NCBI GenBank assembly: GCA_026399875.1
Contig: JAPLQF010000020.1
Location: forward strand, 1 to 64,000
From: Burkholderiales bacterium
GTDB taxonomy: Bacteria > Pseudomonadota > Gammaproteobacteria > Burkholderiales > Burkholderiaceae_E
DNA: 64,000 nt
Direction of reading: 5' to 3'
Shown piece by piece: positions 1 through 64,000 of the stretch. Under the pieces are notes generated by a model. That model was not told the origin of the DNA, did no database searches, and saw nothing but the letters and a program-made list of their open reading frames with translations. The translations under genes and the position numbers were made by a program. How positions within the stretch are numbered: the first letter of the stretch is position 1; every line of letters starts with the position of its first letter.

Positions 1-377
1 GTCATCGCGATCGACCAGGGCTCTTCCCCGCTCGACGCGGCAGCGCACCAGATCCGTACCGGACCGGCCTGCATCCGAAGAAAATCGGCCAGCAGCGGAA
101 AGTGATAGGACTCGCGGAAAAACGAGGTGAGATTGGTGGTGAGCGCATTGAGAAACGGCTGCCAGAGTGGCGAATTGGCCGTCTCGACCGCATCGAGCAG
201 GCTGCGGTAGTCGGGCAACCCGTGCTCGCGCAGCACTCGTGCAAGTCGCCCCTGCACCATGCTCTGCTTGCTTGGCAGCAGATGGATCCCGGCTCGCTCC
301 TTGATGATCCGACAGGCTCGCTCGAAATCGCCCGGCGCCAGCGTGGCGATCTGACCGACTGTCGACATCGCAGTCAT
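1..377 (-). CDS. cheR: Chemotaxis protein methyltransferase CheR (C-terminus beyond window)
   Basis: CheR methylates glutamates of chemoreceptors using S-adenosylmethionine, setting adaptation with CheB. Reading from the ATG at 377, the 125 visible codons contain the N-terminal CheR helical domain with LTTNLTSFFRE (about residues 76-86), then the start of the SAM-binding domain with IWCAAASSGEEPWSIAM (about 108-124), the CheR glycine-poor motif I. The reading frame is open to the window edge, so the gene is cut, not broken. It starts 33 bases after the receptor gene and is the last visible gene of the che operon. The upstream receptor ends in DWEEF, a likely docking peptide for this enzyme. 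Confidence 0.95.
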   Translation of the reverse strand, partial: MTAMSTVGQIATLAPGDFERACRIIKERAGIHLLPSKQSMVQGRLARVLREHGLPDYRSLLDAVETANSPLWQPFLNALTTNLTSFFRESYHFPLLADFLRMQAGPVRIWCAAASSGEEPWSIAM

Positions 378-410
378 GAGCAGTCTTCATTCATTGAATC
401 AGGTGCCCGC

Positions 411-1886
411 TCAAAACTCTTCCCAATCGTCGTCGGCGCGTTTGGGCGAAGGCGGCGGCGATGACTGAGCGGGTGACGACGACTGAGCGGGCGGCGTGAT
501 GCGGGGCGCCGGCGCAGCTTGACTGTCGGTGCGAACCGCCGGCGGGCGAGCCGGCATGGCGGGGGCGGCAACCGAACGCGCAGCCGCGACCGGCTTGCTT
601 GCCACCGATGGCCGATAAGGTGCCGGTTGACTCGGCACAAAGCTGTCGTTGAGCGACGCACTGCCCGATCGGCCTGACATGCGGAAGCTGTCGATCGCCT
701 GGATCAGGCTGCGTGCCTGCTGCTTGAGGCTTTCGGCAGCCGCAGCGCTCTCTTCGACCAGGGCTGCGTTTTGCTGGGTCATGCGGTCGAGCTGGCCGAC
801 CTCACTGTTGACATGGGCGATACCGGCGCTTTGCTCGATGGTCGCCGACGAGATCTCGCCGATGATGTCGGTGACACGGCGTACCGAGGTCACAATCTCT
901 TCCATGGTCGATCCGGCCTCCTGCACCAGGCGGCCTCCGGACTCGACCCGCTGCACGCTGTCGGTGATCAGGTCCTTGATCTGGCGGGCAGCCTCGGCAC
1001 TTCGCTGGGCAAGGCTTCTGACTTCGGCGGCCACGACCGAGAAGCCGCGTCCCTGCTCGCCGGCACGGGCTGCTTCCACCGCCGCATTGAGCGCCAGGAT
1101 GTTGGTCTGAAAGGCGATGCCATCGATCACGCCGATGATGTCGGCAATCTTGCGAGAACTGTCGCTGATCTCGCCCATGGTGGTGACCACCTGCTGCACG
1201 ACATCACCACCCCGACGCGCGACTTCGGAGGCGCCGAGGGCAAGCTGGTTGGCCTGACGGGCATTTGACGCATTGGTATCGACCGTACCGGCCATCTGCT
1301 CGACGCTGGTGGAGGTCTGCTGCAAGCTGGCGGCCTGCGCTTCGGTACGCTGGGACAGGTCACCATTGCCGACCGCGATCTCGGTCGAGGCCACCGATAT
1401 CTGCTCGGCCGACACCTTGATCGTGCCGACCGTGTGTTCGAGCTGTTCGGCCATCCGTGACAACGCCGAGATCAGCTGACCGACTTCGTCGGTCGAAGGC
1501 GACGGCAGTTCGACCCTCAGGTCACCGGCTGCGATCGACTCGGCCGCCTTGCGCGCAGCCTCGAGCGGCACAATCAGGCGACGGTTGAGACTGAGCGCGA
1601 GCGCGAACAGCAGCGCGAGCGAGATCAGCGTCGACCCCCAGATGACCGGCAGCGCCATGCCCGGCGAGGCGGCATTGGCGGGGACCGACGGCCTGGCATC
1701 ACGGATGTCGCCGGAGGTGGCTCCCGAGGTGGCGCCAGAGGCTGCGCGCGCTGACGCAGCGTCCTTGCGCAAGCTCGCGATCTCGTTGTCGAAGCGATGC
1801 GAGAGCACCGTGACCAGCACACACAGCGCCAGCATCAGGATGCCCGCGATCGCCGGCAGGATCAGCAGCTTGAATCGCAGTTTCAT
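411..1886 (-). CDS. Methyl-accepting chemotaxis protein with a minimal periplasmic loop
   Basis: Chemoreceptor of 491 residues that would control CheA through CheW. TM1 is at about residues 7-29 and TM2 at about 79-99, followed by a HAMP domain and the MCP signalling hairpin, whose tip contains [20 protein letters not shown]. The segment between the TMs is only about 50 residues, against roughly 150 for a four-helix sensor domain, and is Ser/Ala/Gly-rich with a duplicated SGAT; no ligand-binding domain is visible. The C-terminus is a Pro/Ala/Ser-rich tether ending DDDWEEF, resembling the NWETF CheR-docking pentapeptide of Tar/Tsr. A GAGGT ribosome site precedes the ATG. It lies between cheW and cheR. 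Confidence 0.95.
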
Positions 1887-1939
1887 GTTGACCTCAAGGA
1901 GAAAACGATATCTTTCAGGCGCGAATATCGCGAAGACTC

Positions 1940-2407
1940 TCAGGCCAGCGCCATTTCCGCAGTACCCATCAGCTTTTCGATGGCAATCAGAATCAGCATC
2001 CGATCATTGAGCGTTCCCAGGCCGGTGATATAGCTCGAGTCGACCACTGAATCGATCTCGGGCGTATCGCGTATCTGGTCGGGCGACAGCTCCATCACGT
2101 CGGACACCGAGTCGACCACCATGCCGACCACGCGTGCGCCGAGATTCAGGATGATCACCACCGTGAAGTCGTTGTATTCGGCCGAACCGAGTCCGAACTT
2201 GAGGCGCATATCGACGATCGGCACGATGACACCGCGCAAATTGACCACCCCCTTGATGAACGAAGGCGCGTTGGCGATCCGGGTCGGCTGCTCATAGCCA
2301 CGGATCTCCTGCACCTTCAGAATGTCGATGCCGTACTCCTCTTCACCAAGACGGAAGGTGAGGTATTCACGAGGCCGTTCGGCCAGTGCGTTAGCGCGTG
2401 CATTCAT
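1940..2407 (-). CDS. cheW: Chemotaxis coupling protein CheW
   Basis: CheW is the cytoplasmic adaptor that joins receptor tips to the CheA kinase. The 155-residue product is a single CheW-like SH3-pair domain: [20 protein letters not shown] near the N-terminus, then [33 protein letters not shown] and the late [12 protein letters not shown] strand, all typical of CheW. The frame is open upstream to 2461, inside cheA, but the ATG at 2407 has GGAAAGG about 10 bases upstream and leaves a normal 26-base gap after the cheA stop, so I use it. The next gene downstream is the receptor. Confidence 0.95.
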
Positions 2408-2433
2408 GGCGTGTCTTGCCTTTCCATCTTCGG

Positions 2434-4527
2434 TTAATGACGCACGCGGCGAACCAGCCACGAGACGTCGAGAATCAATGCCACCCGTCCATCGCCCAGG
2501 ATCGTTGCACCGGACACGCCGGGCACCTTGCGATAGTTGGCCTCTAGGTTCTTCACCACCACCTGATGCTGGCCGATCAGATCGTCGACCAGCAGAGCGA
2601 TCCGACCACCTTCGGCCTCTACCACGATCATGATCCCGCCGCTGTGTTCAACCGAGCGCGGCACGTCGAACAGTTCATCGAGTCGCATCAGCGGCAGGTA
2701 TTCGTTGCGCACTTCCACCACCCGCCCGGTACCACCCACCGATTTCACATCGCTGGCGGACATGTGGATCGACTCGACAACCGAGGCGAGCGGCACGATG
2801 TAGGTCTCGTCGGCAACGCCGACCGACATGCCGTCCATGATCGCCAGCGTAAGCGGCAGTCGGACCGAGACCCGCATGCCCTGGCCCTCGACCGAATCGA
2901 TCTCGACCGAGCCGCCAAGTGACGTGATGTTGCGTTTGACCACATCCATGCCAACGCCGCGTCCGGACACATCGGTGACCTCTGTCGCGGTTGAAAATCC
3001 GGGTGCAAAGATCAGGCCATAGACCTCTGTATCGGTCATCGAGTCGCTCACGCTCAGGCCGCGCTCGCGGGCCTTGGCAAGCAGCTTGCCGCGATTCAGG
3101 CCGCGGCCGTCGTCACGAACCTCGATCACGATCGAGCCACCCTGGTGCGCCGCGGCAAGTGTGACCGTGCCGTGCTCGGGTTTGCCGGCGGCGATCCGGT
3201 CCGCGGGCATCTCGATGCCATGATCGGCCGAGTTGCGAACCAGGTGGGTCAGCGGGTCGGTGATCTTTTCGATCAGCCCTTTGTCGAGTTCGGTGTCTTC
3301 GCCGATGGTGTGCAGTTCGAGCTTCTTGCCAAGACGGCCGGACAGATCGCGCAGCATCCGCGGAAAACGATTGAAGACCGCCGTCATCGGGATCATGCGA
3401 ATCGCCATGACCGCTTCCTGAAGCAGCCTGGTGTTGCGCTCGAGGTCGGTCAGGGCGGTTGCCATGGCCTGATGGACGACCGCATCGAGCCCGCGCCCGG
3501 TCTGCGCCAGCATCGCCTGAGTGATCACCATCTCGCCGACCAGATTGATCAGCTGGTCGACCTTTTCGGTCGGCACGCGAATCGTCGAGGACTCGAGATT
3601 GGCACTGGCAGGTGCCGAGCGATCGGCCGACCGCGGTGCCTCGGCCTTGGATGCGGCCACAACAAGCGCCTCTGGGGCATGGAGCTCGATGGCAACCGGC
3701 ACCGGCAGATCATCAAAGAGGCCAAACGTCGGGTCGGCGTCGTGCGCGGCAGTCGGAGCAAGGGCCGTGGCCGGGGCCGGCGCTGCGCCAAGCTCCCGGA
3801 TGCTGACCTGTTCGCGGGATACATGAAACGAGAAGAGATCAAGCAGATCGCTGTCGGTGACGGTACTCACGACCCGGAAATGACGGGTCTTTGAGGCATC
3901 GGGCTGACCGTCGTCGGTCGGCTCGATCGTCCCCAGGCCAGGTATCTCGCTGAACAGCTCGACCACATTGTCGGCAAACTTCGGCTGATCGAGTGGGCCG
4001 ATGGCAATCTCGAGCACCCGTTCGCCGGGCACAGTCGGCGCCGCGACGACGCTTGTGGCCGCCGGTGCCGGGGTTTCGGTCACTGGCACTGCAACCGGGG
4101 CAGCAACCGTGCCGTGCGCAAACGCGCCGATGCGTGCGACCAGTTCGGTGCAGTCGATGCCCGGGTCGGTGCCGCTCTGACGGCTCGCCAGCAAGTGCTT
4201 GAGCACATCGCCGGATTCGAGCAGGGTGTCGATCATGCCGCTGGTGATGGCCAGCTCGCGGCGGCGAAGGCGGTCGAGCAGCGTCTCCATGACATGCGTG
4301 AGATCGGCCACATCCTGGAAACCGAAGGTCGCCGCGCCGCCTTTGATCGAATGTGCGCAGCGAAAGATCGCATTCAGCGACTCGTCATCGGCATTCGATT
4401 CGTCGGTATCAAGCAGCAGCGCCTCCATGTTGGTGAGGTTCTCGCCGGCTTCTTCATAAAAAACACCATGGAACTGCGACAGGTCGAAGACATCGCCCGA
4501 GGACTCGCTGGTATGGGTATCACTCAT
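2434..4527 (-). CDS. cheA: Chemotaxis sensor histidine kinase CheA
   Basis: CheA autophosphorylates under receptor control and passes phosphate to CheY and CheB. Domains in order: P1/HPt with [13 protein letters not shown] (phospho-His about residue 59); an Ala/Pro-rich linker with a probable degenerate P2; P3 dimerisation helices ([20 protein letters not shown], about residue 317); P4 ATPase with the N box [12 protein letters not shown], the G1 box DDGRGL and [12 protein letters not shown]; and a C-terminal P5 CheW-like domain. All catalytic motifs are present and 697 residues is a usual length. A CAGGAA site precedes the ATG. It follows cheY by 17 bases. Confidence 0.97.
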
Positions 4528-4544
4528 CGTCGATTCCTGCTGGG

Positions 4545-4910
4545 CTAGTTGGGCAAGACTTTGCTGATGATCTCGAGCAGCCTTTGCGGATCGAAGGGCT
4601 TGACCATCCAGCCGGTCGCGCCGGCGGCACGTCCTGCCTGCTTCATCTCATCGCTCGACTCGGTGGTGAGCATCAGGATCGGCGTGCGCTTGAAGCGGTC
4701 GACGCCGCGCAACTCGCGAATCAGGGTCAGACCGTCCATGCGCGGCATGTTCTGATCGGTCAGCACCAGATCGACATGACGGTCGCCGATCTTGTCCAGA
4801 GCGTCCTGCCCGTCGATGGCCTCGATCACGTCATAGCCCGAACTGCGCAGGGTGAAGGACACCATCTGACGCATCGATGCCGAGTCGTCCACCGCAAGAA
4901 TCGAAGCCAT
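4545..4910 (-). CDS. cheY: Chemotaxis response regulator CheY
   Basis: Single-domain receiver of 121 residues that carries phosphate from CheA to the flagellar motor switch. Visible hallmarks are the acidic pair in ILAVDDSASMRQMV, the phospho-acceptor Asp in LVLTDQNMPRMDG, the Thr in LMLTTESSDE and the Lys in WMVKPFDP. The ATG at 4910 is chosen because the receiver fold starts at MASILAVDD and AGGGG lies upstream; the longer open frame to 5003 would run into the cheZ-like gene. Its place between a CheZ-like gene and cheA fits motor-type CheY. Confidence 0.95.
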   Translation of the reverse strand: MASILAVDDSASMRQMVSFTLRSSGYDVIEAIDGQDALDKIGDRHVDLVLTDQNMPRMDGLTLIRELRGVDRFKRTPILMLTTESSDEMKQAGRAAGATGWMVKPFDPQRLLEIISKVLPN

Positions 4911-4926
4911 TTTCACTGTGTTACCC

Positions 4927-5349
4927 CTAGAAAAGTTCGACCGAGCCCGCGTCGACCACCCGCTGGGCGACCGGACACGGACGAACGACCCACTCGACCT
5001 CACTGCCCTCTTCGTCGCCGCTCAAGGCCAGGTTGCCGAGGCATTCGGCGACCGAAGACAGGCGTCGGCGAGAGTGGGTGATCAATTGAGAGGCCATATC
5101 CTCGAATTGCAGTGCGGTCATGGCGCGCCTCATGTCGGTGAGCAGCGCTTCGCGCTCCTGGCTCGGCGGCAGGTCGACCTGACTGTTCACCGCATTGGAA
5201 AAATGCGCCGACAGCTGCGTGACGGCGTCAATCAGAAGGCGCTGCAGACGGTCGAGTTCAGTGCCGGCTGTCATCAGCTCGTCCTGCAGGTCCGCGACCA
5301 GGCTGAGCGGTACCGTAACGAGTCCCATGCCTGCTTCATCGATTCCCAT
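4927..5349 (-). CDS. Short CheZ-like protein, candidate CheY-P phosphatase
   Basis: First gene of the che operon, 140 residues, predicted helical and cytoplasmic. It does not match full-length CheZ (about 214 residues), but LQFEDMASQLI (residues 80-90) has the Asp-x-x-x-Gln spacing (D84, Q88) of the CheZ catalytic motif, where the Gln positions the attacking water on CheY-P. The C-terminus ends in a short acidic-hydrophobic peptide (SVELF), comparable to the CheY-binding tail of CheZ. Position directly before cheY supports a CheY partner. The ATG at 5349 has GCAGGG upstream; an ATG at 5397 is possible. That it is a chemotaxis protein is likely; phosphatase activity is inferred. Confidence 0.72.
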   Translation of the reverse strand: MGIDEAGMGLVTVPLSLVADLQDELMTAGTELDRLQRLLIDAVTQLSAHFSNAVNSQVDLPPSQEREALLTDMRRAMTALQFEDMASQLITHSRRRLSSVAECLGNLALSGDEEGSEVEWVVRPCPVAQRVVDAGSVELF

Positions 5350-5363
5350 TGGCCCTGCTTCAT

Positions 5364-5378
5364 CGTGTATTGATCGGC
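5364..5378 (-). promoter_or_regulatory. Possible FliA-type -10 element ahead of the che operon
   Basis: On the minus strand 5378-5371 reads GCCGATCA, seven of eight bases of the flagellar sigma-28 -10 consensus GCCGATAA, about 15 bases before the cheZ-like ATG. The expected TAAA -35 box is not present at the right distance, so this is a weak candidate. The 132-base gap up to the divergent kinase gene must hold promoters in both directions. Confidence 0.22.
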
Positions 5379-5481
5379 ATATCGTGCGTGCTAACATCGA
5401 TCGGATCGTGTAGCTGCCCTTTGGCCTCCGATGTGTCATTCTCAGACACGTTCTCGTCCGGGCAACCCCTGAAAAGCACCG

Positions 5482-6645
5482 GTGCATCCCACCAATTCCG
5501 CAAGCCGTTCTGCGCCCCACTCCGCTGCGCGAACCGCCGGTTCGGAAACCGGCGGCGAAGCTATCCGGTTGCTGGTCGTCGAAGACTCCGAACTGGATTA
5601 CGAGCTGCTCCTGCGCTCTTTGCGCAGACAGCACTTCGATCCGCATGCGGTCCGCGTCGAGGAGGCTGGCGGCTTGCAGGCGGCGCTTGCCAACGGCCCC
5701 TGGGACGCTGTGATCTCCGACCACCATCTTCCCCGTTTCTCGAGCACCGAAGCTTTGCGCATCATCCGTTCGGAAGGCGAAAACCTGCCGTTCATCATCG
5801 TGTCGGGCAACATCGGCGAAGACGCGGCAGTGGCGGCGATCCAGGCGGGTGCCGACGACTATCTGATCAAGGGTCGGCTGGCACGGCTTGGTCCGGCCTT
5901 GCGCAGCGCGATGTCAGCCGGTGCGGCACGCCGCGAGCGCAGCGCCGCACAGGAAGCGCTCGCCGCGTCCGAGCAAAGATTGCGCGCCCTGACCGACCAT
6001 CTTCAGCAGGCGGTCGAGGCTGAGCGCGCCGACATTGCCCGCGAAGTGCACGATGACGTGGGCGGCATGCTGACCGCGCTGCGCTTCGACCTGAGCTGGA
6101 TCGAGCGCCATGGCGACGTCGCGATTCGTGACCGAGCTCACCAGGGGCTGGAAACACTCAACCAGGCGGTCGAGGCAGTTCACCGGATCATGCGCAATCT
6201 GCGCCCGCCGGCACTGGAAGCAGGCATCGTCGCCGCACTGGAGTTCCTGGTGTCCCAGTTTGAAAGTCGTACCGGCATCGATACCCATCTCGATTGCAAC
6301 CGCGAGCGCATCGATGTGTCCGAGCAGGTCGCGATCACGGTTTACCGTGTCGCCCAGGAATCGCTCACCAATATCGGCAAGCACTCGCAGGCCGCTCATG
6401 CCCGACTCGATCTGGTGGTTCAGGACGACATGCTGTCGCTCGAGATTTCGGACGATGGCGTGGGCATCAGCCAGGCGGATCTCGACAAGCCGGGCTCATT
6501 CGGCCTCAGAGGCCTGACCGAACGCGCCAGACAGGCCAATGGCTGGCTCGAGATCGCGGCCGGCAAAAGCAAAGGCGCCATCATGCTCATGATTCCCCTG
6601 ACACCCGAGGCTGCGGCACGTCTCGAATCGGAGCCCGACGCATGA
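5482..6645 (+). CDS. Hybrid receiver-histidine kinase (HisKA_3/NarX class)
   Basis: Cytoplasmic kinase of 387 residues with no membrane segment. An N-terminal receiver (about residues 28-140) has LLVVEDSE, phospho-Asp in WDAVISDHHLP and Lys in DDYLIKGR. A linker coiled coil leads to a HisKA_3 dimerisation domain with AREVHDDVGGML (phospho-His about residue 193) and a HATPase domain with SLTNIGKHS, EISDDGVGI and GSFGLRGLTERA. The GTG start lacks a strong ribosome site. The stop overlaps the next ATG (ATGA), so it is translationally coupled to its NarL-type regulator. It is probably a signal-integrating kinase that takes input from another phosphorelay; the stimulus is unknown. Confidence 0.9.
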   Translation: MHPTNSASRSAPHSAARTAGSETGGEAIRLLVVEDSELDYELLLRSLRRQHFDPHAVRVEEAGGLQAALANGPWDAVISDHHLPRFSSTEALRIIRSEGENLPFIIVSGNIGEDAAVAAIQAGADDYLIKGRLARLGPALRSAMSAGAARRERSAAQEALAASEQRLRALTDHLQQAVEAERADIAREVHDDVGGMLTALRFDLSWIERHGDVAIRDRAHQGLETLNQAVEAVHRIMRNLRPPALEAGIVAALEFLVSQFESRTGIDTHLDCNRERIDVSEQVAITVYRVAQESLTNIGKHSQAAHARLDLVVQDDMLSLEISDDGVGISQADLDKPGSFGLRGLTERARQANGWLEIAAGKSKGAIMLMIPLTPEAAARLESEPDA

Positions 6646-7274
6646 TCCGTGTCGTACTCGTCGACGACCACGCCCTGATCCGGCGAGGCTTGCGCGACTC
6701 GCTGACAGAGGCCGGCGACATCAGGATCGTTGGCGAGGCAGGCGACTACGGCGAACTGCGACAGCTGCTGCACGACACCGAATTCGATGTGCTGTTGCTC
6801 GACATCAATTTGCCGGGACGCAGTGGACTCGACGTGCTGCACTCACTGGCCGATCATCCGACCCGCATCCGGGTGCTGGTCCTCACGATGTATCCCGAGG
6901 ATCAGTACGCGATCCGCGCACTCAAGGCAGGCGCGATGGGTTACCTGAACAAATCGGCCGACCCGACGCAGATTCTGACCGCGGTCCGAACCATCCATGC
7001 CGGTCGCAAATACATCACGCCCGCGATTGCCGAGGCCCTGGCCGAACGACTGTCGATCGACGACAGCGAAAAGCCTCACGAGCGATTGTCGGATCGCGAG
7101 TTTCAGACCTTGCTCAGGCTGTCGACCGGCCAGCGCCTGTCGGATATCGCGATCGAACTGAGCCTCTCACCCAAGACCGTCTCGGTCTACCGGGCAAGGG
7201 TGCTTGAAAAGCTGTCGCTGCAATCGAATGCCGATCTGACCGCCTATTGCCTGCGAAACGGACTCATCGACTGA
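6642..7274 (+). CDS. NarL/FixJ-type response regulator
   Basis: DNA-binding regulator of 210 residues and partner of the preceding kinase. Receiver at residues 1-120: VVLVDDHALIRRGL, phospho-Asp in VLLLDINLPGRSG, Thr in LVLTMYPED, Lys in YLNKSADP. C-terminal LuxR-type helix-turn-helix at about 145-205: LSDREFQTLLRLSTG and LSDIAIELSLSPKTVSVYRA. The ATG overlaps the kinase stop by four bases. Its target genes cannot be told from the sequence. It converges with the diguanylate cyclase gene. Confidence 0.93.
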   Translation: MIRVVLVDDHALIRRGLRDSLTEAGDIRIVGEAGDYGELRQLLHDTEFDVLLLDINLPGRSGLDVLHSLADHPTRIRVLVLTMYPEDQYAIRALKAGAMGYLNKSADPTQILTAVRTIHAGRKYITPAIAEALAERLSIDDSEKPHERLSDREFQTLLRLSTGQRLSDIAIELSLSPKTVSVYRARVLEKLSLQSNADLTAYCLRNGLID

Positions 7275-7299
7275 GGCTCAACCGGACGACGCCGACCCC

Positions 7300-8724
7300 T
7301 CAGCTGACGGCGACGCAGTTCTTGCCGGCATTCTTGGCCTGATACATCGCCTCATCGGCGCGCAAGAGGGCCGATTCGAGGGAATCGTCGGGCCTGACCA
7401 GCGTGGCGCCGGCAGAAAAGGTCATGAACACCTTCCTGGAGTCATAGAGGTAGACGTCGCGGGTCAGTTCACGCTGAACCTTCATCAGAAGTTCACGCGC
7501 CTCTTCGACACCCAGACCGGGCAGCAGGAGCACGAATTCTTCGCCGCCATAACGGGCCACGGTGTCGCAGGGGCGAACCTTGGACTGAAGCAGACTGGCA
7601 AGATGCTGCAAGGCGCCGTCGCCGGCATGATGCCCCAGCACATCGTTGACGCGTTTGAAATCGTCGATGTCGAGCAGACCCACCGTCAGCGGGCGCGACT
7701 CATCGCGAACCGGCACGATCTCGCGAAGGTAGGCCTGTTCGAGCCCGGCGCGGTTGGCCGTACGGGTCAAGTGATCGGTCAGCAGGCGTTCACTGGCCTG
7801 GGCCAGTTCCTGCTCGAGTCGAACAACCTGCGATTCGAGCGACTGTGCGCGCTCGGAGCTGCTTTGCAGACCTCGCTGGGCATCTCCGACCGACATCTGC
7901 ATCGAATGGGCGTCAGCAACGAGGCTGCGCACCCGCTCGGCAATGCCTTCGAGCGAATCAGCCTGCGAAATCGCTTCCATGTGACCGGACAAGGTGGCAG
8001 TGAAATCGCCGGAACGCTCGCCCAGGTGCGACATCTGCTCGACCAGATTGGGCAGCAGATCGCGAAGGGCAGACACCGCGTCGCGACGGGTGAGCGAAAT
8101 ATCGTGCTGGCCTTCGAGGGCCTGCTCGATCAGCGAGCGGGCTGACGCCAGGGAGCGTCGATCGGAGCCGTCCTTGACCGCATGACGCACGGCCTTGACC
8201 TGCGTTGCGATCCAGCTGTCTGGCTCGGACATTGCCTCGAAACTGCTGCACAGCGCGCCCACGATCTCGACCAGTTCGGCATTGAGCTTGCGAAGCTGGC
8301 TGTTGGATCGGCGGGCATCGACCACCACGTCGCTTGCGGGGTTGCCTGCGGACTTGTCAGCCTCGACAGGACGCGTCAAAGGGCCCGAATCGGCAGCGCC
8401 AGCACGCTCCAGACGCGACAGGATAGCCTGCGCTTCGGCCCAGCGCTGGGTATTCATAAAGCCGATGAGCGCAGACATCGCGTCGATCGGGGCATGGCGC
8501 CCGAGGAGCTCGACAGCGCTCGATGCGAGCTGCTCAAGGTCGCCGTCGACCGGCGGGCCACCGACACGGATCCAGGCCTGACGATAGTTGCCCGGCGTGA
8601 GCTCGATACCACCCTGGGTCAGCAGACGAATTGCCGCACGCGCAGCCTCACCGCTCGACAGCGGCTTTCTGGCCTCGGCGTTGGGCGCAGTCGCTGGCCT
8701 ACGGATCGGATCTGCGGTTTTCAT
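7300..8724 (-). CDS. Diguanylate cyclase (GGDEF) with product-inhibition site
   Basis: Predicted to make c-di-GMP from two GTP. The C-terminal 165 residues are a GGDEF domain: LLTDHLTRTANRAGL, VGLLDIDDFKRVNDVLGH (metal Asp) and RYGGEEFVLLLPG, the active GGEEF variant. RPCD lies five residues before GGEEF and matches the RxxD allosteric I-site. The first 300 residues, with no membrane segment, are mostly helical and end in a coiled coil (LESQVVRLEQELAQASERL); I recognise no named sensor domain there. The ATG overlaps the stop of the EAL gene upstream (ATGA), pairing a synthase with a presumed hydrolase. Confidence 0.93.
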   Translation of the reverse strand: MKTADPIRRPATAPNAEARKPLSSGEAARAAIRLLTQGGIELTPGNYRQAWIRVGGPPVDGDLEQLASSAVELLGRHAPIDAMSALIGFMNTQRWAEAQAILSRLERAGAADSGPLTRPVEADKSAGNPASDVVVDARRSNSQLRKLNAELVEIVGALCSSFEAMSEPDSWIATQVKAVRHAVKDGSDRRSLASARSLIEQALEGQHDISLTRRDAVSALRDLLPNLVEQMSHLGERSGDFTATLSGHMEAISQADSLEGIAERVRSLVADAHSMQMSVGDAQRGLQSSSERAQSLESQVVRLEQELAQASERLLTDHLTRTANRAGLEQAYLREIVPVRDESRPLTVGLLDIDDFKRVNDVLGHHAGDGALQHLASLLQSKVRPCDTVARYGGEEFVLLLPGLGVEEARELLMKVQRELTRDVYLYDSRKVFMTFSAGATLVRPDDSLESALLRADEAMYQAKNAGKNCVAVS

Positions 8725-10871
8725 ACCGCCAGCTCGCTGAGGCTGCGACGGGCGCTGTCTTCGGCTGCGATGTGCAGGGCCTGATCAAGCGGCACCGCAC
8801 GGGCGTAGAGCCAGCCCTGATGCAGGTCGCAGCCCAGCGCCATCAGCGTCTGACGCTGCTCTTCGGTCTCGACACCTTCGGCGACGACCGAGAGGTGCAG
8901 ATTGGCCGCGAGCGCGACGATGGCACTGGCCACGGCCCGGCTTCGCTCGGAGGTGTGCACATCCTGAACGAATGACCGATCGATCTTGAGCGTCGTCAGC
9001 GGCAGGCGGGTGAGATAGGCCAGAGAGGAATGGCCGGTGCCGAAATCATCGACGGCCAGTCCCACGCCGAGTGCACGGATCGCCTTGAGGGCTTCCACCG
9101 CCCGTTCGGCATCTTTCATCATCGACGATTCGGTAAGCTCGACATCGAGACTGTTTGCATCGACAGCATGGCGCGTCAATGCGTTGTCAATGACAGCGGG
9201 CAGTGTTCCGGTATGCAACTGCTTGGACGACAGATTGACGGCGATCGAGCAATCGGTGCGGCCGAGACGCTTGAGCGCCGCAAGCGCCTTGCAGGTCTCG
9301 TCGACCGCCCATTCGCCCAGCGGGATGATCAGATTGGTCTCTTCGGCCAGGGCGATGAACTTGCCGGCGGGCTGCATCTTGCCGTTGCGCTCCCAGCGCA
9401 TCAGCGCCTCGAAACCCACCAGCTGCCGATCCCAGGCCGAGAACTGCGGCTGGAAATGCATCGACATTTCACCCCGCTCGAGCGCCTTGCGCAGGCCGCT
9501 TTCCATGTCGAGCCGGTCGGCCTCGCCTTCGGACATCGAAGCGTCGAACAGGATCGCGGTGTCACCGCCATCGGTGGCTGCGACTCGGCGCGCGTGGTCG
9601 GCATGGGTGATCCAGGGCGCCGGGTCGATGAGTTGCCCGCTGCTGACATGGACACCGACCGAGGCGCGAAGAAAACACTCGCGACCACCCACCAGAAAGG
9701 GCTCGTCGAAGGAATCGACCACCGCACGCGCGAAGCGAAGCGCCGCAGCGCTGTCGGTGAGGCGATCGATCAACAGGCCGAGAGAATTGACGCCGTGATA
9801 CGTGACCGCCTCGATGCAGGTGCCGACGGCGAAATCGTCCTTGAGCGACCGCGCCTCGTTGGCCAGTCGACGCAAGCGATGGGTCACCTCGACGAACAGA
9901 CGATCGGTGGCAGTGGGGCCGAGCGCCTCGAGCACGAGCTGGAAGCGATCGATTTCGATGCTGGCAAAGCCGCGCAAACCGGAACTCGGTGACGGCTTGC
10001 TTCTCAGGTGGTTGAGGAGCCAGGCCCGATTAGGCAGGCCAGTCAGTGAATCGAAGTGCGTGATCTGATAAATGTGAGGATCGCTGCCGCCGGCGGGCGT
10101 CACATCATGGATCACCCCGCAGACTCTGACAGGGCCGCGAGCGTCGGCATGGACTTCGCGAACATCGATGCGCAGCCGGCGAAGATTGCCGGTTCCGGTA
10201 ATGACCCCGACCTCTTGTCTGACGGTCGGCCCTCCGGATAACAATCGGGCCAGCACGCTCCACAGACGCCTGCGATCGGGCTTGGCGATCAGACTGAGCA
10301 GGTCGCGGTGAGGCAAGGAATCAGGTTGCCCGGGCCACTCGAGAAGGCTGAACAGATCGGCCTTTCCTTGCACCCGGCAATCCCGGGGCAGCCACTCGAA
10401 ACCTGCCATGGCAGGTTTGGCGCGAACCGGTTTGCCGGATGAACCTTGCCCGAGAGATCGCTCGAGCTGCGATATCCGGAGCAGTTGCTGCAGGCGGTGG
10501 GCGAGTGTGCCGGGGCTGAAGGATCGCAGGCAATAATCGGCCGCACCAGCGTCGCCTGCGTGACGGGTGGCTGCATCGTCGCTCTGGTCGCTCAACCACA
10601 GAATGGGAACGAGGGCGCCAGCAGGGTGTTCGCGCAGTTTGCGGCAAATCTCGGCGCCGCTCTGACCCGCCACCCTTTCGCCGACAATTGCACCATCAGG
10701 CGGATTATCGTTGAGCTCGGGCAAGCCAGGCGTGATGCCGGGATGCTCGGTCACAATGAAGCCCCGCTCGCGCAAACCCTTGCCGGTCGACATCAACCAT
10801 ATCGGGTCATCGTCGATCAGCATGATGTGAGGCAGCGGTTGCTGACTGGGCAACGGTGCAATGGAAGACAT
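8721..10871 (-). CDS. Pseudo-receiver / degenerate GGDEF / EAL phosphodiesterase
   Basis: Protein of 716 residues predicted to hydrolyse c-di-GMP. A receiver-like N-terminus (about 14-125) keeps IMLIDDDP but has Gly where the phospho-Asp should be (DGAIVGERVAGQSG) and Arg for the conserved Lys (CLRSFSP), so it is unlikely to be phosphorylated. A PAS-like segment follows (about 150-265). The GGDEF domain (about 275-430) lacks any GG(D/E)EF sequence. The EAL domain (about 455-700) keeps FEALMRW, AVNLSSKQL, ELTESSM, DDFGTGHSSLAYL, KIDRSFV, VVAEGVET and the QG motif, so it should be active. It is first in a two-gene unit with the diguanylate cyclase. Confidence 0.92.
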   Translation of the reverse strand: MSSIAPLPSQQPLPHIMLIDDDPIWLMSTGKGLRERGFIVTEHPGITPGLPELNDNPPDGAIVGERVAGQSGAEICRKLREHPAGALVPILWLSDQSDDAATRHAGDAGAADYCLRSFSPGTLAHRLQQLLRISQLERSLGQGSSGKPVRAKPAMAGFEWLPRDCRVQGKADLFSLLEWPGQPDSLPHRDLLSLIAKPDRRRLWSVLARLLSGGPTVRQEVGVITGTGNLRRLRIDVREVHADARGPVRVCGVIHDVTPAGGSDPHIYQITHFDSLTGLPNRAWLLNHLRSKPSPSSGLRGFASIEIDRFQLVLEALGPTATDRLFVEVTHRLRRLANEARSLKDDFAVGTCIEAVTYHGVNSLGLLIDRLTDSAAALRFARAVVDSFDEPFLVGGRECFLRASVGVHVSSGQLIDPAPWITHADHARRVAATDGGDTAILFDASMSEGEADRLDMESGLRKALERGEMSMHFQPQFSAWDRQLVGFEALMRWERNGKMQPAGKFIALAEETNLIIPLGEWAVDETCKALAALKRLGRTDCSIAVNLSSKQLHTGTLPAVIDNALTRHAVDANSLDVELTESSMMKDAERAVEALKAIRALGVGLAVDDFGTGHSSLAYLTRLPLTTLKIDRSFVQDVHTSERSRAVASAIVALAANLHLSVVAEGVETEEQRQTLMALGCDLHQGWLYARAVPLDQALHIAAEDSARRSLSELAV

Positions 10872-11002
10872 AGGAGACGTTTGGAGGCTCGTCTGAGCTT
10901 AGCGTACTCTTGCGGTCTTTCGGATACTGAAGGTCCGTCATGAGCACGGTTTGCGACGGGCTCCCGACGAACGGCAGCAGGCCGACTTAGGAAGGGAGCA
11001 GG

Positions 11003-12625
11003 ATGGTAGTCCCCCAGACCGGGCAAGGAGCCGGACGAACCGGACTAAGCATGCGCTCGCTGGCAACTCGCCTTCTTGCCTTACTCGGCCGTTCGTCTCT
11101 ACCGGCCGAGCCTGGTCATCAGGTGGTGCCTGACGCTGGTATCGAACTCCAGACATTCAGAAGGCTCTCGCGGGACGTCTATTGGGAGCAGGATGAGAGC
11201 GGCCTCATCACCCGCGTGGACGACGGCCCGCACCCGTCCGCGCTGAAACTTCGAATCGGCGGTTTTCTCTGGGACGACGGTGCCCTGCCGCTTGAGACCG
11301 GCGACTGGCAGGAGCACCGTGACCGGCTGAACCGGCAAGCGCCTTTTACCGACTTCGCCTGGGTCTGGAATGATCCGTCCGGGCGCACACGAGTCTCGAT
11401 CGACAGCGGCGTGCCCAGGCATGACGCTCAGGGGCGCTTTGTCGGCTATGCCGGTGTTTCGCGCGATGCCGGTATCGATACCGCGGCGGATCGCGCCAGG
11501 CGTCTGGCCACCGCCGCACTGCTGGCCGCCAGCGAGCCGGTCGTCTGGATCGAGGCCGACAGCAAACCGACGAACGGATGGCGGATCATCTGGGCCAACG
11601 CTGCCGCATGTCAGCTTTTTGACAGAACCGAGCGCGAATTGCGTGAATTGCCCTGCAAAACCCTCTTTGGGCCCGACTCGGGAGGCACCGCTGAAAGCGT
11701 CGGGCAGGCGCTGCTGGCGCGTCGGGATACCCGCCTGCAGGCCGAAGTCGCCCGCAAGTATGGCGAGTGCCGGGCGGTCGAGCTGCGCCTCGAACCGCTG
11801 CCCGGGACCGGCTCCCTGCGCGGCTGCGCCGCATTGCTGATCCATGATCGCTCGGCCGAACAGGAGCGTCTGCAGCAGGGCAGCAGGGCGATCGAGCAGC
11901 TTCGCAGCTCGATGCAGGAGCGAACAGTCGAGCTCGAAGCCGCCGCCCGCGAACTGGAGTCGTTCACCTATTCGGTATCGCACGATCTTCGCGCACCGAT
12001 CAGGGTAATCGAAGGCTTTGCACGCATCCTCGATGAGGATTACGCCGACCGTCTCGATCGGGTCGGCCATGACCATCTGCAGCGCATCCTGACCTCGGCC
12101 AGCCGGATGACCGAGATGGTCGACGCACTGCTGGGCCTTGCGCGCCTGAGTGGCCAACCACTGGCGACCGAACCGGTCGATCTGTCGCGTCTGGCCGATC
12201 TGATCGCCGAGCAGCTGCGGGCCAATGATCCGAGCCTCAATGCCGACATCATTGTGCAACCCGGTATCCAGGTCGAAGGCGACCGTACGCTGCTGCGGAT
12301 CGTCCTCGAAAACCTGATGTCCAATGCCCTGAAATTCAGCTCGAAAAAACCGGACGCGCGGATTGAATTTGCCTGCAGCGGCGCCGGCCCGGCGACTGTC
12401 TATTGCATGAGCGACAACGGAGATGGCTTCGACATGCGTTTTGCCGATCGCCTCTTCGGGGTTTTCCAGCGCCTGCATACCGACGCTGAATTCAAGGGCA
12501 CGGGCGTCGGGCTGGCCACGGTCCAGCGCATCGTGCGTCGCCATGGCGGACGGGTCTGGGCCGATTCGGAACCGGGCAAAGGCGCCCGATTCTATTTCAC
12601 GCTCTGGGAAAAAGCGGGACGCTGA
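11003..12625 (+). CDS. Orphan PAS-type sensor histidine kinase
   Basis: Histidine kinase of 540 residues with no clear transmembrane helix. Two PAS-like regions are suggested at about 45-165 and 180-290 (WIEADSKPTNGWRIIWANAA is PAS-like). A coiled coil leads to HisKA with TYSVSHDLRAPIRVIEGFA (phospho-His about residue 330), then HATPase motifs LENLMSNALKFSSK, MSDNGDGFDM and GTGVGLATVQRIVRRHGG. The HisKA/HATPase core is of the type found in bacteriophytochromes, but no GAF/PHY domain is seen. The ATG at 11003 has the strong AGGAAGGGAG site and is preferred to the ATG at 11051. No response regulator gene is adjacent. It converges with the peptidase gene. Confidence 0.9.
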   Translation: MVVPQTGQGAGRTGLSMRSLATRLLALLGRSSLPAEPGHQVVPDAGIELQTFRRLSRDVYWEQDESGLITRVDDGPHPSALKLRIGGFLWDDGALPLETGDWQEHRDRLNRQAPFTDFAWVWNDPSGRTRVSIDSGVPRHDAQGRFVGYAGVSRDAGIDTAADRARRLATAALLAASEPVVWIEADSKPTNGWRIIWANAAACQLFDRTERELRELPCKTLFGPDSGGTAESVGQALLARRDTRLQAEVARKYGECRAVELRLEPLPGTGSLRGCAALLIHDRSAEQERLQQGSRAIEQLRSSMQERTVELEAAARELESFTYSVSHDLRAPIRVIEGFARILDEDYADRLDRVGHDHLQRILTSASRMTEMVDALLGLARLSGQPLATEPVDLSRLADLIAEQLRANDPSLNADIIVQPGIQVEGDRTLLRIVLENLMSNALKFSSKKPDARIEFACSGAGPATVYCMSDNGDGFDMRFADRLFGVFQRLHTDAEFKGTGVGLATVQRIVRRHGGRVWADSEPGKGARFYFTLWEKAGR

Positions 12626-12652
12626 CGCCTTGACGGCGCCAGACGCCTGCCC

Positions 12653-14092
12653 TTATCTCACATCGGCCACGATCGAGGCCACCGCAGCCGTCAGGCGCTT
12701 GGCGGCATCGAGGTGCAGGAACTCGTTCGGGCCATGGGCATTCGAATGCGGCCCGAGCACGCCGGTGATCAGGAACTGCGCCGACGGAAATTTTTCGCCC
12801 AGCATGCTCATGAACGGAATGGTGCCGCCTTCGCCGATCCAGGCGACCGGTTTGCCCCAGGCGGCCTGCGAGGCCTCCTCGGCGGCACGCAGCAGCCACG
12901 GGGCGGTGGGCGGCGCGTTCCAGCCGGTGGCGCCGTGCCCGCCCGAAAAGTGCACCCGTGCGCCATAGGGCGGATCAGCCTCGAGCACCTGCTTGACGAT
13001 GGCCGCAGCCCGGTCGCCGTCGACGGTCGGGGGCAGGCGCAGCGACAGTTTGAGCGAGGTCTTGGGGCGCAGTACGTTGCCGGCTGCGGCGATGCCTGGC
13101 AGATGCTCGGCACCGGTCACCGACAAGGCCGGGCGCCAGGTGCGGTTGAGGATGGCCTCGACCGGATCGGTGGTAGTGGGCATGGCGTGCGCATGGGCAT
13201 CGCCGCCATGATTGCAGCCGACCCACGGAAACTGCTTCCAGATCTGATCGCCAAGGATGTCGCCGGCGGTGCGGGCCTGCGCGATGCGCTCGGGGGGAAT
13301 CTCGGCATGCAGACCGGCAGGCAGCAGCCGGCCGGTGTCGACATCGTCGAGGCGGTTGAGCAGCTTGCGGGCAATGCGAAACGACGAGGGCACGATGCCG
13401 CTGGCCGAGCCCGAGTGCACACCTTCCTGCAACACCTCGACCGTCAGCACGCCGCCGACCAGCCCGCGCAGGGAGGTGGTGACCCACATCTGGTCGTAGT
13501 TGCCGCAGCCTGAATCGAGACCGACCACCAGTTGCACATCACCCAGACGCGGCGCGAGCTTGGCAAGGTATTGAGGCAGATCAGGGCTGCCGCTTTCTTC
13601 GCAGGTCTCGATCAGCCCGACACAGCGCGGCCGTGCCACCTTCTGTGCGTCCATGGCCTGCACGACAGTTAACGCGGCATAGAGCGCATAGCCGTCGTCG
13701 GCCGCACCGCGCCCATAGAGCTTGCCGTCTTCGATCACCGGCTTCCAGGGGCCAAGGTCGTCGCGCCAGCCGCTCATCTCGGGCTGCTTGTCGAGGTGGC
13801 CGTAGAACAGGACGGTGCGGTCTTCGCCCAGACCGTGCGTAGCCGGTATATCGAAGAAGAGGCAGGGCGTACGGCCCTCGAGTGCCACGATCTCGACCGT
13901 CATGCCGGCAATGGGTTGCGCCTGCGCCCAGGCCAGACCGGCCTGGATCGCGGCCGCCAGATGGCCATGCGCGGCCCAGCTGGCATCGAAGGCCGGTGAC
14001 TTGGCCGGCAGCTTCACATAGTCGACCAGCCTGGGAACCAGATCGGTGTCCCACTTGCTGTCGACGATCTTGCGGATTTCGCTGAGGTTCAT
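12653..14092 (-). CDS. M20 family metallopeptidase (carnosinase/ArgE-like)
   Basis: Predicted zinc-dependent dipeptidase or amidohydrolase of 479 residues. Metal-site motifs of the M20 family are visible: FYGHLDKQ (first His and the nearby Asp), YGRGAADDGYAL (bridging Asp), ETCEESGSPD (general base and ligand Glu), GLDSG, and a late His in GPHSNAHGPNE. A lid/dimerisation insert sits between about residues 215 and 370. No signal peptide is seen, so it should be cytoplasmic. Length and motifs fit the CNDP-like dipeptidase branch. The substrate is unknown. It converges with the kinase gene and is 48 bases downstream of the DUF1254 gene on the same strand, so it could be the last gene of that unit. 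Confidence 0.9.
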   Translation of the reverse strand: MNLSEIRKIVDSKWDTDLVPRLVDYVKLPAKSPAFDASWAAHGHLAAAIQAGLAWAQAQPIAGMTVEIVALEGRTPCLFFDIPATHGLGEDRTVLFYGHLDKQPEMSGWRDDLGPWKPVIEDGKLYGRGAADDGYALYAALTVVQAMDAQKVARPRCVGLIETCEESGSPDLPQYLAKLAPRLGDVQLVVGLDSGCGNYDQMWVTTSLRGLVGGVLTVEVLQEGVHSGSASGIVPSSFRIARKLLNRLDDVDTGRLLPAGLHAEIPPERIAQARTAGDILGDQIWKQFPWVGCNHGGDAHAHAMPTTTDPVEAILNRTWRPALSVTGAEHLPGIAAAGNVLRPKTSLKLSLRLPPTVDGDRAAAIVKQVLEADPPYGARVHFSGGHGATGWNAPPTAPWLLRAAEEASQAAWGKPVAWIGEGGTIPFMSMLGEKFPSAQFLITGVLGPHSNAHGPNEFLHLDAAKRLTAAVASIVADVR

Positions 14093-14140
14093 GGCGCACC
14101 GACCCTGAGGATGAGATCGGTCGATGATAGCGGCTAATCC

Positions 14141-15514
14141 TCAGTCCAGACGCACGATGTCCGGCGGTCGCCACCGACCTTCGAGCAGGTCGGCGCGCGG
14201 CTGATAGGCGCGCAGGGCGAGATAGAAGCGGCCCTCCGGGGCCGGCAGCCAGTTGGATTCACGCGCAGCGCCGGGGGAGGTGTGCCGGATATCGAGCACC
14301 AGCGAGCCGTCGGCCTCGCGCTGCAGGCCGCGCGAGCGATCGCCGATGCGGTAGCGATCGAGTGCGTTGGGCACCAGCATGAAGTCACGGCTGTCGTACA
14401 TCGTGAGCGACCAGAAACTGTCGACCGGCGGCTCGCTGCCCGGTGCAAACCGGATGGCATAGCGATACTCGCCCGACAAGGGACGACCCTGGGAGTCGGC
14501 ATGCGCCATCGGGTACATCGCTTCGGCGCTGGTCAACGCACCGATGTATTTCTTTGCGACCACCGCACGGCGCAGCCAGTCGAGTCCGAAGCTCTCGCCC
14601 AGAAGCAGCGGCTCGTCCCAGCCGCCTCGTGAGGTGGCCTGGTGGGCAGAACCCTCGTCACGCGAGAGCATCACATCCATGCTGATCAGGGCCCGTTCGA
14701 TGGCAGGCTCGACGACCTCGTCAGGCCATCGGCGGATGCCACTGACCAGCCCGCCGTCGAGGCCGATGCGGGCGAAATCGGCAAGCAGTGCCTGTTCGGC
14801 AGCCGGCGGCGGGTTATCGCGCAGCGCACGGTTGACCACATCGATGAAATGCCTCGCGGTGCGCGGCGCCTTCGGGTCGAAGCCGACATCGATACGCTCG
14901 CCGCCGGCATCACGGGTGTTGCCACCGGGGCTGAGCCAGACTGCGAGCGGCACCATCAGGAAACCGTCCTGAAGGGCATTGACCGCGGCGACATCCTCGG
15001 GGCCTTCGACCATGATGCGACCGATGATCCAGACATGATCGGTCGGCGCACGCACCAGCCGCATGCCCTGCGGCACTGCGCCGTCAAAGCCGGGGCCTGC
15101 GATCAGGAATTCCCCGGCCGCGGTACCGGTGGTTCGCCGGCCGATGTGCGCAAAGGGATTGGTCCAGAAGTCGAGCAGGCCGAGGACGTAATAGCGGTCG
15201 GCGGTATCGGGGACACGAACCACCACCGGCCCGCGCGACAGATCGAGCCAGGCATTGGTGTAGAGGGTGTCGCTGTTGGGCGTGACCACCCGGCTGCCGC
15301 CGGCACCCAGCAGCTTGCGGGCATGGATGAAGGTATTGACCCAGCGCCGCTGTGTGGCCGGATCGGCATCGGCCAGTTCGCCATGCTGATTGCGCCGCTG
15401 ACCGGTTGCTGCGCGCATGCGCGCCATCTCGTAGAGCGGCAGCAGATAGAGGCAGGCTTGAAGGGCGATCGCATCGGCCAGGGCCTGGCGGGGATCGGCG
15501 ACAGCATCGGTCAG
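14141..15514 (-). CDS. DUF1254/DUF1214 domain protein, apparent CTG start
   Basis: Protein of unknown biochemical function with the DUF1254 fold at the N-terminus (NTFIHARKLLG, VVTPNSDTLYTNAWLDL) and a DUF1214 half at the C-terminus (SLTMYDSRDFMLVPN, RYRIGDRS, NWLPAPEGRFYLALR). The first ATG is at 15427, but the frame upstream still reads like DUF1254 (ALADAIALQACLYLLPLYEM), a helix that family members have near their start. No ATG, GTG or TTG occurs there; the only plausible start is CTG at 15514, overlapping the acyl-CoA ligase TGA as CTGA and preceded by AGGGGGG. Translation may therefore be coupled to the ligase. It probably belongs to the catabolic island, role unknown. Confidence 0.8.
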   Translation of the reverse strand: MTDAVADPRQALADAIALQACLYLLPLYEMARMRAATGQRRNQHGELADADPATQRRWVNTFIHARKLLGAGGSRVVTPNSDTLYTNAWLDLSRGPVVVRVPDTADRYYVLGLLDFWTNPFAHIGRRTTGTAAGEFLIAGPGFDGAVPQGMRLVRAPTDHVWIIGRIMVEGPEDVAAVNALQDGFLMVPLAVWLSPGGNTRDAGGERIDVGFDPKAPRTARHFIDVVNRALRDNPPPAAEQALLADFARIGLDGGLVSGIRRWPDEVVEPAIERALISMDVMLSRDEGSAHQATSRGGWDEPLLLGESFGLDWLRRAVVAKKYIGALTSAEAMYPMAHADSQGRPLSGEYRYAIRFAPGSEPPVDSFWSLTMYDSRDFMLVPNALDRYRIGDRSRGLQREADGSLVLDIRHTSPGAARESNWLPAPEGRFYLALRAYQPRADLLEGRWRPPDIVRLD

Positions 15515-17631
15515 GCCCCCCTGCCGAGCACGACCGCATCGAGGGCGAGCGCCGAGACACCCTGCGGCCCGGCGCCGGGTGCAAACACCACGAAGGGATT
15601 GACGTCGATGCTGTCGAGCGTGCCGCGCGAATCCATCGCCAGCTGCGACAGAGCCATCAGTGCATCGGCGATTGCCTCGAGATCGCAGGGCGCACGACCG
15701 CGCGCACCATCGAGCAGTGCGAAGGCCTTGACCTCACGGATCATCGCATCGGCATCCGCTCGGACAAGCGGCGCCACCCGGATCGAGACATCACGCAGCA
15801 CCTCGACAAAGGTGCCGCCCAATCCGAACATGACCACCGGCCCGAAGACCTCGTCGTTGCGCACGCCGAGAATGCACTCGACGCCGCCCGAGACCATGGG
15901 TGCGAGCAGGGCGCCGTCGATGCGAGCAAGCGGCTTGGCCGCGCGCGCGCCGGCCATCACCGCATCGAAGGCTTCGACCGCCTGCCGGGTACCACTGACA
16001 CCCAGCCGCACGCCGCCGACCTCGGTCTTGTGCAGGATGTCGGGCGAGACCACCTTGACCGCAAACGCCGCACCCGGCGAGGCCGCAGCGATCGCGGCCG
16101 CCTCGGGGGCACTGCGCGCCAGGCTGACCGGCACCGTCGGCACGCCGGCATCGGCCAGCCATTTCAGTGAAGCGATTTCGTCGAGCGCACCGGGAGCAAG
16201 GACGCGCGACGGTGCGGCACAGTCCGACAAGGCAGGCGGCACCGACACCTCGAAGGCACGACCGATCCGTGCCAGCGCGCCGATGGTTCTGACCGCGCTC
16301 GACGGCTCTGCAAAACTGAGACACCCCAACTCGGCCAGACGGTCGCGGCGCGCGGCCGACAGCAGCGTGCTGATGACCAGAAGGGTGTCGGGATAGTCGC
16401 GACGCAGACCGATCACCAGCGATTCGAGCACCGGCCAGAAACCGTCGCCGGCGCCGGCCGCTGCCATGAAGCCGATCCAGGCGCCGTAGTCGCCGGCATC
16501 AAGCACGATCCGCGTCGCCCGGTCGATGAGCGTGCGGTCGTTGCTGATCTGACCGGTGATGTCGATCGGATTGCGCGGTGCTGCAAACGGCACCAGCGAC
16601 AGAATCTCCTGCTGCGCCGGCAACGGCAACTCAGCCACATTCAGGCCGATCGAGGAAGCCTCATCGGCCATGAAGGCACCGACGCCGCCCGAGACGGTAA
16701 AGAGCGCGAGGCGATCATTTCGCGCCAGGCCAGCGAGCGCCGCACCCTGGGCGACACTGAAAAATTCTTCGATGTCACGCGCCCGATAGACGCCGTACTG
16801 ACGAAAGAGCGCGTCATAGACTGCATCGTCGCCGGCGAGTGCCGCGGTGTGTGAGCGGGCGGCCTGGGCGCCGAGCGCGGTTCGTCCGACTTTGACGACC
16901 ACCACCGGCTTGCGCGCAGCATGCGCCAGCGCCAGCGCGCGGCGCAATCGCTCGCCATCGCGGCAGCCTTCCATATAGACCATGATCACCCGAGTGTCCG
17001 GATCATTGGCCATCCAGGCGATGACATCGGCGAGCTGGACGTCAGCCTCGTTGCCGGTGGAGGCCCAGACCGACAGCCCGACGCCGCGATCACGCGCCAG
17101 CGAATAGGCATAGGCGGCAAAGGCACCGCTCTGGCTGACCATGCCGATCGAGCCGGCCTTGGCCAGCCCGATACCCGGCGCCGGACTGAAGGTGGCATAG
17201 ACACCGCGACGCAGGTTCATCACGCCCAGACAGTTGGGGCCGACCAGCCGCAGTCCGGCCGCCGCCGCCCGCTCGGCGATACCCCGCTGCGCGGCCTCGC
17301 CCTCGGCGCCCACCTCGGCGAATCCGGCGGTGAACACCACGCCGGTTTTGACACCAGCGGCAATCGCATCGTCGATGGCGGCATCGAGTGCCGCCTGCGG
17401 CACCGCGAAAATCGCCAGATCGATCGGCTCGCCGATCGCGGCAAGCGTGGGCCACGCCCGCAAGCCCTGGATCTCCTCGGATTTCGGATTGACCGGCAGG
17501 ATGCGACCGGCATAGCCCAGACGCTTGAGCAGGTCGACCGGCACACCACCGATACGGTGGGCCGATGAGGACGCACCGACGATCGCAATCGATCGCGGAT
17601 TGAAGAGCGCATCGAGGCTGGCGGTATTCAT
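15511..17631 (-). CDS. NDP-forming acyl-CoA ligase (acetate-CoA ligase family)
   Basis: Predicted to link a carboxylic acid to CoA with ATP, giving ADP and phosphate, through a phosphohistidine. The single 706-residue chain holds the CoA-binding Rossmann domain (SIAIVGASSSAHRIGG at the N-terminus, PVNPKSEEI), succinyl-CoA-ligase-like domains (LVGPNCLGVMN, GMVSQSGAFA, and ARSHTAALAGDD with the likely phospho-His about residue 260), and a C-terminal ATP-grasp domain (AFAVKVVSPDILHKTEVGGV, MFGLGGTFVEVLRDV, IDVNPF). Domain order matches fused enzymes of the ADP-forming type. It is followed by the DUF1254 gene in a four-base overlap and preceded by the Bug gene. It could activate the acid degraded by the neighbouring acyl-CoA dehydrogenases. 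Confidence 0.92.
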   Translation of the reverse strand: MNTASLDALFNPRSIAIVGASSSAHRIGGVPVDLLKRLGYAGRILPVNPKSEEIQGLRAWPTLAAIGEPIDLAIFAVPQAALDAAIDDAIAAGVKTGVVFTAGFAEVGAEGEAAQRGIAERAAAAGLRLVGPNCLGVMNLRRGVYATFSPAPGIGLAKAGSIGMVSQSGAFAAYAYSLARDRGVGLSVWASTGNEADVQLADVIAWMANDPDTRVIMVYMEGCRDGERLRRALALAHAARKPVVVVKVGRTALGAQAARSHTAALAGDDAVYDALFRQYGVYRARDIEEFFSVAQGAALAGLARNDRLALFTVSGGVGAFMADEASSIGLNVAELPLPAQQEILSLVPFAAPRNPIDITGQISNDRTLIDRATRIVLDAGDYGAWIGFMAAAGAGDGFWPVLESLVIGLRRDYPDTLLVISTLLSAARRDRLAELGCLSFAEPSSAVRTIGALARIGRAFEVSVPPALSDCAAPSRVLAPGALDEIASLKWLADAGVPTVPVSLARSAPEAAAIAAASPGAAFAVKVVSPDILHKTEVGGVRLGVSGTRQAVEAFDAVMAGARAAKPLARIDGALLAPMVSGGVECILGVRNDEVFGPVVMFGLGGTFVEVLRDVSIRVAPLVRADADAMIREVKAFALLDGARGRAPCDLEAIADALMALSQLAMDSRGTLDSIDVNPFVVFAPGAGPQGVSALALDAVVLGRGA

Positions 17632-17689
17632 CTCATCTGATGCCTTGAAAAGAATGTTTTTTGCGTGGACAGATCATCCCGCAGGTGCC

Positions 17690-18763
17690 TCAATCGGGCT
17701 TCATGCCGGTGGCCTTGGCCACCTGCGTCCACTTCTCGACGTCGGCCGTGATGAAGGCCCGAAACTGCTCTGGCGTACCGGTGGCCACAATGATGCCGAC
17801 CGCCTCGAGCGGGCCACGAACCTCGGGCAGTGCCAGGATCGCGTTGATATCGCGGTTGATTTTCGTGACCACCTCGGGCGCCATGCCGGCCGGGCCAACC
17901 ATGCCGAACCAGGCCGATCCGTCGACCGTCGGGAATCCGGCTTCGGCAAGCGTTGGGACATCGGGTGCCAGCGGAAAGCGCTTGTCGGAGGAGACCGCCA
18001 GCAGTCGCAGCTTGCCGGCGTCATAGTGCGGCTTCATGACCGTCATGCCGGTTACCGCCACATCAACCCGACCGGCCACCACTTCGATGGCGAGTGGCGC
18101 ATCGCCCTTCATCGGCAGATGCTGGAGCTTGCCGCCGGTGCGGTAATTGAACAGCTCGACCACCAGATGCGGGCCGCTGCCGTTGCCTGGTGAGCCTGCG
18201 AAAAGCCTGTCGGGCTGAGCTTTCGCGGCATCGGCCAGATCGCGCATGGTCTTGAACGGCGAGTTAACCGGCACCCAGAAGCCGACCGGCCCGATGACGG
18301 CTCGCGCGATCGGAGTGAAGTCCTTGAGCGTGTCGTAGGGCAGCTTGTTGTCGTAAAGGCCCGGATTGGCACCATGCGGTGCGGCGGCAAACAGCAGGTT
18401 GTAGCCGTCGGGCGCCATTCGGGCAATCTGCTCGGTGGCGATCCGGTTGTTGGCACCCGGCTTGTTCTCGACGAAAACCCGCTGGTTCCACATGTCGCTC
18501 AGTCGTGCCGCGAGCAGGCGGGCGACATTGTCGTTGGAGCCACCGGCCGGGTAGGGCGAGACGATGCGCACCGGCTTCTGGGGCCAGGCGCCGGCTGCAG
18601 CCGATTGGGCACGCACGCTGCCGTGCGCTCCCAGCACGGCAGCGCCCGAGGCGGCCAGGGCCGCCAGAACAAGGCGACGACCCGGGCGACCCGAACTGCC
18701 GATCGGCGCAGAGGACTCAACGGGGGCGGCTTGGCCGCAAGTGATGCTGTCGACACGACTCAT
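17690..18763 (-). CDS. Tripartite tricarboxylate transporter (Bug/TctC) binding protein
   Basis: Periplasmic solute-binding protein of 357 residues. Family signatures are WPQKPVRIVSPYPAGGSNDN, VFVENKPGANNRIA, DGYNLLFAA, LQHLPMKGDAPL and PTLAEAGFP. The signal sequence has a long polar N-region with GRRLVLAALAASGAA, so Tat export is possible. The ATG at 18763 is chosen because AGGAG lies eight bases before it. The membrane partners TctA and TctB are not in the window; in Burkholderiales such orphan Bug proteins are common. Bug proteins usually bind small carboxylates, which fits the acyl-CoA ligase 58 bases downstream. Confidence 0.92.
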   Translation of the reverse strand: MSRVDSITCGQAAPVESSAPIGSSGRPGRRLVLAALAASGAAVLGAHGSVRAQSAAAGAWPQKPVRIVSPYPAGGSNDNVARLLAARLSDMWNQRVFVENKPGANNRIATEQIARMAPDGYNLLFAAAPHGANPGLYDNKLPYDTLKDFTPIARAVIGPVGFWVPVNSPFKTMRDLADAAKAQPDRLFAGSPGNGSGPHLVVELFNYRTGGKLQHLPMKGDAPLAIEVVAGRVDVAVTGMTVMKPHYDAGKLRLLAVSSDKRFPLAPDVPTLAEAGFPTVDGSAWFGMVGPAGMAPEVVTKINRDINAILALPEVRGPLEAVGIIVATGTPEQFRAFITADVEKWTQVAKATGMKPD

Positions 18764-18796
18764 GACGCAGGCTCCTGACAAGAAAAAGGGATGCGA

Positions 18797-19915
18797 TCAG
18801 CGCGGCAGGCCGGCCAGCGCCGCATGCGACTCCTCAACCAGTTGCGCGAAGATCTCGGCCACCGGTCGGCGTGAGCGCAGCCAGGCCACGCCCTGCCCCA
18901 CTGCGTAGTGCATCAGCGGCTCGATTTCATGGTCGTCGATCGCACCGAGCAGGTCACCGACCAGCATGTCCTGGAACGGCATGCCCAGCGGGCGCGGCGC
19001 ATCGGGTGCCGACCACTCGTCGCTCCAGGCTGAACGCAGCTGGCGAAAGGTCTTGCCGCTCTCGGAGCGGGTGATGACGGTGTCATCGCTGCCTGCCCGC
19101 AGCAGCTTCTCGAGGATGATCGGATGGATCGCATACTCGGTGGAAGCCAGCCACAGGCTGCCGGTCCAGACGCCCTGGGCGCCAAGCGCCAGGCTGGCAG
19201 CCACATGGCGCCCGGTCATGACGCCGCCGGCGGCCAGCACCGGCACCTCACCGGCGAGCTCGACCACCTGCGGCACCAGCGAGAACGTGCCGATCGGCCC
19301 GGTGTGGGCAGCCGAATCGTGACCCTGCGCCACCAGCAGGTCGGCGCCTGAATCGATTGCCCTGCGCGCATGCTTGGGCGAGCCGCACAAGGCCACGATG
19401 CGCTTGCCGGCACGCTTGCAGGCTTCGACGAAATCCGGCGGCGCACCGATACCGCAGGCAACCACCTCGACATCCGATTCGAGCACTGCCGCCATCTGCT
19501 GACGGGCGATCTCGTTGGAGCGCAGAAAGCGGGTTCGCATGCCGCGCCGCTCGGGCGCCGGCACCTTGTACTTCTCGTAAAGGTGGGCGACAAACTCTTT
19601 GTGCCGCTGCGGCAGCTGACTTTCGATCGGCCCCGGGTCATTGTCTTCCGGCATGCCGGGCGGCAGTACGAGATTGACCCCGATCGGCACCGCACCGGCC
19701 TTCACCCGCAGGGCGGCCAGCTCGGTGCGGATTTCCTCGGGGGTGCGCCGGGTTGCACCATAGACGCCGAGACCGCCGCAGCGTGAGACCGCAGCGACGG
19801 TATCGAGCGAGTGCGTGAAGGCGAAAATCGGCTGGTCGATGCCGAAGGTGTCGCACAGCTTCGTGCTGGCAATTCTTGTGCCGACACTTCGCGGTTGCTG
19901 ATTTCGAGTATCCAC
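18797..19915 (-). CDS. Nitronate monooxygenase-family flavoprotein
   Basis: FMN-dependent TIM-barrel enzyme of the 2-nitropropane dioxygenase family, 372 residues. Visible motifs: QPIFAFTHSLDTVAAVSRCGGLGVYG near the start of the barrel (in two parts), the QGHDSAAHTG loop with the His, LAAGGVMTGRHVAASLALGAQGVWTGSLW for phosphate binding of FMN. The family also contains enoyl reductase-like enzymes, so nitronate as substrate is only a name. The frame is open to an ATG at 19933, but AGGAGGGGG sits eight bases before the GTG at 19915, which I take as the start. It is divergent from the gntR gene and leads the minus-strand arm of the island. Confidence 0.88.
   Translation of the reverse strand: MDTRNQQPRSVGTRIASTKLCDTFGIDQPIFAFTHSLDTVAAVSRCGGLGVYGATRRTPEEIRTELAALRVKAGAVPIGVNLVLPPGMPEDNDPGPIESQLPQRHKEFVAHLYEKYKVPAPERRGMRTRFLRSNEIARQQMAAVLESDVEVVACGIGAPPDFVEACKRAGKRIVALCGSPKHARRAIDSGADLLVAQGHDSAAHTGPIGTFSLVPQVVELAGEVPVLAAGGVMTGRHVAASLALGAQGVWTGSLWLASTEYAIHPIILEKLLRAGSDDTVITRSESGKTFRQLRSAWSDEWSAPDAPRPLGMPFQDMLVGDLLGAIDDHEIEPLMHYAVGQGVAWLRSRRPVAEIFAQLVEESHAALAGLPR
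18870..18872 (-). other. No separate feature; C-terminal part of the flavoprotein gene
   Basis: This site only marks that the C-terminal region of the flavoprotein (around EPLMHYAVGQGVAWL) is intact, with no frameshift up to the stop at 18797. Confidence 0.2.
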
Positions 19916-19934
19916 TTGACCCCCTCCTGTCATG

Positions 19935-19950
19935 ACCTATCATAATAGGT
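19935..19950. promoter_or_regulatory. Perfect palindrome, candidate GntR operator
   Basis: ACCTAT-CATA-ATAGGT is a perfect 6-4-6 inverted repeat in the 52-base gap between the divergent flavoprotein (GTG 19915) and gntR (ATG 19968) starts. It is AT-rich relative to its surroundings, and no other palindrome of this quality lies in the gap. Placement and symmetry fit an operator bound by the dimeric GntR product that would control both arms. The assignment to this regulator is inference. Confidence 0.6.
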
Positions 19951-19967
19951 TAAATGACAAAGTCGAA

Positions 19968-20756
19968 ATGACAAAGACAGGTATCCGAAGCGCTCGCAAC
20001 AGCGATGTCGCACCGATATCGGGCAGCGCGGCAACGCGGCTGGCCGGCCCGGCGCCGCTCTTTGCGCAGGTGCGCGATGCCGTGCGCTCCGACATCCTGT
20101 CAGGCGCGCTGCGACCCGGCGATCGCCTGCCCTCCGAATCGGCGCTGATCGAACGCTTCGGTGTCAGCCGGATCACGGTGCGCCAGGCGATCGGCGAGCT
20201 GCAGACCAGCGGACTGGTGCAGACCGTCAACGGCAAAGGCTCTTTCGTGACTCGCCCGGGACGCGGCGAAGCCCATGGGCCGCTGGTCGGCGTGCTCGAA
20301 GCAATGCGCCGGCGAGGCATCACTGCACGCGGCAAGCTGCTGTCGCATCGACACATCAAGGCGACCGAGGCGGTGGCGCGTGAGCTTGATCTGTTGCCAG
20401 GCTCACAGGTGGGCGCGGTCACGGTGCTGCGCTATCGCAACGAGGTGCCTTTTGTCGTCGGCACGACCTGGTGCACCGTCGCGACCGCCGACAGGCTCGC
20501 GAAGGCCGACCTCACCGAGCGCGACGTGGCCACGACCATCGAAGTCGAGCTCGGTCTGCGCCATGCCCGCACCCGGGTATCGGTCTCGGCGCTGGTCGCC
20601 GATGCGAAGCTCGCCAGGCTGCTTGCCTATGACGTGGGCGCAGCCATCCTGCGCATCAGCACCACCAGCATTGATTACGACAGTCGACCGATTGCCCATT
20701 CGATCACCGACTGTCGCGCCGACATGATGGATTACCGAGTGACCCTGCGAGGCTGA
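19968..20756 (+). CDS. GntR family transcriptional regulator (HutC subfamily)
   Basis: Regulator of 262 residues. The N-terminal winged helix is clear: PLFAQVRDAVRSDILSGAL, GDRLPSESALIERFGVSRIT and VRQAIGELQTSGLV (about residues 30-95). The C-terminal ligand domain (about 115-260) has the UTRA fold features of HutC-type members: RGITARGKLLSHR, AVTVLRYRNEVPFVVGTTW and a late DYDSRPIAHSITDCR. The ATG at 19968 is preferred over an in-frame ATG at 19932 because the latter would place the palindrome inside the gene. It is followed after four bases by the crotonase gene, so regulator and catabolic genes probably form one transcript. Confidence 0.9.
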   Translation: MTKTGIRSARNSDVAPISGSAATRLAGPAPLFAQVRDAVRSDILSGALRPGDRLPSESALIERFGVSRITVRQAIGELQTSGLVQTVNGKGSFVTRPGRGEAHGPLVGVLEAMRRRGITARGKLLSHRHIKATEAVARELDLLPGSQVGAVTVLRYRNEVPFVVGTTWCTVATADRLAKADLTERDVATTIEVELGLRHARTRVSVSALVADAKLARLLAYDVGAAILRISTTSIDYDSRPIAHSITDCRADMMDYRVTLRG

Positions 20757-20760
20757 AACC

Positions 20761-21501
20761 ATGACCGAACCGACTGCTCCCGCCGCCAAAGCGGCCTTGT
20801 CCGATGAACCCGCGGTATTGCTCCATCGCCACGAGGGCTGGGCCGAGATCGTGCTCAACCGACCGGCGCGGCGCAATGCGATCGACGGCGCGCTTGCAGA
20901 GGGCCTGTTCGCCGCGCTGCAGACGGTCGAAGCCGATGACTCGATCCGAGCGACGGTGCTGCGCGGCGCCGGCGGCGCGCTGTGCTCGGGCCTCGATCTG
21001 ACCGCCTTCGCCGCGGTGCCCAAGCCAGACTGGGTGCCGGGCTTTCAGGCCCGCTGGCGCGAGGTCCATGTCGCGCTCGCCTCGACCCGCAAGGTGCTGC
21101 TGGTAGGCCTCGAGCGCTTTGCGATCAATGGCGGCGCGGCACTCGCGCTGGCCGGCGACATCCTGGTCTGCGGCGAAACCGGCTATCTGCAGATTGCCGA
21201 AATTCGCATCGGGATGGCTGCACCCAACAATCTCGCCTGGCTGGCGCTGCGCCACTCCGAATCGGTGGCAGCCCGCCTGGCACTGCTCGGCGATCGGGTC
21301 GCCGGGCCGCAGCTATACGCGATCGGTGTGGCCACCGAAGTGGTCGCCGACGATCAGGTTGTGGCCCGCTGCACCGAACTTGCCGCACTCATCGCCACCT
21401 GGAAGCCCGAGGGCGTGGCGGCGATCAAGAGCACGATGCGTCGGATGTCACTCGGCATGACTGCCGCACAGTGGTTCGCATCATTTCAGGAGAAAGCATG
21501 A
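20761..21501 (+). CDS. Crotonase-family protein lacking the first catalytic Glu
   Basis: Enoyl-CoA hydratase/isomerase superfamily member of 246 residues. It has the N-terminal strand pair ending LNRPARRNAIDGAL, the first oxyanion-hole loop GALCSGLDL, and the second oxyanion-hole Gly in FAINGGAALALAGDI. In canonical hydratases this last segment reads GGGCELA; here the catalytic Glu144 position is Ala, while the second Glu (Glu164 equivalent) is kept in QIAEIRIGM. A one-Glu site is known in delta3,delta2-enoyl-CoA isomerases, so isomerase or another crotonase reaction is more likely than simple hydration. It overlaps the following dehydrogenase gene (ATGA). Confidence 0.88.
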   Translation: MTEPTAPAAKAALSDEPAVLLHRHEGWAEIVLNRPARRNAIDGALAEGLFAALQTVEADDSIRATVLRGAGGALCSGLDLTAFAAVPKPDWVPGFQARWREVHVALASTRKVLLVGLERFAINGGAALALAGDILVCGETGYLQIAEIRIGMAAPNNLAWLALRHSESVAARLALLGDRVAGPQLYAIGVATEVVADDQVVARCTELAALIATWKPEGVAAIKSTMRRMSLGMTAAQWFASFQEKA

Positions 21502-22697
21502 TGGCCGTTGCCGCACCGGCGCGAACACGCCCTGCCCCGCTGCCGCCCCACGAGCTCGATGCCCTGTGCGCCCGCGTGCGCGCTTTTATCGAAGAGCAGG
21601 CGATCCCGCGCGAGGACTACAGCCGCACCCATGATGTCGAGTGGCTCGATGCTGTCACCCGCGAGCTGCGCACACTCGCCCAGGCTCAGGGCCTGGTAGC
21701 ACCGCAGTTGCCGCGCGAGGCAGGCGGCATGGGGCTGTGCTGGCAGGACTGCGCGCGGGTCTTCGAGGAATGCGGGCGCAGCTTCATCGGCGCCGGTGCT
21801 CTCGGATGCGCCGCACCCGATCAGCCCAACATCGACACGCTGATGCATCTGGCCGCTCCCTCGCAGCAGGCGCAGTGGCTGGCACCGCTGATGGCAGGCG
21901 AAATCCGCTCGGCCTTCGCAATGACCGAGCCCTCGCCAGGGGTCGGCTCGGACCCGCGGATGCTGTCGACCCGCGCGCGTCGCGACGGCGACGACTGGAT
22001 CCTCGACGGCCACAAGTGGTTCACCTCGGGCGCGGTGGGCGCGGCCTTTGCGATCGTGGTGGCGCGCAGCGACGAAGGAGCCAGCTGGTTCATCGTCGAC
22101 ACCCGCAATCCGGGCTGGAAACTCATCCGTGCGATTCCGTCGATCGATCCGTTCTCAAACGGTGGTCATGCCGAGGTCAGGCTCGAGAACTGCCGGGTCA
22201 GTGCCGATGCGCTGATCGGCGAGGCCGGCAAGGGTTTTGACTATGCCCAGCTGCGCCTGGAAGGCGCACGGCTCTTTCACTGCATGCGCGGCATCGGCCT
22301 TGCCACCCGAGCGATCGAGATCGCCCAGGCCTATGCGGTGCAGCGCGATTCCTTCGGCGCCAAGCTCTCGGAGCATCAGCAGATGCAGGCGATGGTGGCC
22401 GATTCGCATATCGATCTCTATGCCTGTCGGCTGATGACCGCCGATGTGGCCCGCCGGCTCGATGCCGGCGAGTCGATCCGCCACACCTCGTCGATGGCCA
22501 AGGTGTTCGTCTCAGAAGCGCTCAACCGGGTGGCCGACCGCGCAGCGCAGATGACCGGCGCGATCGGCATGTGTCAGGACCAGCCGATCGCGCTGATCGC
22601 CCAGCGGCTGCGACCCTTCCGAATCTACGACGGCGCCTCGGAAGTCCATCGGGCGGCGATCGGCAAACGCATCTTTCAACGAGGAGGCCGCGCATGA
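21498..22697 (+). CDS. Acyl-CoA dehydrogenase (ACAD10/11-like)
   Basis: FAD-dependent enzyme of 399 residues that would oxidise an acyl-CoA to the 2-enoyl-CoA. Motifs: AFAMTEPSPGVGSDPRML (FAD/substrate loop), DGHKWFTSG, FGAKLSEHQQMQAMVADSHI, MTGAIGMCQDQPIA and a C-terminal YDGASEVHRAAIGKRIF. In this last motif the usual catalytic Glu of YEG is Asp, as in ACAD10/11-type enzymes that read DGPDEVH. The start overlaps the crotonase stop as ATGA with AGGAG upstream. It is the first of three consecutive dehydrogenase genes. Confidence 0.92.
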   Translation: MMAVAAPARTRPAPLPPHELDALCARVRAFIEEQAIPREDYSRTHDVEWLDAVTRELRTLAQAQGLVAPQLPREAGGMGLCWQDCARVFEECGRSFIGAGALGCAAPDQPNIDTLMHLAAPSQQAQWLAPLMAGEIRSAFAMTEPSPGVGSDPRMLSTRARRDGDDWILDGHKWFTSGAVGAAFAIVVARSDEGASWFIVDTRNPGWKLIRAIPSIDPFSNGGHAEVRLENCRVSADALIGEAGKGFDYAQLRLEGARLFHCMRGIGLATRAIEIAQAYAVQRDSFGAKLSEHQQMQAMVADSHIDLYACRLMTADVARRLDAGESIRHTSSMAKVFVSEALNRVADRAAQMTGAIGMCQDQPIALIAQRLRPFRIYDGASEVHRAAIGKRIFQRGGRA

Positions 22698-23944
22698 GCG
22701 CCACCACCACATCAAGCCACACCCCGATGTCTGCCCAGGAACTCGATCAGTTTCGCGCGCAGGTCAGGGCCTTCGTCGCCGAGCGTCTGCCACAGCAGGT
22801 CCGCGAAAAAGTCAGGCTCGGCATCGAGCCGAACAAGGCCGACATGATTGCCTGGGAAAGCGAGCTGCGCGATCGCGGCTGGCTGGCGCCTCACTGGCCG
22901 CTCGAATGGGGTGGCACCGGCTGGAGCCCGGCACAGCGGGCGGTCTTCCAGGAAGAAATGGTGTTGGGTCATTCGCCCGAACTCGGCGGCATCACCTTCG
23001 AGATGATCGGGCCGGTGCTGCTGCGTTATGGCACCGAAGCGCAGAAAAATTTCTTTCTGCCAAAGATGACCGGCGTCGAACACTTCTGGTGCCAAGGCTA
23101 CTCTGAACCTGAGTCCGGCTCGGACCTGGCCTCGCTGCGAACCCGTGCGGTGCGCACCCGCGATGCCGATGGCAGCGAACACTATGTGGTGGAGGGCAGC
23201 AAGATCTGGACTTCGGGCGCGCAGCATGCCGACTGGATCTTCTGCCTGGTGCGCACCAATACCGACGTGCGTCAGCAGGAAGGCATCAGCTTTTTGCTGA
23301 TCGACATGACATCGCCCGGCGTGTCGCTGCGACCGATCGTGGGCATCCACGGCTGGCCGCTGTTCAACCAGGTCTATCTCGACAAGGTGAAGGTGCCGGT
23401 CGCCAATCTGGTCGGCGAAGAGAACCAGGGCTGGACGATCGCCAAGTCGCTGCTCGAGTTCGAGCGGCTCAATCTTGCGCGGGTGGCCGAAAACCGCCGG
23501 CGTCTGGCCAAGCTGCGCTCGATCGGCGAGACGGTCGAAGAAGCCGGCGTGACGCTTTTCGAACGGCCATGGTTTCGCAGGCGCTTCAGTGAGCTCGAGG
23601 TCAGGCTCGAGACACTCGCCGCCACCGTGCTGCGATTCAGGGTGCGCGCTCAGTCGGGTGAACGACTCGGCCCGGAAACCGGCATGCTCAAGCTGGTCGG
23701 CAGCCAATTGATCCAGGATATCGCGGTGCTGACGGTGGATGCGCTCGGGCCGCAAACCCTGGCCTGGGACCGCGACGCCCATTTCGAGCTGCCCGGCCCC
23801 GACACTGAGCCGCCCCTCATCGAACGTCACCCCTATGCGCCGACCGCCTCGTCACGCCGCTTCGTGACCCGCGGCTACACCATCGCGGGCGGCAGCAGCG
23901 AGATCCAGCATGAATTGCTGGCCAAGCAGGTCCTCGGACTCTGA
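22694..23944 (+). CDS. Acyl-CoA dehydrogenase, large-subunit type (PimC-like)
   Basis: Dehydrogenase of 416 residues. It shows APHWPLEWGGTGWSPAQ, QGYSEPESGSDLASLRTRA, EGSKIWTSGAQHADWIF, NLVGEENQGWTIAKSLLEFE and the C-terminal TIAGGSSEIQHELLAKQVLGL (split here as in the FadE/PimC group). This class commonly works as a heteromer with a smaller, partly degenerate partner, and the next gene is such a protein. The start overlaps the previous stop (ATGA), with GAGGAGG upstream. The substrate is unknown; related pairs act on dicarboxylic, cyclic or steroid-derived acyl-CoAs. Confidence 0.92.
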   Translation: MSATTTSSHTPMSAQELDQFRAQVRAFVAERLPQQVREKVRLGIEPNKADMIAWESELRDRGWLAPHWPLEWGGTGWSPAQRAVFQEEMVLGHSPELGGITFEMIGPVLLRYGTEAQKNFFLPKMTGVEHFWCQGYSEPESGSDLASLRTRAVRTRDADGSEHYVVEGSKIWTSGAQHADWIFCLVRTNTDVRQQEGISFLLIDMTSPGVSLRPIVGIHGWPLFNQVYLDKVKVPVANLVGEENQGWTIAKSLLEFERLNLARVAENRRRLAKLRSIGETVEEAGVTLFERPWFRRRFSELEVRLETLAATVLRFRVRAQSGERLGPETGMLKLVGSQLIQDIAVLTVDALGPQTLAWDRDAHFELPGPDTEPPLIERHPYAPTASSRRFVTRGYTIAGGSSEIQHELLAKQVLGL

Positions 23945-23978
23945 TGACAGACGTGAATTCAACCTCAATCGATCGATC

Positions 23979-25172
23979 ATGACCACAGCCGCCCCACCGA
24001 ACGTCGACAGCGACGACCACCAGGCCATGCTGCGCGACGCTGCGCAGCGCTATGTCGAACGCGATTACACCTTCGAATCGCGCCAGGCCGCGCTGGCCAG
24101 CCCCGAGGGGTTTTCGAGCGAACGCTGGCAGGCCTTCGCCGACATGGGCTGGCTCGCGCTCGGCCTGCCTGAAGACTGCGGCGGATTCGGTGATGCCACT
24201 GATGCGGCCATCGTTGCCCAGGCACTTGGCCGCGCCATGGCACTCGAACCCTGGCTGGCCAACGTCGGGCTCTGTGCACCACTGCTGGCAGCCCTGCGAC
24301 CTGGCGCCTCGGTGTCGGGGGGTCCGGCGGGCGCCGCCAGTGCCGACCGCGCCGCAGACCTGCTGACCCGAATGGCCTCGGGCGAGCACAGGCTTGCGCT
24401 CGGTGGCTGGGAGCCGCAAGGCCGCTATGACGCCTTCGATGTCCGCACGGTCGCCAACATGAAATCCGACGGCAGCTGGCAGCTCGATGGCCTGAAGACG
24501 CTGGTGCTGGGCGGTGCTGCCGCCGACACCCTGCTGATCGTCGCCCGCGAGTCGGGCCAGCCGCGCGACACCGAGGGCCTGTCGGTCTTTGCGGTGCCGG
24601 CCACTTCGGCCGGGCTGCGCCGGCGCGGCTATCCAAGCTATGACGGCCGTCAGACCGCCGACCTGCGGCTTGATTCGGTCAGCCTTCCCGCCAGTGCCCG
24701 ACTCGGCCGGGGTGGGGCCGCCTGGCCGGCGCTTGAGGCCGCGATCGACCATGCCACCGCGCTTGCCTGCACCGAGGCGGTCGGCACGATGCAGCGGGTG
24801 CTCGACACCACGCGCGATTACGCTCAGCAGCGACGCCAGTTCGGCAAGCCGCTTGCCGCCAACCAGGTGATCCGGCATCGACTGGTCGATCTGTTCGTGG
24901 CGATCGAGCAGGCCGGCGCCATCAGCGCGGCAGCGGTGGCACGGCTCGCTGACTCACCAGCCGAGCGTCGGCGGGCAGTGTCGCTTGCCAAGGCCTTCGT
25001 GTCGCCGGCCGCCCGACGCTGCGGCGAAGAGGGCGTGCAGTTGCATGGCGCAATCGGCATGACCAAGGAGGTGGCGATCGGTCACGCGGCCACCCGTCTG
25101 GCCGGGCTGTCGAACCTGCTGGGAGACGAAGCCTGGCACCTTGAGCGACTGGAGGCCGATCGGCCGCGATGA
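23979..25172 (+). CDS. Acyl-CoA dehydrogenase, small-subunit type (PimD-like)
   Basis: Acyl-CoA dehydrogenase-like protein of 397 residues. The N-terminal helical part has MGWLALGLPEDCGGFGDATDA, the middle beta domain is reduced (DGLKTLVLGGAAADTLL), and the C-terminal helices carry QRRQFGKPLAANQVIRHRLVD and GEEGVQLHGAIGMTKEVAIGH. The YEG-type catalytic motif at the C-terminus is missing, as in the partner subunits of alpha2beta2 acyl-CoA dehydrogenases. The ATG at 23979 is the first one compatible with the family start. It lies 34 bases after the large-subunit gene, supporting a complex. Confidence 0.9.
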   Translation: MTTAAPPNVDSDDHQAMLRDAAQRYVERDYTFESRQAALASPEGFSSERWQAFADMGWLALGLPEDCGGFGDATDAAIVAQALGRAMALEPWLANVGLCAPLLAALRPGASVSGGPAGAASADRAADLLTRMASGEHRLALGGWEPQGRYDAFDVRTVANMKSDGSWQLDGLKTLVLGGAAADTLLIVARESGQPRDTEGLSVFAVPATSAGLRRRGYPSYDGRQTADLRLDSVSLPASARLGRGGAAWPALEAAIDHATALACTEAVGTMQRVLDTTRDYAQQRRQFGKPLAANQVIRHRLVDLFVAIEQAGAISAAAVARLADSPAERRRAVSLAKAFVSPAARRCGEEGVQLHGAIGMTKEVAIGHAATRLAGLSNLLGDEAWHLERLEADRPR

Positions 25173-25182
25173 GCGCCACGCG

Positions 25183-26391
25183 ATGAGCCGTTTCCCGGCG
25201 CTCGAGAACCGCGAATTTCGCCGCTACTTCAGCGGCCAGGCCATCGCACTGATCGGCGGCTTTGCCTACAACGTCGGGATGGGCTGGCTGGCCTTTCGCC
25301 TGACCGGCTCAGTCGCGCTGCTGGGGGCGATCGGCTTTGCGCAGCTCGCACCGACGCTCTTTCTGTCGCCGGTTGCCGGCATGCTGGCCGACCGCTATTC
25401 GCGCCGCAAGATCCTGATCGGACTGCTGGCGTCGGTGGCACTGCTCGGCGCCCTGCTCTCGCTGCTGACCGCCACCGGCCATGTCGATGCCAATGTCCTG
25501 CTGGTGATGGCCACGCTGCGGGGCATCGCCTTTGCCTGCGAAATCCCGGTGCGTCATGCCTTCCTCGGCGATCTGGTACCCGATCGCAAGCTGCTGCCCA
25601 ACGCCGTGGCGCTGCACTCGAGCGCGCTCAATACCGCGCGCTTCATCGGCCCGGCGGTTGGCGGGCTGCTGATCGGATCGTTCGGCGAAGCCACCTGCTT
25701 CATGCTGCATCCGGTCCTGCTGATGGCCACCCTCTATCAGCTGCTGCGCATCCGCACGGTCGAGACGCCCCATCCCACCGCCGGCTCAAGCTCGTTCGTG
25801 CAGCAATACCTCGAAGGCTGGCGGTTTGCCTTTTCGGACCCGACAATCGCGCGACTGCTGCTGGCGATCTTCCTGATGGGCTTCGGCATCGGACCTTATG
25901 CGCACCTGATGCCGGCGGCGGTCGCCGAGATCTACGGCAAGCACCCCGAACTGGTCGGATTTTTTCTGTCGGCTGCCGGGGTCGGCGCCATGGTGGCGGC
26001 GATCTCGATGGCGGCGCGACGCGGCTCGCAGCACCTGTCGCTGATCGCGCTGGTCGGCAATCTGGCAGCGGCCGTGGGCCTGCTCATGTTCAGCCGCAGC
26101 AGCTGGATGTCGGTATCGATCGTCGGCATGGTGCTGGTCGGCGGCGGCGTGATCGGACAGGCGATTGCCACCAACATCACCATCCAGACCAGTGTGCCCG
26201 ACGACAAGCGCGGACGGGTACTGGCGATCTATACCGCGATGTTTCTGGGCGCCACGCCCTTCGGCAGTCTTGCCTTCGGTCAGCTGGGGCATTCGATCGG
26301 CGCCGGCAATGCCCTGCTCGCCGGCGCACTTGTTTCGATGGCGGGCGTCGCGCTGACTGCGTGGCGGATGCGCGAGTCAGGCGCGGTATGA
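25183..26391 (+). CDS. MFS transporter (MFS_3/EntS-like)
   Basis: Inner-membrane transporter of 402 residues with about 12 hydrophobic helices. It has the MFS_3 start FPALENREFRRYFSGQAIAL, the loop 2-3 motif GMLADRYSRRKILIG and a loop 8-9 counterpart near FGIGPYAHLMPAA. Related proteins export enterobactin or other small molecules. It follows the small dehydrogenase subunit by 10 bases and is the last gene of the plus-strand arm, so it may import the substrate or export an intermediate. The frame opens at a TTG at 25141 inside the previous gene; the ATG at 25183 is preferred by family alignment. Confidence 0.9.
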   Translation: MSRFPALENREFRRYFSGQAIALIGGFAYNVGMGWLAFRLTGSVALLGAIGFAQLAPTLFLSPVAGMLADRYSRRKILIGLLASVALLGALLSLLTATGHVDANVLLVMATLRGIAFACEIPVRHAFLGDLVPDRKLLPNAVALHSSALNTARFIGPAVGGLLIGSFGEATCFMLHPVLLMATLYQLLRIRTVETPHPTAGSSSFVQQYLEGWRFAFSDPTIARLLLAIFLMGFGIGPYAHLMPAAVAEIYGKHPELVGFFLSAAGVGAMVAAISMAARRGSQHLSLIALVGNLAAAVGLLMFSRSSWMSVSIVGMVLVGGGVIGQAIATNITIQTSVPDDKRGRVLAIYTAMFLGATPFGSLAFGQLGHSIGAGNALLAGALVSMAGVALTAWRMRESGAV

Positions 26392-26427
26392 CCGACGCAC
26401 GCCGAGATGCGGACCGACGCCGCGCTT

Positions 26428-26462
26428 TGCTGCTCGGTTCTGCTGCTCGGTTCTGCTGCTCA
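26428..26462. repeat. 13-bp tandem repeat, about 2.7 copies
   Basis: Unit TGCTGCTCGGTTC occurs at 26428-26440 and 26441-26453 exactly, and its first eight bases again from 26454. The array fills the gap between the convergent MFS and HAD genes and runs into the HAD stop codon. Confidence 0.85.
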
Positions 26463-27158
26463 TGCCGGCTGCTCAGGCCAGCCATCACCCGAAGGCGTTC
26501 GCCGCCACTGCAGCTGAGGCCAGCCGCGCTCACGCGCGGTCGCTGACAGTCGCTCATCGGCATTGACCACCACCGGCTCGCTGACGGCATCGAGCAGCGG
26601 CAGGTCATTGGCCGAATCACTGTAGAAGCGAACCGCATCGAAGTCGGCCAGGCTGCGTCCATCGGCGTGCAGCCAGGCCTGCACCTGCCCGAATTTGGTA
26701 CCAGCAAAGCAGGGTCCGCCAAGCGCACGCCCGGTGAAGCGCCCGCCCTCGAGTTCGCAGCCGGTCGCCACCAGAGGCATCGGCGCGAGCAGCGACACGA
26801 TGCCCTGCGCCAGGAAGGCGTGTGTGGCAGTCACGACCGCGATCAGATCGCCGGCAGCCCGGTGGCGGGCGACCGCGTCGCGGGCGGCCGGGCCGATCAG
26901 CGGCGCGATGCGTTCGGCTACAAACGCGGTTCTGACCGCCTCCCAATGCCCGAGCTCGGGGCCCACCAGCAGTGACAGATGAAACGCAAGATAGGCCTCG
27001 ATATCAAGGGTACCGGCCTGATACTGAGAATAGAAGGCGTGCTGTTGCGCCAGGCGCTCACGAGGCGCCTCACCCCGCTCGACCAGCCAGCTCAACCAGA
27101 GCAGATTGCTGTCGCCATCAAGGAGGGTGTGGTCGAGATCAAACAGCGTCAGTCGCAT
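26460..27158 (-). CDS. HAD-IB family phosphatase (SerB/CicA-like)
   Basis: Haloacid dehalogenase-type phosphohydrolase of 232 residues. Motif I is LTLFDLDHTLLDGDSN (nucleophile Asp), motif II VVTATHAF, the Lys of motif III in FAGTKFGQVQAW, and motif IV FYSDSANDLPLLDAV. The cap insert and overall length match the HAD-IB/PSPase-like branch that includes CicA and many Burkholderiales proteins of unassigned substrate. It lies 33 bases after the second MFS gene on the same strand and probably shares its transcript. The substrate cannot be inferred. Confidence 0.9.
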   Translation of the reverse strand: MRLTLFDLDHTLLDGDSNLLWLSWLVERGEAPRERLAQQHAFYSQYQAGTLDIEAYLAFHLSLLVGPELGHWEAVRTAFVAERIAPLIGPAARDAVARHRAAGDLIAVVTATHAFLAQGIVSLLAPMPLVATGCELEGGRFTGRALGGPCFAGTKFGQVQAWLHADGRSLADFDAVRFYSDSANDLPLLDAVSEPVVVNADERLSATARERGWPQLQWRRTPSGDGWPEQPA

Positions 27159-27191
27159 CAGGCCGGGGCTCCAGATCAGGGGTTCTCGCGA

Positions 27192-28400
27192 TCATGAACC
27201 GCGTCGGGGCTCAGTCGAACGACGCGACCACCACAGGGCAAGCGGCCCCATCAGTATCCCGGCGGCCAGCACCGCGAAACCAGCCAGCCAGGCAGTGGGC
27301 GATTCATTGCCCCCGGCCGCATCAAGCGCCACACCGACCGCCCAGCCGGCCACCGCCGACAGCGCAAAGCCCACGCAGGAGTGCATCGCCAGTGTCGCGC
27401 CTCGAAACTGCGCCTGCGCGCTGGCCGACATGCCTGCGGTCAGCGACCCTGAATCGGCTGGCACGGTCAGGGCATACAGCAGCACCAGCGCCAGCAGGAG
27501 CACGGGCGACCCGCCGGCAGCCAGACCGATCGACAAGGCCACCCCGGCCGACACCACCTGGATGACCGTGATCGCGCGATGGCGACCGAAGCGGATCGAC
27601 AGCTCGTTGCCGGCGATGCTGGCCGGCATCGCCAGCAGGGTCACCAGCACGCTGACACCGATCGGATCGAGCACTGCCGCCGCATCGCCATGCCGGGCGA
27701 CCACGAAAGCCCAGAAAGCAACCAGCCAGGTCCGCAGTCCATAGAGCTCGAAGCAATGCGCGCCGTAAGCGAGGATGTAACCCATCGCAACCCGATTGCG
27801 CAGCACCGGCTTGAAGTCGAGCAGCGCGCCGGCGCGCGCCGCCGGGGGCCTGGGAGACAGCCGCCAGGCAACTGCCGCCATCATCAGTGGGCCGAGCCCG
27901 GTCAACACGAAAGCCCATCGCCAGCCGAAGTATTCTGCAATCAGTTGCGAGGCCAGGAATGACAGCCCGACGCCGAGCGAATAGCTTGAGGTGTAGAGCG
28001 TGACGCTGCGCGAGGAATCGCCGGAATCGAGGCGGTCGGTCAGTGCACGCAGCCCGGGCATATAAGCCCCCGCAAAGCCGACTCCCGCCAGTCCCCACAG
28101 CAGCATGCCCGACAGAAGCCCCTGCGCCATCAGTCCGAAGGCAATCGTCGCTGCAGCGCTAAAGAGCGAGCCCAGCAGCAGCAGACGCCTGGCATCGACC
28201 CGATCGGTGAGCGCGCCCAGAACCGGCACCGCGAGCATATAGCCCGCGGCATAGGCCGATGCCAGCAGCCCGGCCTGCGCATTGCTGAGTCCCCATAAGG
28301 GAATCAGATCGCCGACCATGACCGCCGGGACCACGACATGCGGCAGCAGGCTGCCGACCTGCCCGACACACATCGCGATCGTGAGCGATTTCCCTTGCAT
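27192..28400 (-). CDS. MFS transporter
   Basis: Predicted 12-helix inner-membrane transporter of 402 residues. The N-terminal half shows LSNAQAGLLASAYAAGYMLA and the loop 2-3 motif GALTDRVDARRLLLLGS; the second half has FGRHRAITVIQ in the equivalent loop. An Arg/Pro-rich central loop (RLSPRPPAARAG) separates two six-helix bundles. The substrate is unknown. It is divergent from the DUF1992 gene with 42 bases between start codons. Confidence 0.88.
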   Translation of the reverse strand: MQGKSLTIAMCVGQVGSLLPHVVVPAVMVGDLIPLWGLSNAQAGLLASAYAAGYMLAVPVLGALTDRVDARRLLLLGSLFSAAATIAFGLMAQGLLSGMLLWGLAGVGFAGAYMPGLRALTDRLDSGDSSRSVTLYTSSYSLGVGLSFLASQLIAEYFGWRWAFVLTGLGPLMMAAVAWRLSPRPPAARAGALLDFKPVLRNRVAMGYILAYGAHCFELYGLRTWLVAFWAFVVARHGDAAAVLDPIGVSVLVTLLAMPASIAGNELSIRFGRHRAITVIQVVSAGVALSIGLAAGGSPVLLLALVLLYALTVPADSGSLTAGMSASAQAQFRGATLAMHSCVGFALSAVAGWAVGVALDAAGGNESPTAWLAGFAVLAAGILMGPLALWWSRRSTEPRRGS

Positions 28401-28442
28401 CAGCCAAGCCTATCGCAGGCGCAAGCCGGCTATGCTTGCAGC

Positions 28443-28700
28443 ATGACCGTTTTCGACGACATTGCCGAACGCCGGATCCAGGCCGCGCAGGGCGAAGGTG
28501 AATTCGACAATCTGCCAGGCATGGGCCGCCCGCTGGTCATCAGCGAAGACTTCTCGATGCCGATCGAGGTACGAATGGCGCACCGCCGACTTCTGCGCAC
28601 GACAATCGAAAAAGATCGTTTCTCGCTGGCCGAACAGTTGCGGTTCAGAAAACTGCAACTGCTGATCGAAAAGCGACGCCGGTCGCAACCGTCATGCTGA
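28443..28700 (+). CDS. DUF1992 domain protein
   Basis: Small basic protein of 85 residues. It contains the DUF1992 core: DDIAERRIQAAQGEGEFDNL, then GMGRPLVISED, shared with the DnaJC28 family. The C-terminal half is helical and highly charged (LRFRKLQLLIEKRRR). Its molecular role is not established. The gene is intact, but its last seven bases overlap the start of the CpdA-like pseudogene, so the original pair was probably translationally coupled. Confidence 0.85.
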   Translation: MTVFDDIAERRIQAAQGEGEFDNLPGMGRPLVISEDFSMPIEVRMAHRRLLRTTIEKDRFSLAEQLRFRKLQLLIEKRRRSQPSC

Positions 28701-29060
28701 TCGCATAACTCTGGCCGACCCTGATGTCTGCACGCCCGGCCTGCTCTGCAAAGGGGTCGCAGATGCCAATCAGCTGTTCAGCGACGCGATCGCGCATCTG
28801 CATCGGCTGGACCGTCAACCCGATCTGGTGCTGATCACCGGCATCACTTTCGTCAGGCTTCAACCGATGTCGGTTGTTTCCCCGATAAGGGCGCGCTTCA
28901 CCATTGCATTGATGATCACCCGATCCGGATCGTGGCGCTCGATTCATGCCCGCCCGGAAAACATCACGGCCGGATCGATGATGATGGCCTGCGCTGGCTG
29001 GCTCAGACCCTCGCCGAAAACCGCCGCAAACCGACGATTCGAAATCATTTCATTATCGAA
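28694..29060 (+). pseudogene. Decayed CpdA-like metallophosphoesterase
   Basis: Remnant of a 3',5'-cyclic-nucleotide phosphodiesterase. It opens with MLIA and then TAA where CpdA has a Gln, followed by an indel. Another frame then gives DPDVCTPGLLCKGVADANQL and FSDAIAHLHRLDRQPDLVLITG, matching the start of CpdA, with the first metal His read as Asp. The block with the GNHD motif is deleted (a trace, PMSVV, remains). From 28896 a third frame gives LHHCIDDHPIRIVALDS, PPGKHHGRIDDDGLRWLAQT and LAENRRKPT, the late part of the family. The C-terminal metal-ligand motifs are gone. At least two frame changes, one stop and a large deletion mean it is not functional. The match is from my knowledge of the family, not a search. 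Confidence 0.8.
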
Positions 29061-29079
29061 AGTCAGCCGCCTCCGTCTA

Positions 29080-29160
29080 TAAACATAATTTCCCGAATGA
29101 TATGATCGTCTTTACCGAGCAGCGTCTGGCCATTCGATATAATCAACCTTTATAATTCTT
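29080..29160 (+). promoter_or_regulatory. AT-rich promoter region of the H-NS gene
   Basis: Between the pseudogene and the H-NS gene the DNA turns sharply AT-rich. Two TATAAT sequences lie at 29138-29143 and 29151-29156, and GGAAT about 11 bases before the ATG may be the ribosome site. No good -35 box stands at 16-18 bases from either. H-NS proteins bind such DNA, so autoregulation is plausible. Confidence 0.5.
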
Positions 29161-29173
29161 TGGAATAATTCTA

Positions 29174-29479
29174 ATGAGCTCTCTTCAGGACCTGATCGCC
29201 CAGCGCGAAGCCCTCGACAAACAAATTGCCGAAACCCGAAAGCAGGAAATCGCCGACGCGGTAAAGCAGGTCAAAGCCCTCGTGACCGAATATGGGCTTT
29301 CGGCATCCGATGTGTTTCCGTCGTCAAACAGTGCAAAGACTGTCAAAACCCCGGTACAGGCCCGCGGCAAAGTCGCGCCGAAATATCGCGACCCTGCAAC
29401 CGGCAATACCTGGACGGGTCGCGGACGCACCCCGCTCTGGCTGACCGGCCACGACAAGTCGAAGTTTCTGATCGGCTGA
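29174..29479 (+). CDS. H-NS family nucleoid protein
   Basis: DNA-binding protein of 101 residues of the short Burkholderiales/Bordetella H-NS type. The N-terminal oligomerisation helix is at about 4-45 (LIAQREALDKQIAETRKQEI), followed by a Ser/Thr/Lys linker and the C-terminal DNA-binding domain KVAPKYRDPATGNTWTGRGR (about 66-85) and TPLWL. These proteins bridge and silence AT-rich DNA. The gene sits between a decayed gene and a tRNA pair, in a stretch with lower GC than its neighbours. Confidence 0.93.
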   Translation: MSSLQDLIAQREALDKQIAETRKQEIADAVKQVKALVTEYGLSASDVFPSSNSAKTVKTPVQARGKVAPKYRDPATGNTWTGRGRTPLWLTGHDKSKFLIG

Positions 29480-29511
29480 CCGTCGGGCGAAACCAACAGG
29501 CGTCGATGGGT

Positions 29512-29538
29512 CAAGCAAGGGGAGGCTCTCCTCGCTTG
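29512..29538 (+). terminator. Stem-loop after the H-NS gene
   Basis: An imperfect hairpin 33 bases after the stop: CAAGC pairs with GCTTG, and GGGGAG with CTCCTC (one G-T), around a three-base loop, with two unpaired A. There is no clear T run after it, so intrinsic termination is uncertain. Confidence 0.4.
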
Positions 29539-29612
29539 AGTCCAGCGGTTGATTCAAAGGCGCACGCAAGCAGGCTCTGGCCGGCATCACACCTTGTGTG
29601 AGAGAAAAACGC

Positions 29613-29688
29613 TGGGGTGGCTGATGGGGTTCGAACCCACGACAACCGGAATCACAATCCGGGACTCTACCGCTGAGCTACAGCCACC
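29613..29688 (-). tRNA. tRNA-His (GTG anticodon)
   Basis: Read on the minus strand, a full cloverleaf starts with the extra G(-1) expected of tRNA-His, then GTGGCTG TA GCTC, anticodon loop TTGTGAT (anticodon GTG), GGTTCGAACCC T arm, CAGCCAC, discriminator C and an encoded CCA. G(-1) opposite C73 is the histidine identity pair. Confidence 0.97.
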
Positions 29689-29743
29689 ACCGTATCCGAT
29701 CTGGCATGAGCCAGTTCAGATCAAACACATCAGGCCGACATTG

Positions 29744-29820
29744 TGGCCTGCCCGACAGGACTCGAACCTGTGACCCTCGGCTTAGAAGGCCGATGCTCTA
29801 TCCAGCTGAGCTACGGGCAG
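29744..29820 (-). tRNA. tRNA-Arg (TCT anticodon)
   Basis: Minus-strand cloverleaf: acceptor CTGCCCG paired with CGGGCAG, TAGCTCAGCTGGATAGAGC D arm, anticodon loop CTTCTAA (anticodon TCT), GGTTCGAGTCC T arm, discriminator G and encoded CCA. The first base is C, less usual than G. It lies 55 bases upstream of tRNA-His, so the two are probably co-transcribed. Confidence 0.96.
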
Positions 29821-29944
29821 CGCGAACCTGTCAGAGGAGAGAGTTTACACCACCCGCCCGGCCTCGCCCCGGACCTCACCTGACATGCCATCCGGATCGG
29901 CACACATCTCACCGATCAGGATGGCAAACCATCAGGCAATCTGG

Positions 29945-30721
29945 TCAGATCTTCTTCGACTTGCCAGCCGGCGCGGCAGGCAGATCGTAAAAACTGACCT
30001 TGCCGGTCTTCAGGTCGTACATCGCACCAACAATCATGATCTCGCCCTTGTCTTCCATCTCCTTGAGGATCGGGCTCTTGTCGCGGATGGTCTGCACGCC
30101 GAGTCTCACATTCTGCTCGCCCACCATATCGACGAAATCATGGTTCTTCGAGCTGCGATCCTTGCCGTCGTCGGGGATCTTGCTGATCGCGGGCTTGATC
30201 TTCGCAAGCAAGCCGGTGAGGTTGCCAAGTTGAACATTGTCACAGGCACCTTTGATGGCGCCGCACTGGGTATGACCGAGCACCACGATCAGTTTGGCGC
30301 CTGAGGCTTTCGAGCCGAATTCCAGGCTGCCGAGAACATCGTCGCTGATCACATTACCGGCATTGCGGGCGATAAAAATATCGCCAATACCCTGGTCAAA
30401 GACGATCTCGGGAGGAATCCGCGAATCGAAGCATGACACCACGCTGGCGAGCGGATACTGGCCGGGGGCGGTTGCAAGAGCCTGTTTGCGCAGGCTGCGC
30501 TTGACGGCCGTGCCCTTGACGAACCGATTATTGCCCGCTTGAAGACGGGTCAGCACCGACTGCGGCGTCTGGATATCCTGGCATTGCTTTCTGGTCTGCG
30601 TCTCGCAAGCCGCCACCGTCGCCCCTGGCGCCGCAACTGCGGCCCATGATGCGCCGGCGAACATCAACGCAGAAACGACCTGCACCAACCAGGACTTTTT
30701 TGTGCTGATCACGCTGAACAC
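29945..30721 (-). CDS. Exported beta-class carbonic anhydrase
   Basis: Interconverts CO2 and bicarbonate at a zinc site. The zinc ligands and Asp-Arg dyad of beta carbonic anhydrases are visible: VVSCFDSRIPPE (first Cys, Asp, Arg) and VVLGHTQCGAIKGA (His and second Cys), plus FIARNAGNVI. The 258-residue chain begins with a signal peptide (KKSWLVQVVSALMFAGASWA, cleavage about AVA-AP), so it should act in the periplasm, unlike most beta enzymes, which are cytoplasmic. The C-terminus is Lys-rich. It lies alone between tRNA-Arg and tRNA-Pro with no bicarbonate transporter next to it. Confidence 0.93.
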   Translation of the reverse strand: MFSVISTKKSWLVQVVSALMFAGASWAAVAAPGATVAACETQTRKQCQDIQTPQSVLTRLQAGNNRFVKGTAVKRSLRKQALATAPGQYPLASVVSCFDSRIPPEIVFDQGIGDIFIARNAGNVISDDVLGSLEFGSKASGAKLIVVLGHTQCGAIKGACDNVQLGNLTGLLAKIKPAISKIPDDGKDRSSKNHDFVDMVGEQNVRLGVQTIRDKSPILKEMEDKGEIMIVGAMYDLKTGKVSFYDLPAAPAGKSKKI

Positions 30722-30803
30722 CTTTCAAGTGTTTAGGAATCGACTGAGATGAACGGCCTCAAGGACATCACCGTGATGGATGCCGGGGGCTGATCCACAG
30801 GGA

Positions 30804-30880
<77 letters not shown>

Positions 30881-30957
30881 ACTGGGGGGCAGTGTATCCC
30901 ACGACGGCGCTTAACGCGGCGCCGATCTGACGCGCGAGCTATCGTTGCCCTGCCCGT

Positions 30958-30994
30958 TCGGTCGATCGGTCGATCGGTCGATCAGTCGATCGGA
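30958..30994. repeat. 8-bp tandem repeat, about 4.6 copies
   Basis: Unit TCGGTCGA is repeated at 30958, 30966, 30974 and, with one change (TCAGTCGA), 30982, ending in TCGGA. It begins six bases beyond the glmM stop. Each unit junction creates GATC. It is self-complementary enough to form several alternative hairpins, but no T run follows. Confidence 0.9.
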
Positions 30995-31000
30995 CCTGGC

Positions 31001-32328
<1,328 letters not shown>

Positions 32329-32332
<4 letters not shown>

Positions 32333-33237
32333 CTCTGTCCTATCGTGTTGCCAGTTGAATGATGTGCATCCCTGATCGCCTGCCAGACGCGCAATGCATC
32401 GACGGTTTCGGGTACATCGTGAACCCGGACAATGTGCGCACCACCCGCGACTGCCGCGAGCATCGCCGCCAGACTCGCAGGCAGTCGCCTGTCGACCGCG
32501 CGCCCGGTCAGGGCGCCGAGCATCGATTTCCGCGACACACCCACCAGCACTGGCAAACCAAGCTCCACAAGGCCAGGCAAACTGGCCAGCAACGCCAGAT
32601 TGTGCTCGAGGGTCTTGCCGAATCCGATGCCCGGATCGATGACGATTCGCGAGCGGTCAATTCCTGCAGCCTGAAGCGCTTCAGCGCGATCGGCAAGCAT
32701 CTCGCGAACCTCGCGCACCACATCCCGATAAACGGGGTCCTGCTGCATGGTCAGTGGATCACCCAGCATGTGCATGACGCAACAGGCGGCCCGACTGTCG
32801 CTGACCGCAGCAATCGCCTGCGGATCGGAGAAACCCGAGACATCGTTGATCATGTCGACGCCAAGATCGAGCACCGCACGCATCACCTGCGGCTTCCGGG
32901 TATCGACCGACAGCGGCCGACCGCAATCCGCCAGAGCCCGGATCACAGGCACCAACCGGCTCAGTTCGAGATCGGCCGGCACGATCGGCGCGCCGGGCCG
33001 GGTCGATTCGGCGCCAAGATCAATCAGATCGACCCCGTCGTCGATCATTGCGGTCGCATGCTCGACGGCCGACCCGGTGTCCGACCAGCGACCTCCATCT
33101 GAAAACGAATCAGGGGTGAGATTGAGCACCCCCATGACCAGGGGGCGCTTGAGAGTCAACTCAAAGCGCCCACAGCGCAAGCGGGATGAATCAGCGGTTT
33201 GGATCAGAGCGGTCTGGACCGGGTGGGGTGGACGCAT
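32329..33237 (-). CDS. folP: Dihydropteroate synthase FolP
   Basis: Condenses p-aminobenzoate with the pterin diphosphate in folate synthesis and is the sulfonamide target. The 302-residue product has the two DHPS signatures [15 protein letters not shown] and [14 protein letters not shown], then [53 protein letters not shown] and the C-terminal [13 protein letters not shown]. The ATG at 33237 lies 31 bases after the ftsH stop; the longer open frame overlaps ftsH and is not needed. Downstream it overlaps glmM. Confidence 0.96.
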
Positions 33238-33268
33238 CGCGCCCACCCCGGCAAAACAGGCAGGATGA

Positions 33269-35182
33269 TCAGTTTGCAGCCGGTGCAGCAGGCGCCGGCG
33301 GAGCAGTCGGGGCAACATCCGGTGTGGGCGAGGCAGGCGGGGTGCCGCCGCCGGGCTGGCTGCCGCGATCCTTGGGCGTGCGCGGCGGACGACCGGCAAC
33401 GATATCCTCGATCTGCTCGGCATCGATGGTCTCCCATTCGAGCAGGGCCTTGGTCATCGCCTCGATCTGGACCCGGTTGTCTTCGATGATCCTGCGGGCG
33501 ACCGCGTACTGCTCATCGATGATTCGCCGGATTTCGGAGTCGACCTTACGCATGGTCTCTTCGGACATATTGGTCGTCTTGGTGATCGACCTGCCGAGGA
33601 AGATCTCGCCTTCGTTTTCGGCATAGACCATCGGACCGAGCACATCGCTCATGCCGTAGCGGGTAACCATGTCGCGGGCAATCGAGGTGGCCCGCTCGAA
33701 GTCGTTGGACGCGCCGGTGGTCATCTGCTTCATGAAGACCTCCTCGGCAATGCGTCCGCCGAACAGTACCGCGATGGTATTGAGCATGCGGTCACGGTCC
33801 ATGCTGTAGCGATCTTCGACCGGCAACTGCATGGTCACACCAAGCGCGCGACCACGCGGGATGATCGTCACCTTGTGAACCGGGTCGGTCTTGGGAAGCA
33901 TGCGCGCGACGATGGCATGACCCGACTCGTGGTAAGCGGTATTGCGACGCTCTTCTTCGGGCATCACGATCGAGCGGCGCTCGGCGCCCATGATGATCTT
34001 GTCCTTGGCGCGCTCGAAATCGATCATCTCGACCAGTCGGGCGCTGCGACGGGCGGCAAACAGCGCCGCCTCATTGACCAGGTTGGCCAGGTCGGCGCCC
34101 GAAAAACCGGGCGTGCCGCGGGCAATGACGTCACCCTTGACATCGGGAGCGATCGGAACCTTGCGCATATGAACGTTCAGGATCTGCTCGCGACCACGGA
34201 TATCGGGCAGCGGCACCACGACCTGACGGTCAAAGCGGCCAGGACGCAGCAGCGCCGGGTCGAGCACGTCGGGCCGGTTGGTTGCTGCAATCACGATGAC
34301 GCCTTGACCGGTCTCAAAACCGTCCATCTCGACCAGCAACTGGTTAAGGGTCTGCTCGCGCTCGTCATTACCACCGCCAAGGCCAGCACCGCGCTGGCGA
34401 CCAACCGCATCAATCTCGTCGATGAAGAGGATGCAGGGCGACTGCTTCTTGGCCTGCTCGAACATGTCGCGCACACGGGCCGCACCCACGCCGACGAACA
34501 TCTCGACGAAATCGGAACCGGAAATAGAGAAGAAAGGCACCTTGGCTTCACCGGCGATTGCCTTGGCGAGCAGGGTTTTACCGGTACCGGGTGAACCAAC
34601 CAGGAGCACGCCCCGGGGAATGCGACCCCCGAGCTTCTGGAACTTGGAAGGATCACGCAGGAACTCGACCAGTTCGCGGACTTCTTCCTTGGCTTCGTCG
34701 CAACCCGCCACGTCGGCGAACATGATGCTGTTGTTGTTGTCGTCGAGCAGGCGCGCCCGGCTCTTGCCGAACGAGAACGCACCCCCTCGACCGCCGCCCT
34801 GCATCTGCCGCATGAAGAAAACCCACACGCCGATCAGCAGCAGCATCGGGAACCAGGAGATGAAGATGCTCATGAGGATCGACTGCTCCTCGTCGGGCTT
34901 GGCATTGACTTGCACGCCGAACTTCATCAGGTCGGAAATCATCCAGATGTCGCCGGTGCCCGGTGAATAGACCGTCAGCGGACGACCATCCTTGGATTTG
35001 GCGCGCAGGGTGCGGCCGTCGATGACGACGCTCTCGATGCGACCAGCCTTGGCCTCATCCATGAACTGGGAGTAGGGCATATCGCCACCGCGCACCTGCC
35101 GGGTATCAAACTGCTTGAATACCGTGAACAGGACGAGGGCAATGACCAGCCAGACTGCGGCCTTGGAGAACATGTTATTCAC
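33269..35182 (-). CDS. ftsH: ATP-dependent membrane protease FtsH
   Basis: Membrane-anchored AAA+ zinc protease that degrades misfolded membrane proteins and regulatory proteins such as LpxC. Domains of the 637 residues: TM1 (about 8-22), periplasmic domain, TM2 (about 104-124), AAA domain with Walker A GSPGTGKT (about 197-204), Walker [12 protein letters not shown] and second region of homology [19 protein letters not shown], then M41 protease with HESGH. The C-terminus ends in a Pro/Ala/Thr-rich tail. It follows rlmE on the same strand by about 90 bases, and the rlmE-ftsH pair is common in proteobacteria. Confidence 0.98.
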
Positions 35183-35273
35183 TCTGACGCTCCTTCACTG
35201 CCCGGCAAACGCCAAGCGGAATCTGACTAGTTTACGCTGATTCAAATACCAAAAACCGACCCTGTATCCGGTG

Positions 35274-35945
35274 TCAAGACCCTGATGCCTGCAGGGCCGG
35301 TCGCACACCATGCTTGAGCGAACGCCCCAGCAGGTAAGTTTCGGCCGACTTGTCCCGCGAAGCCTTCGGTTTGCGAGGCGCAACAGTCACGAATGTGCGC
35401 TTGAAGGCTTCGACCACCTGGCTGTAACCGCTTCCATGAAAACATTTGATGAGTAAGGCACCGTCCGGCTTGAGGTGATGCACCGCAAACTCGAGCGCGA
35501 GTTCTGCAAGATGGCCCATCCGGGCAGCGTCGGCAGATCCGATTCCCGACAGGTTGGGGGCGAGATCGGAAAGTACAAGGTCAAGCGACGGTGCCCGGCC
35601 CATCATCGCGTCAAGCTGTGCGAGGACAGTGTCCTCGCGGAAATCGCCTTCCAGGAACTCGACGCCGGCGATCGGTGCCATCGGCAGCAGGTCGATGGCG
35701 ACGATGCGGCCATCGAGCGCACCACCCGGTCCGACCAGCTTTTCGCGCACGACCTGCGACCAGCTGCCGGGCGCCGAGCCAAGATCGACCACCGACATCC
35801 CCCGACGGATCAGGCGGTCCTTCTCGTCGATTTCGATGAGTTTGAACGCGGCACGCGAGCGATACCCCTGCTGCTGAGCAAGCTTGACGTAAGGGTCGTT
35901 CAGATGCGAGTGCATCCAGTCTTTATTGAATCGGTTCTTGGCCAT
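35274..35945 (-). CDS. rlmE: 23S rRNA 2'-O-methyltransferase RlmE
   Basis: SAM-dependent heat-shock methyltransferase that modifies U2552 of 23S rRNA. The 223 residues show [20 protein letters not shown] (with catalytic Lys), [15 protein letters not shown] (SAM motif I), [22 protein letters not shown] (catalytic Asp) and [12 protein letters not shown] (catalytic Lys). All family catalytic residues are visible. The N-terminus [20 protein letters not shown] fits the family. It is divergent from yhbY with 25 bases between starts, the usual arrangement in Burkholderiales. Confidence 0.96.
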
Positions 35946-35964
35946 CAGTGTGCTGGACTACAAT
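35935..35964 (+). promoter_or_regulatory. Candidate yhbY promoter giving a near-leaderless mRNA
   Basis: TACAAT at 35959-35964 is a good -10 box, with TTCTTG at 35935-35940 as a weak -35 at 18-base spacing. The predicted start site falls at or within a base or two of the yhbY ATG at 35971, leaving no room for a ribosome site in the mRNA. Confidence 0.5.
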
Positions 35965-35970
35965 CGAGGG

Positions 35971-36792
35971 ATGTCGGAAAGCCCCTTTCGGGACCCAGAA
36001 TCGGCCGAGGCCGCTGAGGTACCCATCACGCCCCCCCTTCTGTCGGCCGCGCAGCGCAAGGCGCTGCGCGCCAAGGCCCATGATCTCGACCCGCTCGTTC
36101 GAATCGGCGATGCCGGACTGAGCGACGCCGTGATACGGGAAACCGACCTCGCGCTGACGGCGCATGGTCTGATCAAGGTCAGGGTATTCGGTGACGATCG
36201 CGAAGCTCGCGAAACCATCGGCGATACGCTGTGCGAGCGGCTCGGCTGCTCGCTGGTACAATCGATCGGCAAGCTGCTGGTGCTGTGGCGTGAACAGCCT
36301 GAGACGGCTCTGAAAAAGTCGCCGATCCGACGTCGCACCGAGTCGGCACCCAAGAAGCTGGCCGCCGAAGGCAAATCGGCGCCCCGAAAACGGGCCCGCC
36401 CTGGCGTGCCGAAACCTGAACAAATGGAGCGAGCCGAGCGGTATGCGCCGGTCGCACCAGCACGTCGTCCACCGATTGCCCGCGGCGCGCGTGCGCCGAT
36501 CGGGGCGGCAGCCACCTCGGCTGCCAACCGTCGGTCAAGCAGCGGCTCTTCAGGGGCGGGCACGACAGGGTTTGCAAGAAAACCGGGGGCGAATTCGTTT
36601 TTGAAACCGGCAGGCAAGCCGGCGATCAAGGCAGGCGGGCGCACTGGCGCAAAACCCTTTGCCTCGCCAGCCCGCCCACCGTCTGCGGCGCGCCCTCCGG
36701 CAGCCGGCAACCGTCGCAGTTCGGCAAGCACGACGGCTACAGGTAGCGCACGTCCAGGACCTCGTAGCCGCGCAGGCCGCCGGGGGCCCTGA
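35971..36792 (+). CDS. yhbY: YhbY/CRS1-domain RNA-binding protein with long basic tail
   Basis: Ribosome-associated RNA-binding protein. Residues about 24-115 are the CRM (YhbY) domain: [45 protein letters not shown] and GKLLVLWRE. Bacterial YhbY is about 97 residues; this protein has 273. The extra 160 residues are Arg/Lys/Ala/Pro/Ser-rich, low complexity and probably disordered, and likely bind RNA. The 3' end overlaps the end of the convergent greA gene by 56 bases. The ATG at 35971 is preferred over the in-frame codon at 35926, which is inside rlmE. Confidence 0.9.
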
Positions 36793-37213
36793 CTTCAGCC
36801 GAATCGCCCGAGTACTTTCCGATCAGGGCGCGGGCGATCGGGCTGGACACCGAAATCTTGCCGTCCTTGATGTCAGCCTCGTCATCACCAACGATCTGGT
36901 AGGTGACCTTCTCGCCGCTTGTGAGGTCTTCAAGATCAACCGTCGCGCCAAATACGATACGACCGTCAGGATCGAGCGTTGCCGGATCAATGACCTGCGC
37001 GACCGCAAGTTTGGCCTCGATTTCGGCGATCCGACCTTCGATGAATCCCTGCTTTTCCTTGGCGGCGTCGTACTCGGCATTCTCGGACAGATCGCCCTGC
37101 GCGCGGGCTTCCGCGATCGCATTGATGACCGCCGGCCGCTCGACCGACTTCAGCCGCTGCAATTCATCCTTCAGGCGCTGCGCGCCGCGCACCGTCAACG
37201 GGATCGTGCTCAA
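36737..37213 (-). CDS. greA: Transcript cleavage factor GreA (TTG start)
   Basis: GreA enters the RNA polymerase secondary channel and stimulates cleavage of backtracked RNA. The 158 residues match E. coli GreA length: N-terminal coiled coil ([20 protein letters not shown]) with the acidic tip [16 protein letters not shown], then the FKBP-like C-terminal domain ([30 protein letters not shown]). The frame is open to 37279, but the family start STIPLT follows a TTG at 37213, with GGGAG six bases upstream; no in-frame ATG fits. An intrinsic terminator sits immediately before this ribosome site. It lies downstream of carB on the same strand. Confidence 0.95.
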
Positions 37214-37224
37214 CTCATGCTCCC

Positions 37225-37256
37225 AAAAAAATCGCGCCCCGGACGAACCGAGGCGC
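37225..37256 (-). terminator. Intrinsic terminator in the carB-greA gap
   Basis: On the minus strand GCGCCTCGG (37256-37248) pairs with CCGGGGCGC (37242-37234), nine pairs with one G-T, around the five-base loop TTCGT, followed by GA and seven T (37231-37225). The greA ribosome site GGGAG starts right after the T run. It would end or attenuate carAB transcription before greA. Confidence 0.88.
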
Positions 37257-37304
37257 TGAACGACCTTTGATAGTAGCACCGGCGGCGCAGCGTGGTGCTC
37301 GTCC

Positions 37305-37337
37305 GCTCAGTGCGCGCTCAGTGCGCGCTCAGTGCAC
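37305..37337. repeat. 11-bp tandem repeat, three copies
   Basis: GCTCAGTGCGC at 37305 and 37316 and GCTCAGTGCAC at 37327. The array stops two bases before the end of carB (last codon side at 37340). Confidence 0.88.
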
Positions 37338-37339
37338 CC

Positions 37340-40567
<3,228 letters not shown>

Positions 40568-40568
40568 G

Positions 40569-41726
40569 TTATGCGGTCTCCATCAGGCCGATGAAACGGT
40601 CGAAGAGGTAGCCGATGTCATGCGGACCGGGGCTTGCCTCGGGATGCCCCTGAAAGCAGAAGGCCGGCCGGTCGGTGCGCGCCAGCCCCTGGATCGACTC
40701 GTCGAAGAGCGAGACATGGGTGATGCGCAGATTGGCCGGCAGGCTGGCCGGATCGACCGCAAAACCGTGATTCTGGCTGGTGATCAGCACCTGGCCGGTA
40801 TCGAGGTCTTTCACCGGGTGATTGGCGCCGTGATGGCCGAACTTCATCTTGTGCGTGCGCGCACCCGATGCCAGACCCATGATCTGATGCCCGAGGCAGA
40901 TACCGAAGGTGGGCATCCCCCGGTCGATGAGTTCGCGGGCTGCCGCAATCGCGTAATCGCAGGGCTCGGGGTCGCCTGGGCCGTTGGAGAGAAACACCCC
41001 GTCGGGCTTGAGCGCCAGGACGTCGTGCGCCGAGGTCTGGGCCGGCACGACGGTGAGGTCACAGCCCCGATCGGCCAGCATTCGAAGGATGTTGCGCTTG
41101 ACGCCGAAGTCGAAGGCCACCACCCGCCAGGCGCGTCGACCATCGGCCAGGGTGTCCTTGATTGCGCCACCCTCGAGGCGCCATGAGCCTTCCCGCCAGG
41201 GATAGGCAGTGTCGACGCTGACCACGCGGGCGAGATCCATGCCGGCCAGCCCGGGAAAGCCGCGTGCGGCCATGACTGCGGCCGCTTCGTCGAGCACATC
41301 GCCCGGCTGCGAGCCGGCAATCAGACATCCGCCCTGGGCGCCGCCTTCACGCAGGATGCGGGTCAGGCGCCGGGTATCGATGCCGGCGATGGCCGGTATG
41401 CCCTGGGCCTGCAGATAGGCGGGCAGGGTCATGGTGCTGCGAAAGTTCGAATGAAGCGGGGCAAGATCCTTGATGACCAGACCGGCCGCATGGATGCGGG
41501 TCGATTCGGCATCGTCGGGATTGACCCCGCAGTTGCCGATGTGGGGATAGGTGAGCGTGACGATCTGGCGGCAGTAACTCGGGTCGGTCAGGATTTCCTG
41601 ATAACCGGTGAGCGCGGTATTGAAGACCACTTCGCCGACGCTTCGGGTCGGCGCACCGACCGAATGGCCGCGAAAAACCGTACCGTCAGCAAGCGCAAGG
41701 ACGGCGGGAGGCAGATGGGGCAGCAA
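40569..41726 (-). CDS. carA: Carbamoyl-phosphate synthase small subunit CarA (TTG start)
   Basis: Glutaminase subunit that supplies ammonia to CarB. The 385 residues have the N-terminal CarA domain ([38 protein letters not shown]) and the class I amidotransferase domain with the catalytic Cys in [14 protein letters not shown] and the His and Glu in [14 protein letters not shown]. The frame is open to 41801, but AGGAG lies seven bases before a TTG at 41726 and the protein from there has the E. coli length (382), so I take TTG. About 240 bases of leader separate it from the DUF4230 gene upstream. Confidence 0.95.
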
Positions 41727-41965
41727 GGACAGCTCCTGGGCTTGGACGCCCTCCCCCGGCTGATGGGCCTTGTTGAGCCTAAGTGCGCCCACGGTGAACA
41801 AGCGCCCGCAAAAACACGGACGCCGACCTGGGGCACTGCGCTGGATCGAAGGAGGGCTAAACCTTCGGATTTTAGCATGCGGCCGCCTGCCAACCCCTCA
41901 GGCCAGCTTGACCGATCTGCCGCGACGATGCCGGGGCCATCCTGCGCGCAGGGTTTGCGCGATGT
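41727..41965 (-). promoter_or_regulatory. carAB leader region
   Basis: The 239 bases before the carA TTG contain no gene I can support. On the minus strand TAAAAT (within GCATGCTAAAATCC, about 41870-41883) could be a -10 box, but the best upstream hexamer, TTGGCA, is only 13 bases away. In-frame codons extend from an ATG-like start at 41801 to the TTG but do not resemble CarA. No pyrimidine-repeat attenuator or arginine box is obvious to me. Confidence 0.3.
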
Positions 41966-42772
41966 TCAGCTCGAGGCGCTGCGCCCTCGGGCCGTGAGCA
42001 GGGCTTCGCCGGCGGGTGCGGGCATCGCCACCACCGGATCGCTCTGTGTGAGCGAAGCCACGCCGACATCGGTCGACAACTCCTGCTTCGATGCGAAGCG
42101 GACCTCCAGATTCGAGTAGCCGAGCGGGCGCACCAGCAATGCCAGCGTGTTGAACGCCGATCGTTCGACCTGCGCGCGATAGCGCTCGGCCAGCCCCTGC
42201 GCCTGCGCCAGGGCATGGGCACGTGCCGCGGCGATCAGCTGGTTCTTGTCGTCTTCGGAAAAACGCCCATCGAAAAAACCCTGCACCAGATCCGGCAGCA
42301 GCCAGGGCAGCAGTCTGGAGCGCTGCTCGTCATAGAAGGCCAGGTCCTTGATCGATACCTCGACCTTGCAGGGCGGCAAGGAAATCCGAGCAAGCGGCGG
42401 TGCCTGAGGCGAACCGGCGCGCGGGCCGACATCGGTGGGCGCTGTCACGGTGTCGATATGAAACTGCTCGCTTTTGAGGTCGAAGCGAAAATCCATCTCG
42501 AACTCGAAGACCATCGCGAGCTTCTTCTTGGTAAAGGCCCATGACAGATACTTGCGTCCGAACTCGCCGAAGGTGTGATCACTGTGGGTGATGAGATCCT
42601 TGCTCACCGCCTTGAAAACCGACAGTTCGCCGATCGCGCGCAGTTCATCGATCGAACTTCGAACCACCAGCTCGCGAGGCGCGGCCGCACGCCGGCTCGC
42701 CTGCCAGAGCCAGCCGCCGCCGAATCCGATCAGCAAGAACACGACCAGTCCGAGCAGTTGGGGGAGATCCAT
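41966..42772 (-). CDS. DUF4230 family membrane-anchored protein
   Basis: Protein of 268 residues with one N-terminal transmembrane helix (about 5-23, LLGLVVFLLIGFGGGWLW) and a globular part facing the periplasm or cytoplasm. The DUF4230 core is seen in IGELSVFKAVSKDLITHSDH, KKKLAMVFEFEMDFRFDL and KVEVSIKDLAFYDEQ, followed by a helical region with an amphipathic segment (QLIAAARAHALAQAQGLAER). The family is of unknown function. It is 53 bases downstream of the ABC permease gene on the same strand and could belong to that operon, but it is common elsewhere without a transporter. Confidence 0.8.
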   Translation of the reverse strand: MDLPQLLGLVVFLLIGFGGGWLWQASRRAAAPRELVVRSSIDELRAIGELSVFKAVSKDLITHSDHTFGEFGRKYLSWAFTKKKLAMVFEFEMDFRFDLKSEQFHIDTVTAPTDVGPRAGSPQAPPLARISLPPCKVEVSIKDLAFYDEQRSRLLPWLLPDLVQGFFDGRFSEDDKNQLIAAARAHALAQAQGLAERYRAQVERSAFNTLALLVRPLGYSNLEVRFASKQELSTDVGVASLTQSDPVVAMPAPAGEALLTARGRSASS

Positions 42773-42825
42773 GGTGTATTCCGTGTATTCAGGTAAAGGT
42801 GGGCGGGCGGGTGGCGGCGAGCGCC

Positions 42826-43644
42826 TCAGAGGCGCTCGGTCTCGCCGGAGCGCGGCTGCCAGGTCATCAGGCGGCGCTCGACAAGGCCCACCAGGGCATC
42901 GAGCAGCAGCGCAAAGACCGTGAGCACCAGGATGCCGGCGAATACGCTGTTGATGTCGAAGGTGCCTTCGGCCTGCAAAATGAGATAGCCGACACCCCTG
43001 GCCGAGCCGAGATACTCGCCCACCACCGCGCCGACAAAGGCCAGACCCACCGCGGTGTGCAAGCTCGAGAACACCCAGCTCATGGCGCTTGGCAAATAGA
43101 CATGACGCAGAAGATCACGGCGACTGGCACCGAGCATTCGAACGCTGGCCAGCACGTTGGGACTGACTTCGCGCACGCCCTGATAGACGTTGAAGAACAC
43201 GATGAAAAAAACCAGCGTCACGCCAAGCGCCACCTTGCTCCAGACACCGAGCCCGAACCAGACCGAAAAGATCGGCGCCAGAATGACCCGGGGCATCGAA
43301 TTGAGCGCTTTGACATAGGGATCGAAGATCGCCGAGGCGGTGGGCGACAGAGCCAGCCACATGCCGCAGGCCAGACCTGCGATCGTGCCGATCGCAAAGG
43401 CCATCAGTGTCTCGAAGAGCGTATAGCCGAGATGAACAAAGATCTCGCCGCTGCTGAACCATTTGAAGATCTGGCCGAGCACCTTGAGCGGCTCACCAAA
43501 GAAGAAGGCGGCCCGGTGGGGATCGTTGAAATAGATCGGTGGCAGCAGCGTCGGGCTGGTGAGCAGATGCCAGGCGACAAAAAGCCCGAGCAGCAGCGCA
43601 GCCTGGATCAGACGCAGCGTCGGGGCGGACAGTCGGGTGGCCAT
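42826..43644 (-). CDS. ABC transporter permease (SsuC/TauC type)
   Basis: Inner-membrane permease of 272 residues with about six helices. The binding-protein-dependent transport signature for the ATPase-coupling loop is visible around EVSPNVLASVRMLGASRRDL, and SMPRVILAPIFSVWFGLGVW is typical of the SsuC/TauC/nitrate group. It is the third gene of a binding protein-ATPase-permease operon on the minus strand, starting 12 bases after the ATPase stop. The substrate is probably a sulfonate, nitrate-like anion or pyrimidine precursor, but cannot be fixed. Confidence 0.92.
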   Translation of the reverse strand: MATRLSAPTLRLIQAALLLGLFVAWHLLTSPTLLPPIYFNDPHRAAFFFGEPLKVLGQIFKWFSSGEIFVHLGYTLFETLMAFAIGTIAGLACGMWLALSPTASAIFDPYVKALNSMPRVILAPIFSVWFGLGVWSKVALGVTLVFFIVFFNVYQGVREVSPNVLASVRMLGASRRDLLRHVYLPSAMSWVFSSLHTAVGLAFVGAVVGEYLGSARGVGYLILQAEGTFDINSVFAGILVLTVFALLLDALVGLVERRLMTWQPRSGETERL

Positions 43645-43656
43645 GGAATCAGGGGG

Positions 43657-44472
43657 TCAGCCGGCCAACTGCTGCTGGGCATAACCGCGAAGGACTTCTT
43701 CTTTCAGCACCGCCCAGATGTCGGCATGCAGCCTGGCAAAGCGCGGTATCGACCGGATCTCGGCAACATCGCGCGGGCGCGGCAGGTCGATGACAAATTC
43801 GCCGATCGGATGGCTCGCCGGCCCTGCCGACATGACCACCACGCGGTCGGACAGCGAGATCGCTTCGTCGAGGTCGTGGGTGATGAAGAGCACCGCCTTG
43901 CGGCGCGCGGACCATAGCTCGAGCAGCTCGTTTTCCATGAGCTGACGGGTCTGGATGTCGAGCGCCGAGAACGGCTCGTCCATCAGCACGATATCCGGGT
44001 CGAGGATGAGGGTCTGCGCCAGCGCCGTGCGTTTGCGCATGCCACCCGACAGCTGATGCGGAAAGCGGTCGCCGAATCCGCCCAGCCCCACGCGCCGTAA
44101 CCAGTCGGCCGCCTGTTCGCGCGCCTCGGGCGTGGGCACACCGCGAAACTCAAGCCCTGCGCAGACATTGTCGAGCGCGCTTCGCCAGGGCATGAGCGAC
44201 TCGGTCTGGAACATGTAGCCGGCCCGCCGATTGAGGCCGACCAGCGGCTCGCCGAACACCTTGACCGAGCCCCGGGAAGGTTCGAGAAGGCCGGCTGCGA
44301 CGTTCAGAAGGGTTGATTTGCCGCAGCCAGTGGGTCCGACCACCGACACGAATTCGCCGGCACCAACCCTGAGGGTGACGTCGGCCACCGCGGTATAGCG
44401 GCCTTTCGGCGAGTCGCGCGAAATGAAGGTGCAGGCGACGTCGGCGAGTTCGATGGCAGCAAGATCGCTCAT
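43657..44472 (-). CDS. ABC transporter ATP-binding protein (SsuB/TauB type)
   Basis: Nucleotide-binding subunit of 271 residues. Walker A is VVGPTGCGKSTLLNVAAGLL, the Q loop is YMFQTESLMPWRSALDNV, the ABC signature HQLSGGMRKRTALAQTL, Walker B DIVLMDEPFSALD and the switch His in FITHDLDEAISLSDRV. These agree with the SsuB/TauB/NrtD branch. It lies between the binding protein and permease genes of the same operon. Confidence 0.94.
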   Translation of the reverse strand: MSDLAAIELADVACTFISRDSPKGRYTAVADVTLRVGAGEFVSVVGPTGCGKSTLLNVAAGLLEPSRGSVKVFGEPLVGLNRRAGYMFQTESLMPWRSALDNVCAGLEFRGVPTPEAREQAADWLRRVGLGGFGDRFPHQLSGGMRKRTALAQTLILDPDIVLMDEPFSALDIQTRQLMENELLELWSARRKAVLFITHDLDEAISLSDRVVVMSAGPASHPIGEFVIDLPRPRDVAEIRSIPRFARLHADIWAVLKEEVLRGYAQQQLAG

Positions 44473-44502
44473 GGACAGGACGCTGTTGCGTAACTCAACG
44501 GT

Positions 44503-44537
44503 TCATTCAGCGGATCATTAAGCGACTCATTCAGCGG
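44503..44537. repeat. 12-bp imperfect tandem repeat, about three copies
   Basis: TCATTCAGCGGA (44503), TCATTAAGCGAC (44515) and TCATTCAGCGG (44527). The last unit covers the stop codon of the solute-binding protein gene (44531). Confidence 0.75.
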
Positions 44538-45565
44538 GTAATCGCCTGAGCCTTCCTGACGAAGTCGTTGGTATAGGTGCGGGTCAGATCGATCTGCTCG
44601 GGGCGGATCCTTTCGTTGAAGCTGGCCAGCGCTGCCAGACTGACCTTGACGCTCGCCTCGCTGATCAGGCCGTCAGGCGAAATCGCATCGCGTACCGCAT
44701 TGAAGGACGCGAGATAGAGCGCCCGATCGCCGAGCAGATAGGCATCGGGGACGGTGTTGATGATGTCGCTCGGGCCGGCGGTCTGCAGCCACTTCAATGC
44801 CCTGACCATCGCATTGGTGAGCGCCTGCACCGTCTTGGGATTTCGGGAGATGAACTCTTCAGGGGCGTAAAGACTGGCTGCCGGCATCGGGCCGCCGAAG
44901 AGCTGCTGCGTGCCCTTGAGCGTGCGGGTATCGGCGATGATCTTCACGTCGCCTTTCTGTTCGAGCATGGTCATGACCGGATCGACATTGGAGATCGCAT
45001 CGATCTGGCCGGTGCGCAGTGCAGCCAGCGCACCCGAGGCGGTTCCGACACCGACGAAGGACACGTCACTGGGTTTGAGTCCGCCTTTGGCCAGCACATA
45101 GTTGGCCACCATATTCGTGGACGAGCCCGGAGCCGAGACACCGATTTTCATGCCCTTGAGGTCGGCCGGACTGCGATAGGCGCCGGCCTTGGCGGTGGCG
45201 ACTCCGACCGCGATGGCCGGGGCGCGACCCTGCAGCACGAAGGCGCGAAAATACTGCTTGCTCGCCTGAAGATTGATGGTGTGCTCAAAAGCACCCGAGA
45301 CCACATCGGCCGAGCCACCGACGACCGCACGCAGCGACTGCGAGCCGCCGGCGAAATCGACGATCTCGACAGTCAGGCCTTCATCCTTGAAGTAGCCCTT
45401 CGCCTCTGCAATGGTCAGCGGCAGGTAATAAATGGAGGCCTTGCCACCGACTGCGATCGTGACCTTGGGCTTTTCGAGCGACTGTGCGGCCGCATCGCGA
45501 GTGTCGGCGCCGACGGCAAGGGCGAGCATGGCAAAGAGTGCGGCGACATGATGGCGGCGGTTCAT
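44531..45565 (-). CDS. ABC transporter substrate-binding protein (SsuA/NMT1-like)
   Basis: Periplasmic binding protein of 344 residues that would deliver substrate to the permease downstream. A signal peptide is present (RRHHVAALFAMLALAVGADT, cleavage near AAAQ-S). The mature part shows KVTIAVGGKASIYYLPLTIA, EGLTVEIVDFAGGSQSLRAV, GGSADVVSGAFEHTI and MKIGVSAPGSSTNMVANYVL, typical of the NMT1/SsuA-like fold. Ligand specificity is not readable. First gene of the ABC operon. Confidence 0.93.
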   Translation of the reverse strand: MNRRHHVAALFAMLALAVGADTRDAAAQSLEKPKVTIAVGGKASIYYLPLTIAEAKGYFKDEGLTVEIVDFAGGSQSLRAVVGGSADVVSGAFEHTINLQASKQYFRAFVLQGRAPAIAVGVATAKAGAYRSPADLKGMKIGVSAPGSSTNMVANYVLAKGGLKPSDVSFVGVGTASGALAALRTGQIDAISNVDPVMTMLEQKGDVKIIADTRTLKGTQQLFGGPMPAASLYAPEEFISRNPKTVQALTNAMVRALKWLQTAGPSDIINTVPDAYLLGDRALYLASFNAVRDAISPDGLISEASVKVSLAALASFNERIRPEQIDLTRTYTNDFVRKAQAITR

Positions 45566-45645
45566 GGAGTCTCCTCGACGTGAGCGGTTCGCGGCAGATT
45601 ATCGCATCGGGATGCGGCGAGTCTTGCCGACAACACTCGCAGGCA

Positions 45646-46026
45646 TCAGGCACCCAGCAGGAAAATCCAGACGGTCACGACAACGCCCGCCATCCAGACC
45701 AGCGATCGGATCGACGCTTTGTTGCCGACATAGAGCGCGATATAGACCGCGCGCAACACCAGCCAGGCAATCGCCAGCATGTCGAGCCGCCCCTGGGCCG
45801 CGCCCATCTGGTGGGCAATGATCACCGCCGCAGCAAAGAAGGGCAGTGCCTCGAAGGTGTTGTTCATGGCGGCCACCGCGCGGGCACGATGGCCGCCGAG
45901 CTTGGTCTCCCAGTCGCGTGGATTCGCGTTGTCGTAGTCGCGACGCCCGCCCTTGGCGATACCGGCGCAGATCGACGGCAGGAAAAAGGACAGCAGCAGG
46001 ATCCAGTAGGCAAGGGTCATTTTCAT
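45646..46026 (-). CDS. MAPEG family membrane protein
   Basis: Small integral membrane protein of 126 residues with four predicted helices. The MAPEG signature is seen in RAVAAMNNTFEALPFFAAAV, with the conserved Asn and Glu, and RAVYIALYVGN later. Eukaryotic members are glutathione-dependent enzymes; bacterial members are mostly uncharacterised. The GTG at 46035 and the ATG at 46020 are other possible starts. It stands between recR and the ABC operon, 80 bases from the latter. Confidence 0.88.
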   Translation of the reverse strand: MKMTLAYWILLLSFFLPSICAGIAKGGRRDYDNANPRDWETKLGGHRARAVAAMNNTFEALPFFAAAVIIAHQMGAAQGRLDMLAIAWLVLRAVYIALYVGNKASIRSLVWMAGVVVTVWIFLLGA

Positions 46027-46114
46027 GATGGGCACTCAGGTGGTGAAGATTTTTGGGGGATGAGATCAGGGTTGCAACCAGGATTGCATTCAGGGCAGCA
46101 GCAGGCGTCAGCCG

Positions 46115-46720
46115 TCAATCAACGCTGCGACGGTCGCGCAGGGCCTGCGCGACCGTCGCAGCATCGACATATTCGAGCTCGCCGCCCATCGGCACGCCGC
46201 GCGCAAGGCGCGAGACCTTCAGCCCGCGGGCATGCAGCATTTCACCGAGGTAATGGGCGGTCGCCTCGCCTTCGCGGGTGAAGTTGGTGGCCAGAATGAC
46301 TTCAGTGACGATGCCATCGGTGGCGCGCGCCAGCAGCCGATCGAAATGGATCTCGTTGGGGCCGATGCCATCGAGCGGCGAAAGGCGACCCATCAGGACG
46401 AAATACAGGCCATTGAAGGCCAGCGTCTGCTCGAGGGTGAGCTGATCGGCCGGGGTCTCGACCACACAAAGCTGCGTCGGATCGCGGCGGGGCGAGGCGC
46501 AGGTCTCGCACAGATCGGTGTCGCTGAAGGTGTTGCAGCGCTGGCAATGGCGGATGCTGGCTGAGGCCGTGGTGAGCGCCTGCGCAATCGCGCCGGCCGC
46601 CTCGCGATCGTGTTGCAGCAGATGATGCACATAGCGCTGCGCAGTGCGAGGCCCCACACCGGGCAGGCGGCGAAATGCGGCAATCAGCGCATCGAGTGCA
46701 GCGGGCTGATGCGCGGCCAA
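46115..46720 (-). CDS. recR: Recombination mediator RecR (TTG start)
   Basis: RecR works with RecO and RecF to load RecA on gaps. The 201 residues (E. coli 201) show the helix-hairpin-helix [19 protein letters not shown], the four-Cys zinc finger ([16 protein letters not shown]), and the Toprim domain with [15 protein letters not shown] and [19 protein letters not shown]. The first codon is TTG at 46720, ten bases after the ybaB stop; alignment of [15 protein letters not shown] with the family leaves no room for a downstream start and there is no ATG or GTG upstream. It ends the dnaX-ybaB-recR operon. Confidence 0.96.
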
Positions 46721-46730
46721 GTCGGTCAGC

Positions 46731-47057
46731 TCAGAACGGCAGCTTGAAGCCGGGCGGCAGGGGCAGGCCCTGCGTGACCGAGCCCATTCGATCAGAAGCG
46801 GTCTGCTCGGCGCGACGCAGGGTGTCGTTGAAGGCAGCCACCACCAGATCCTCGAGCATGTCCTTGTCTTCGCCCATCAGGCTGGGATCGATCGAGACCC
46901 GCTTGACCTCATTGCGGCAGGTCATGACGACCTTGACCAGACCGGCGCCGGACTGACCTTCGACCTCGACGCCGGCGAGTTGCTCCTGAGCTTTCTTGAG
47001 GTTGTCCTGCATCTGCTGGGCCTGCTTCATGAGGCCGGCAAGCTGGTTCTTCATCAT
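46731..47057 (-). CDS. ybaB: YbaB/EbfC nucleoid-associated protein
   Basis: Small dimeric DNA-binding protein of 108 residues. The family pattern is clear: [20 protein letters not shown], then the conserved [20 protein letters not shown] and a helix [17 protein letters not shown], ending [12 protein letters not shown]. The ATG at 47057 overlaps the dnaX stop as ATGA, and the gene is followed by recR after ten bases, the classical dnaX-ybaB-recR cluster. Confidence 0.95.
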
Positions 47058-48775
47058 GGTGTGGGATCTCCGGTGGGTCGAAGCGGCTGGATCGATTCGG
47101 GCAGGATCGTACCGTCGAATGAGGTGAGCAGGGTCTGAACGAAGGCATCGCCTTCAATGTTGGCATGGGCCTGCGCATTGGCCTGTGCCTGTTCGCGGTT
47201 TCGCACGGCAGCCACGGTCGTGCCGCGGACTGTACCGACATCGACCGTCACTTTCATCGGTCGACCGAAATGCTGGGCGAGGCGTTCTCGAACTTTGACC
47301 AGCAGCGCCGGTTCGGCCAGCGGCCTGACCGGCACGCGCAGTGTGAAGGTATCGGTGGCGCCGTCGAAGCTGAGCAGCTCGCTTTGCTGCATGAACTGAC
47401 CGACCAGACCAGCGCGGCCCTGCAGGCCGGCAGTGACCGCGGCGGCAAGCGAAGTCCAGTCACCGTCGAAGGCGGTTGTTGCTGCGGCGGGCACAGGCCC
47501 CGTCGGCGATGCCGAAATCGCGGGCGAGGCTGCCGGTGCCGGTGCCGGTGCCGGTGCCGGTGCCGGTGCCGGTGCCGGTGCTGATGCTGGTGCTGGTGCT
47601 GGTGCTGCAGGCCGCGCGAGAGCCGGCTGCGGCGCAGCGCCGCCTGCGGACTCGGGCCGAAAGGCGAGCAAACGCAAGAGCACCATTGAAAAACCGGCGT
47701 GAGCATCCGGTGCGAGCGGCAGGTCGCGCGCGCCATGAATCGCAATCTGGTACCAGACCTGCAGGTCGAGCGCATCGACCCGGGACGCCCAACCGAGTGC
47801 GAACGCGCCGTCATCATCATCAGCGGTGATCGCACCGACCTGGGCGAGGGCAATGCGTTGCAACAGGGCAGCGAAATCGAGCAGCGCGCGCTCGAAGGGC
47901 GCATTGCCCGAGAGCATGTCGTCGGCCAGCACCACCAGCGCCCGCCCGTCACCGGCGACCAGCGCCTCAAGCAGACGTTCGAGGTCGCGGCGATCGACCA
48001 CGCCGAGCATCTCGCGAACCGCGCTTTCTTCGATGCGACCGCCGCCATGGGCGATCGCCTGATCGAGCAGCGACAGGGCATCGCGCATGCTGCCAGCGGC
48101 TGCGCGTCCGATCTGGGCGAGCGCGCCAGGCGCGAAGGGCACCGACTCGGCCTCGAGCACAGTGGCCAGATGACGCGCAATCAGCGACGGGGGCAGGTTC
48201 TTGAGGTTGAACTGAAGGCAGCGGGACAGCACGGTCACCGGCACCTTGCGCGGATCGGTGGTCGCAAGGATGAAGACCACATGGGCGGGCGGCTCTTCAA
48301 GCGTCTTGAGCATCGCATTGAAGGCGTGCCCGCTGAGCATGTGGACCTCGTCGATCATGTAGACCTTGTAGCGACCCGAGACCGGCGAATAGACAACCTG
48401 CTCGAGCAGCTGCGCCATTTCCTCGACGCCGCGATTGGAGGCGGCATCCATTTCGACATAGTCGGGAAACCGGCCCTGCTCGATCGCGACGCAGGCGCCG
48501 CACTGCCCGCAGGGCCGCGAGCTGACGCCGGCTTCGCAGTTGAGCGCCCGCGCCAGGATGCGCGACACCGTGGTCTTGCCAACGCCGCGCGTGCCGGTAA
48601 AAAGATAAGCATGGTGCAGCCGACCGGTGTCGAGCGCGTGGCTGAGTGCGCGAACCACATGTTCCTGGCCGACGAGCGACTGGAAATCTCGCGGTCGCCA
48701 GGTTCGGGCGAGCGCCTGATGCGGCTTGGCGGAGGGGTTGACTGGGGGGTTGGCTGTGGCCATCGCGGTGGGCAT
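47054..48775 (-). CDS. dnaX: DNA polymerase III subunit tau DnaX
   Basis: Clamp-loader ATPase of 573 residues. The AAA domain has [20 protein letters not shown], Walker [16 protein letters not shown], the four-Cys zinc module ([16 protein letters not shown]), Walker [17 protein letters not shown], and sensor 1 in [19 protein letters not shown]. After domain III comes a Pro-Ala repeat encoded by a GGTGCC hexamer array, then the tau-specific C-terminus ([20 protein letters not shown]). The open frame runs up to 48916 through the SRP RNA; the ATG at 48775 (or 48763) just after that RNA is the likely start. No A-rich frameshift site for a gamma form is seen. Confidence 0.94.
47531..47606. repeat. 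GGTGCC hexamer array inside dnaX
   Basis: Seven exact GGTGCC units (47535-47576) preceded by TGCC and followed by five GGTGCT/GATGCT variants. It lies in the dnaX linker and encodes alternating Pro and Ala, so changes of one unit stay in frame. Confidence 0.92.
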
Positions 48776-48842
48776 TGCGGGTGCAGGCGCTGGATCAACC
48801 TGGAATCGACAGCCTGAGCGGCAGGCAGCCGAGCTGTGAGGT

Positions 48843-48940
48843 GGACGAGCCTGACCCTCGGCACTTCCGGGAAGCGGCATTGGCTGCTTCCTTCCGGACC
48901 TGACCAGGTGGACCACACCGGAATGCGAGGAGGCCCGTCC
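48843..48940 (-). ncRNA. ffs: Signal recognition particle RNA (4.5S)
   Basis: On the minus strand the SRP RNA apical domain reads GGTCAGGTCCGGAAGGAAGC followed by AGCC, with the conserved symmetric and asymmetric loops that bind Ffh. The 5' GGACGAG-like and 3' CTCGTCC ends pair to close a long hairpin of about 98 nt (5' GGACGGGCC at 48940). TACAAT at 48952-48947 leaves about seven bases to the 5' end. It lies between dnaX and the addA-like gene. Confidence 0.95.
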
Positions 48941-48946
48941 ATCCCG

Positions 48947-48952
48947 ATTGTA
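48947..48952 (-). promoter_or_regulatory. -10 box of the SRP RNA gene
   Basis: TACAAT on the minus strand, six bases before the first G of the RNA at 48940. Confidence 0.6.
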
Positions 48953-49002
48953 TCAGTCGGGCGTGATCGGGCCTCTCAGGCCCCTGGGCCCTGCCGGGGC
49001 TC

Positions 49003-52000
49003 TCAGAGGTCGACATCGAACTCGACCGTAGCGGCGGCGGCGTCGACCAGAACCGTGCGCAGCGGGCCGGGCGCATTGAAAGGTCGCGGCTCAAGCTGAC
49101 CGACCAGCAGGCGGTAGCCGGCCAGTTGCTCGATGTAATCGGCGCGCCGGTCAGCGTCGACCGACCATTTGTAGTCGATGATCCAGAGCGAATCGTCGAC
49201 CCGTGCCAGACGGTCGATACGCCTGGCCTGTCCCTGCGCATCGAGGATCTCGAGTTCGCAGGCGGCCCGGTCGCCATGCCAGACCGGGGCCAGCTCGGGC
49301 AGCATCAGGACGCGCCGTGCCTGGCGCAGCGCCGAACGACGTTGCGCCTCGTCAAGCGCGAACGCCTGCAGCGCCTCGAGCACCGCGTCCTCATCGAGTC
49401 CCGACCAACCGACGCTGGCCGGCAGCAGTTCGAGCGCCCGATGCAGCGCGCGGCCCAGTTCGGTGGCGAGCTCGCTGGCGGGTTCGATCGTCGCAGGCTC
49501 GGCCCCGGTGTCGGCAACGCCACGGCGCTGACCGATATCGAGGCGATAGAGATCCGGCAGTTTCAGGACGAAGCGATCAGCGGTCTCGAAGGTATCGCCG
49601 GCAAGCGCGGCTGGCGCATCTCGAGGATCGTCCGGCACAGGCGGATCAACGCCATCGAGCATGGTGTACCAGGACTGCGATGGGGACCGGGACGACTGAG
49701 TCCCCGAGACGATGACGCCGCGACGGGCACGGGTGAGGGCCACATACAGCAGGTTGCGATCTTCAATTTCGCGCAGATCGTTGTCGCGAGCAAGACTGCG
49801 CTCACGCGACGATCCCCGCAGTCCGGCGTTGAAAAGAAAGGACAGATGATCGGGGCGCAATGCCTCGGGCGGCCAGTCGATGAACAGCCCGGCCTGATCG
49901 GAACGCGTGCGGCGATGGGCGTCGGCAAGCACGACCAGGTCGGCTTCAAGACCCTTGCAGGCATGGATCGTCATGAGCCGGATCGCGTCGACGGTGTCGC
50001 TGCGCCCTTCGCTCGGACCTTCGCGCTCGTCAAGCGAATCAAAACTGCGCAACCGGGCCAGAAAGCCCGCCAGGCTCGGATATCGGCCGGCGTCCACGTC
50101 GAGCGCGAGGCCCAGCATGGCGCAAAGATTCGCATAGGCCACCTCGCGCTGCGCGGGCGCAACCGCTGCCGGATAGCGGGCAAAGGCATCGGCCTGCGCC
50201 AGGGCAGCATCCAGAAAATCATGCACCGGCAAACGGGCCGCAGCATCGATCCACCCCGACAGACGCAGCACCAGCGCGACCGGATCGAAAGGCGCGATGC
50301 GGATGACGCTGTTGTCGCGATCCTCCAGGCTAAGGTCGGAATCGGCACTGAGGTCCGCAGTGATGTCTGCGCCAGTCTCGTCGCCCGAGTTGACGTCGCC
50401 CGAGTCCGGATCGGCGCGCGCGGCAAGCGCCAGTGCCTTCAGGCAGGACCACCAGCGTCTGTTGGCCTGCTGGGCGTGGGCTGCCAGCCATCCGAGCGCA
50501 TCGGTGTCGAGTCCGACCAGCGGCGATGCCAGAACCTGCGCCAGTGCCAGATCGTCGATCGGGCGCCGCACAAAAGTGAGCAGCGCACGCAGATCATCGC
50601 CTTCGAGGGTCTTGAGCAGACCGCCGCTGCGATCCGACTGGACCGGCAGCCCGGCTTCGCGCAGGGCGCGCTCATAGGCCTCGAATCCGGTGCGCGAGCG
50701 GGCGAGCACGAAAATTTCGCGGTAGGGCACGGCCTTGCCCTGACCGGCCAGGGCCGTGCGGGCGGCCTTGATGGCGTGTGCAATCTGCACACCTTCGTGG
50801 TGGCGCAGCGAGGCCTCGTCATCACGCGGTGACACCAGCCAGTCGAAGGGCTGGTTCAGGGTGGCGTCGGCACCGAAATCGTCGGCCTTCAGCAGCGGCA
50901 GCCGCCAGAAAATGCCATCGCCTGCGGTTGCAAGCGTCGCCTGATGGCGGTAGTGGGCCATCACCGGCGGCAGGCAGCGGTTGAGCACCTCGACGATTGC
51001 CGGCGCATTGCGCCGCGTGGTGTCGGTACCAATCTCGAGCGAGTCGAAGCCTTCCTGAAAAAGGCGGGTCGCTGCCAGAAAGACCCGCGCCTCGGCTCGC
51101 CGGAACCGATAGATCGATTGACGCGGATCGCCGACCACAAAGACCGAAGGCCGATCGCCGGCACCGGCATAGGCCTGAAGCCAGTCGGCGAGCAGGCGCC
51201 ACTGCAGGCTGCTGGTGTCCTGAAACTCGTCAAAGAGAAGATGCCGGTAGCGCCGGTCGAGGCGGCACTGCACATAGGCCGCCGTACCCGGATCGCGCAT
51301 CAGGCGATAGGCGCTGGATTCGAGATCGGCGAAATCGATGACGCCGCGGGCGCGCTTGATCTGCCGGTAGACCACCATCAACTCGGCGCCACACCGCATC
51401 ATGCCGGCGTTGAGCGCCAGGCCCGGCCACTCACGCAGCAGTTGACCGGCTGCCAGGACGCGTTCGGCCAATTCGACCCAGCGAGCCTGCAGCGCCGCCT
51501 CGTCGTCACCCAGGCCCCGCGCCGCCTGAGCCGCGAGCTGATCACGAAACGCCGTGGTCGTCTTCCAGTGACGGGGCTTTTGCGAACTTTTCGTGAGCAG
51601 ACTGTCGTGCAGTGCGTCGAACCAGTCGCGCATCGCGGCCAGGCGATCGGTGTCTTCGATCACCGGAGTGTCGACAGACGGGTCATCGATCATCGGGTCG
51701 CCACCCACCGGCAGAGGTGGCGCGGTGGCCAGCACCGCAGCGAGCTCGACCGCAATTTTTCGCAGCGCGGCACCGCCGCCATTGAGCACGCCGATGAAGC
51801 GCCTGATCTCACTTCGCAGACCGGGATCGGCAACCATCGCCTGCAGCAGGTCGGTGTCCGATTCGATCAGGGCGCCACCCGCCGGCGAAGCGGGCGACCC
51901 CAACGCAGACAGGTGTGCTGCGCAATAGTCGGTTGCGGCCTGCCGCCATTGTTTGAGATAGATCTCGGCCGCGCGTTCGGCGCCGGACTGCAAGGCGTCG

Positions 52001-52710
52001 GGCGAGGCATCCGGGTCGATATCGAGTGCGACCGCCCAGTCGGTGCGCTGATCGAGCAAGGACATCAGCCCATCGCGTGTTGCCGATAACCCGAGCGCCG
52101 CGACCAGCGACTCGAAGTCGTCGCGCATCGCACTGCGAGCCGGATCGCCAAGGGCATCGAGCCAGCTGAACCAGGCCTGCTGTGCCAGTGCAGGCCCCTC
52201 CTCGGTCAGCTCGGCGCCCTCGGCCGAATCGAAGCCGAGCGGACCGGCGCGGGTCAGCGCCCTGAACCAGCTGTGAAAGGTGGTGATGTCGGGGCCGCGC
52301 GGATGCGTGAGCATCGTCTCGTAGAGTCCGCGGGCCCGCCCGGCGAGCGCCCGGGCGCCTGGCTCATCGAGTGCATACCAGTCGGTCAGTCGTGCGTGGA
52401 GAGCGGCATCGTCGACCAGAGCGAGCAGCCGCAGATCACCCACCAGGCGCTGACGCATTTCATGGGCCGCCAGCCGTGTGAAGGTCACTGCCAGCACCTC
52501 ATCCGGCTCGGCGCCTTCAAGGAGGGCCCGCACGATCCGACCGACCAGCAGCGTGGTCTTGCCGCTGCCGGCGCAGGCGTTGACGACGACGCTGTTGGCC
52601 GGATCGATCGCCGCTCGCCTGAAAGCATGCTGATCGACCTCACGGCCTGCGATGCGAAAGTACCCGCCATCGCTTGGCCCGTCATCGCTCGGCGCAATGC
52701 GGGTTGTCAT
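49003..52710 (-). CDS. AddA-like UvrD/RecB helicase-nuclease
   Basis: Large subunit of a double-strand-break resection machine, 1235 residues. Helicase motifs: I VVNACAGSGKTTLLVGRI, Ia VTFTRLAAHEM, II LLFDEFQDTSSLQWRLL, III VGDPRQSIYRFRRAEARV, V MTIHACKGLEADLVVLAD, VI LLYVALTRARRGVIVSG. The C-terminal nuclease of the RecB/PD-(D/E)XK type ends with IDRLARVDDSLWIIDYKWS. Order and length match AddA of AddAB rather than RecB. The ATG at 52710 overlaps the stop of the AddB-like gene (ATGA). Confidence 0.9.
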   Translation of the reverse strand: MTTRIAPSDDGPSDGGYFRIAGREVDQHAFRRAAIDPANSVVVNACAGSGKTTLLVGRIVRALLEGAEPDEVLAVTFTRLAAHEMRQRLVGDLRLLALVDDAALHARLTDWYALDEPGARALAGRARGLYETMLTHPRGPDITTFHSWFRALTRAGPLGFDSAEGAELTEEGPALAQQAWFSWLDALGDPARSAMRDDFESLVAALGLSATRDGLMSLLDQRTDWAVALDIDPDASPDALQSGAERAAEIYLKQWRQAATDYCAAHLSALGSPASPAGGALIESDTDLLQAMVADPGLRSEIRRFIGVLNGGGAALRKIAVELAAVLATAPPLPVGGDPMIDDPSVDTPVIEDTDRLAAMRDWFDALHDSLLTKSSQKPRHWKTTTAFRDQLAAQAARGLGDDEAALQARWVELAERVLAAGQLLREWPGLALNAGMMRCGAELMVVYRQIKRARGVIDFADLESSAYRLMRDPGTAAYVQCRLDRRYRHLLFDEFQDTSSLQWRLLADWLQAYAGAGDRPSVFVVGDPRQSIYRFRRAEARVFLAATRLFQEGFDSLEIGTDTTRRNAPAIVEVLNRCLPPVMAHYRHQATLATAGDGIFWRLPLLKADDFGADATLNQPFDWLVSPRDDEASLRHHEGVQIAHAIKAARTALAGQGKAVPYREIFVLARSRTGFEAYERALREAGLPVQSDRSGGLLKTLEGDDLRALLTFVRRPIDDLALAQVLASPLVGLDTDALGWLAAHAQQANRRWWSCLKALALAARADPDSGDVNSGDETGADITADLSADSDLSLEDRDNSVIRIAPFDPVALVLRLSGWIDAAARLPVHDFLDAALAQADAFARYPAAVAPAQREVAYANLCAMLGLALDVDAGRYPSLAGFLARLRSFDSLDEREGPSEGRSDTVDAIRLMTIHACKGLEADLVVLADAHRRTRSDQAGLFIDWPPEALRPDHLSFLFNAGLRGSSRERSLARDNDLREIEDRNLLYVALTRARRGVIVSGTQSSRSPSQSWYTMLDGVDPPVPDDPRDAPAALAGDTFETADRFVLKLPDLYRLDIGQRRGVADTGAEPATIEPASELATELGRALHRALELLPASVGWSGLDEDAVLEALQAFALDEAQRRSALRQARRVLMLPELAPVWHGDRAACELEILDAQGQARRIDRLARVDDSLWIIDYKWSVDADRRADYIEQLAGYRLLVGQLEPRPFNAPGPLRTVLVDAAAATVEFDVDL

Positions 52711-55613
52711 GACCAGTGCCCCTTGCGGCAGATACCGCGCACCGGGCAATAGACGCATTCGCTGCCGATCGCCGGCATCGGTGCGCCGCGGTCGATCCGC
52801 TCGAAATACGCCGGCAGCTGTTGGCGCCAGGGCGCGATCAGGACATCAACCGGGTCAGTGCCTGCGCCGCCAAGCGGCAGCCACTGCGTCCCTTCACGCT
52901 GCAATGTGAGGTATCCCACCTTGTCCACCGGCCCTTGTCGGGATGCGATCAGCCCATAGAGCGCGAGTTGGGCGGCGCGATCGGGATGTGCGGCGATGCC
53001 TTGCAGTCGCTGCGGCGATCCGAGCTTGTAGTCGACCACCCGCAGCCCGGCACCACCCTGATCGAGTCGATCGAGGCGACCTTCCAGGCGCACCGATCGC
53101 GGGCCTCGTTCGTCGTTCCACTGCACCTCCAGGGCGCCGGCCTGCTCGCCCGCCACGAAGCGCCAGCCGCCGGCGGCATCAATGATCGACCAGTCGAGAT
53201 AGCCCTCGAGGCTTGCGCGCCACTCGGCGAGTTCCCCGAGTGTCCCGGCGCCACTTGCCATTTCGCGGTCCGCAAGCTCGTCGGTGATGCCGACCAGCAG
53301 CGCCTGCAGCGCGTCACGGGCGCTCGGCTCAAATTGGATCGCGCGGGCGCTGGCCTCGGCATGGAATCGCTCGAGGATGTCATGGACCCATTGCCCGCGC
53401 TCGCGCCTGCCCGGCTGATCGACCGCTTCGGGCGGCTCACGCAGCCGCCAGCCGTCCTGGGCGAGGAAGCGAAACGGGCAGTCGAGCAGCCGTTCGATCG
53501 AACCCACCGGAAGGCTGTCGGGCAGCCGGGCAAGGCTGGGCGAAGGCTGTTTTGCCGGGTTCGCCTTGATCTGCCTCGCCCGGCCGGGCAGCAGGATGCG
53601 CTCGCTCATCGGACCATCTGCCGCGATCGCTTCGAGTCGCTCGACCCAGGGGCTCGGGCGGGTACCGTCGCCCGGATCGGTGCGACAACTGATCGCCGAC
53701 TCGCGCGCCAGCGCCAGCAACAGCACCAGATCGCGCTGCTGGCAGGCGGCACTCGATGCCGCGGTTGGCAGCCCCAGCATCAGCCGCAGCGGCTGATTGA
53801 CCAGCGCGAGCGCGGGCGCCGGCGCCGGCAGCACGCCCTCGGCTGCGCCCATGATCAGCACCGAGTCGAAGTGCTGCCCGGCGGCCTGTGCTGGCAGCAG
53901 CAACTGGACCGGGCTGATCACATCGCCATGAAATCGATGGCGCTCGAGCACGGCGGCCAGCAGTCCTCGAAACTCGGCCGGCGACAGCACCCGATCATGA
54001 TCGGCCTGCGCGCCGGCTCGGCGAAGCGAATCGAGCATCGCCAGCACCTGCCGCCCGGCCTCATCGGCCGCCAGACGCTGGCGCGCGCCAACCCAGCCGA
54101 GCACCTGGCCGAGCCGGTCGAGATGATCGCGAAGCGGCTGATGACGGCGTTGCGCGCTTGCTGCATCGAGCAGCCGATCGAGTGCAGCCGGGGGAGCGGG
54201 AGGCGCGTTGCCCAGCGGGTCCTGAACGGCGCTCGCAGTGGCCGCCCCCTGGGCTGCGCCCCGCCGCAGGCCGAGCCAGCCACGCAGATAGCCGTGCCGG
54301 GTCGCGCAGCGCTCGACCCATGCGCGCATCGCACCCTGATCATCGGGGCGCACATCGGGCCGTACGAAGGGCGAATCGAACCAGCCTAGCAAGGCATCGT
54401 AGTGTCCGTCGCTTGCCACCGCATCGAGCCAGCCCATCACCGCACTGGCAGCCACGGTGGTCGACAGCAACCAGCCCTCCCGGTCATCGATCAGCACACC
54501 GGCGCGCTCGAGCAGCGCCCGCACACGCCGCGCCAACCAGCGGTCGAGCACCACGATCGCAATCCGACCCGGCGGCTGGCCACGGGCGACATCGGCCGCC
54601 AGGCGACGATGGACCCAGTGAGCGGCCAGTTGCGCCTCACGTTCACGATCATCGGCATGAAGGATCTCGGGGATTGGCCCAACAGGTTGCCGCTGCCAGG
54701 CCAGACGTCGCTGCCGAAGACTTCGCTGAGGCAACGCGTCTTCCTGCAGATCAGGGTCAGGAGCGTCGCCGTGCAGCCCGCCGACGAACTCCGGCCAGGC
54801 CGCCTGCAGCAGCGGGGCCTGACCGCCGAGGGCCCACCAGTCGGGAGTCAGCTGGCGCAGATGGCCGGGCGGCAGACGGGCAGAAAGGCTGTCGAGCAGC
54901 ATCGCCTCGAAGGGCGTCGGCGGCTGCCAGGCGATCCAGGCGACCCGCGTGCCGGCCGCCACCCAGAGATCGGCCAGCCGGCTGACCCGGCTGATCTCAC
55001 GCTCGATTTCCGCACTCGCTGCATCACCCAGCAAACCCTGCAGTCGGGCGAGAAGCCTCAGATCCTCACCCAGCTGCTCATGCGCCGCCGGCGAGCCGAA
55101 GCGCGAGGCCACCTCGGCCAGCCACTCAGGGTCATTCAGGCGCCCCTGGACACCGGCCAGGGTCAGGGCATCGAGCACCTGCTGCAGCCCGTCGGCAAAC
55201 GCGAAGCGCTCGCCCACCGAGTGCTGCGCAAGCCGTTCAGGCAGGGCCTCGTCCAGTGCCTGCAACAGTGCCAGGGTACGCGCCAGACCATCGAGCACCG
55301 AGCTCGGCGCCACCGGCGCCCATTGCAACAGCCACTGGTCGAGCGGCCTGATTGGCGGCGGCGCCCATGCTCGGCCAGCCCGCCCGGTCCGTTCGGCCAG
55401 CGCTGTCTGCAAGGGCGCCACCAGCGATCCGCCCGGCACCACGATCGCCATCGGTGTATGGACTGAATCGCCTGAATCGCCGATCCAGTCGGCGATCCAG
55501 TCGGCGATCCCATCGGCGGCAGCCAGCCAGAACGCAGGCGCGCCAGGCTGCAGCGGCGCAAAGCGCTGAGGCTGCGGCAGGCCGATCCGGGGCAAGTGCG
55601 GGCGATCGATCAC
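52707..55613 (-). CDS. AddB-like nuclease with Fe-S cysteines
   Basis: Partner of the AddA-like helicase, about 968 residues. The N-terminal two thirds look like a degenerate helicase scaffold without a clear Walker A. The C-terminal nuclease has RGQWVHDILERFHAEA, LEGRLDRLDQGG and LRVVDYKLGSPQ (catalytic Asp and Lys). Four cysteines match an AddB-type iron-sulfur staple: one in IERLLDCPFRFLAQ and three at the end in ECVYCPVRGICRKGHWS (C-x2-C-x5-C). The GTG at 55613 has AAGGA ten bases upstream; a GTG at 55646 is also in frame. It contains an in-frame IADW-IADW duplication. Confidence 0.87.
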   Translation of the reverse strand: MIDRPHLPRIGLPQPQRFAPLQPGAPAFWLAAADGIADWIADWIGDSGDSVHTPMAIVVPGGSLVAPLQTALAERTGRAGRAWAPPPIRPLDQWLLQWAPVAPSSVLDGLARTLALLQALDEALPERLAQHSVGERFAFADGLQQVLDALTLAGVQGRLNDPEWLAEVASRFGSPAAHEQLGEDLRLLARLQGLLGDAASAEIEREISRVSRLADLWVAAGTRVAWIAWQPPTPFEAMLLDSLSARLPPGHLRQLTPDWWALGGQAPLLQAAWPEFVGGLHGDAPDPDLQEDALPQRSLRQRRLAWQRQPVGPIPEILHADDREREAQLAAHWVHRRLAADVARGQPPGRIAIVVLDRWLARRVRALLERAGVLIDDREGWLLSTTVAASAVMGWLDAVASDGHYDALLGWFDSPFVRPDVRPDDQGAMRAWVERCATRHGYLRGWLGLRRGAAQGAATASAVQDPLGNAPPAPPAALDRLLDAASAQRRHQPLRDHLDRLGQVLGWVGARQRLAADEAGRQVLAMLDSLRRAGAQADHDRVLSPAEFRGLLAAVLERHRFHGDVISPVQLLLPAQAAGQHFDSVLIMGAAEGVLPAPAPALALVNQPLRLMLGLPTAASSAACQQRDLVLLLALARESAISCRTDPGDGTRPSPWVERLEAIAADGPMSERILLPGRARQIKANPAKQPSPSLARLPDSLPVGSIERLLDCPFRFLAQDGWRLREPPEAVDQPGRRERGQWVHDILERFHAEASARAIQFEPSARDALQALLVGITDELADREMASGAGTLGELAEWRASLEGYLDWSIIDAAGGWRFVAGEQAGALEVQWNDERGPRSVRLEGRLDRLDQGGAGLRVVDYKLGSPQRLQGIAAHPDRAAQLALYGLIASRQGPVDKVGYLTLQREGTQWLPLGGAGTDPVDVLIAPWRQQLPAYFERIDRGAPMPAIGSECVYCPVRGICRKGHWS

Positions 55614-55745
55614 AAGTTGAAAATCCTTTGCGCGTTGAGCGGGCACAAGGCGGGCTGCTTCGAGCTATGGTAAGTTAGACGAGCAATCAGCCGCCCTGCC
55701 GCGACGCGGTTCAGGGATCCCCAGGCCCCGGAAACAGGCCCCGAC

Positions 55746-56066
55746 ATGGATATCAAACATACCTCCGACGACAAATTCGATGCCGACGTTCTCAAGACGG
55801 AAGGCCTGGTGCTGGTCGACTACTGGGCCGAATGGTGCGGCCCCTGCAAGATGATCGCCCCCCTGCTCGACGAGGTCTCCAAGACCTACGACGGCAAGGT
55901 TCAGGTGGTGAAAGTCAATGTCGACGACAACCCCGGCTCGGCCCAGCGCTTCGGCATCCGCGGTATCCCGACACTCAAACTGTTCAAGGACGGCGCCGAA
56001 GTCGCCAGCCAGGTCGGTGCGGTCTCGAAATCCCAGTTGACAGCATTTCTGGACAGCCACCTCTGA
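55746..56066 (+). CDS. trxA: Thioredoxin 1 TrxA
   Basis: Cytoplasmic disulfide reductase of 106 residues. The active site is WCGPCK within [20 protein letters not shown]; the cis-Pro loop is [15 protein letters not shown]. Length and sequence are typical. The trxA-rho order is common in beta- and gammaproteobacteria. It is divergent from the AddB-like gene with about 130 bases between starts. Confidence 0.97.
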
Positions 56067-56406
56067 TTCGTCGTATCCTCATTGAATTGCGTCGGCTGCA
56101 GCGATCGTTGCGGCGGACGCCGGGTTCGCCGATCGGCTTCGTCCATCAGCCGTTCCGGTCGCCGCGGCTTGAACCGACAAGCGTTTTCCCGGTTTCCCTC
56201 GGTTTCGTTTAGCTCCCGCACAGCTGTCCCCCTTAAGACGTTCCTCCCATAGCTCGCTGTCATAGCTCGTTCGCTTAGTTCGTCCCCTGGTTTCTCCCGT
56301 CTCGCCGGTCACCCAGATCGGCCTCCCGACCTCGATCCGGCTTGATGCCCAGATTCACACGGCACCCCGGTCGGTCCCTCTCAAGCGCTCGCTGCCCGCA
56401 CCCTCC
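56067..56406 (+). promoter_or_regulatory. C-rich leader of rho, candidate autoregulatory rut region
   Basis: The 340 bases between trxA and rho hold no gene I can support. From about 56160 on, the plus strand is rich in C and T and poor in G, with runs such as TTTTCCCGGTTTCCCTCGG, CAGCTGTCCCCCTT, TTCGTCCCCTGGTTTCTCCCG and ending CCCGCACCCTCC before the ATG. Such C-over-G, unstructured leaders are where Rho binds and terminates its own mRNA in E. coli. No T-run terminator hairpin is seen. Confidence 0.6.
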
Positions 56407-57669
<1,263 letters not shown>

Positions 57670-57705
57670 GCTAAAGTCGAGGGCTTTTCACAATTTCGGG
57701 AACGT

Positions 57706-57740
57706 GGGCGCGTTGCGCCCGGGTCATTGATAGCGACCCG
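57706..57740 (+). other. Two tandem hairpins between rho and rpmE2
   Basis: GGGCGC-GTT-GCGCCC (57706-57720) is a perfect six-pair stem, and CGGGTC (57720-57725) pairs with GACCCG (57735-57740) around nine bases. No T run follows either, so they are structured RNA of unknown role, not obvious terminators. Confidence 0.5.
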
Positions 57741-57783
57741 GGGCATTCGAATGTGTCCGGCGACCCATCCAGGAGGTTTCAGC

Positions 57784-58038
57784 ATGAAAGATGGCATTCA
57801 CCCCGAGTACCGCGAAGTCGTGTTCCAGGACATGTCGAACGGCTTTCGCTTCATCACGCGCTCGACGCTGAACACCCGCGAGAAGATCACACTCGACGAC
57901 GGCAAGGAGTATCCGCTCTTCAAGCTCGACGTCACCTCCGAATCGCACCCGTTCTACACCGGCGCCCAGCAGCGCATCAGCGAAACCGGACGTGTCGAGA
58001 AATTCCGTCAGAAATTCGCGCGCAGCAAGACCGCCTGA
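57784..58038 (+). CDS. rpmE2: Ribosomal protein L31 type B (zinc-free)
   Basis: Large-subunit protein of 84 residues. [20 protein letters not shown] and [21 protein letters not shown] are characteristic of the B-type paralogue. The zinc-binding CxxC pairs of A-type L31 are absent; there is no Cys in the protein. AGGAGG lies eight bases before the ATG. The B type is used under zinc limitation in some bacteria; no Zur site is evident here, and it follows rho, so it may be the constitutive L31. Confidence 0.96.
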
Positions 58039-58050
58039 CATCGTCCTGAT

Positions 58051-58077
58051 GGGGCCGCACCTGCTGCGGTCGGCCCC
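58051..58077 (+). terminator. Stem-loop after rpmE2
   Basis: GGGGCCG (58051-58057) pairs perfectly with CGGCCCC (58071-58077), 13-base loop, 12 bases after the stop. A T run is lacking, so intrinsic termination is only possible. Confidence 0.45.
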
Positions 58078-58173
58078 TGTGCCTTATCTCTGTCTGCGGG
58101 GGATCAGCGGCCCCGCCCTGCGCCCTGATGAGAGCTGTCGTCAGGCGGCAGATTCTGCAAATCGGCATCCCCA

Positions 58174-59886
58174 GTGAAACCGTTCACCGTCACTTCGCTG
58201 CAGGCGGCCAAGATGCCTCGGTGGCTGCTGCTGCTGCTTTGCGGTCTCTATGTCGTTCCTGGGCTGATCGGCCGTGACCCCTGGCGGTTTGCCGATGCTG
58301 CCGGGTTTGGTGTGGCCTGGACCATGGCGCTCGCCCCGAACGGGCTGCTCGACTGGCTGGCCCCGAATGTTCTGGGGATGCCGCTGATACAGGGCGGCCC
58401 GTTGCCGGCATGGCTGGGCGCGGTGGCGATCAATGCCCTGCCCTTCATGCGCCCCGACCTGGTCGTGCGCTGGGTGGCAGTCGCCTGGGTGGCGCTGATG
58501 CTGCTCTGCCTGTGGTCGGCCACCTGGCTGCTGGCTCGGCGCCCGGAGGTCCAGCCTGCCGATCCCTTCGGCGCCTCGGCCACCACCACTGATTTCGGCA
58601 GGGCGGTCGCCGACTCGGCACTGCTGATCGCACTTGCAAGCTTCGGCCTGCTCGCGCGACTGCACGAGACCACGATCGAAGCGGCGCAGGTCGTCTGGAT
58701 CGGCCTTTTCCTGTTCGGCTGCGCCAAGGCGCTCGAGTCACCGCGATCGGGCGGCGCGATCGCCGGGCTGGCCATCGGCCTGACAGTGCTGACTCGCGGA
58801 CTGCCGGTGGCCGCCGCGCTGCTGCTGACGGTCTTGATCCTGATCTGGCAGGTCGGTGCCTTCAGGCTGGTGGCGCGGACCCTGCTGGTCTGGCTGGCCA
58901 CGGTGGCGCTCGCGGTCGCGTTGCCATGGCCACTCGCCCTCGGGTACGTCGGCGAGGCCGGTGTGGCCTGGCGCGATGCCTGGCTCGACTGGAACGCCTC
59001 GCTGGTCGGCGGACCAAGCCTGGCAAGCGGACGCTACGCACTGGAAAACCTGATCTGGTTCTTCTGGCCGGCCTGGCCGATTGCCGGTTGGGCGCTCTGG
59101 CGCTGGCGTGAGCGTCGACTGGAGCCGGCGATCGCTCTGCCGACGGTCACCGCGATGACGCTTCTGGTTGTGGCGATGCTCTCGCCGATCGGCACCGAAG
59201 CCGGTCTGCTGCCGATCGTGCCACCCCTGGCCATGCTGGCGGCGCTGGGCCTGCCGACCATCCGGCGCGGCCTGACCAGCCTGATCGACTGGTTCGCGGT
59301 GATGACCTTCACCCTGATCGGGCTGGCTCTCTGGGCTTACTGGATCGCCTTCCAGACCGGATGGCCGGCACCAATGGCCTATCGCGCGCAGCAATCACTG
59401 CTCGGATTCGCACCGGTCATCGATCCACTTGAGGTGCTCCTTGGCGCAGCGGCGACCATCGCCTGGCTGACGCTGGTCGCCTGGCGTGTCTCTCGCAAGC
59501 CCCGGGCCCTTTGGCGCTCGGTCGTGCTGTCGGCAGGCGGAGTGGTACTGGGCTGGTTCCTGCTCATGACCCTGTGGCTGCCGGGCGGCAATTACCGCAG
59601 CACCTACCGGGATGTGGCGCAGCAGGCAGGGGTGGTGGTCTCGACCCGACACCGCTGCGTGAGAACGCTCGGACTGGATGCCGCACAGCGCGCAACCTTT
59701 GCCTACTTCGGCAAGCTGCGGCTGAACGACGAGCGGCCCGACTGCGAATGGCTGCTGGTTGCCGACCGTGCCGACCGGCCGCTGGCGGTCGTCGGCGAGC
59801 CTGATCTCTGGCGACTGGCCTGGCGCGGGCAGCGTCCGGTCGACCGCCGCGAACGCTTCCGGCTGCTGCGTCGTGTCGACAACTGA
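58174..59886 (+). CDS. GT-C/ArnT-like membrane glycosyltransferase
   Basis: Polytopic membrane protein of 570 residues with about 11-12 helices. The start KMPRWLLLLLCGLYVVPGLI, followed by GRDPWRFADAAGFG, resembles the first luminal loop of GT-C transferases, where an acidic pair binds the lipid-linked donor; here RDPW and FADA supply the acids. A short soluble C-terminal domain (RDVAQQAGVVVSTRHRCVRT) follows. Probably transfers a sugar from polyprenyl phosphate to an envelope acceptor; donor and acceptor are unknown. The GTG at 58174 lacks a clear ribosome site; ATG 58213 is an alternative. It overlaps the MATE gene by 14 bases. Confidence 0.75.
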   Translation: MKPFTVTSLQAAKMPRWLLLLLCGLYVVPGLIGRDPWRFADAAGFGVAWTMALAPNGLLDWLAPNVLGMPLIQGGPLPAWLGAVAINALPFMRPDLVVRWVAVAWVALMLLCLWSATWLLARRPEVQPADPFGASATTTDFGRAVADSALLIALASFGLLARLHETTIEAAQVVWIGLFLFGCAKALESPRSGGAIAGLAIGLTVLTRGLPVAAALLLTVLILIWQVGAFRLVARTLLVWLATVALAVALPWPLALGYVGEAGVAWRDAWLDWNASLVGGPSLASGRYALENLIWFFWPAWPIAGWALWRWRERRLEPAIALPTVTAMTLLVVAMLSPIGTEAGLLPIVPPLAMLAALGLPTIRRGLTSLIDWFAVMTFTLIGLALWAYWIAFQTGWPAPMAYRAQQSLLGFAPVIDPLEVLLGAAATIAWLTLVAWRVSRKPRALWRSVVLSAGGVVLGWFLLMTLWLPGGNYRSTYRDVAQQAGVVVSTRHRCVRTLGLDAAQRATFAYFGKLRLNDERPDCEWLLVADRADRPLAVVGEPDLWRLAWRGQRPVDRRERFRLLRRVDN

Positions 59887-61247
59887 CCGCGCCGAGGTCG
59901 GCTCGAGTCGACGCGCGTCGACCGTGCAGATCCTGTCGCTGGGCTGGCCGATGTACGTCGGTCAGCTGGCGGTCATGGCCAACGGCATCATCGATACCGC
60001 CATGGCCGGACACCTGTCGGCGACCGACCTGGCGGCAGTGGCCATCGGCGCGAGCGTCTTCTATACGGTTTATGTCGGCCTGATGGGTGCACTGCAGGCG
60101 ATTTCCCCGGTCGCAGCCCAGCACTTCGGCGGCGGTCGTCCGCGCGAAGTCGGCGACACATGGCGTCAGGGTCAGTGGATGGCGCTGGCATTGCTCGGTC
60201 CGGGGCTGATCGTACTGTGCTTCCCCCAGCCGCTGCTGTGGATCGCTGCCGCGCCCGAGGCGGTGAACGAGCGCGCCCTTCAGTATCTGCATGCACTGGC
60301 CTTCGGCCTGCCGGCAGCATTATGGTTCAGGGCCTTCACGACCCTCAATATCGCAGTCTCACGCCCGCGGGTGGTCATGGCAATCAACCTGATCGGCCCG
60401 GTCTGCAAGGTGCCGCTCAATCTGCTTTTCATTGGCGGCTGGGAGGGTATTCCCGCGATCGGCCTGCCGGGCCTGTCGCCGATGGGCGGCGCCGGGTGCG
60501 GCGTCGCGACCGCGGTGATGTACTGGGTCTCGGCCATGATCGGCTGGCTGATGCTGCGGCGAAGCGAGTTCTATCGGCCCTTCGCCATGCACGGACTCGG
60601 CCGGCCGAAGTGGCCGGCGCTCAAGGAACTCCTGCGACTGGGACTGCCGATCGGCGGGACCTACCTGATCGATGTCAGCGCCTTCAACATGGTCACCCTG
60701 ATGGTCGCGCGCCTGGGAACCGAGACGGTCGGCGGGCATGCCATCGTCTCGAACGTGGCCGCGGTGCTCTACATGCTGCCACTTGCGCTCTCGGGCGCAG
60801 CCGGTGTGCTCGCGGCCCAGCAGCTCGGCGCGCTCAACCCGGCCGCGGCGCGGCGCATCGCCTGGCACGGTATCCAGCTGGTGGTCGGGCTCGCTGTCCT
60901 CACGGCGATCGGGCTCTACATGCTGCGCGAGCCGATCGCCCACGCCTACACCAGCAACCCCGAGGTGGCCAGCGTCGCGATGTCACTGCTGGCGCTGGTA
61001 TCGGCCTATCACGTCTTCGACGCCATGCAGTGCACCGTCGCGTTTGCCCTGCGCGCCTGGAAGGTCTCGGTCGCACCAATGGTGATCTTCGCGGTGTCGC
61101 TCTGGGGGGTCGGGCTGGGCGCTCGGACTGGGCATGGGCGTTGCCGGTTTCTGGATCGCGGCGGTGGTCGCGGTCGCGCTCGCCGGCCTGTCGCTGATGG
61201 TGCTGTTCGAGCGAGTCGCCCGACGCCAGATCGATGCCAGCCGCTAG
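59873..61247 (+). CDS. MATE family efflux transporter, frameshifted near its end
   Basis: Multidrug/toxin antiporter of the NorM type. It shows [60 protein letters not shown] and [20 protein letters not shown]. At the G6 run 61104-61109 the frame changes: as written, the product runs on as non-MATE Arg/Gly-rich sequence antisense to orn. Dropping one G gives [20 protein letters not shown] and [17 protein letters not shown], the normal last helix, ending at TAG 61247 with exactly 458 codons. It may be a sequencing error, a real mutation or a switchable tract. The GTG start overlaps the previous gene. Confidence 0.85.
61104..61109 (+). other. G6 homopolymer at the MATE frame change
   Basis: Six consecutive G in CTCTGGGGGGTCGGG. 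With five G the MATE reading frame is continuous to its natural stop. Confidence 0.85.
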
Positions 61248-61837
61248 GTGGGCGAGGCCGCCGGCGGCTCGGGGTTCATCCGGAAAAAATGCTGGCGGTA
61301 GTGGCGCAATTCGTCGATCGACTCTTCGATATCGGCCAGCGCAGTGTGGGCGCTGCGCTTGGCAAACGATCGGGCCACCTCGGGTCGCCAGCGTTTGCAC
61401 AGTTCCTTGATGGTCGAGACATCAAGATTGCGGTAGTGGAAGAAAGCCTCGAGCTCGGGCATGGTCCGGGCCATGAAACGACGGTCCTGGCCAATCGAAT
61501 TGCCGCACATCGGCGATTTTCCGGGCGGCACCCACGGGCGAAGGAACTCGAGCAGCATTGCCTGCGCCTGCGCCTCGGTCACGGTGGATTCACGCACCCG
61601 GGCGGTCAGACCCGAGCGGCCGTGGGTCGCGGTATTCCAGGCATCCATCGCGAGCATGACCGATTCGGGCTGATGAATTGCCAGCACCGGCCCGGTTGCG
61701 AGCGGGTTGAGCGCACTGTCGGTGACGACCACTGCCACTTCGATGATGCGGTCGACTTCAGGCTTGAGCCCGGTCATTTCCATGTCGACCCAGATCAGAT
61801 GGGTTTCATTCGGGGTTACAGGCAAGGGCTGTGACAT
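61244..61837 (-). CDS. orn: Oligoribonuclease Orn
   Basis: 3'-5' exonuclease that degrades two- to five-base RNAs, including pGpG from c-di-GMP turnover. The 197 residues carry the DEDDh motifs: [11 protein letters not shown] (Asp, Glu), [14 protein letters not shown] (Asp) and [13 protein letters not shown] (His, Asp), plus [13 protein letters not shown]. The ATG at 61837 is preferred to the longer frame. Its stop (CTA on the plus strand) overlaps the MATE stop in a CTAG tetranucleotide. It is linked in function to the c-di-GMP genes at 7.3-10.9 kb, which make its substrate. Confidence 0.96.
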
Positions 61838-61888
61838 AATTTTTCTCCACTCCGATTGTCTCACGAGGCCTTGCCGCCTCCTCCACGC

Positions 61889-63217
61889 GTGACCCTATCC
61901 CCTGCCCTCACCCTGACCGTCATCTTCCTGACCGCGCTGTTGCTGTCGATGGCCACTCGCCTGTGGCTTGCCAGCAGGCAGATTCGCCATGTGGCGCGCC
62001 ATCGCAACCAGGTGCCCGCCGATTTCGCCGAGCGCATCTCGCTGTCGGCCCATCAGCGGGCCGCCGACTACACCGTGGCCCGGGTCCGCCTGTCGATGAT
62101 CGAAGCGGTGCTGGGAGCCGTCGTACTGCTGGGCTTCACCGTCTTCGGCGGCATCAGCCTGGTGGCCGATCTGCTGCGCGCGGCAATGCCCGACAGCCCG
62201 TTCTGGCGCCAGGTGATGCTGATCGGTGCGATCGCCCTGATCGCAGGGGCGATCGACATCCCGCTGTCCTGGTATCGGCAGTTCGGTCTCGAGAAACAGT
62301 TCGGCTTCAACCGCATGACGCCAGCACTGTTTTTCGCCGATCTGGCCCGCGGTACGCTGGTTGCCGTTCTCCTTGGCCTGCCCCTGCTGATGGCGGTGCT
62401 CTGGCTGATGGAGCGCGCCGGTGCGCTCTGGTGGCTCTGGACCTGGGCGGTCTGGATGGTCTTCAACCTGGCAGTGCTGGTGCTCTATCCGACTGTGATC
62501 GCGCCGCTCTTCAATCGTTTCGTGCCGCTGGAGGCGGGTTCGGTGCGCGATCGGGTCGAGCAGCTCCTTGAGCGCTGCGGCTTTGCCTCGCAGGGGCTGT
62601 TCGTGATGGACGGCAGCAAGCGCTCGGCCCACGGCAATGCCTACTTCACCGGATTCGGGCGCAGCAAGCGGATTGTCTTTTTTTTCTTGTTGCTGGCCAG
62701 GCTGTCGGCCGACGAAATCGAAGCTGTGCTGGCCCACGAACTCGGGCATTTCGCTCATCGCCACATCATCAAGCGGATCGTGATGAGCTTTGCGATCAGC
62801 CTGGCCGGACTCTGGCTGCTGGGATGGCTGTCCCGTCAGCCCTGGTTCTATCAGGGGCTCGGCGTCACGCCGCTCGCGGGTGACGGGCTTGGCGGCTATG
62901 CGCTGCTGCTCTTTTTCCTGGTGCTGCCGGCTTTCACCTTCATCCTGCAGCCTCTGGGAAGCTGGATGTCGCGCCGCCACGAGTTTCAGGCCGACGCCTT
63001 TGCGGCGCGCCAGTCCAGTGCCGAGTATCTGAGCCGGGCGCTGGTCAAACTCTATGAAGACAATGCCTCGACACTCACGCCCGATCCGATCCACTCGGCT
63101 TTCTATGATTCGCATCCGCCGGCGGCCCTGCGCCTGAAGCATCTTGCCGGGCTGGGCGGTGCGAGCGCGGGGCGCGGCGCACTTGTCGCCACTGAACTGC
63201 CCGGAGCAGCAACATGA
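61889..63217 (+). CDS. M48 family (Ste24-like) membrane metalloprotease
   Basis: Zinc protease of 442 residues with about seven helices. The fold is that of the CAAX-protease/Ste24 group: long N-terminal membrane part, [40 protein letters not shown], zinc motif [13 protein letters not shown], and the third ligand Glu in [11 protein letters not shown]. The likely start is GTG at 61889; an in-frame TTG at 61856 is possible. It is divergent from orn and overlaps phhB by four bases. Bacterial members probably act in membrane protein quality control. Confidence 0.9.
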
Positions 63218-63570
63218 CAACGATCATCAGCATTGAGCAACTGCAGACCGGCCAATGCAGACCGCTCGGCGCGCGCGATGCGATCGACGCCGAGGCAATC
63301 TCGGCGCAGCTGTCGGTGCTGCCCGCCTGGCGACACACCGACGGTGCGATCGAAGCCCGCTTTCGATTCGGCGGCTGGTGGCAGACCATCGGTTTCGTCA
63401 ATGCACTGGCCTGGATGGCCGATGGCCAGGACCACAGCCCCGATCTCATGGTTGCCTACGACCGTTGCACGGTGATCTGGCGGACCCATTCGGCGAACGG
63501 CGTCACCCTCAACGATTTCATCTGCGCCGCCCGCACCGACGCGCTTTACCACGAGCGCGCGCAGCCATGA
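63214..63570 (+). CDS. phhB: Pterin-4a-carbinolamine dehydratase
   Basis: Recycles 4a-hydroxytetrahydrobiopterin and can act as a small regulator. The 118 residues contain the family motifs: FRFGGWWQTIGFVNALAWMA, DGQDHSPDLMVAYDRCTV (with the catalytic His of the H-P-type pair) and TVIWRTHSANGVTLNDFICA. No phenylalanine hydroxylase gene lies beside it. The gene starts inside the M48 stop (ATGA) and is followed by rsgA, an order I know from Burkholderiales. Confidence 0.93.
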   Translation: MTTIISIEQLQTGQCRPLGARDAIDAEAISAQLSVLPAWRHTDGAIEARFRFGGWWQTIGFVNALAWMADGQDHSPDLMVAYDRCTVIWRTHSANGVTLNDFICAARTDALYHERAQP

Positions 63571-63613
63571 CTGCGCTGCGCCTGCCCGGCTCGACCTCGC
63601 AGGCACACGGCGC

Positions 63614-64000
63614 GTGACCTCAGGCCCGCTGCAGGCCAGCGTCATTGCCGCCTATGGGCGACAGTTCTGGCTGAGGGCCGATAACGGCGAGGAGCGCAGC
63701 GCAGTCACCCGCGGGCGCAATGCCGACGTGGTCGCCGGCGACCGGGTCGTCTGGACCGAACTCGGCGCCGGACAGGCGGTGATCGACACGGTTTTGCCGC
63801 GCACGAACAGGCTGCGACGCAGTGACAGCCGCCGCGAAAAGATCATCGCGGCCAACCTCGGACAGGTTGCGGTGGTGATCAGTGGCGAACCGCTCTTTTC
63901 AGAGGAGCTCCTGCTCAGAGTCCTGATCGCGGCCGAGTGCGAAGACATCGCCTGCCTGCTGATTGCCACCAAGGCCGACATCGCACCGGCGATCGCTGCC
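63614..64000 (+). CDS. rsgA: Ribosome biogenesis GTPase RsgA (C-terminus beyond window)
   Basis: GTPase that checks 30S subunit maturation. From the GTG at 63614 the 129 visible codons give the N-terminal OB fold (ASVIAAYGRQFWLRADNGEE, VVAGDRVVWTELG) and the start of the circularly permuted GTPase domain (RREKIIAANLGQVAVVISGE, CLLIATKADI, the latter carrying the xKxD base-specificity motif). The frame is open to the window edge. It is 44 bases after phhB. Confidence 0.93.
   Translation, partial: MTSGPLQASVIAAYGRQFWLRADNGEERSAVTRGRNADVVAGDRVVWTELGAGQAVIDTVLPRTNRLRRSDSRREKIIAANLGQVAVVISGEPLFSEELLLRVLIAAECEDIACLLIATKADIAPAIAA

Follow-up and report, generated by a model that had tools for sequence, protein, structure and literature searches.

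Which acid does a bacterium break down with an NDP-forming acyl-CoA ligase, three acyl-CoA dehydrogenases (ACAD1–ACAD3) and a protein of the DUF1254/DUF1214 family, all encoded in two divergent arms around a single palindrome? The island that raises this question occupies positions 14141–26391 of the 64,000-nucleotide stretch of DNA analyzed here (the window), and its host is a freshwater betaproteobacterium with a genome of 4.0 Mb, of a genus known here solely from metagenome-assembled genomes. The island is real, conserved and jointly controlled, and it brings known enzyme classes together in a combination that no paper in the literature searched was found to describe. Two new facts stand out as the strongest: a fusion between the ligase and the DUF1254 protein in other bacteria and an ACAD11-type active-site signature in ACAD1 without a linked kinase.

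Layout of the Island and Its Operator

All the families named in the first-pass annotation (DUF1254/DUF1214, ligase, TctC/Bug, NMO, GntR-UTRA, ECH, three ACADs and MFS_3) are present in the island (Table 1), and neither a thiolase nor a hydroxyacyl-CoA dehydrogenase was found in the cluster, as had been stated. The description of most genes as overlapping by ATGA-type junctions applies to ECH/ACAD1 and ACAD1/ACAD2 only, most other junctions being gaps of a few to ∼60 bp. The gene for an M20-family peptidase, 48 bp downstream of the DUF1254 gene and on the same strand, remains linked in relatives (the L069/L070 copy is syntenic and 99% identical). Comparison with relatives places the true start of the DUF1254 gene ∼28 codons upstream of position 15427, where the ligase gene ends.

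Table 1. Genes and predicted control elements of the island, with the adjoining peptidase gene (positions in the window)
Feature	Position	Strand	Basis or remark
M20-family peptidase gene	12653..14092	-	Pfam PF01546 E 1.4e-23; possible last left-arm gene
DUF1254/DUF1214 protein, cytoplasmic type	14141..15427	-	Pfam E 1.1e-50 and 3.1e-34
NDP-forming acyl-CoA ligase (LIG)	15511..17631	-	Pfam PF13607, PF13549
Bug/TctC periplasmic binding protein	17690..18763	-	PF03401 E 5.5e-59
NMO-family FMN enzyme, GTG start	18797..19915	-	PF03060 E 4.1e-47
Palindromic operator (predicted) ACCTATCATAATAGGT	19935..19950		both -10 boxes overlapped
Promoter-like site TTGACC-16-TATCAT, towards GntR arm	19916..19943	+	consensus scan
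Promoter-like site TCGACT-16-TATGAT, towards NMO arm	19939..19966	-	consensus scan
GntR-UTRA (HutC-type) repressor	19968..20756	+	PF00392, PF07702
Crotonase (ECH), one catalytic Glu, Ala replacing first	20761..21501	+	PF00378; alignment
ACAD1, ACAD10/11-LvaC type, R-x4-R-x2-HCMR and catalytic Asp	21504..22697	+	
ACAD2, catalytic (alpha) subunit type, Glu at ChsE4 residue-247 position	22694..23944	+	
ACAD3, partner (beta) subunit type without canonical Glu	23979..25172	+	pimD model 268.7 bits
MFS_3 exporter-like transporter	25183..26391	+	PF05977 E 1.1e-53

The palindrome, ACCTAT-CATA-ATAGGT, which separates the NMO-Bug-ligase-DUF1254 arm from the arm with GntR, the crotonase and the three ACADs, had been described as perfect; it proved both exact and unique: a scan of the window that allowed two mismatches gave this one match (0.23 expected), and a scan of the genome that allowed one gave no further site. 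Of seven clusters compared, six (the window and L070–L074) have both arms unchanged and the seventh (L075) carries one substitution; the outer flanks of the conserved block around the palindrome are poorly kept. Taken mechanically, the open reading frames of GntR (19932) and NMO (19933) collide head-on at the operator; the likelier starts are the ATG at 19968 for GntR and, for NMO, the GTG at 19915 with an AGGAGG Shine-Dalgarno sequence, and with these starts the palindrome becomes intergenic. A consensus scan found two divergent sigma-70-like promoters, each of which places its -10 hexamer inside the palindrome (2 found vs 0.1 expected). Because the operator lies beside a HutC-type GntR gene and overlaps both promoter-like sites, one protein can repress both arms; joint repression thus has direct support in the sequence, with GntR as the presumed binding protein. 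The kept operator, the kept gene order and the promoter overlap lend good support to the view of the locus as a divergent acyl-CoA island under GntR control. A search for a second locus under this operator, where the missing thiolase or a kinase might lie, found none in the whole genome at up to one mismatch.

Conservation in the Genus and Beyond

Of 12 genomes of the genus, 8 (the window's own among them) have the ligase at 75% identity or higher, and the gene order is constant wherever contigs are long enough: NMO-Bug-ligase(-DUF1254) // GntR-ECH-ACAD1-ACAD2-ACAD3. One congener (loci L073/L093) lacks the DUF1254 gene; in its place stand a gene for a DNA cytosine methylase and two small genes (L093:12516-15514), in what looks like an insertion. 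The MFS carrier, which had been counted as part of the island's logic, is indeed present; it belongs to the exporter-like MFS_3/EntS class, and L070, the nearest relative, is the one other place where it was seen. Four congeners (L091–L094) lack it; there Pirin follows ACAD3, in three of them together with PhyH. Where the window has its MFS gene, the right arm of congeners continues with genes for Pirin and a PhyH dioxygenase (L074:359-2454, L092, L093).

Only twelve of 250 genomes of the order carry a ligase at E 1e-150 or better. Linkage was counted in a sample of 80 named ligase loci, from related genomes, so that the counts are not independent. Within this sample the complete gene set is restricted to the genus; ligase and DUF1254 lie within 10 kb of each other in 46 loci, ligase is accompanied by ACAD1 (at least 45% identity) in 33, and one or other of these partners is present in 73. 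Bug genes occur in 75 of the 80 loci and, being this common, were not counted as evidence of linkage; no TctA/TctB membrane genes were found alongside the Bug protein. Outside the genus, the recurring sub-modules are ligase with DUF1254, ligase with ACAD1, ligase with NMO and Bug (L027, L028, L030), ACAD1-2-3, and ligase with ACAD2-3 and ECH; a Rhodoferax contig (L102) reads ligase-DUF1254-DUF1254-ACAD1-ACAD2-ACAD3, and a Hyphomicrobiales metagenome contig (L123) reads ligase-ACAD2-ACAD3-crotonase. The proposed co-occurrence of all the families therefore holds within the genus and breaks up into sub-modules elsewhere, so that the families do not form one fixed pathway.

In a tree of 88 ligases (made by a quick method and with several long branches), the ACAD1-linked Alcaligenaceae form one group and DUF1254-linked ligases make up most of the other, the window's genus branching near Comamonadaceae. 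The metagenome bin L089 bears the name Bordetella parapertussis, yet its ligase is 96% identical to the ligase of the window's uncultured genus, and the bin seems to be misnamed. The Achromobacter clusters have an extra zinc-type alcohol dehydrogenase and IclR regulators; a cluster of a roseobacter (plasmid records) has other partners, and an HCMR-type ACAD is absent from it.

The Ligase and Its DUF1254/DUF1214 Partner

The ligase has the CoA-binding, Succ_CoA_lig and ATP-grasp_5 domains and the conserved His of NDP-forming acyl-CoA ligases, with H261 and H534 as invariant columns and candidate phospho-relay His residues. Against the acetate, 3-hydroxypropionate and 4-hydroxybutyrate equivalogs it scores 371–393 of 1200–1300 bits, below the cut-off. 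The DUF1254 protein has both Pfam domains above the gathering score as well as the family fold, and, like the other cluster-linked DUF1254 proteins, it has no signal peptide (judged by eye).

At eight of the 46 loci (L115, L120, L122, L132, L133, L135, L150 and L167; about 9970-13480), ligase and DUF1254 are fused in a single frame of 1109–1170 codons without an internal stop. The hosts are Allopusillimonas, three species of Bordetella, Pusillimonas, Candidimonas, Noviherbaspirillum and another Alcaligenaceae strain, and in Allopusillimonas the domains run CoA-binding, Succ_CoA_lig, ATP-grasp, DUF1254, DUF1214. Twelve genomes hold 33 DUF1254 genes in ∼61 Mb, a density of ∼0.54 per Mb, so that ∼0.01 would be expected per 20 kb by chance. 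Since some bacteria have fused the two, DUF1254 probably works with the ligase, and the fusion, as read from the open frames, gives DUF1254 a defined partner.

The AlphaFold model of the DUF1254 protein (pLDDT 92.6) has as its closest solved fold the uncharacterized entry 3u07, and its good matches (3u07, 2p3y, 3vb9 and 6ans) are all uncharacterized structures. The fold thus gives no function; the next matches have Z scores of ∼6.5 and below and may reflect mere common beta-sandwich arrangements. The literature found on DUF1254/DUF1214, VPA0735 and VPA0106 gives no function either, and the five papers in the open library that mention DUF1254 do not, to judge by their titles, have it as their subject. 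The genome also encodes a second, tandem DUF1254 pair (L187:5728-8731, G000:C32), with clear signal peptides, which adjoins an MFS, thiolase and AMP-ligase group, with another ACAD pair ∼7 kb away.

ACAD1 and a Candidate Anionic Group at C4

ACAD1, which the first-pass annotation overlooked, tells more than any other protein of the island; its best matches of solved structure are ACAD11 enzymes. The ACAD1 segment QLRLEGARLFHCMR aligns without gaps with mouse ACAD11, sharing the HCMR motif, the upstream Arg (R626) and R631, and the alignment matches mouse R626/R631/H634/R637 and D753 throughout. In the ACAD10/11 study, R626, H634 and R637 bind the 4-phosphate of the substrate, R631 is given as general, and the catalytic Asp is residue 753 (PMC12440821). 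In ACAD1, Asp likewise replaces the catalytic Glu (RIYDGASEVH vs RLADGPDEVH; in entry 8v3v this D is changed to N), and the homologues examined all keep the pocket residues together with the Asp. The signature makes an acyl-CoA that bears an anionic group at C4 the probable substrate.

Because the known ACAD11/LvaC reaction needs a kinase and none is linked, a C4 phosphate is only a candidate. When the genome's eight APH-family proteins were used as tblastn queries, neither the island nor any of the 80 ligase loci showed an APH-type kinase; the eight genes themselves lie elsewhere in the genome, unlinked to the island. At least six homologues of 39–45% identity do have an APH-family kinase gene nearby, an arrangement also seen in the lva operon. 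With no linked kinase, the anionic group would come from a kinase acting in trans or belong to the substrate from the outset, and the ACAD1 subfamily may have drifted to other chemistry with the pocket kept. A second HCMR-type ACAD in the genome (L188:7337-8656, G000:C3) has the canonical ACAD10/11 form with DGPDEVH, and there is no kinase beside it.

ACAD2-ACAD3, the Crotonase and the NMO-Family Enzyme

The suspected heteromeric ACAD pair is borne out by its residues. ACAD2 aligns with ChsE4 (4x28), and the helix-G Glu (position 247 of ChsE4) is kept in all the ACAD2 proteins compared, whereas the ACAD3 proteins of the genus have Glu at neither canonical position. One subunit with Glu and a partner without it is the pattern of alpha2beta2 ACADs, and by these residues ACAD2/ACAD3 fit such a dehydrogenase with one catalytic Glu. 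In ChsE4-ChsE5, the catalytic Glu is in the alpha subunit, and the beta subunit touches the ADP-ribose part of FAD (PMC11153573).

The pair also bears on a rival reading, in which the island serves beta-oxidation of dicarboxylic acids, with PimC/PimD-like ACAD2/ACAD3 and with the Arg/His pocket of ACAD1 holding the distal carboxylate. The pimC and pimD models are the best NCBIfam models of ACAD2 and ACAD3; at 314.6 of 623.85 and 268.7 of 652.7 bits, however, the scores are about half of the curated cut-offs or less, and the earlier suggestion of a dicarboxylic, cyclic or branched acid from PimC/PimD likeness is not specifically supported. Glutaryl-CoA dehydrogenase employs an analogous Arg (PMC12440821), and a diacid stays a rival because PimCD-like pairs in betaproteobacteria show C8–C12 dicarboxylate phenotypes (PMC12543098); but among solved structures those nearest to ACAD2 are steroid enzymes, and the genome's other ACAD2/ACAD3-like pairs (C5, C8) could serve diacids. 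We consider a diacid unlikely.

The steroid likeness suggests in turn an island for a polycyclic or steroid-like ring acid, with ACAD2-ACAD3 resembling ChsE4-ChsE5/IpdE1-IpdE2 and the NMO enzyme resembling ScdK/IpdC. The best PDB matches of ACAD2 are 4x28 and 6wy8/6wy9, ACAD3 matches the IpdE2 model below its cut-off, an enlarged cavity is common to ACAD11 and ChsE4 (PMC11153573), and the steroid enzyme ScdK is of the same broad nitropropane-dioxygenase family as the NMO protein (PMC13101464). The sequence similarity is nevertheless too low to fix a substrate, and the island has no gene for MaoC, an Ltp2-type aldolase or a CoA-transferase of known steroid pathways. We hold a ring acid to be quite improbable.

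The NMO protein itself has FabK-type enoyl reductases as its nearest solved relatives (PDB 5gvj, E 6.9e-41) and scores higher with these than with nitronate monooxygenases of known structure. The crotonase had been annotated as a one-Glu enzyme, and the alignment agrees, with only the second of the two catalytic Glu residues present; a crotonase with the second Glu alone fits an enoyl-CoA isomerase or an atypical hydratase.

Linked Sulfatase-Like Hydrolases

In 26 of the 80 ligase loci there is a metallo-beta-lactamase protein with an alkyl-sulfatase dimerization domain (Alkyl_sulf_dimr), at least 46% identical to the Delftia copy. The Cupriavidus plasmid pBB2 has two such hydrolases with ligase and Bug genes, in a cluster with no named substrate; the congener locus L092 has a full-length SdsA-like hydrolase near the M20 gene (with a weak match in L093), and in the Rhodoferax locus L102 a sulfatase-family gene adjoins the ligase. 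Together with the other partners, these sulfatase-like hydrolases make hydroxy-acid esters, sulfate esters among them, worth testing as substrates. The linked metallo-beta-lactamase proteins would then be sulfatases, and the substrate a hydroxy-acid sulfate ester, or ACAD1 would expel its sulfate. The window's own cluster, however, has no sulfatase, and the forms of 417–425 amino acids show no C-terminal alkyl-sulfatase domain and may therefore be other hydrolases; we regard a sulfate ester as very unlikely.

Discussion

The reading that we prefer, on evenly balanced confidence, is that of a substrate-induced, repressor-controlled catabolic island directed at an acid that bears a 4-oxygen or another anionic substituent. 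An inducer (the free acid or its CoA ester) would release GntR, the Bug protein would bind the acid in the periplasm, and the NDP-forming ligase with its cytoplasmic DUF1254/DUF1214 partner would make the CoA thioester. The Arg/His pocket and Asp base of ACAD1 would act on the C4-anionic acyl-CoA (phosphate, sulfate or carboxylate) to give the 2-enoyl-CoA, the 4-substituent being already on the substrate or else attached by one of the eight APH-family proteins encoded away from the island. ACAD2-ACAD3 would be an alpha2beta2 dehydrogenase with its active-site Glu in ACAD2 alone, the one-Glu crotonase would isomerize or hydrate the enoyl-CoA, the NMO-family flavoprotein might carry out a further (de)hydrogenation, and general thiolases encoded elsewhere would complete the breakdown.

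A wider proposal, which we make only tentatively, is that the cytoplasmic DUF1254/DUF1214 subfamily has an enzymatic role in CoA-dependent acid catabolism and acts on the substrate or product of the ligase, and that with the kinase-less ACAD11-type dehydrogenase it would form an undescribed route for 4-anionic acids. DUF1254/DUF1214 proteins have solved structures but no described function, and the single-frame ligase fusions offer them a defined partner and a testable metabolic place. ACAD10/11-type enzymes have reportedly been tied to 4-hydroxy acids only recently, and a bacterial ACAD1 subfamily that keeps the pocket without a linked kinase raises the question of what else the pocket accepts. 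Because fused genes occur in named, culturable genera (Allopusillimonas, Noviherbaspirillum), the question can be tested.

Among known systems, VPA0106 (3u07) and VPA0735 (2p3y) share the domain pair and the fold of the DUF1254 protein (Z 33.9 and 27.8), but the cluster-type protein differs in lacking a signal peptide and in its linkage or fusion to an acyl-CoA ligase. As in the pimFABCDE operon of Rhodopseudomonas palustris, the island has an adjacent PimC/PimD-like ACAD pair and a CoA ligase, although it scores far below the pimC/pimD cut-offs and has neither a thiolase nor PimF in the cluster. With the steroid ACADs ChsE4-ChsE5, Tcur3481-Tcur3483 and IpdE1-IpdE2 it shares adjacent genes and a helix-G Glu in one subunit with none at a canonical position in the other, yet the similarity is only moderate and steroid pathway genes are absent. 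With the lva operon of Pseudomonas putida and mammalian ACAD10/ACAD11 it has in common the R/R/HCMR pocket, the Asp base and a co-encoded CoA ligase; it differs from them in having no linked APH kinase (LvaA or a kinase domain), in the NDP-forming type of its ligase, and in the addition of DUF1254, Bug, NMO and the ACAD pair.
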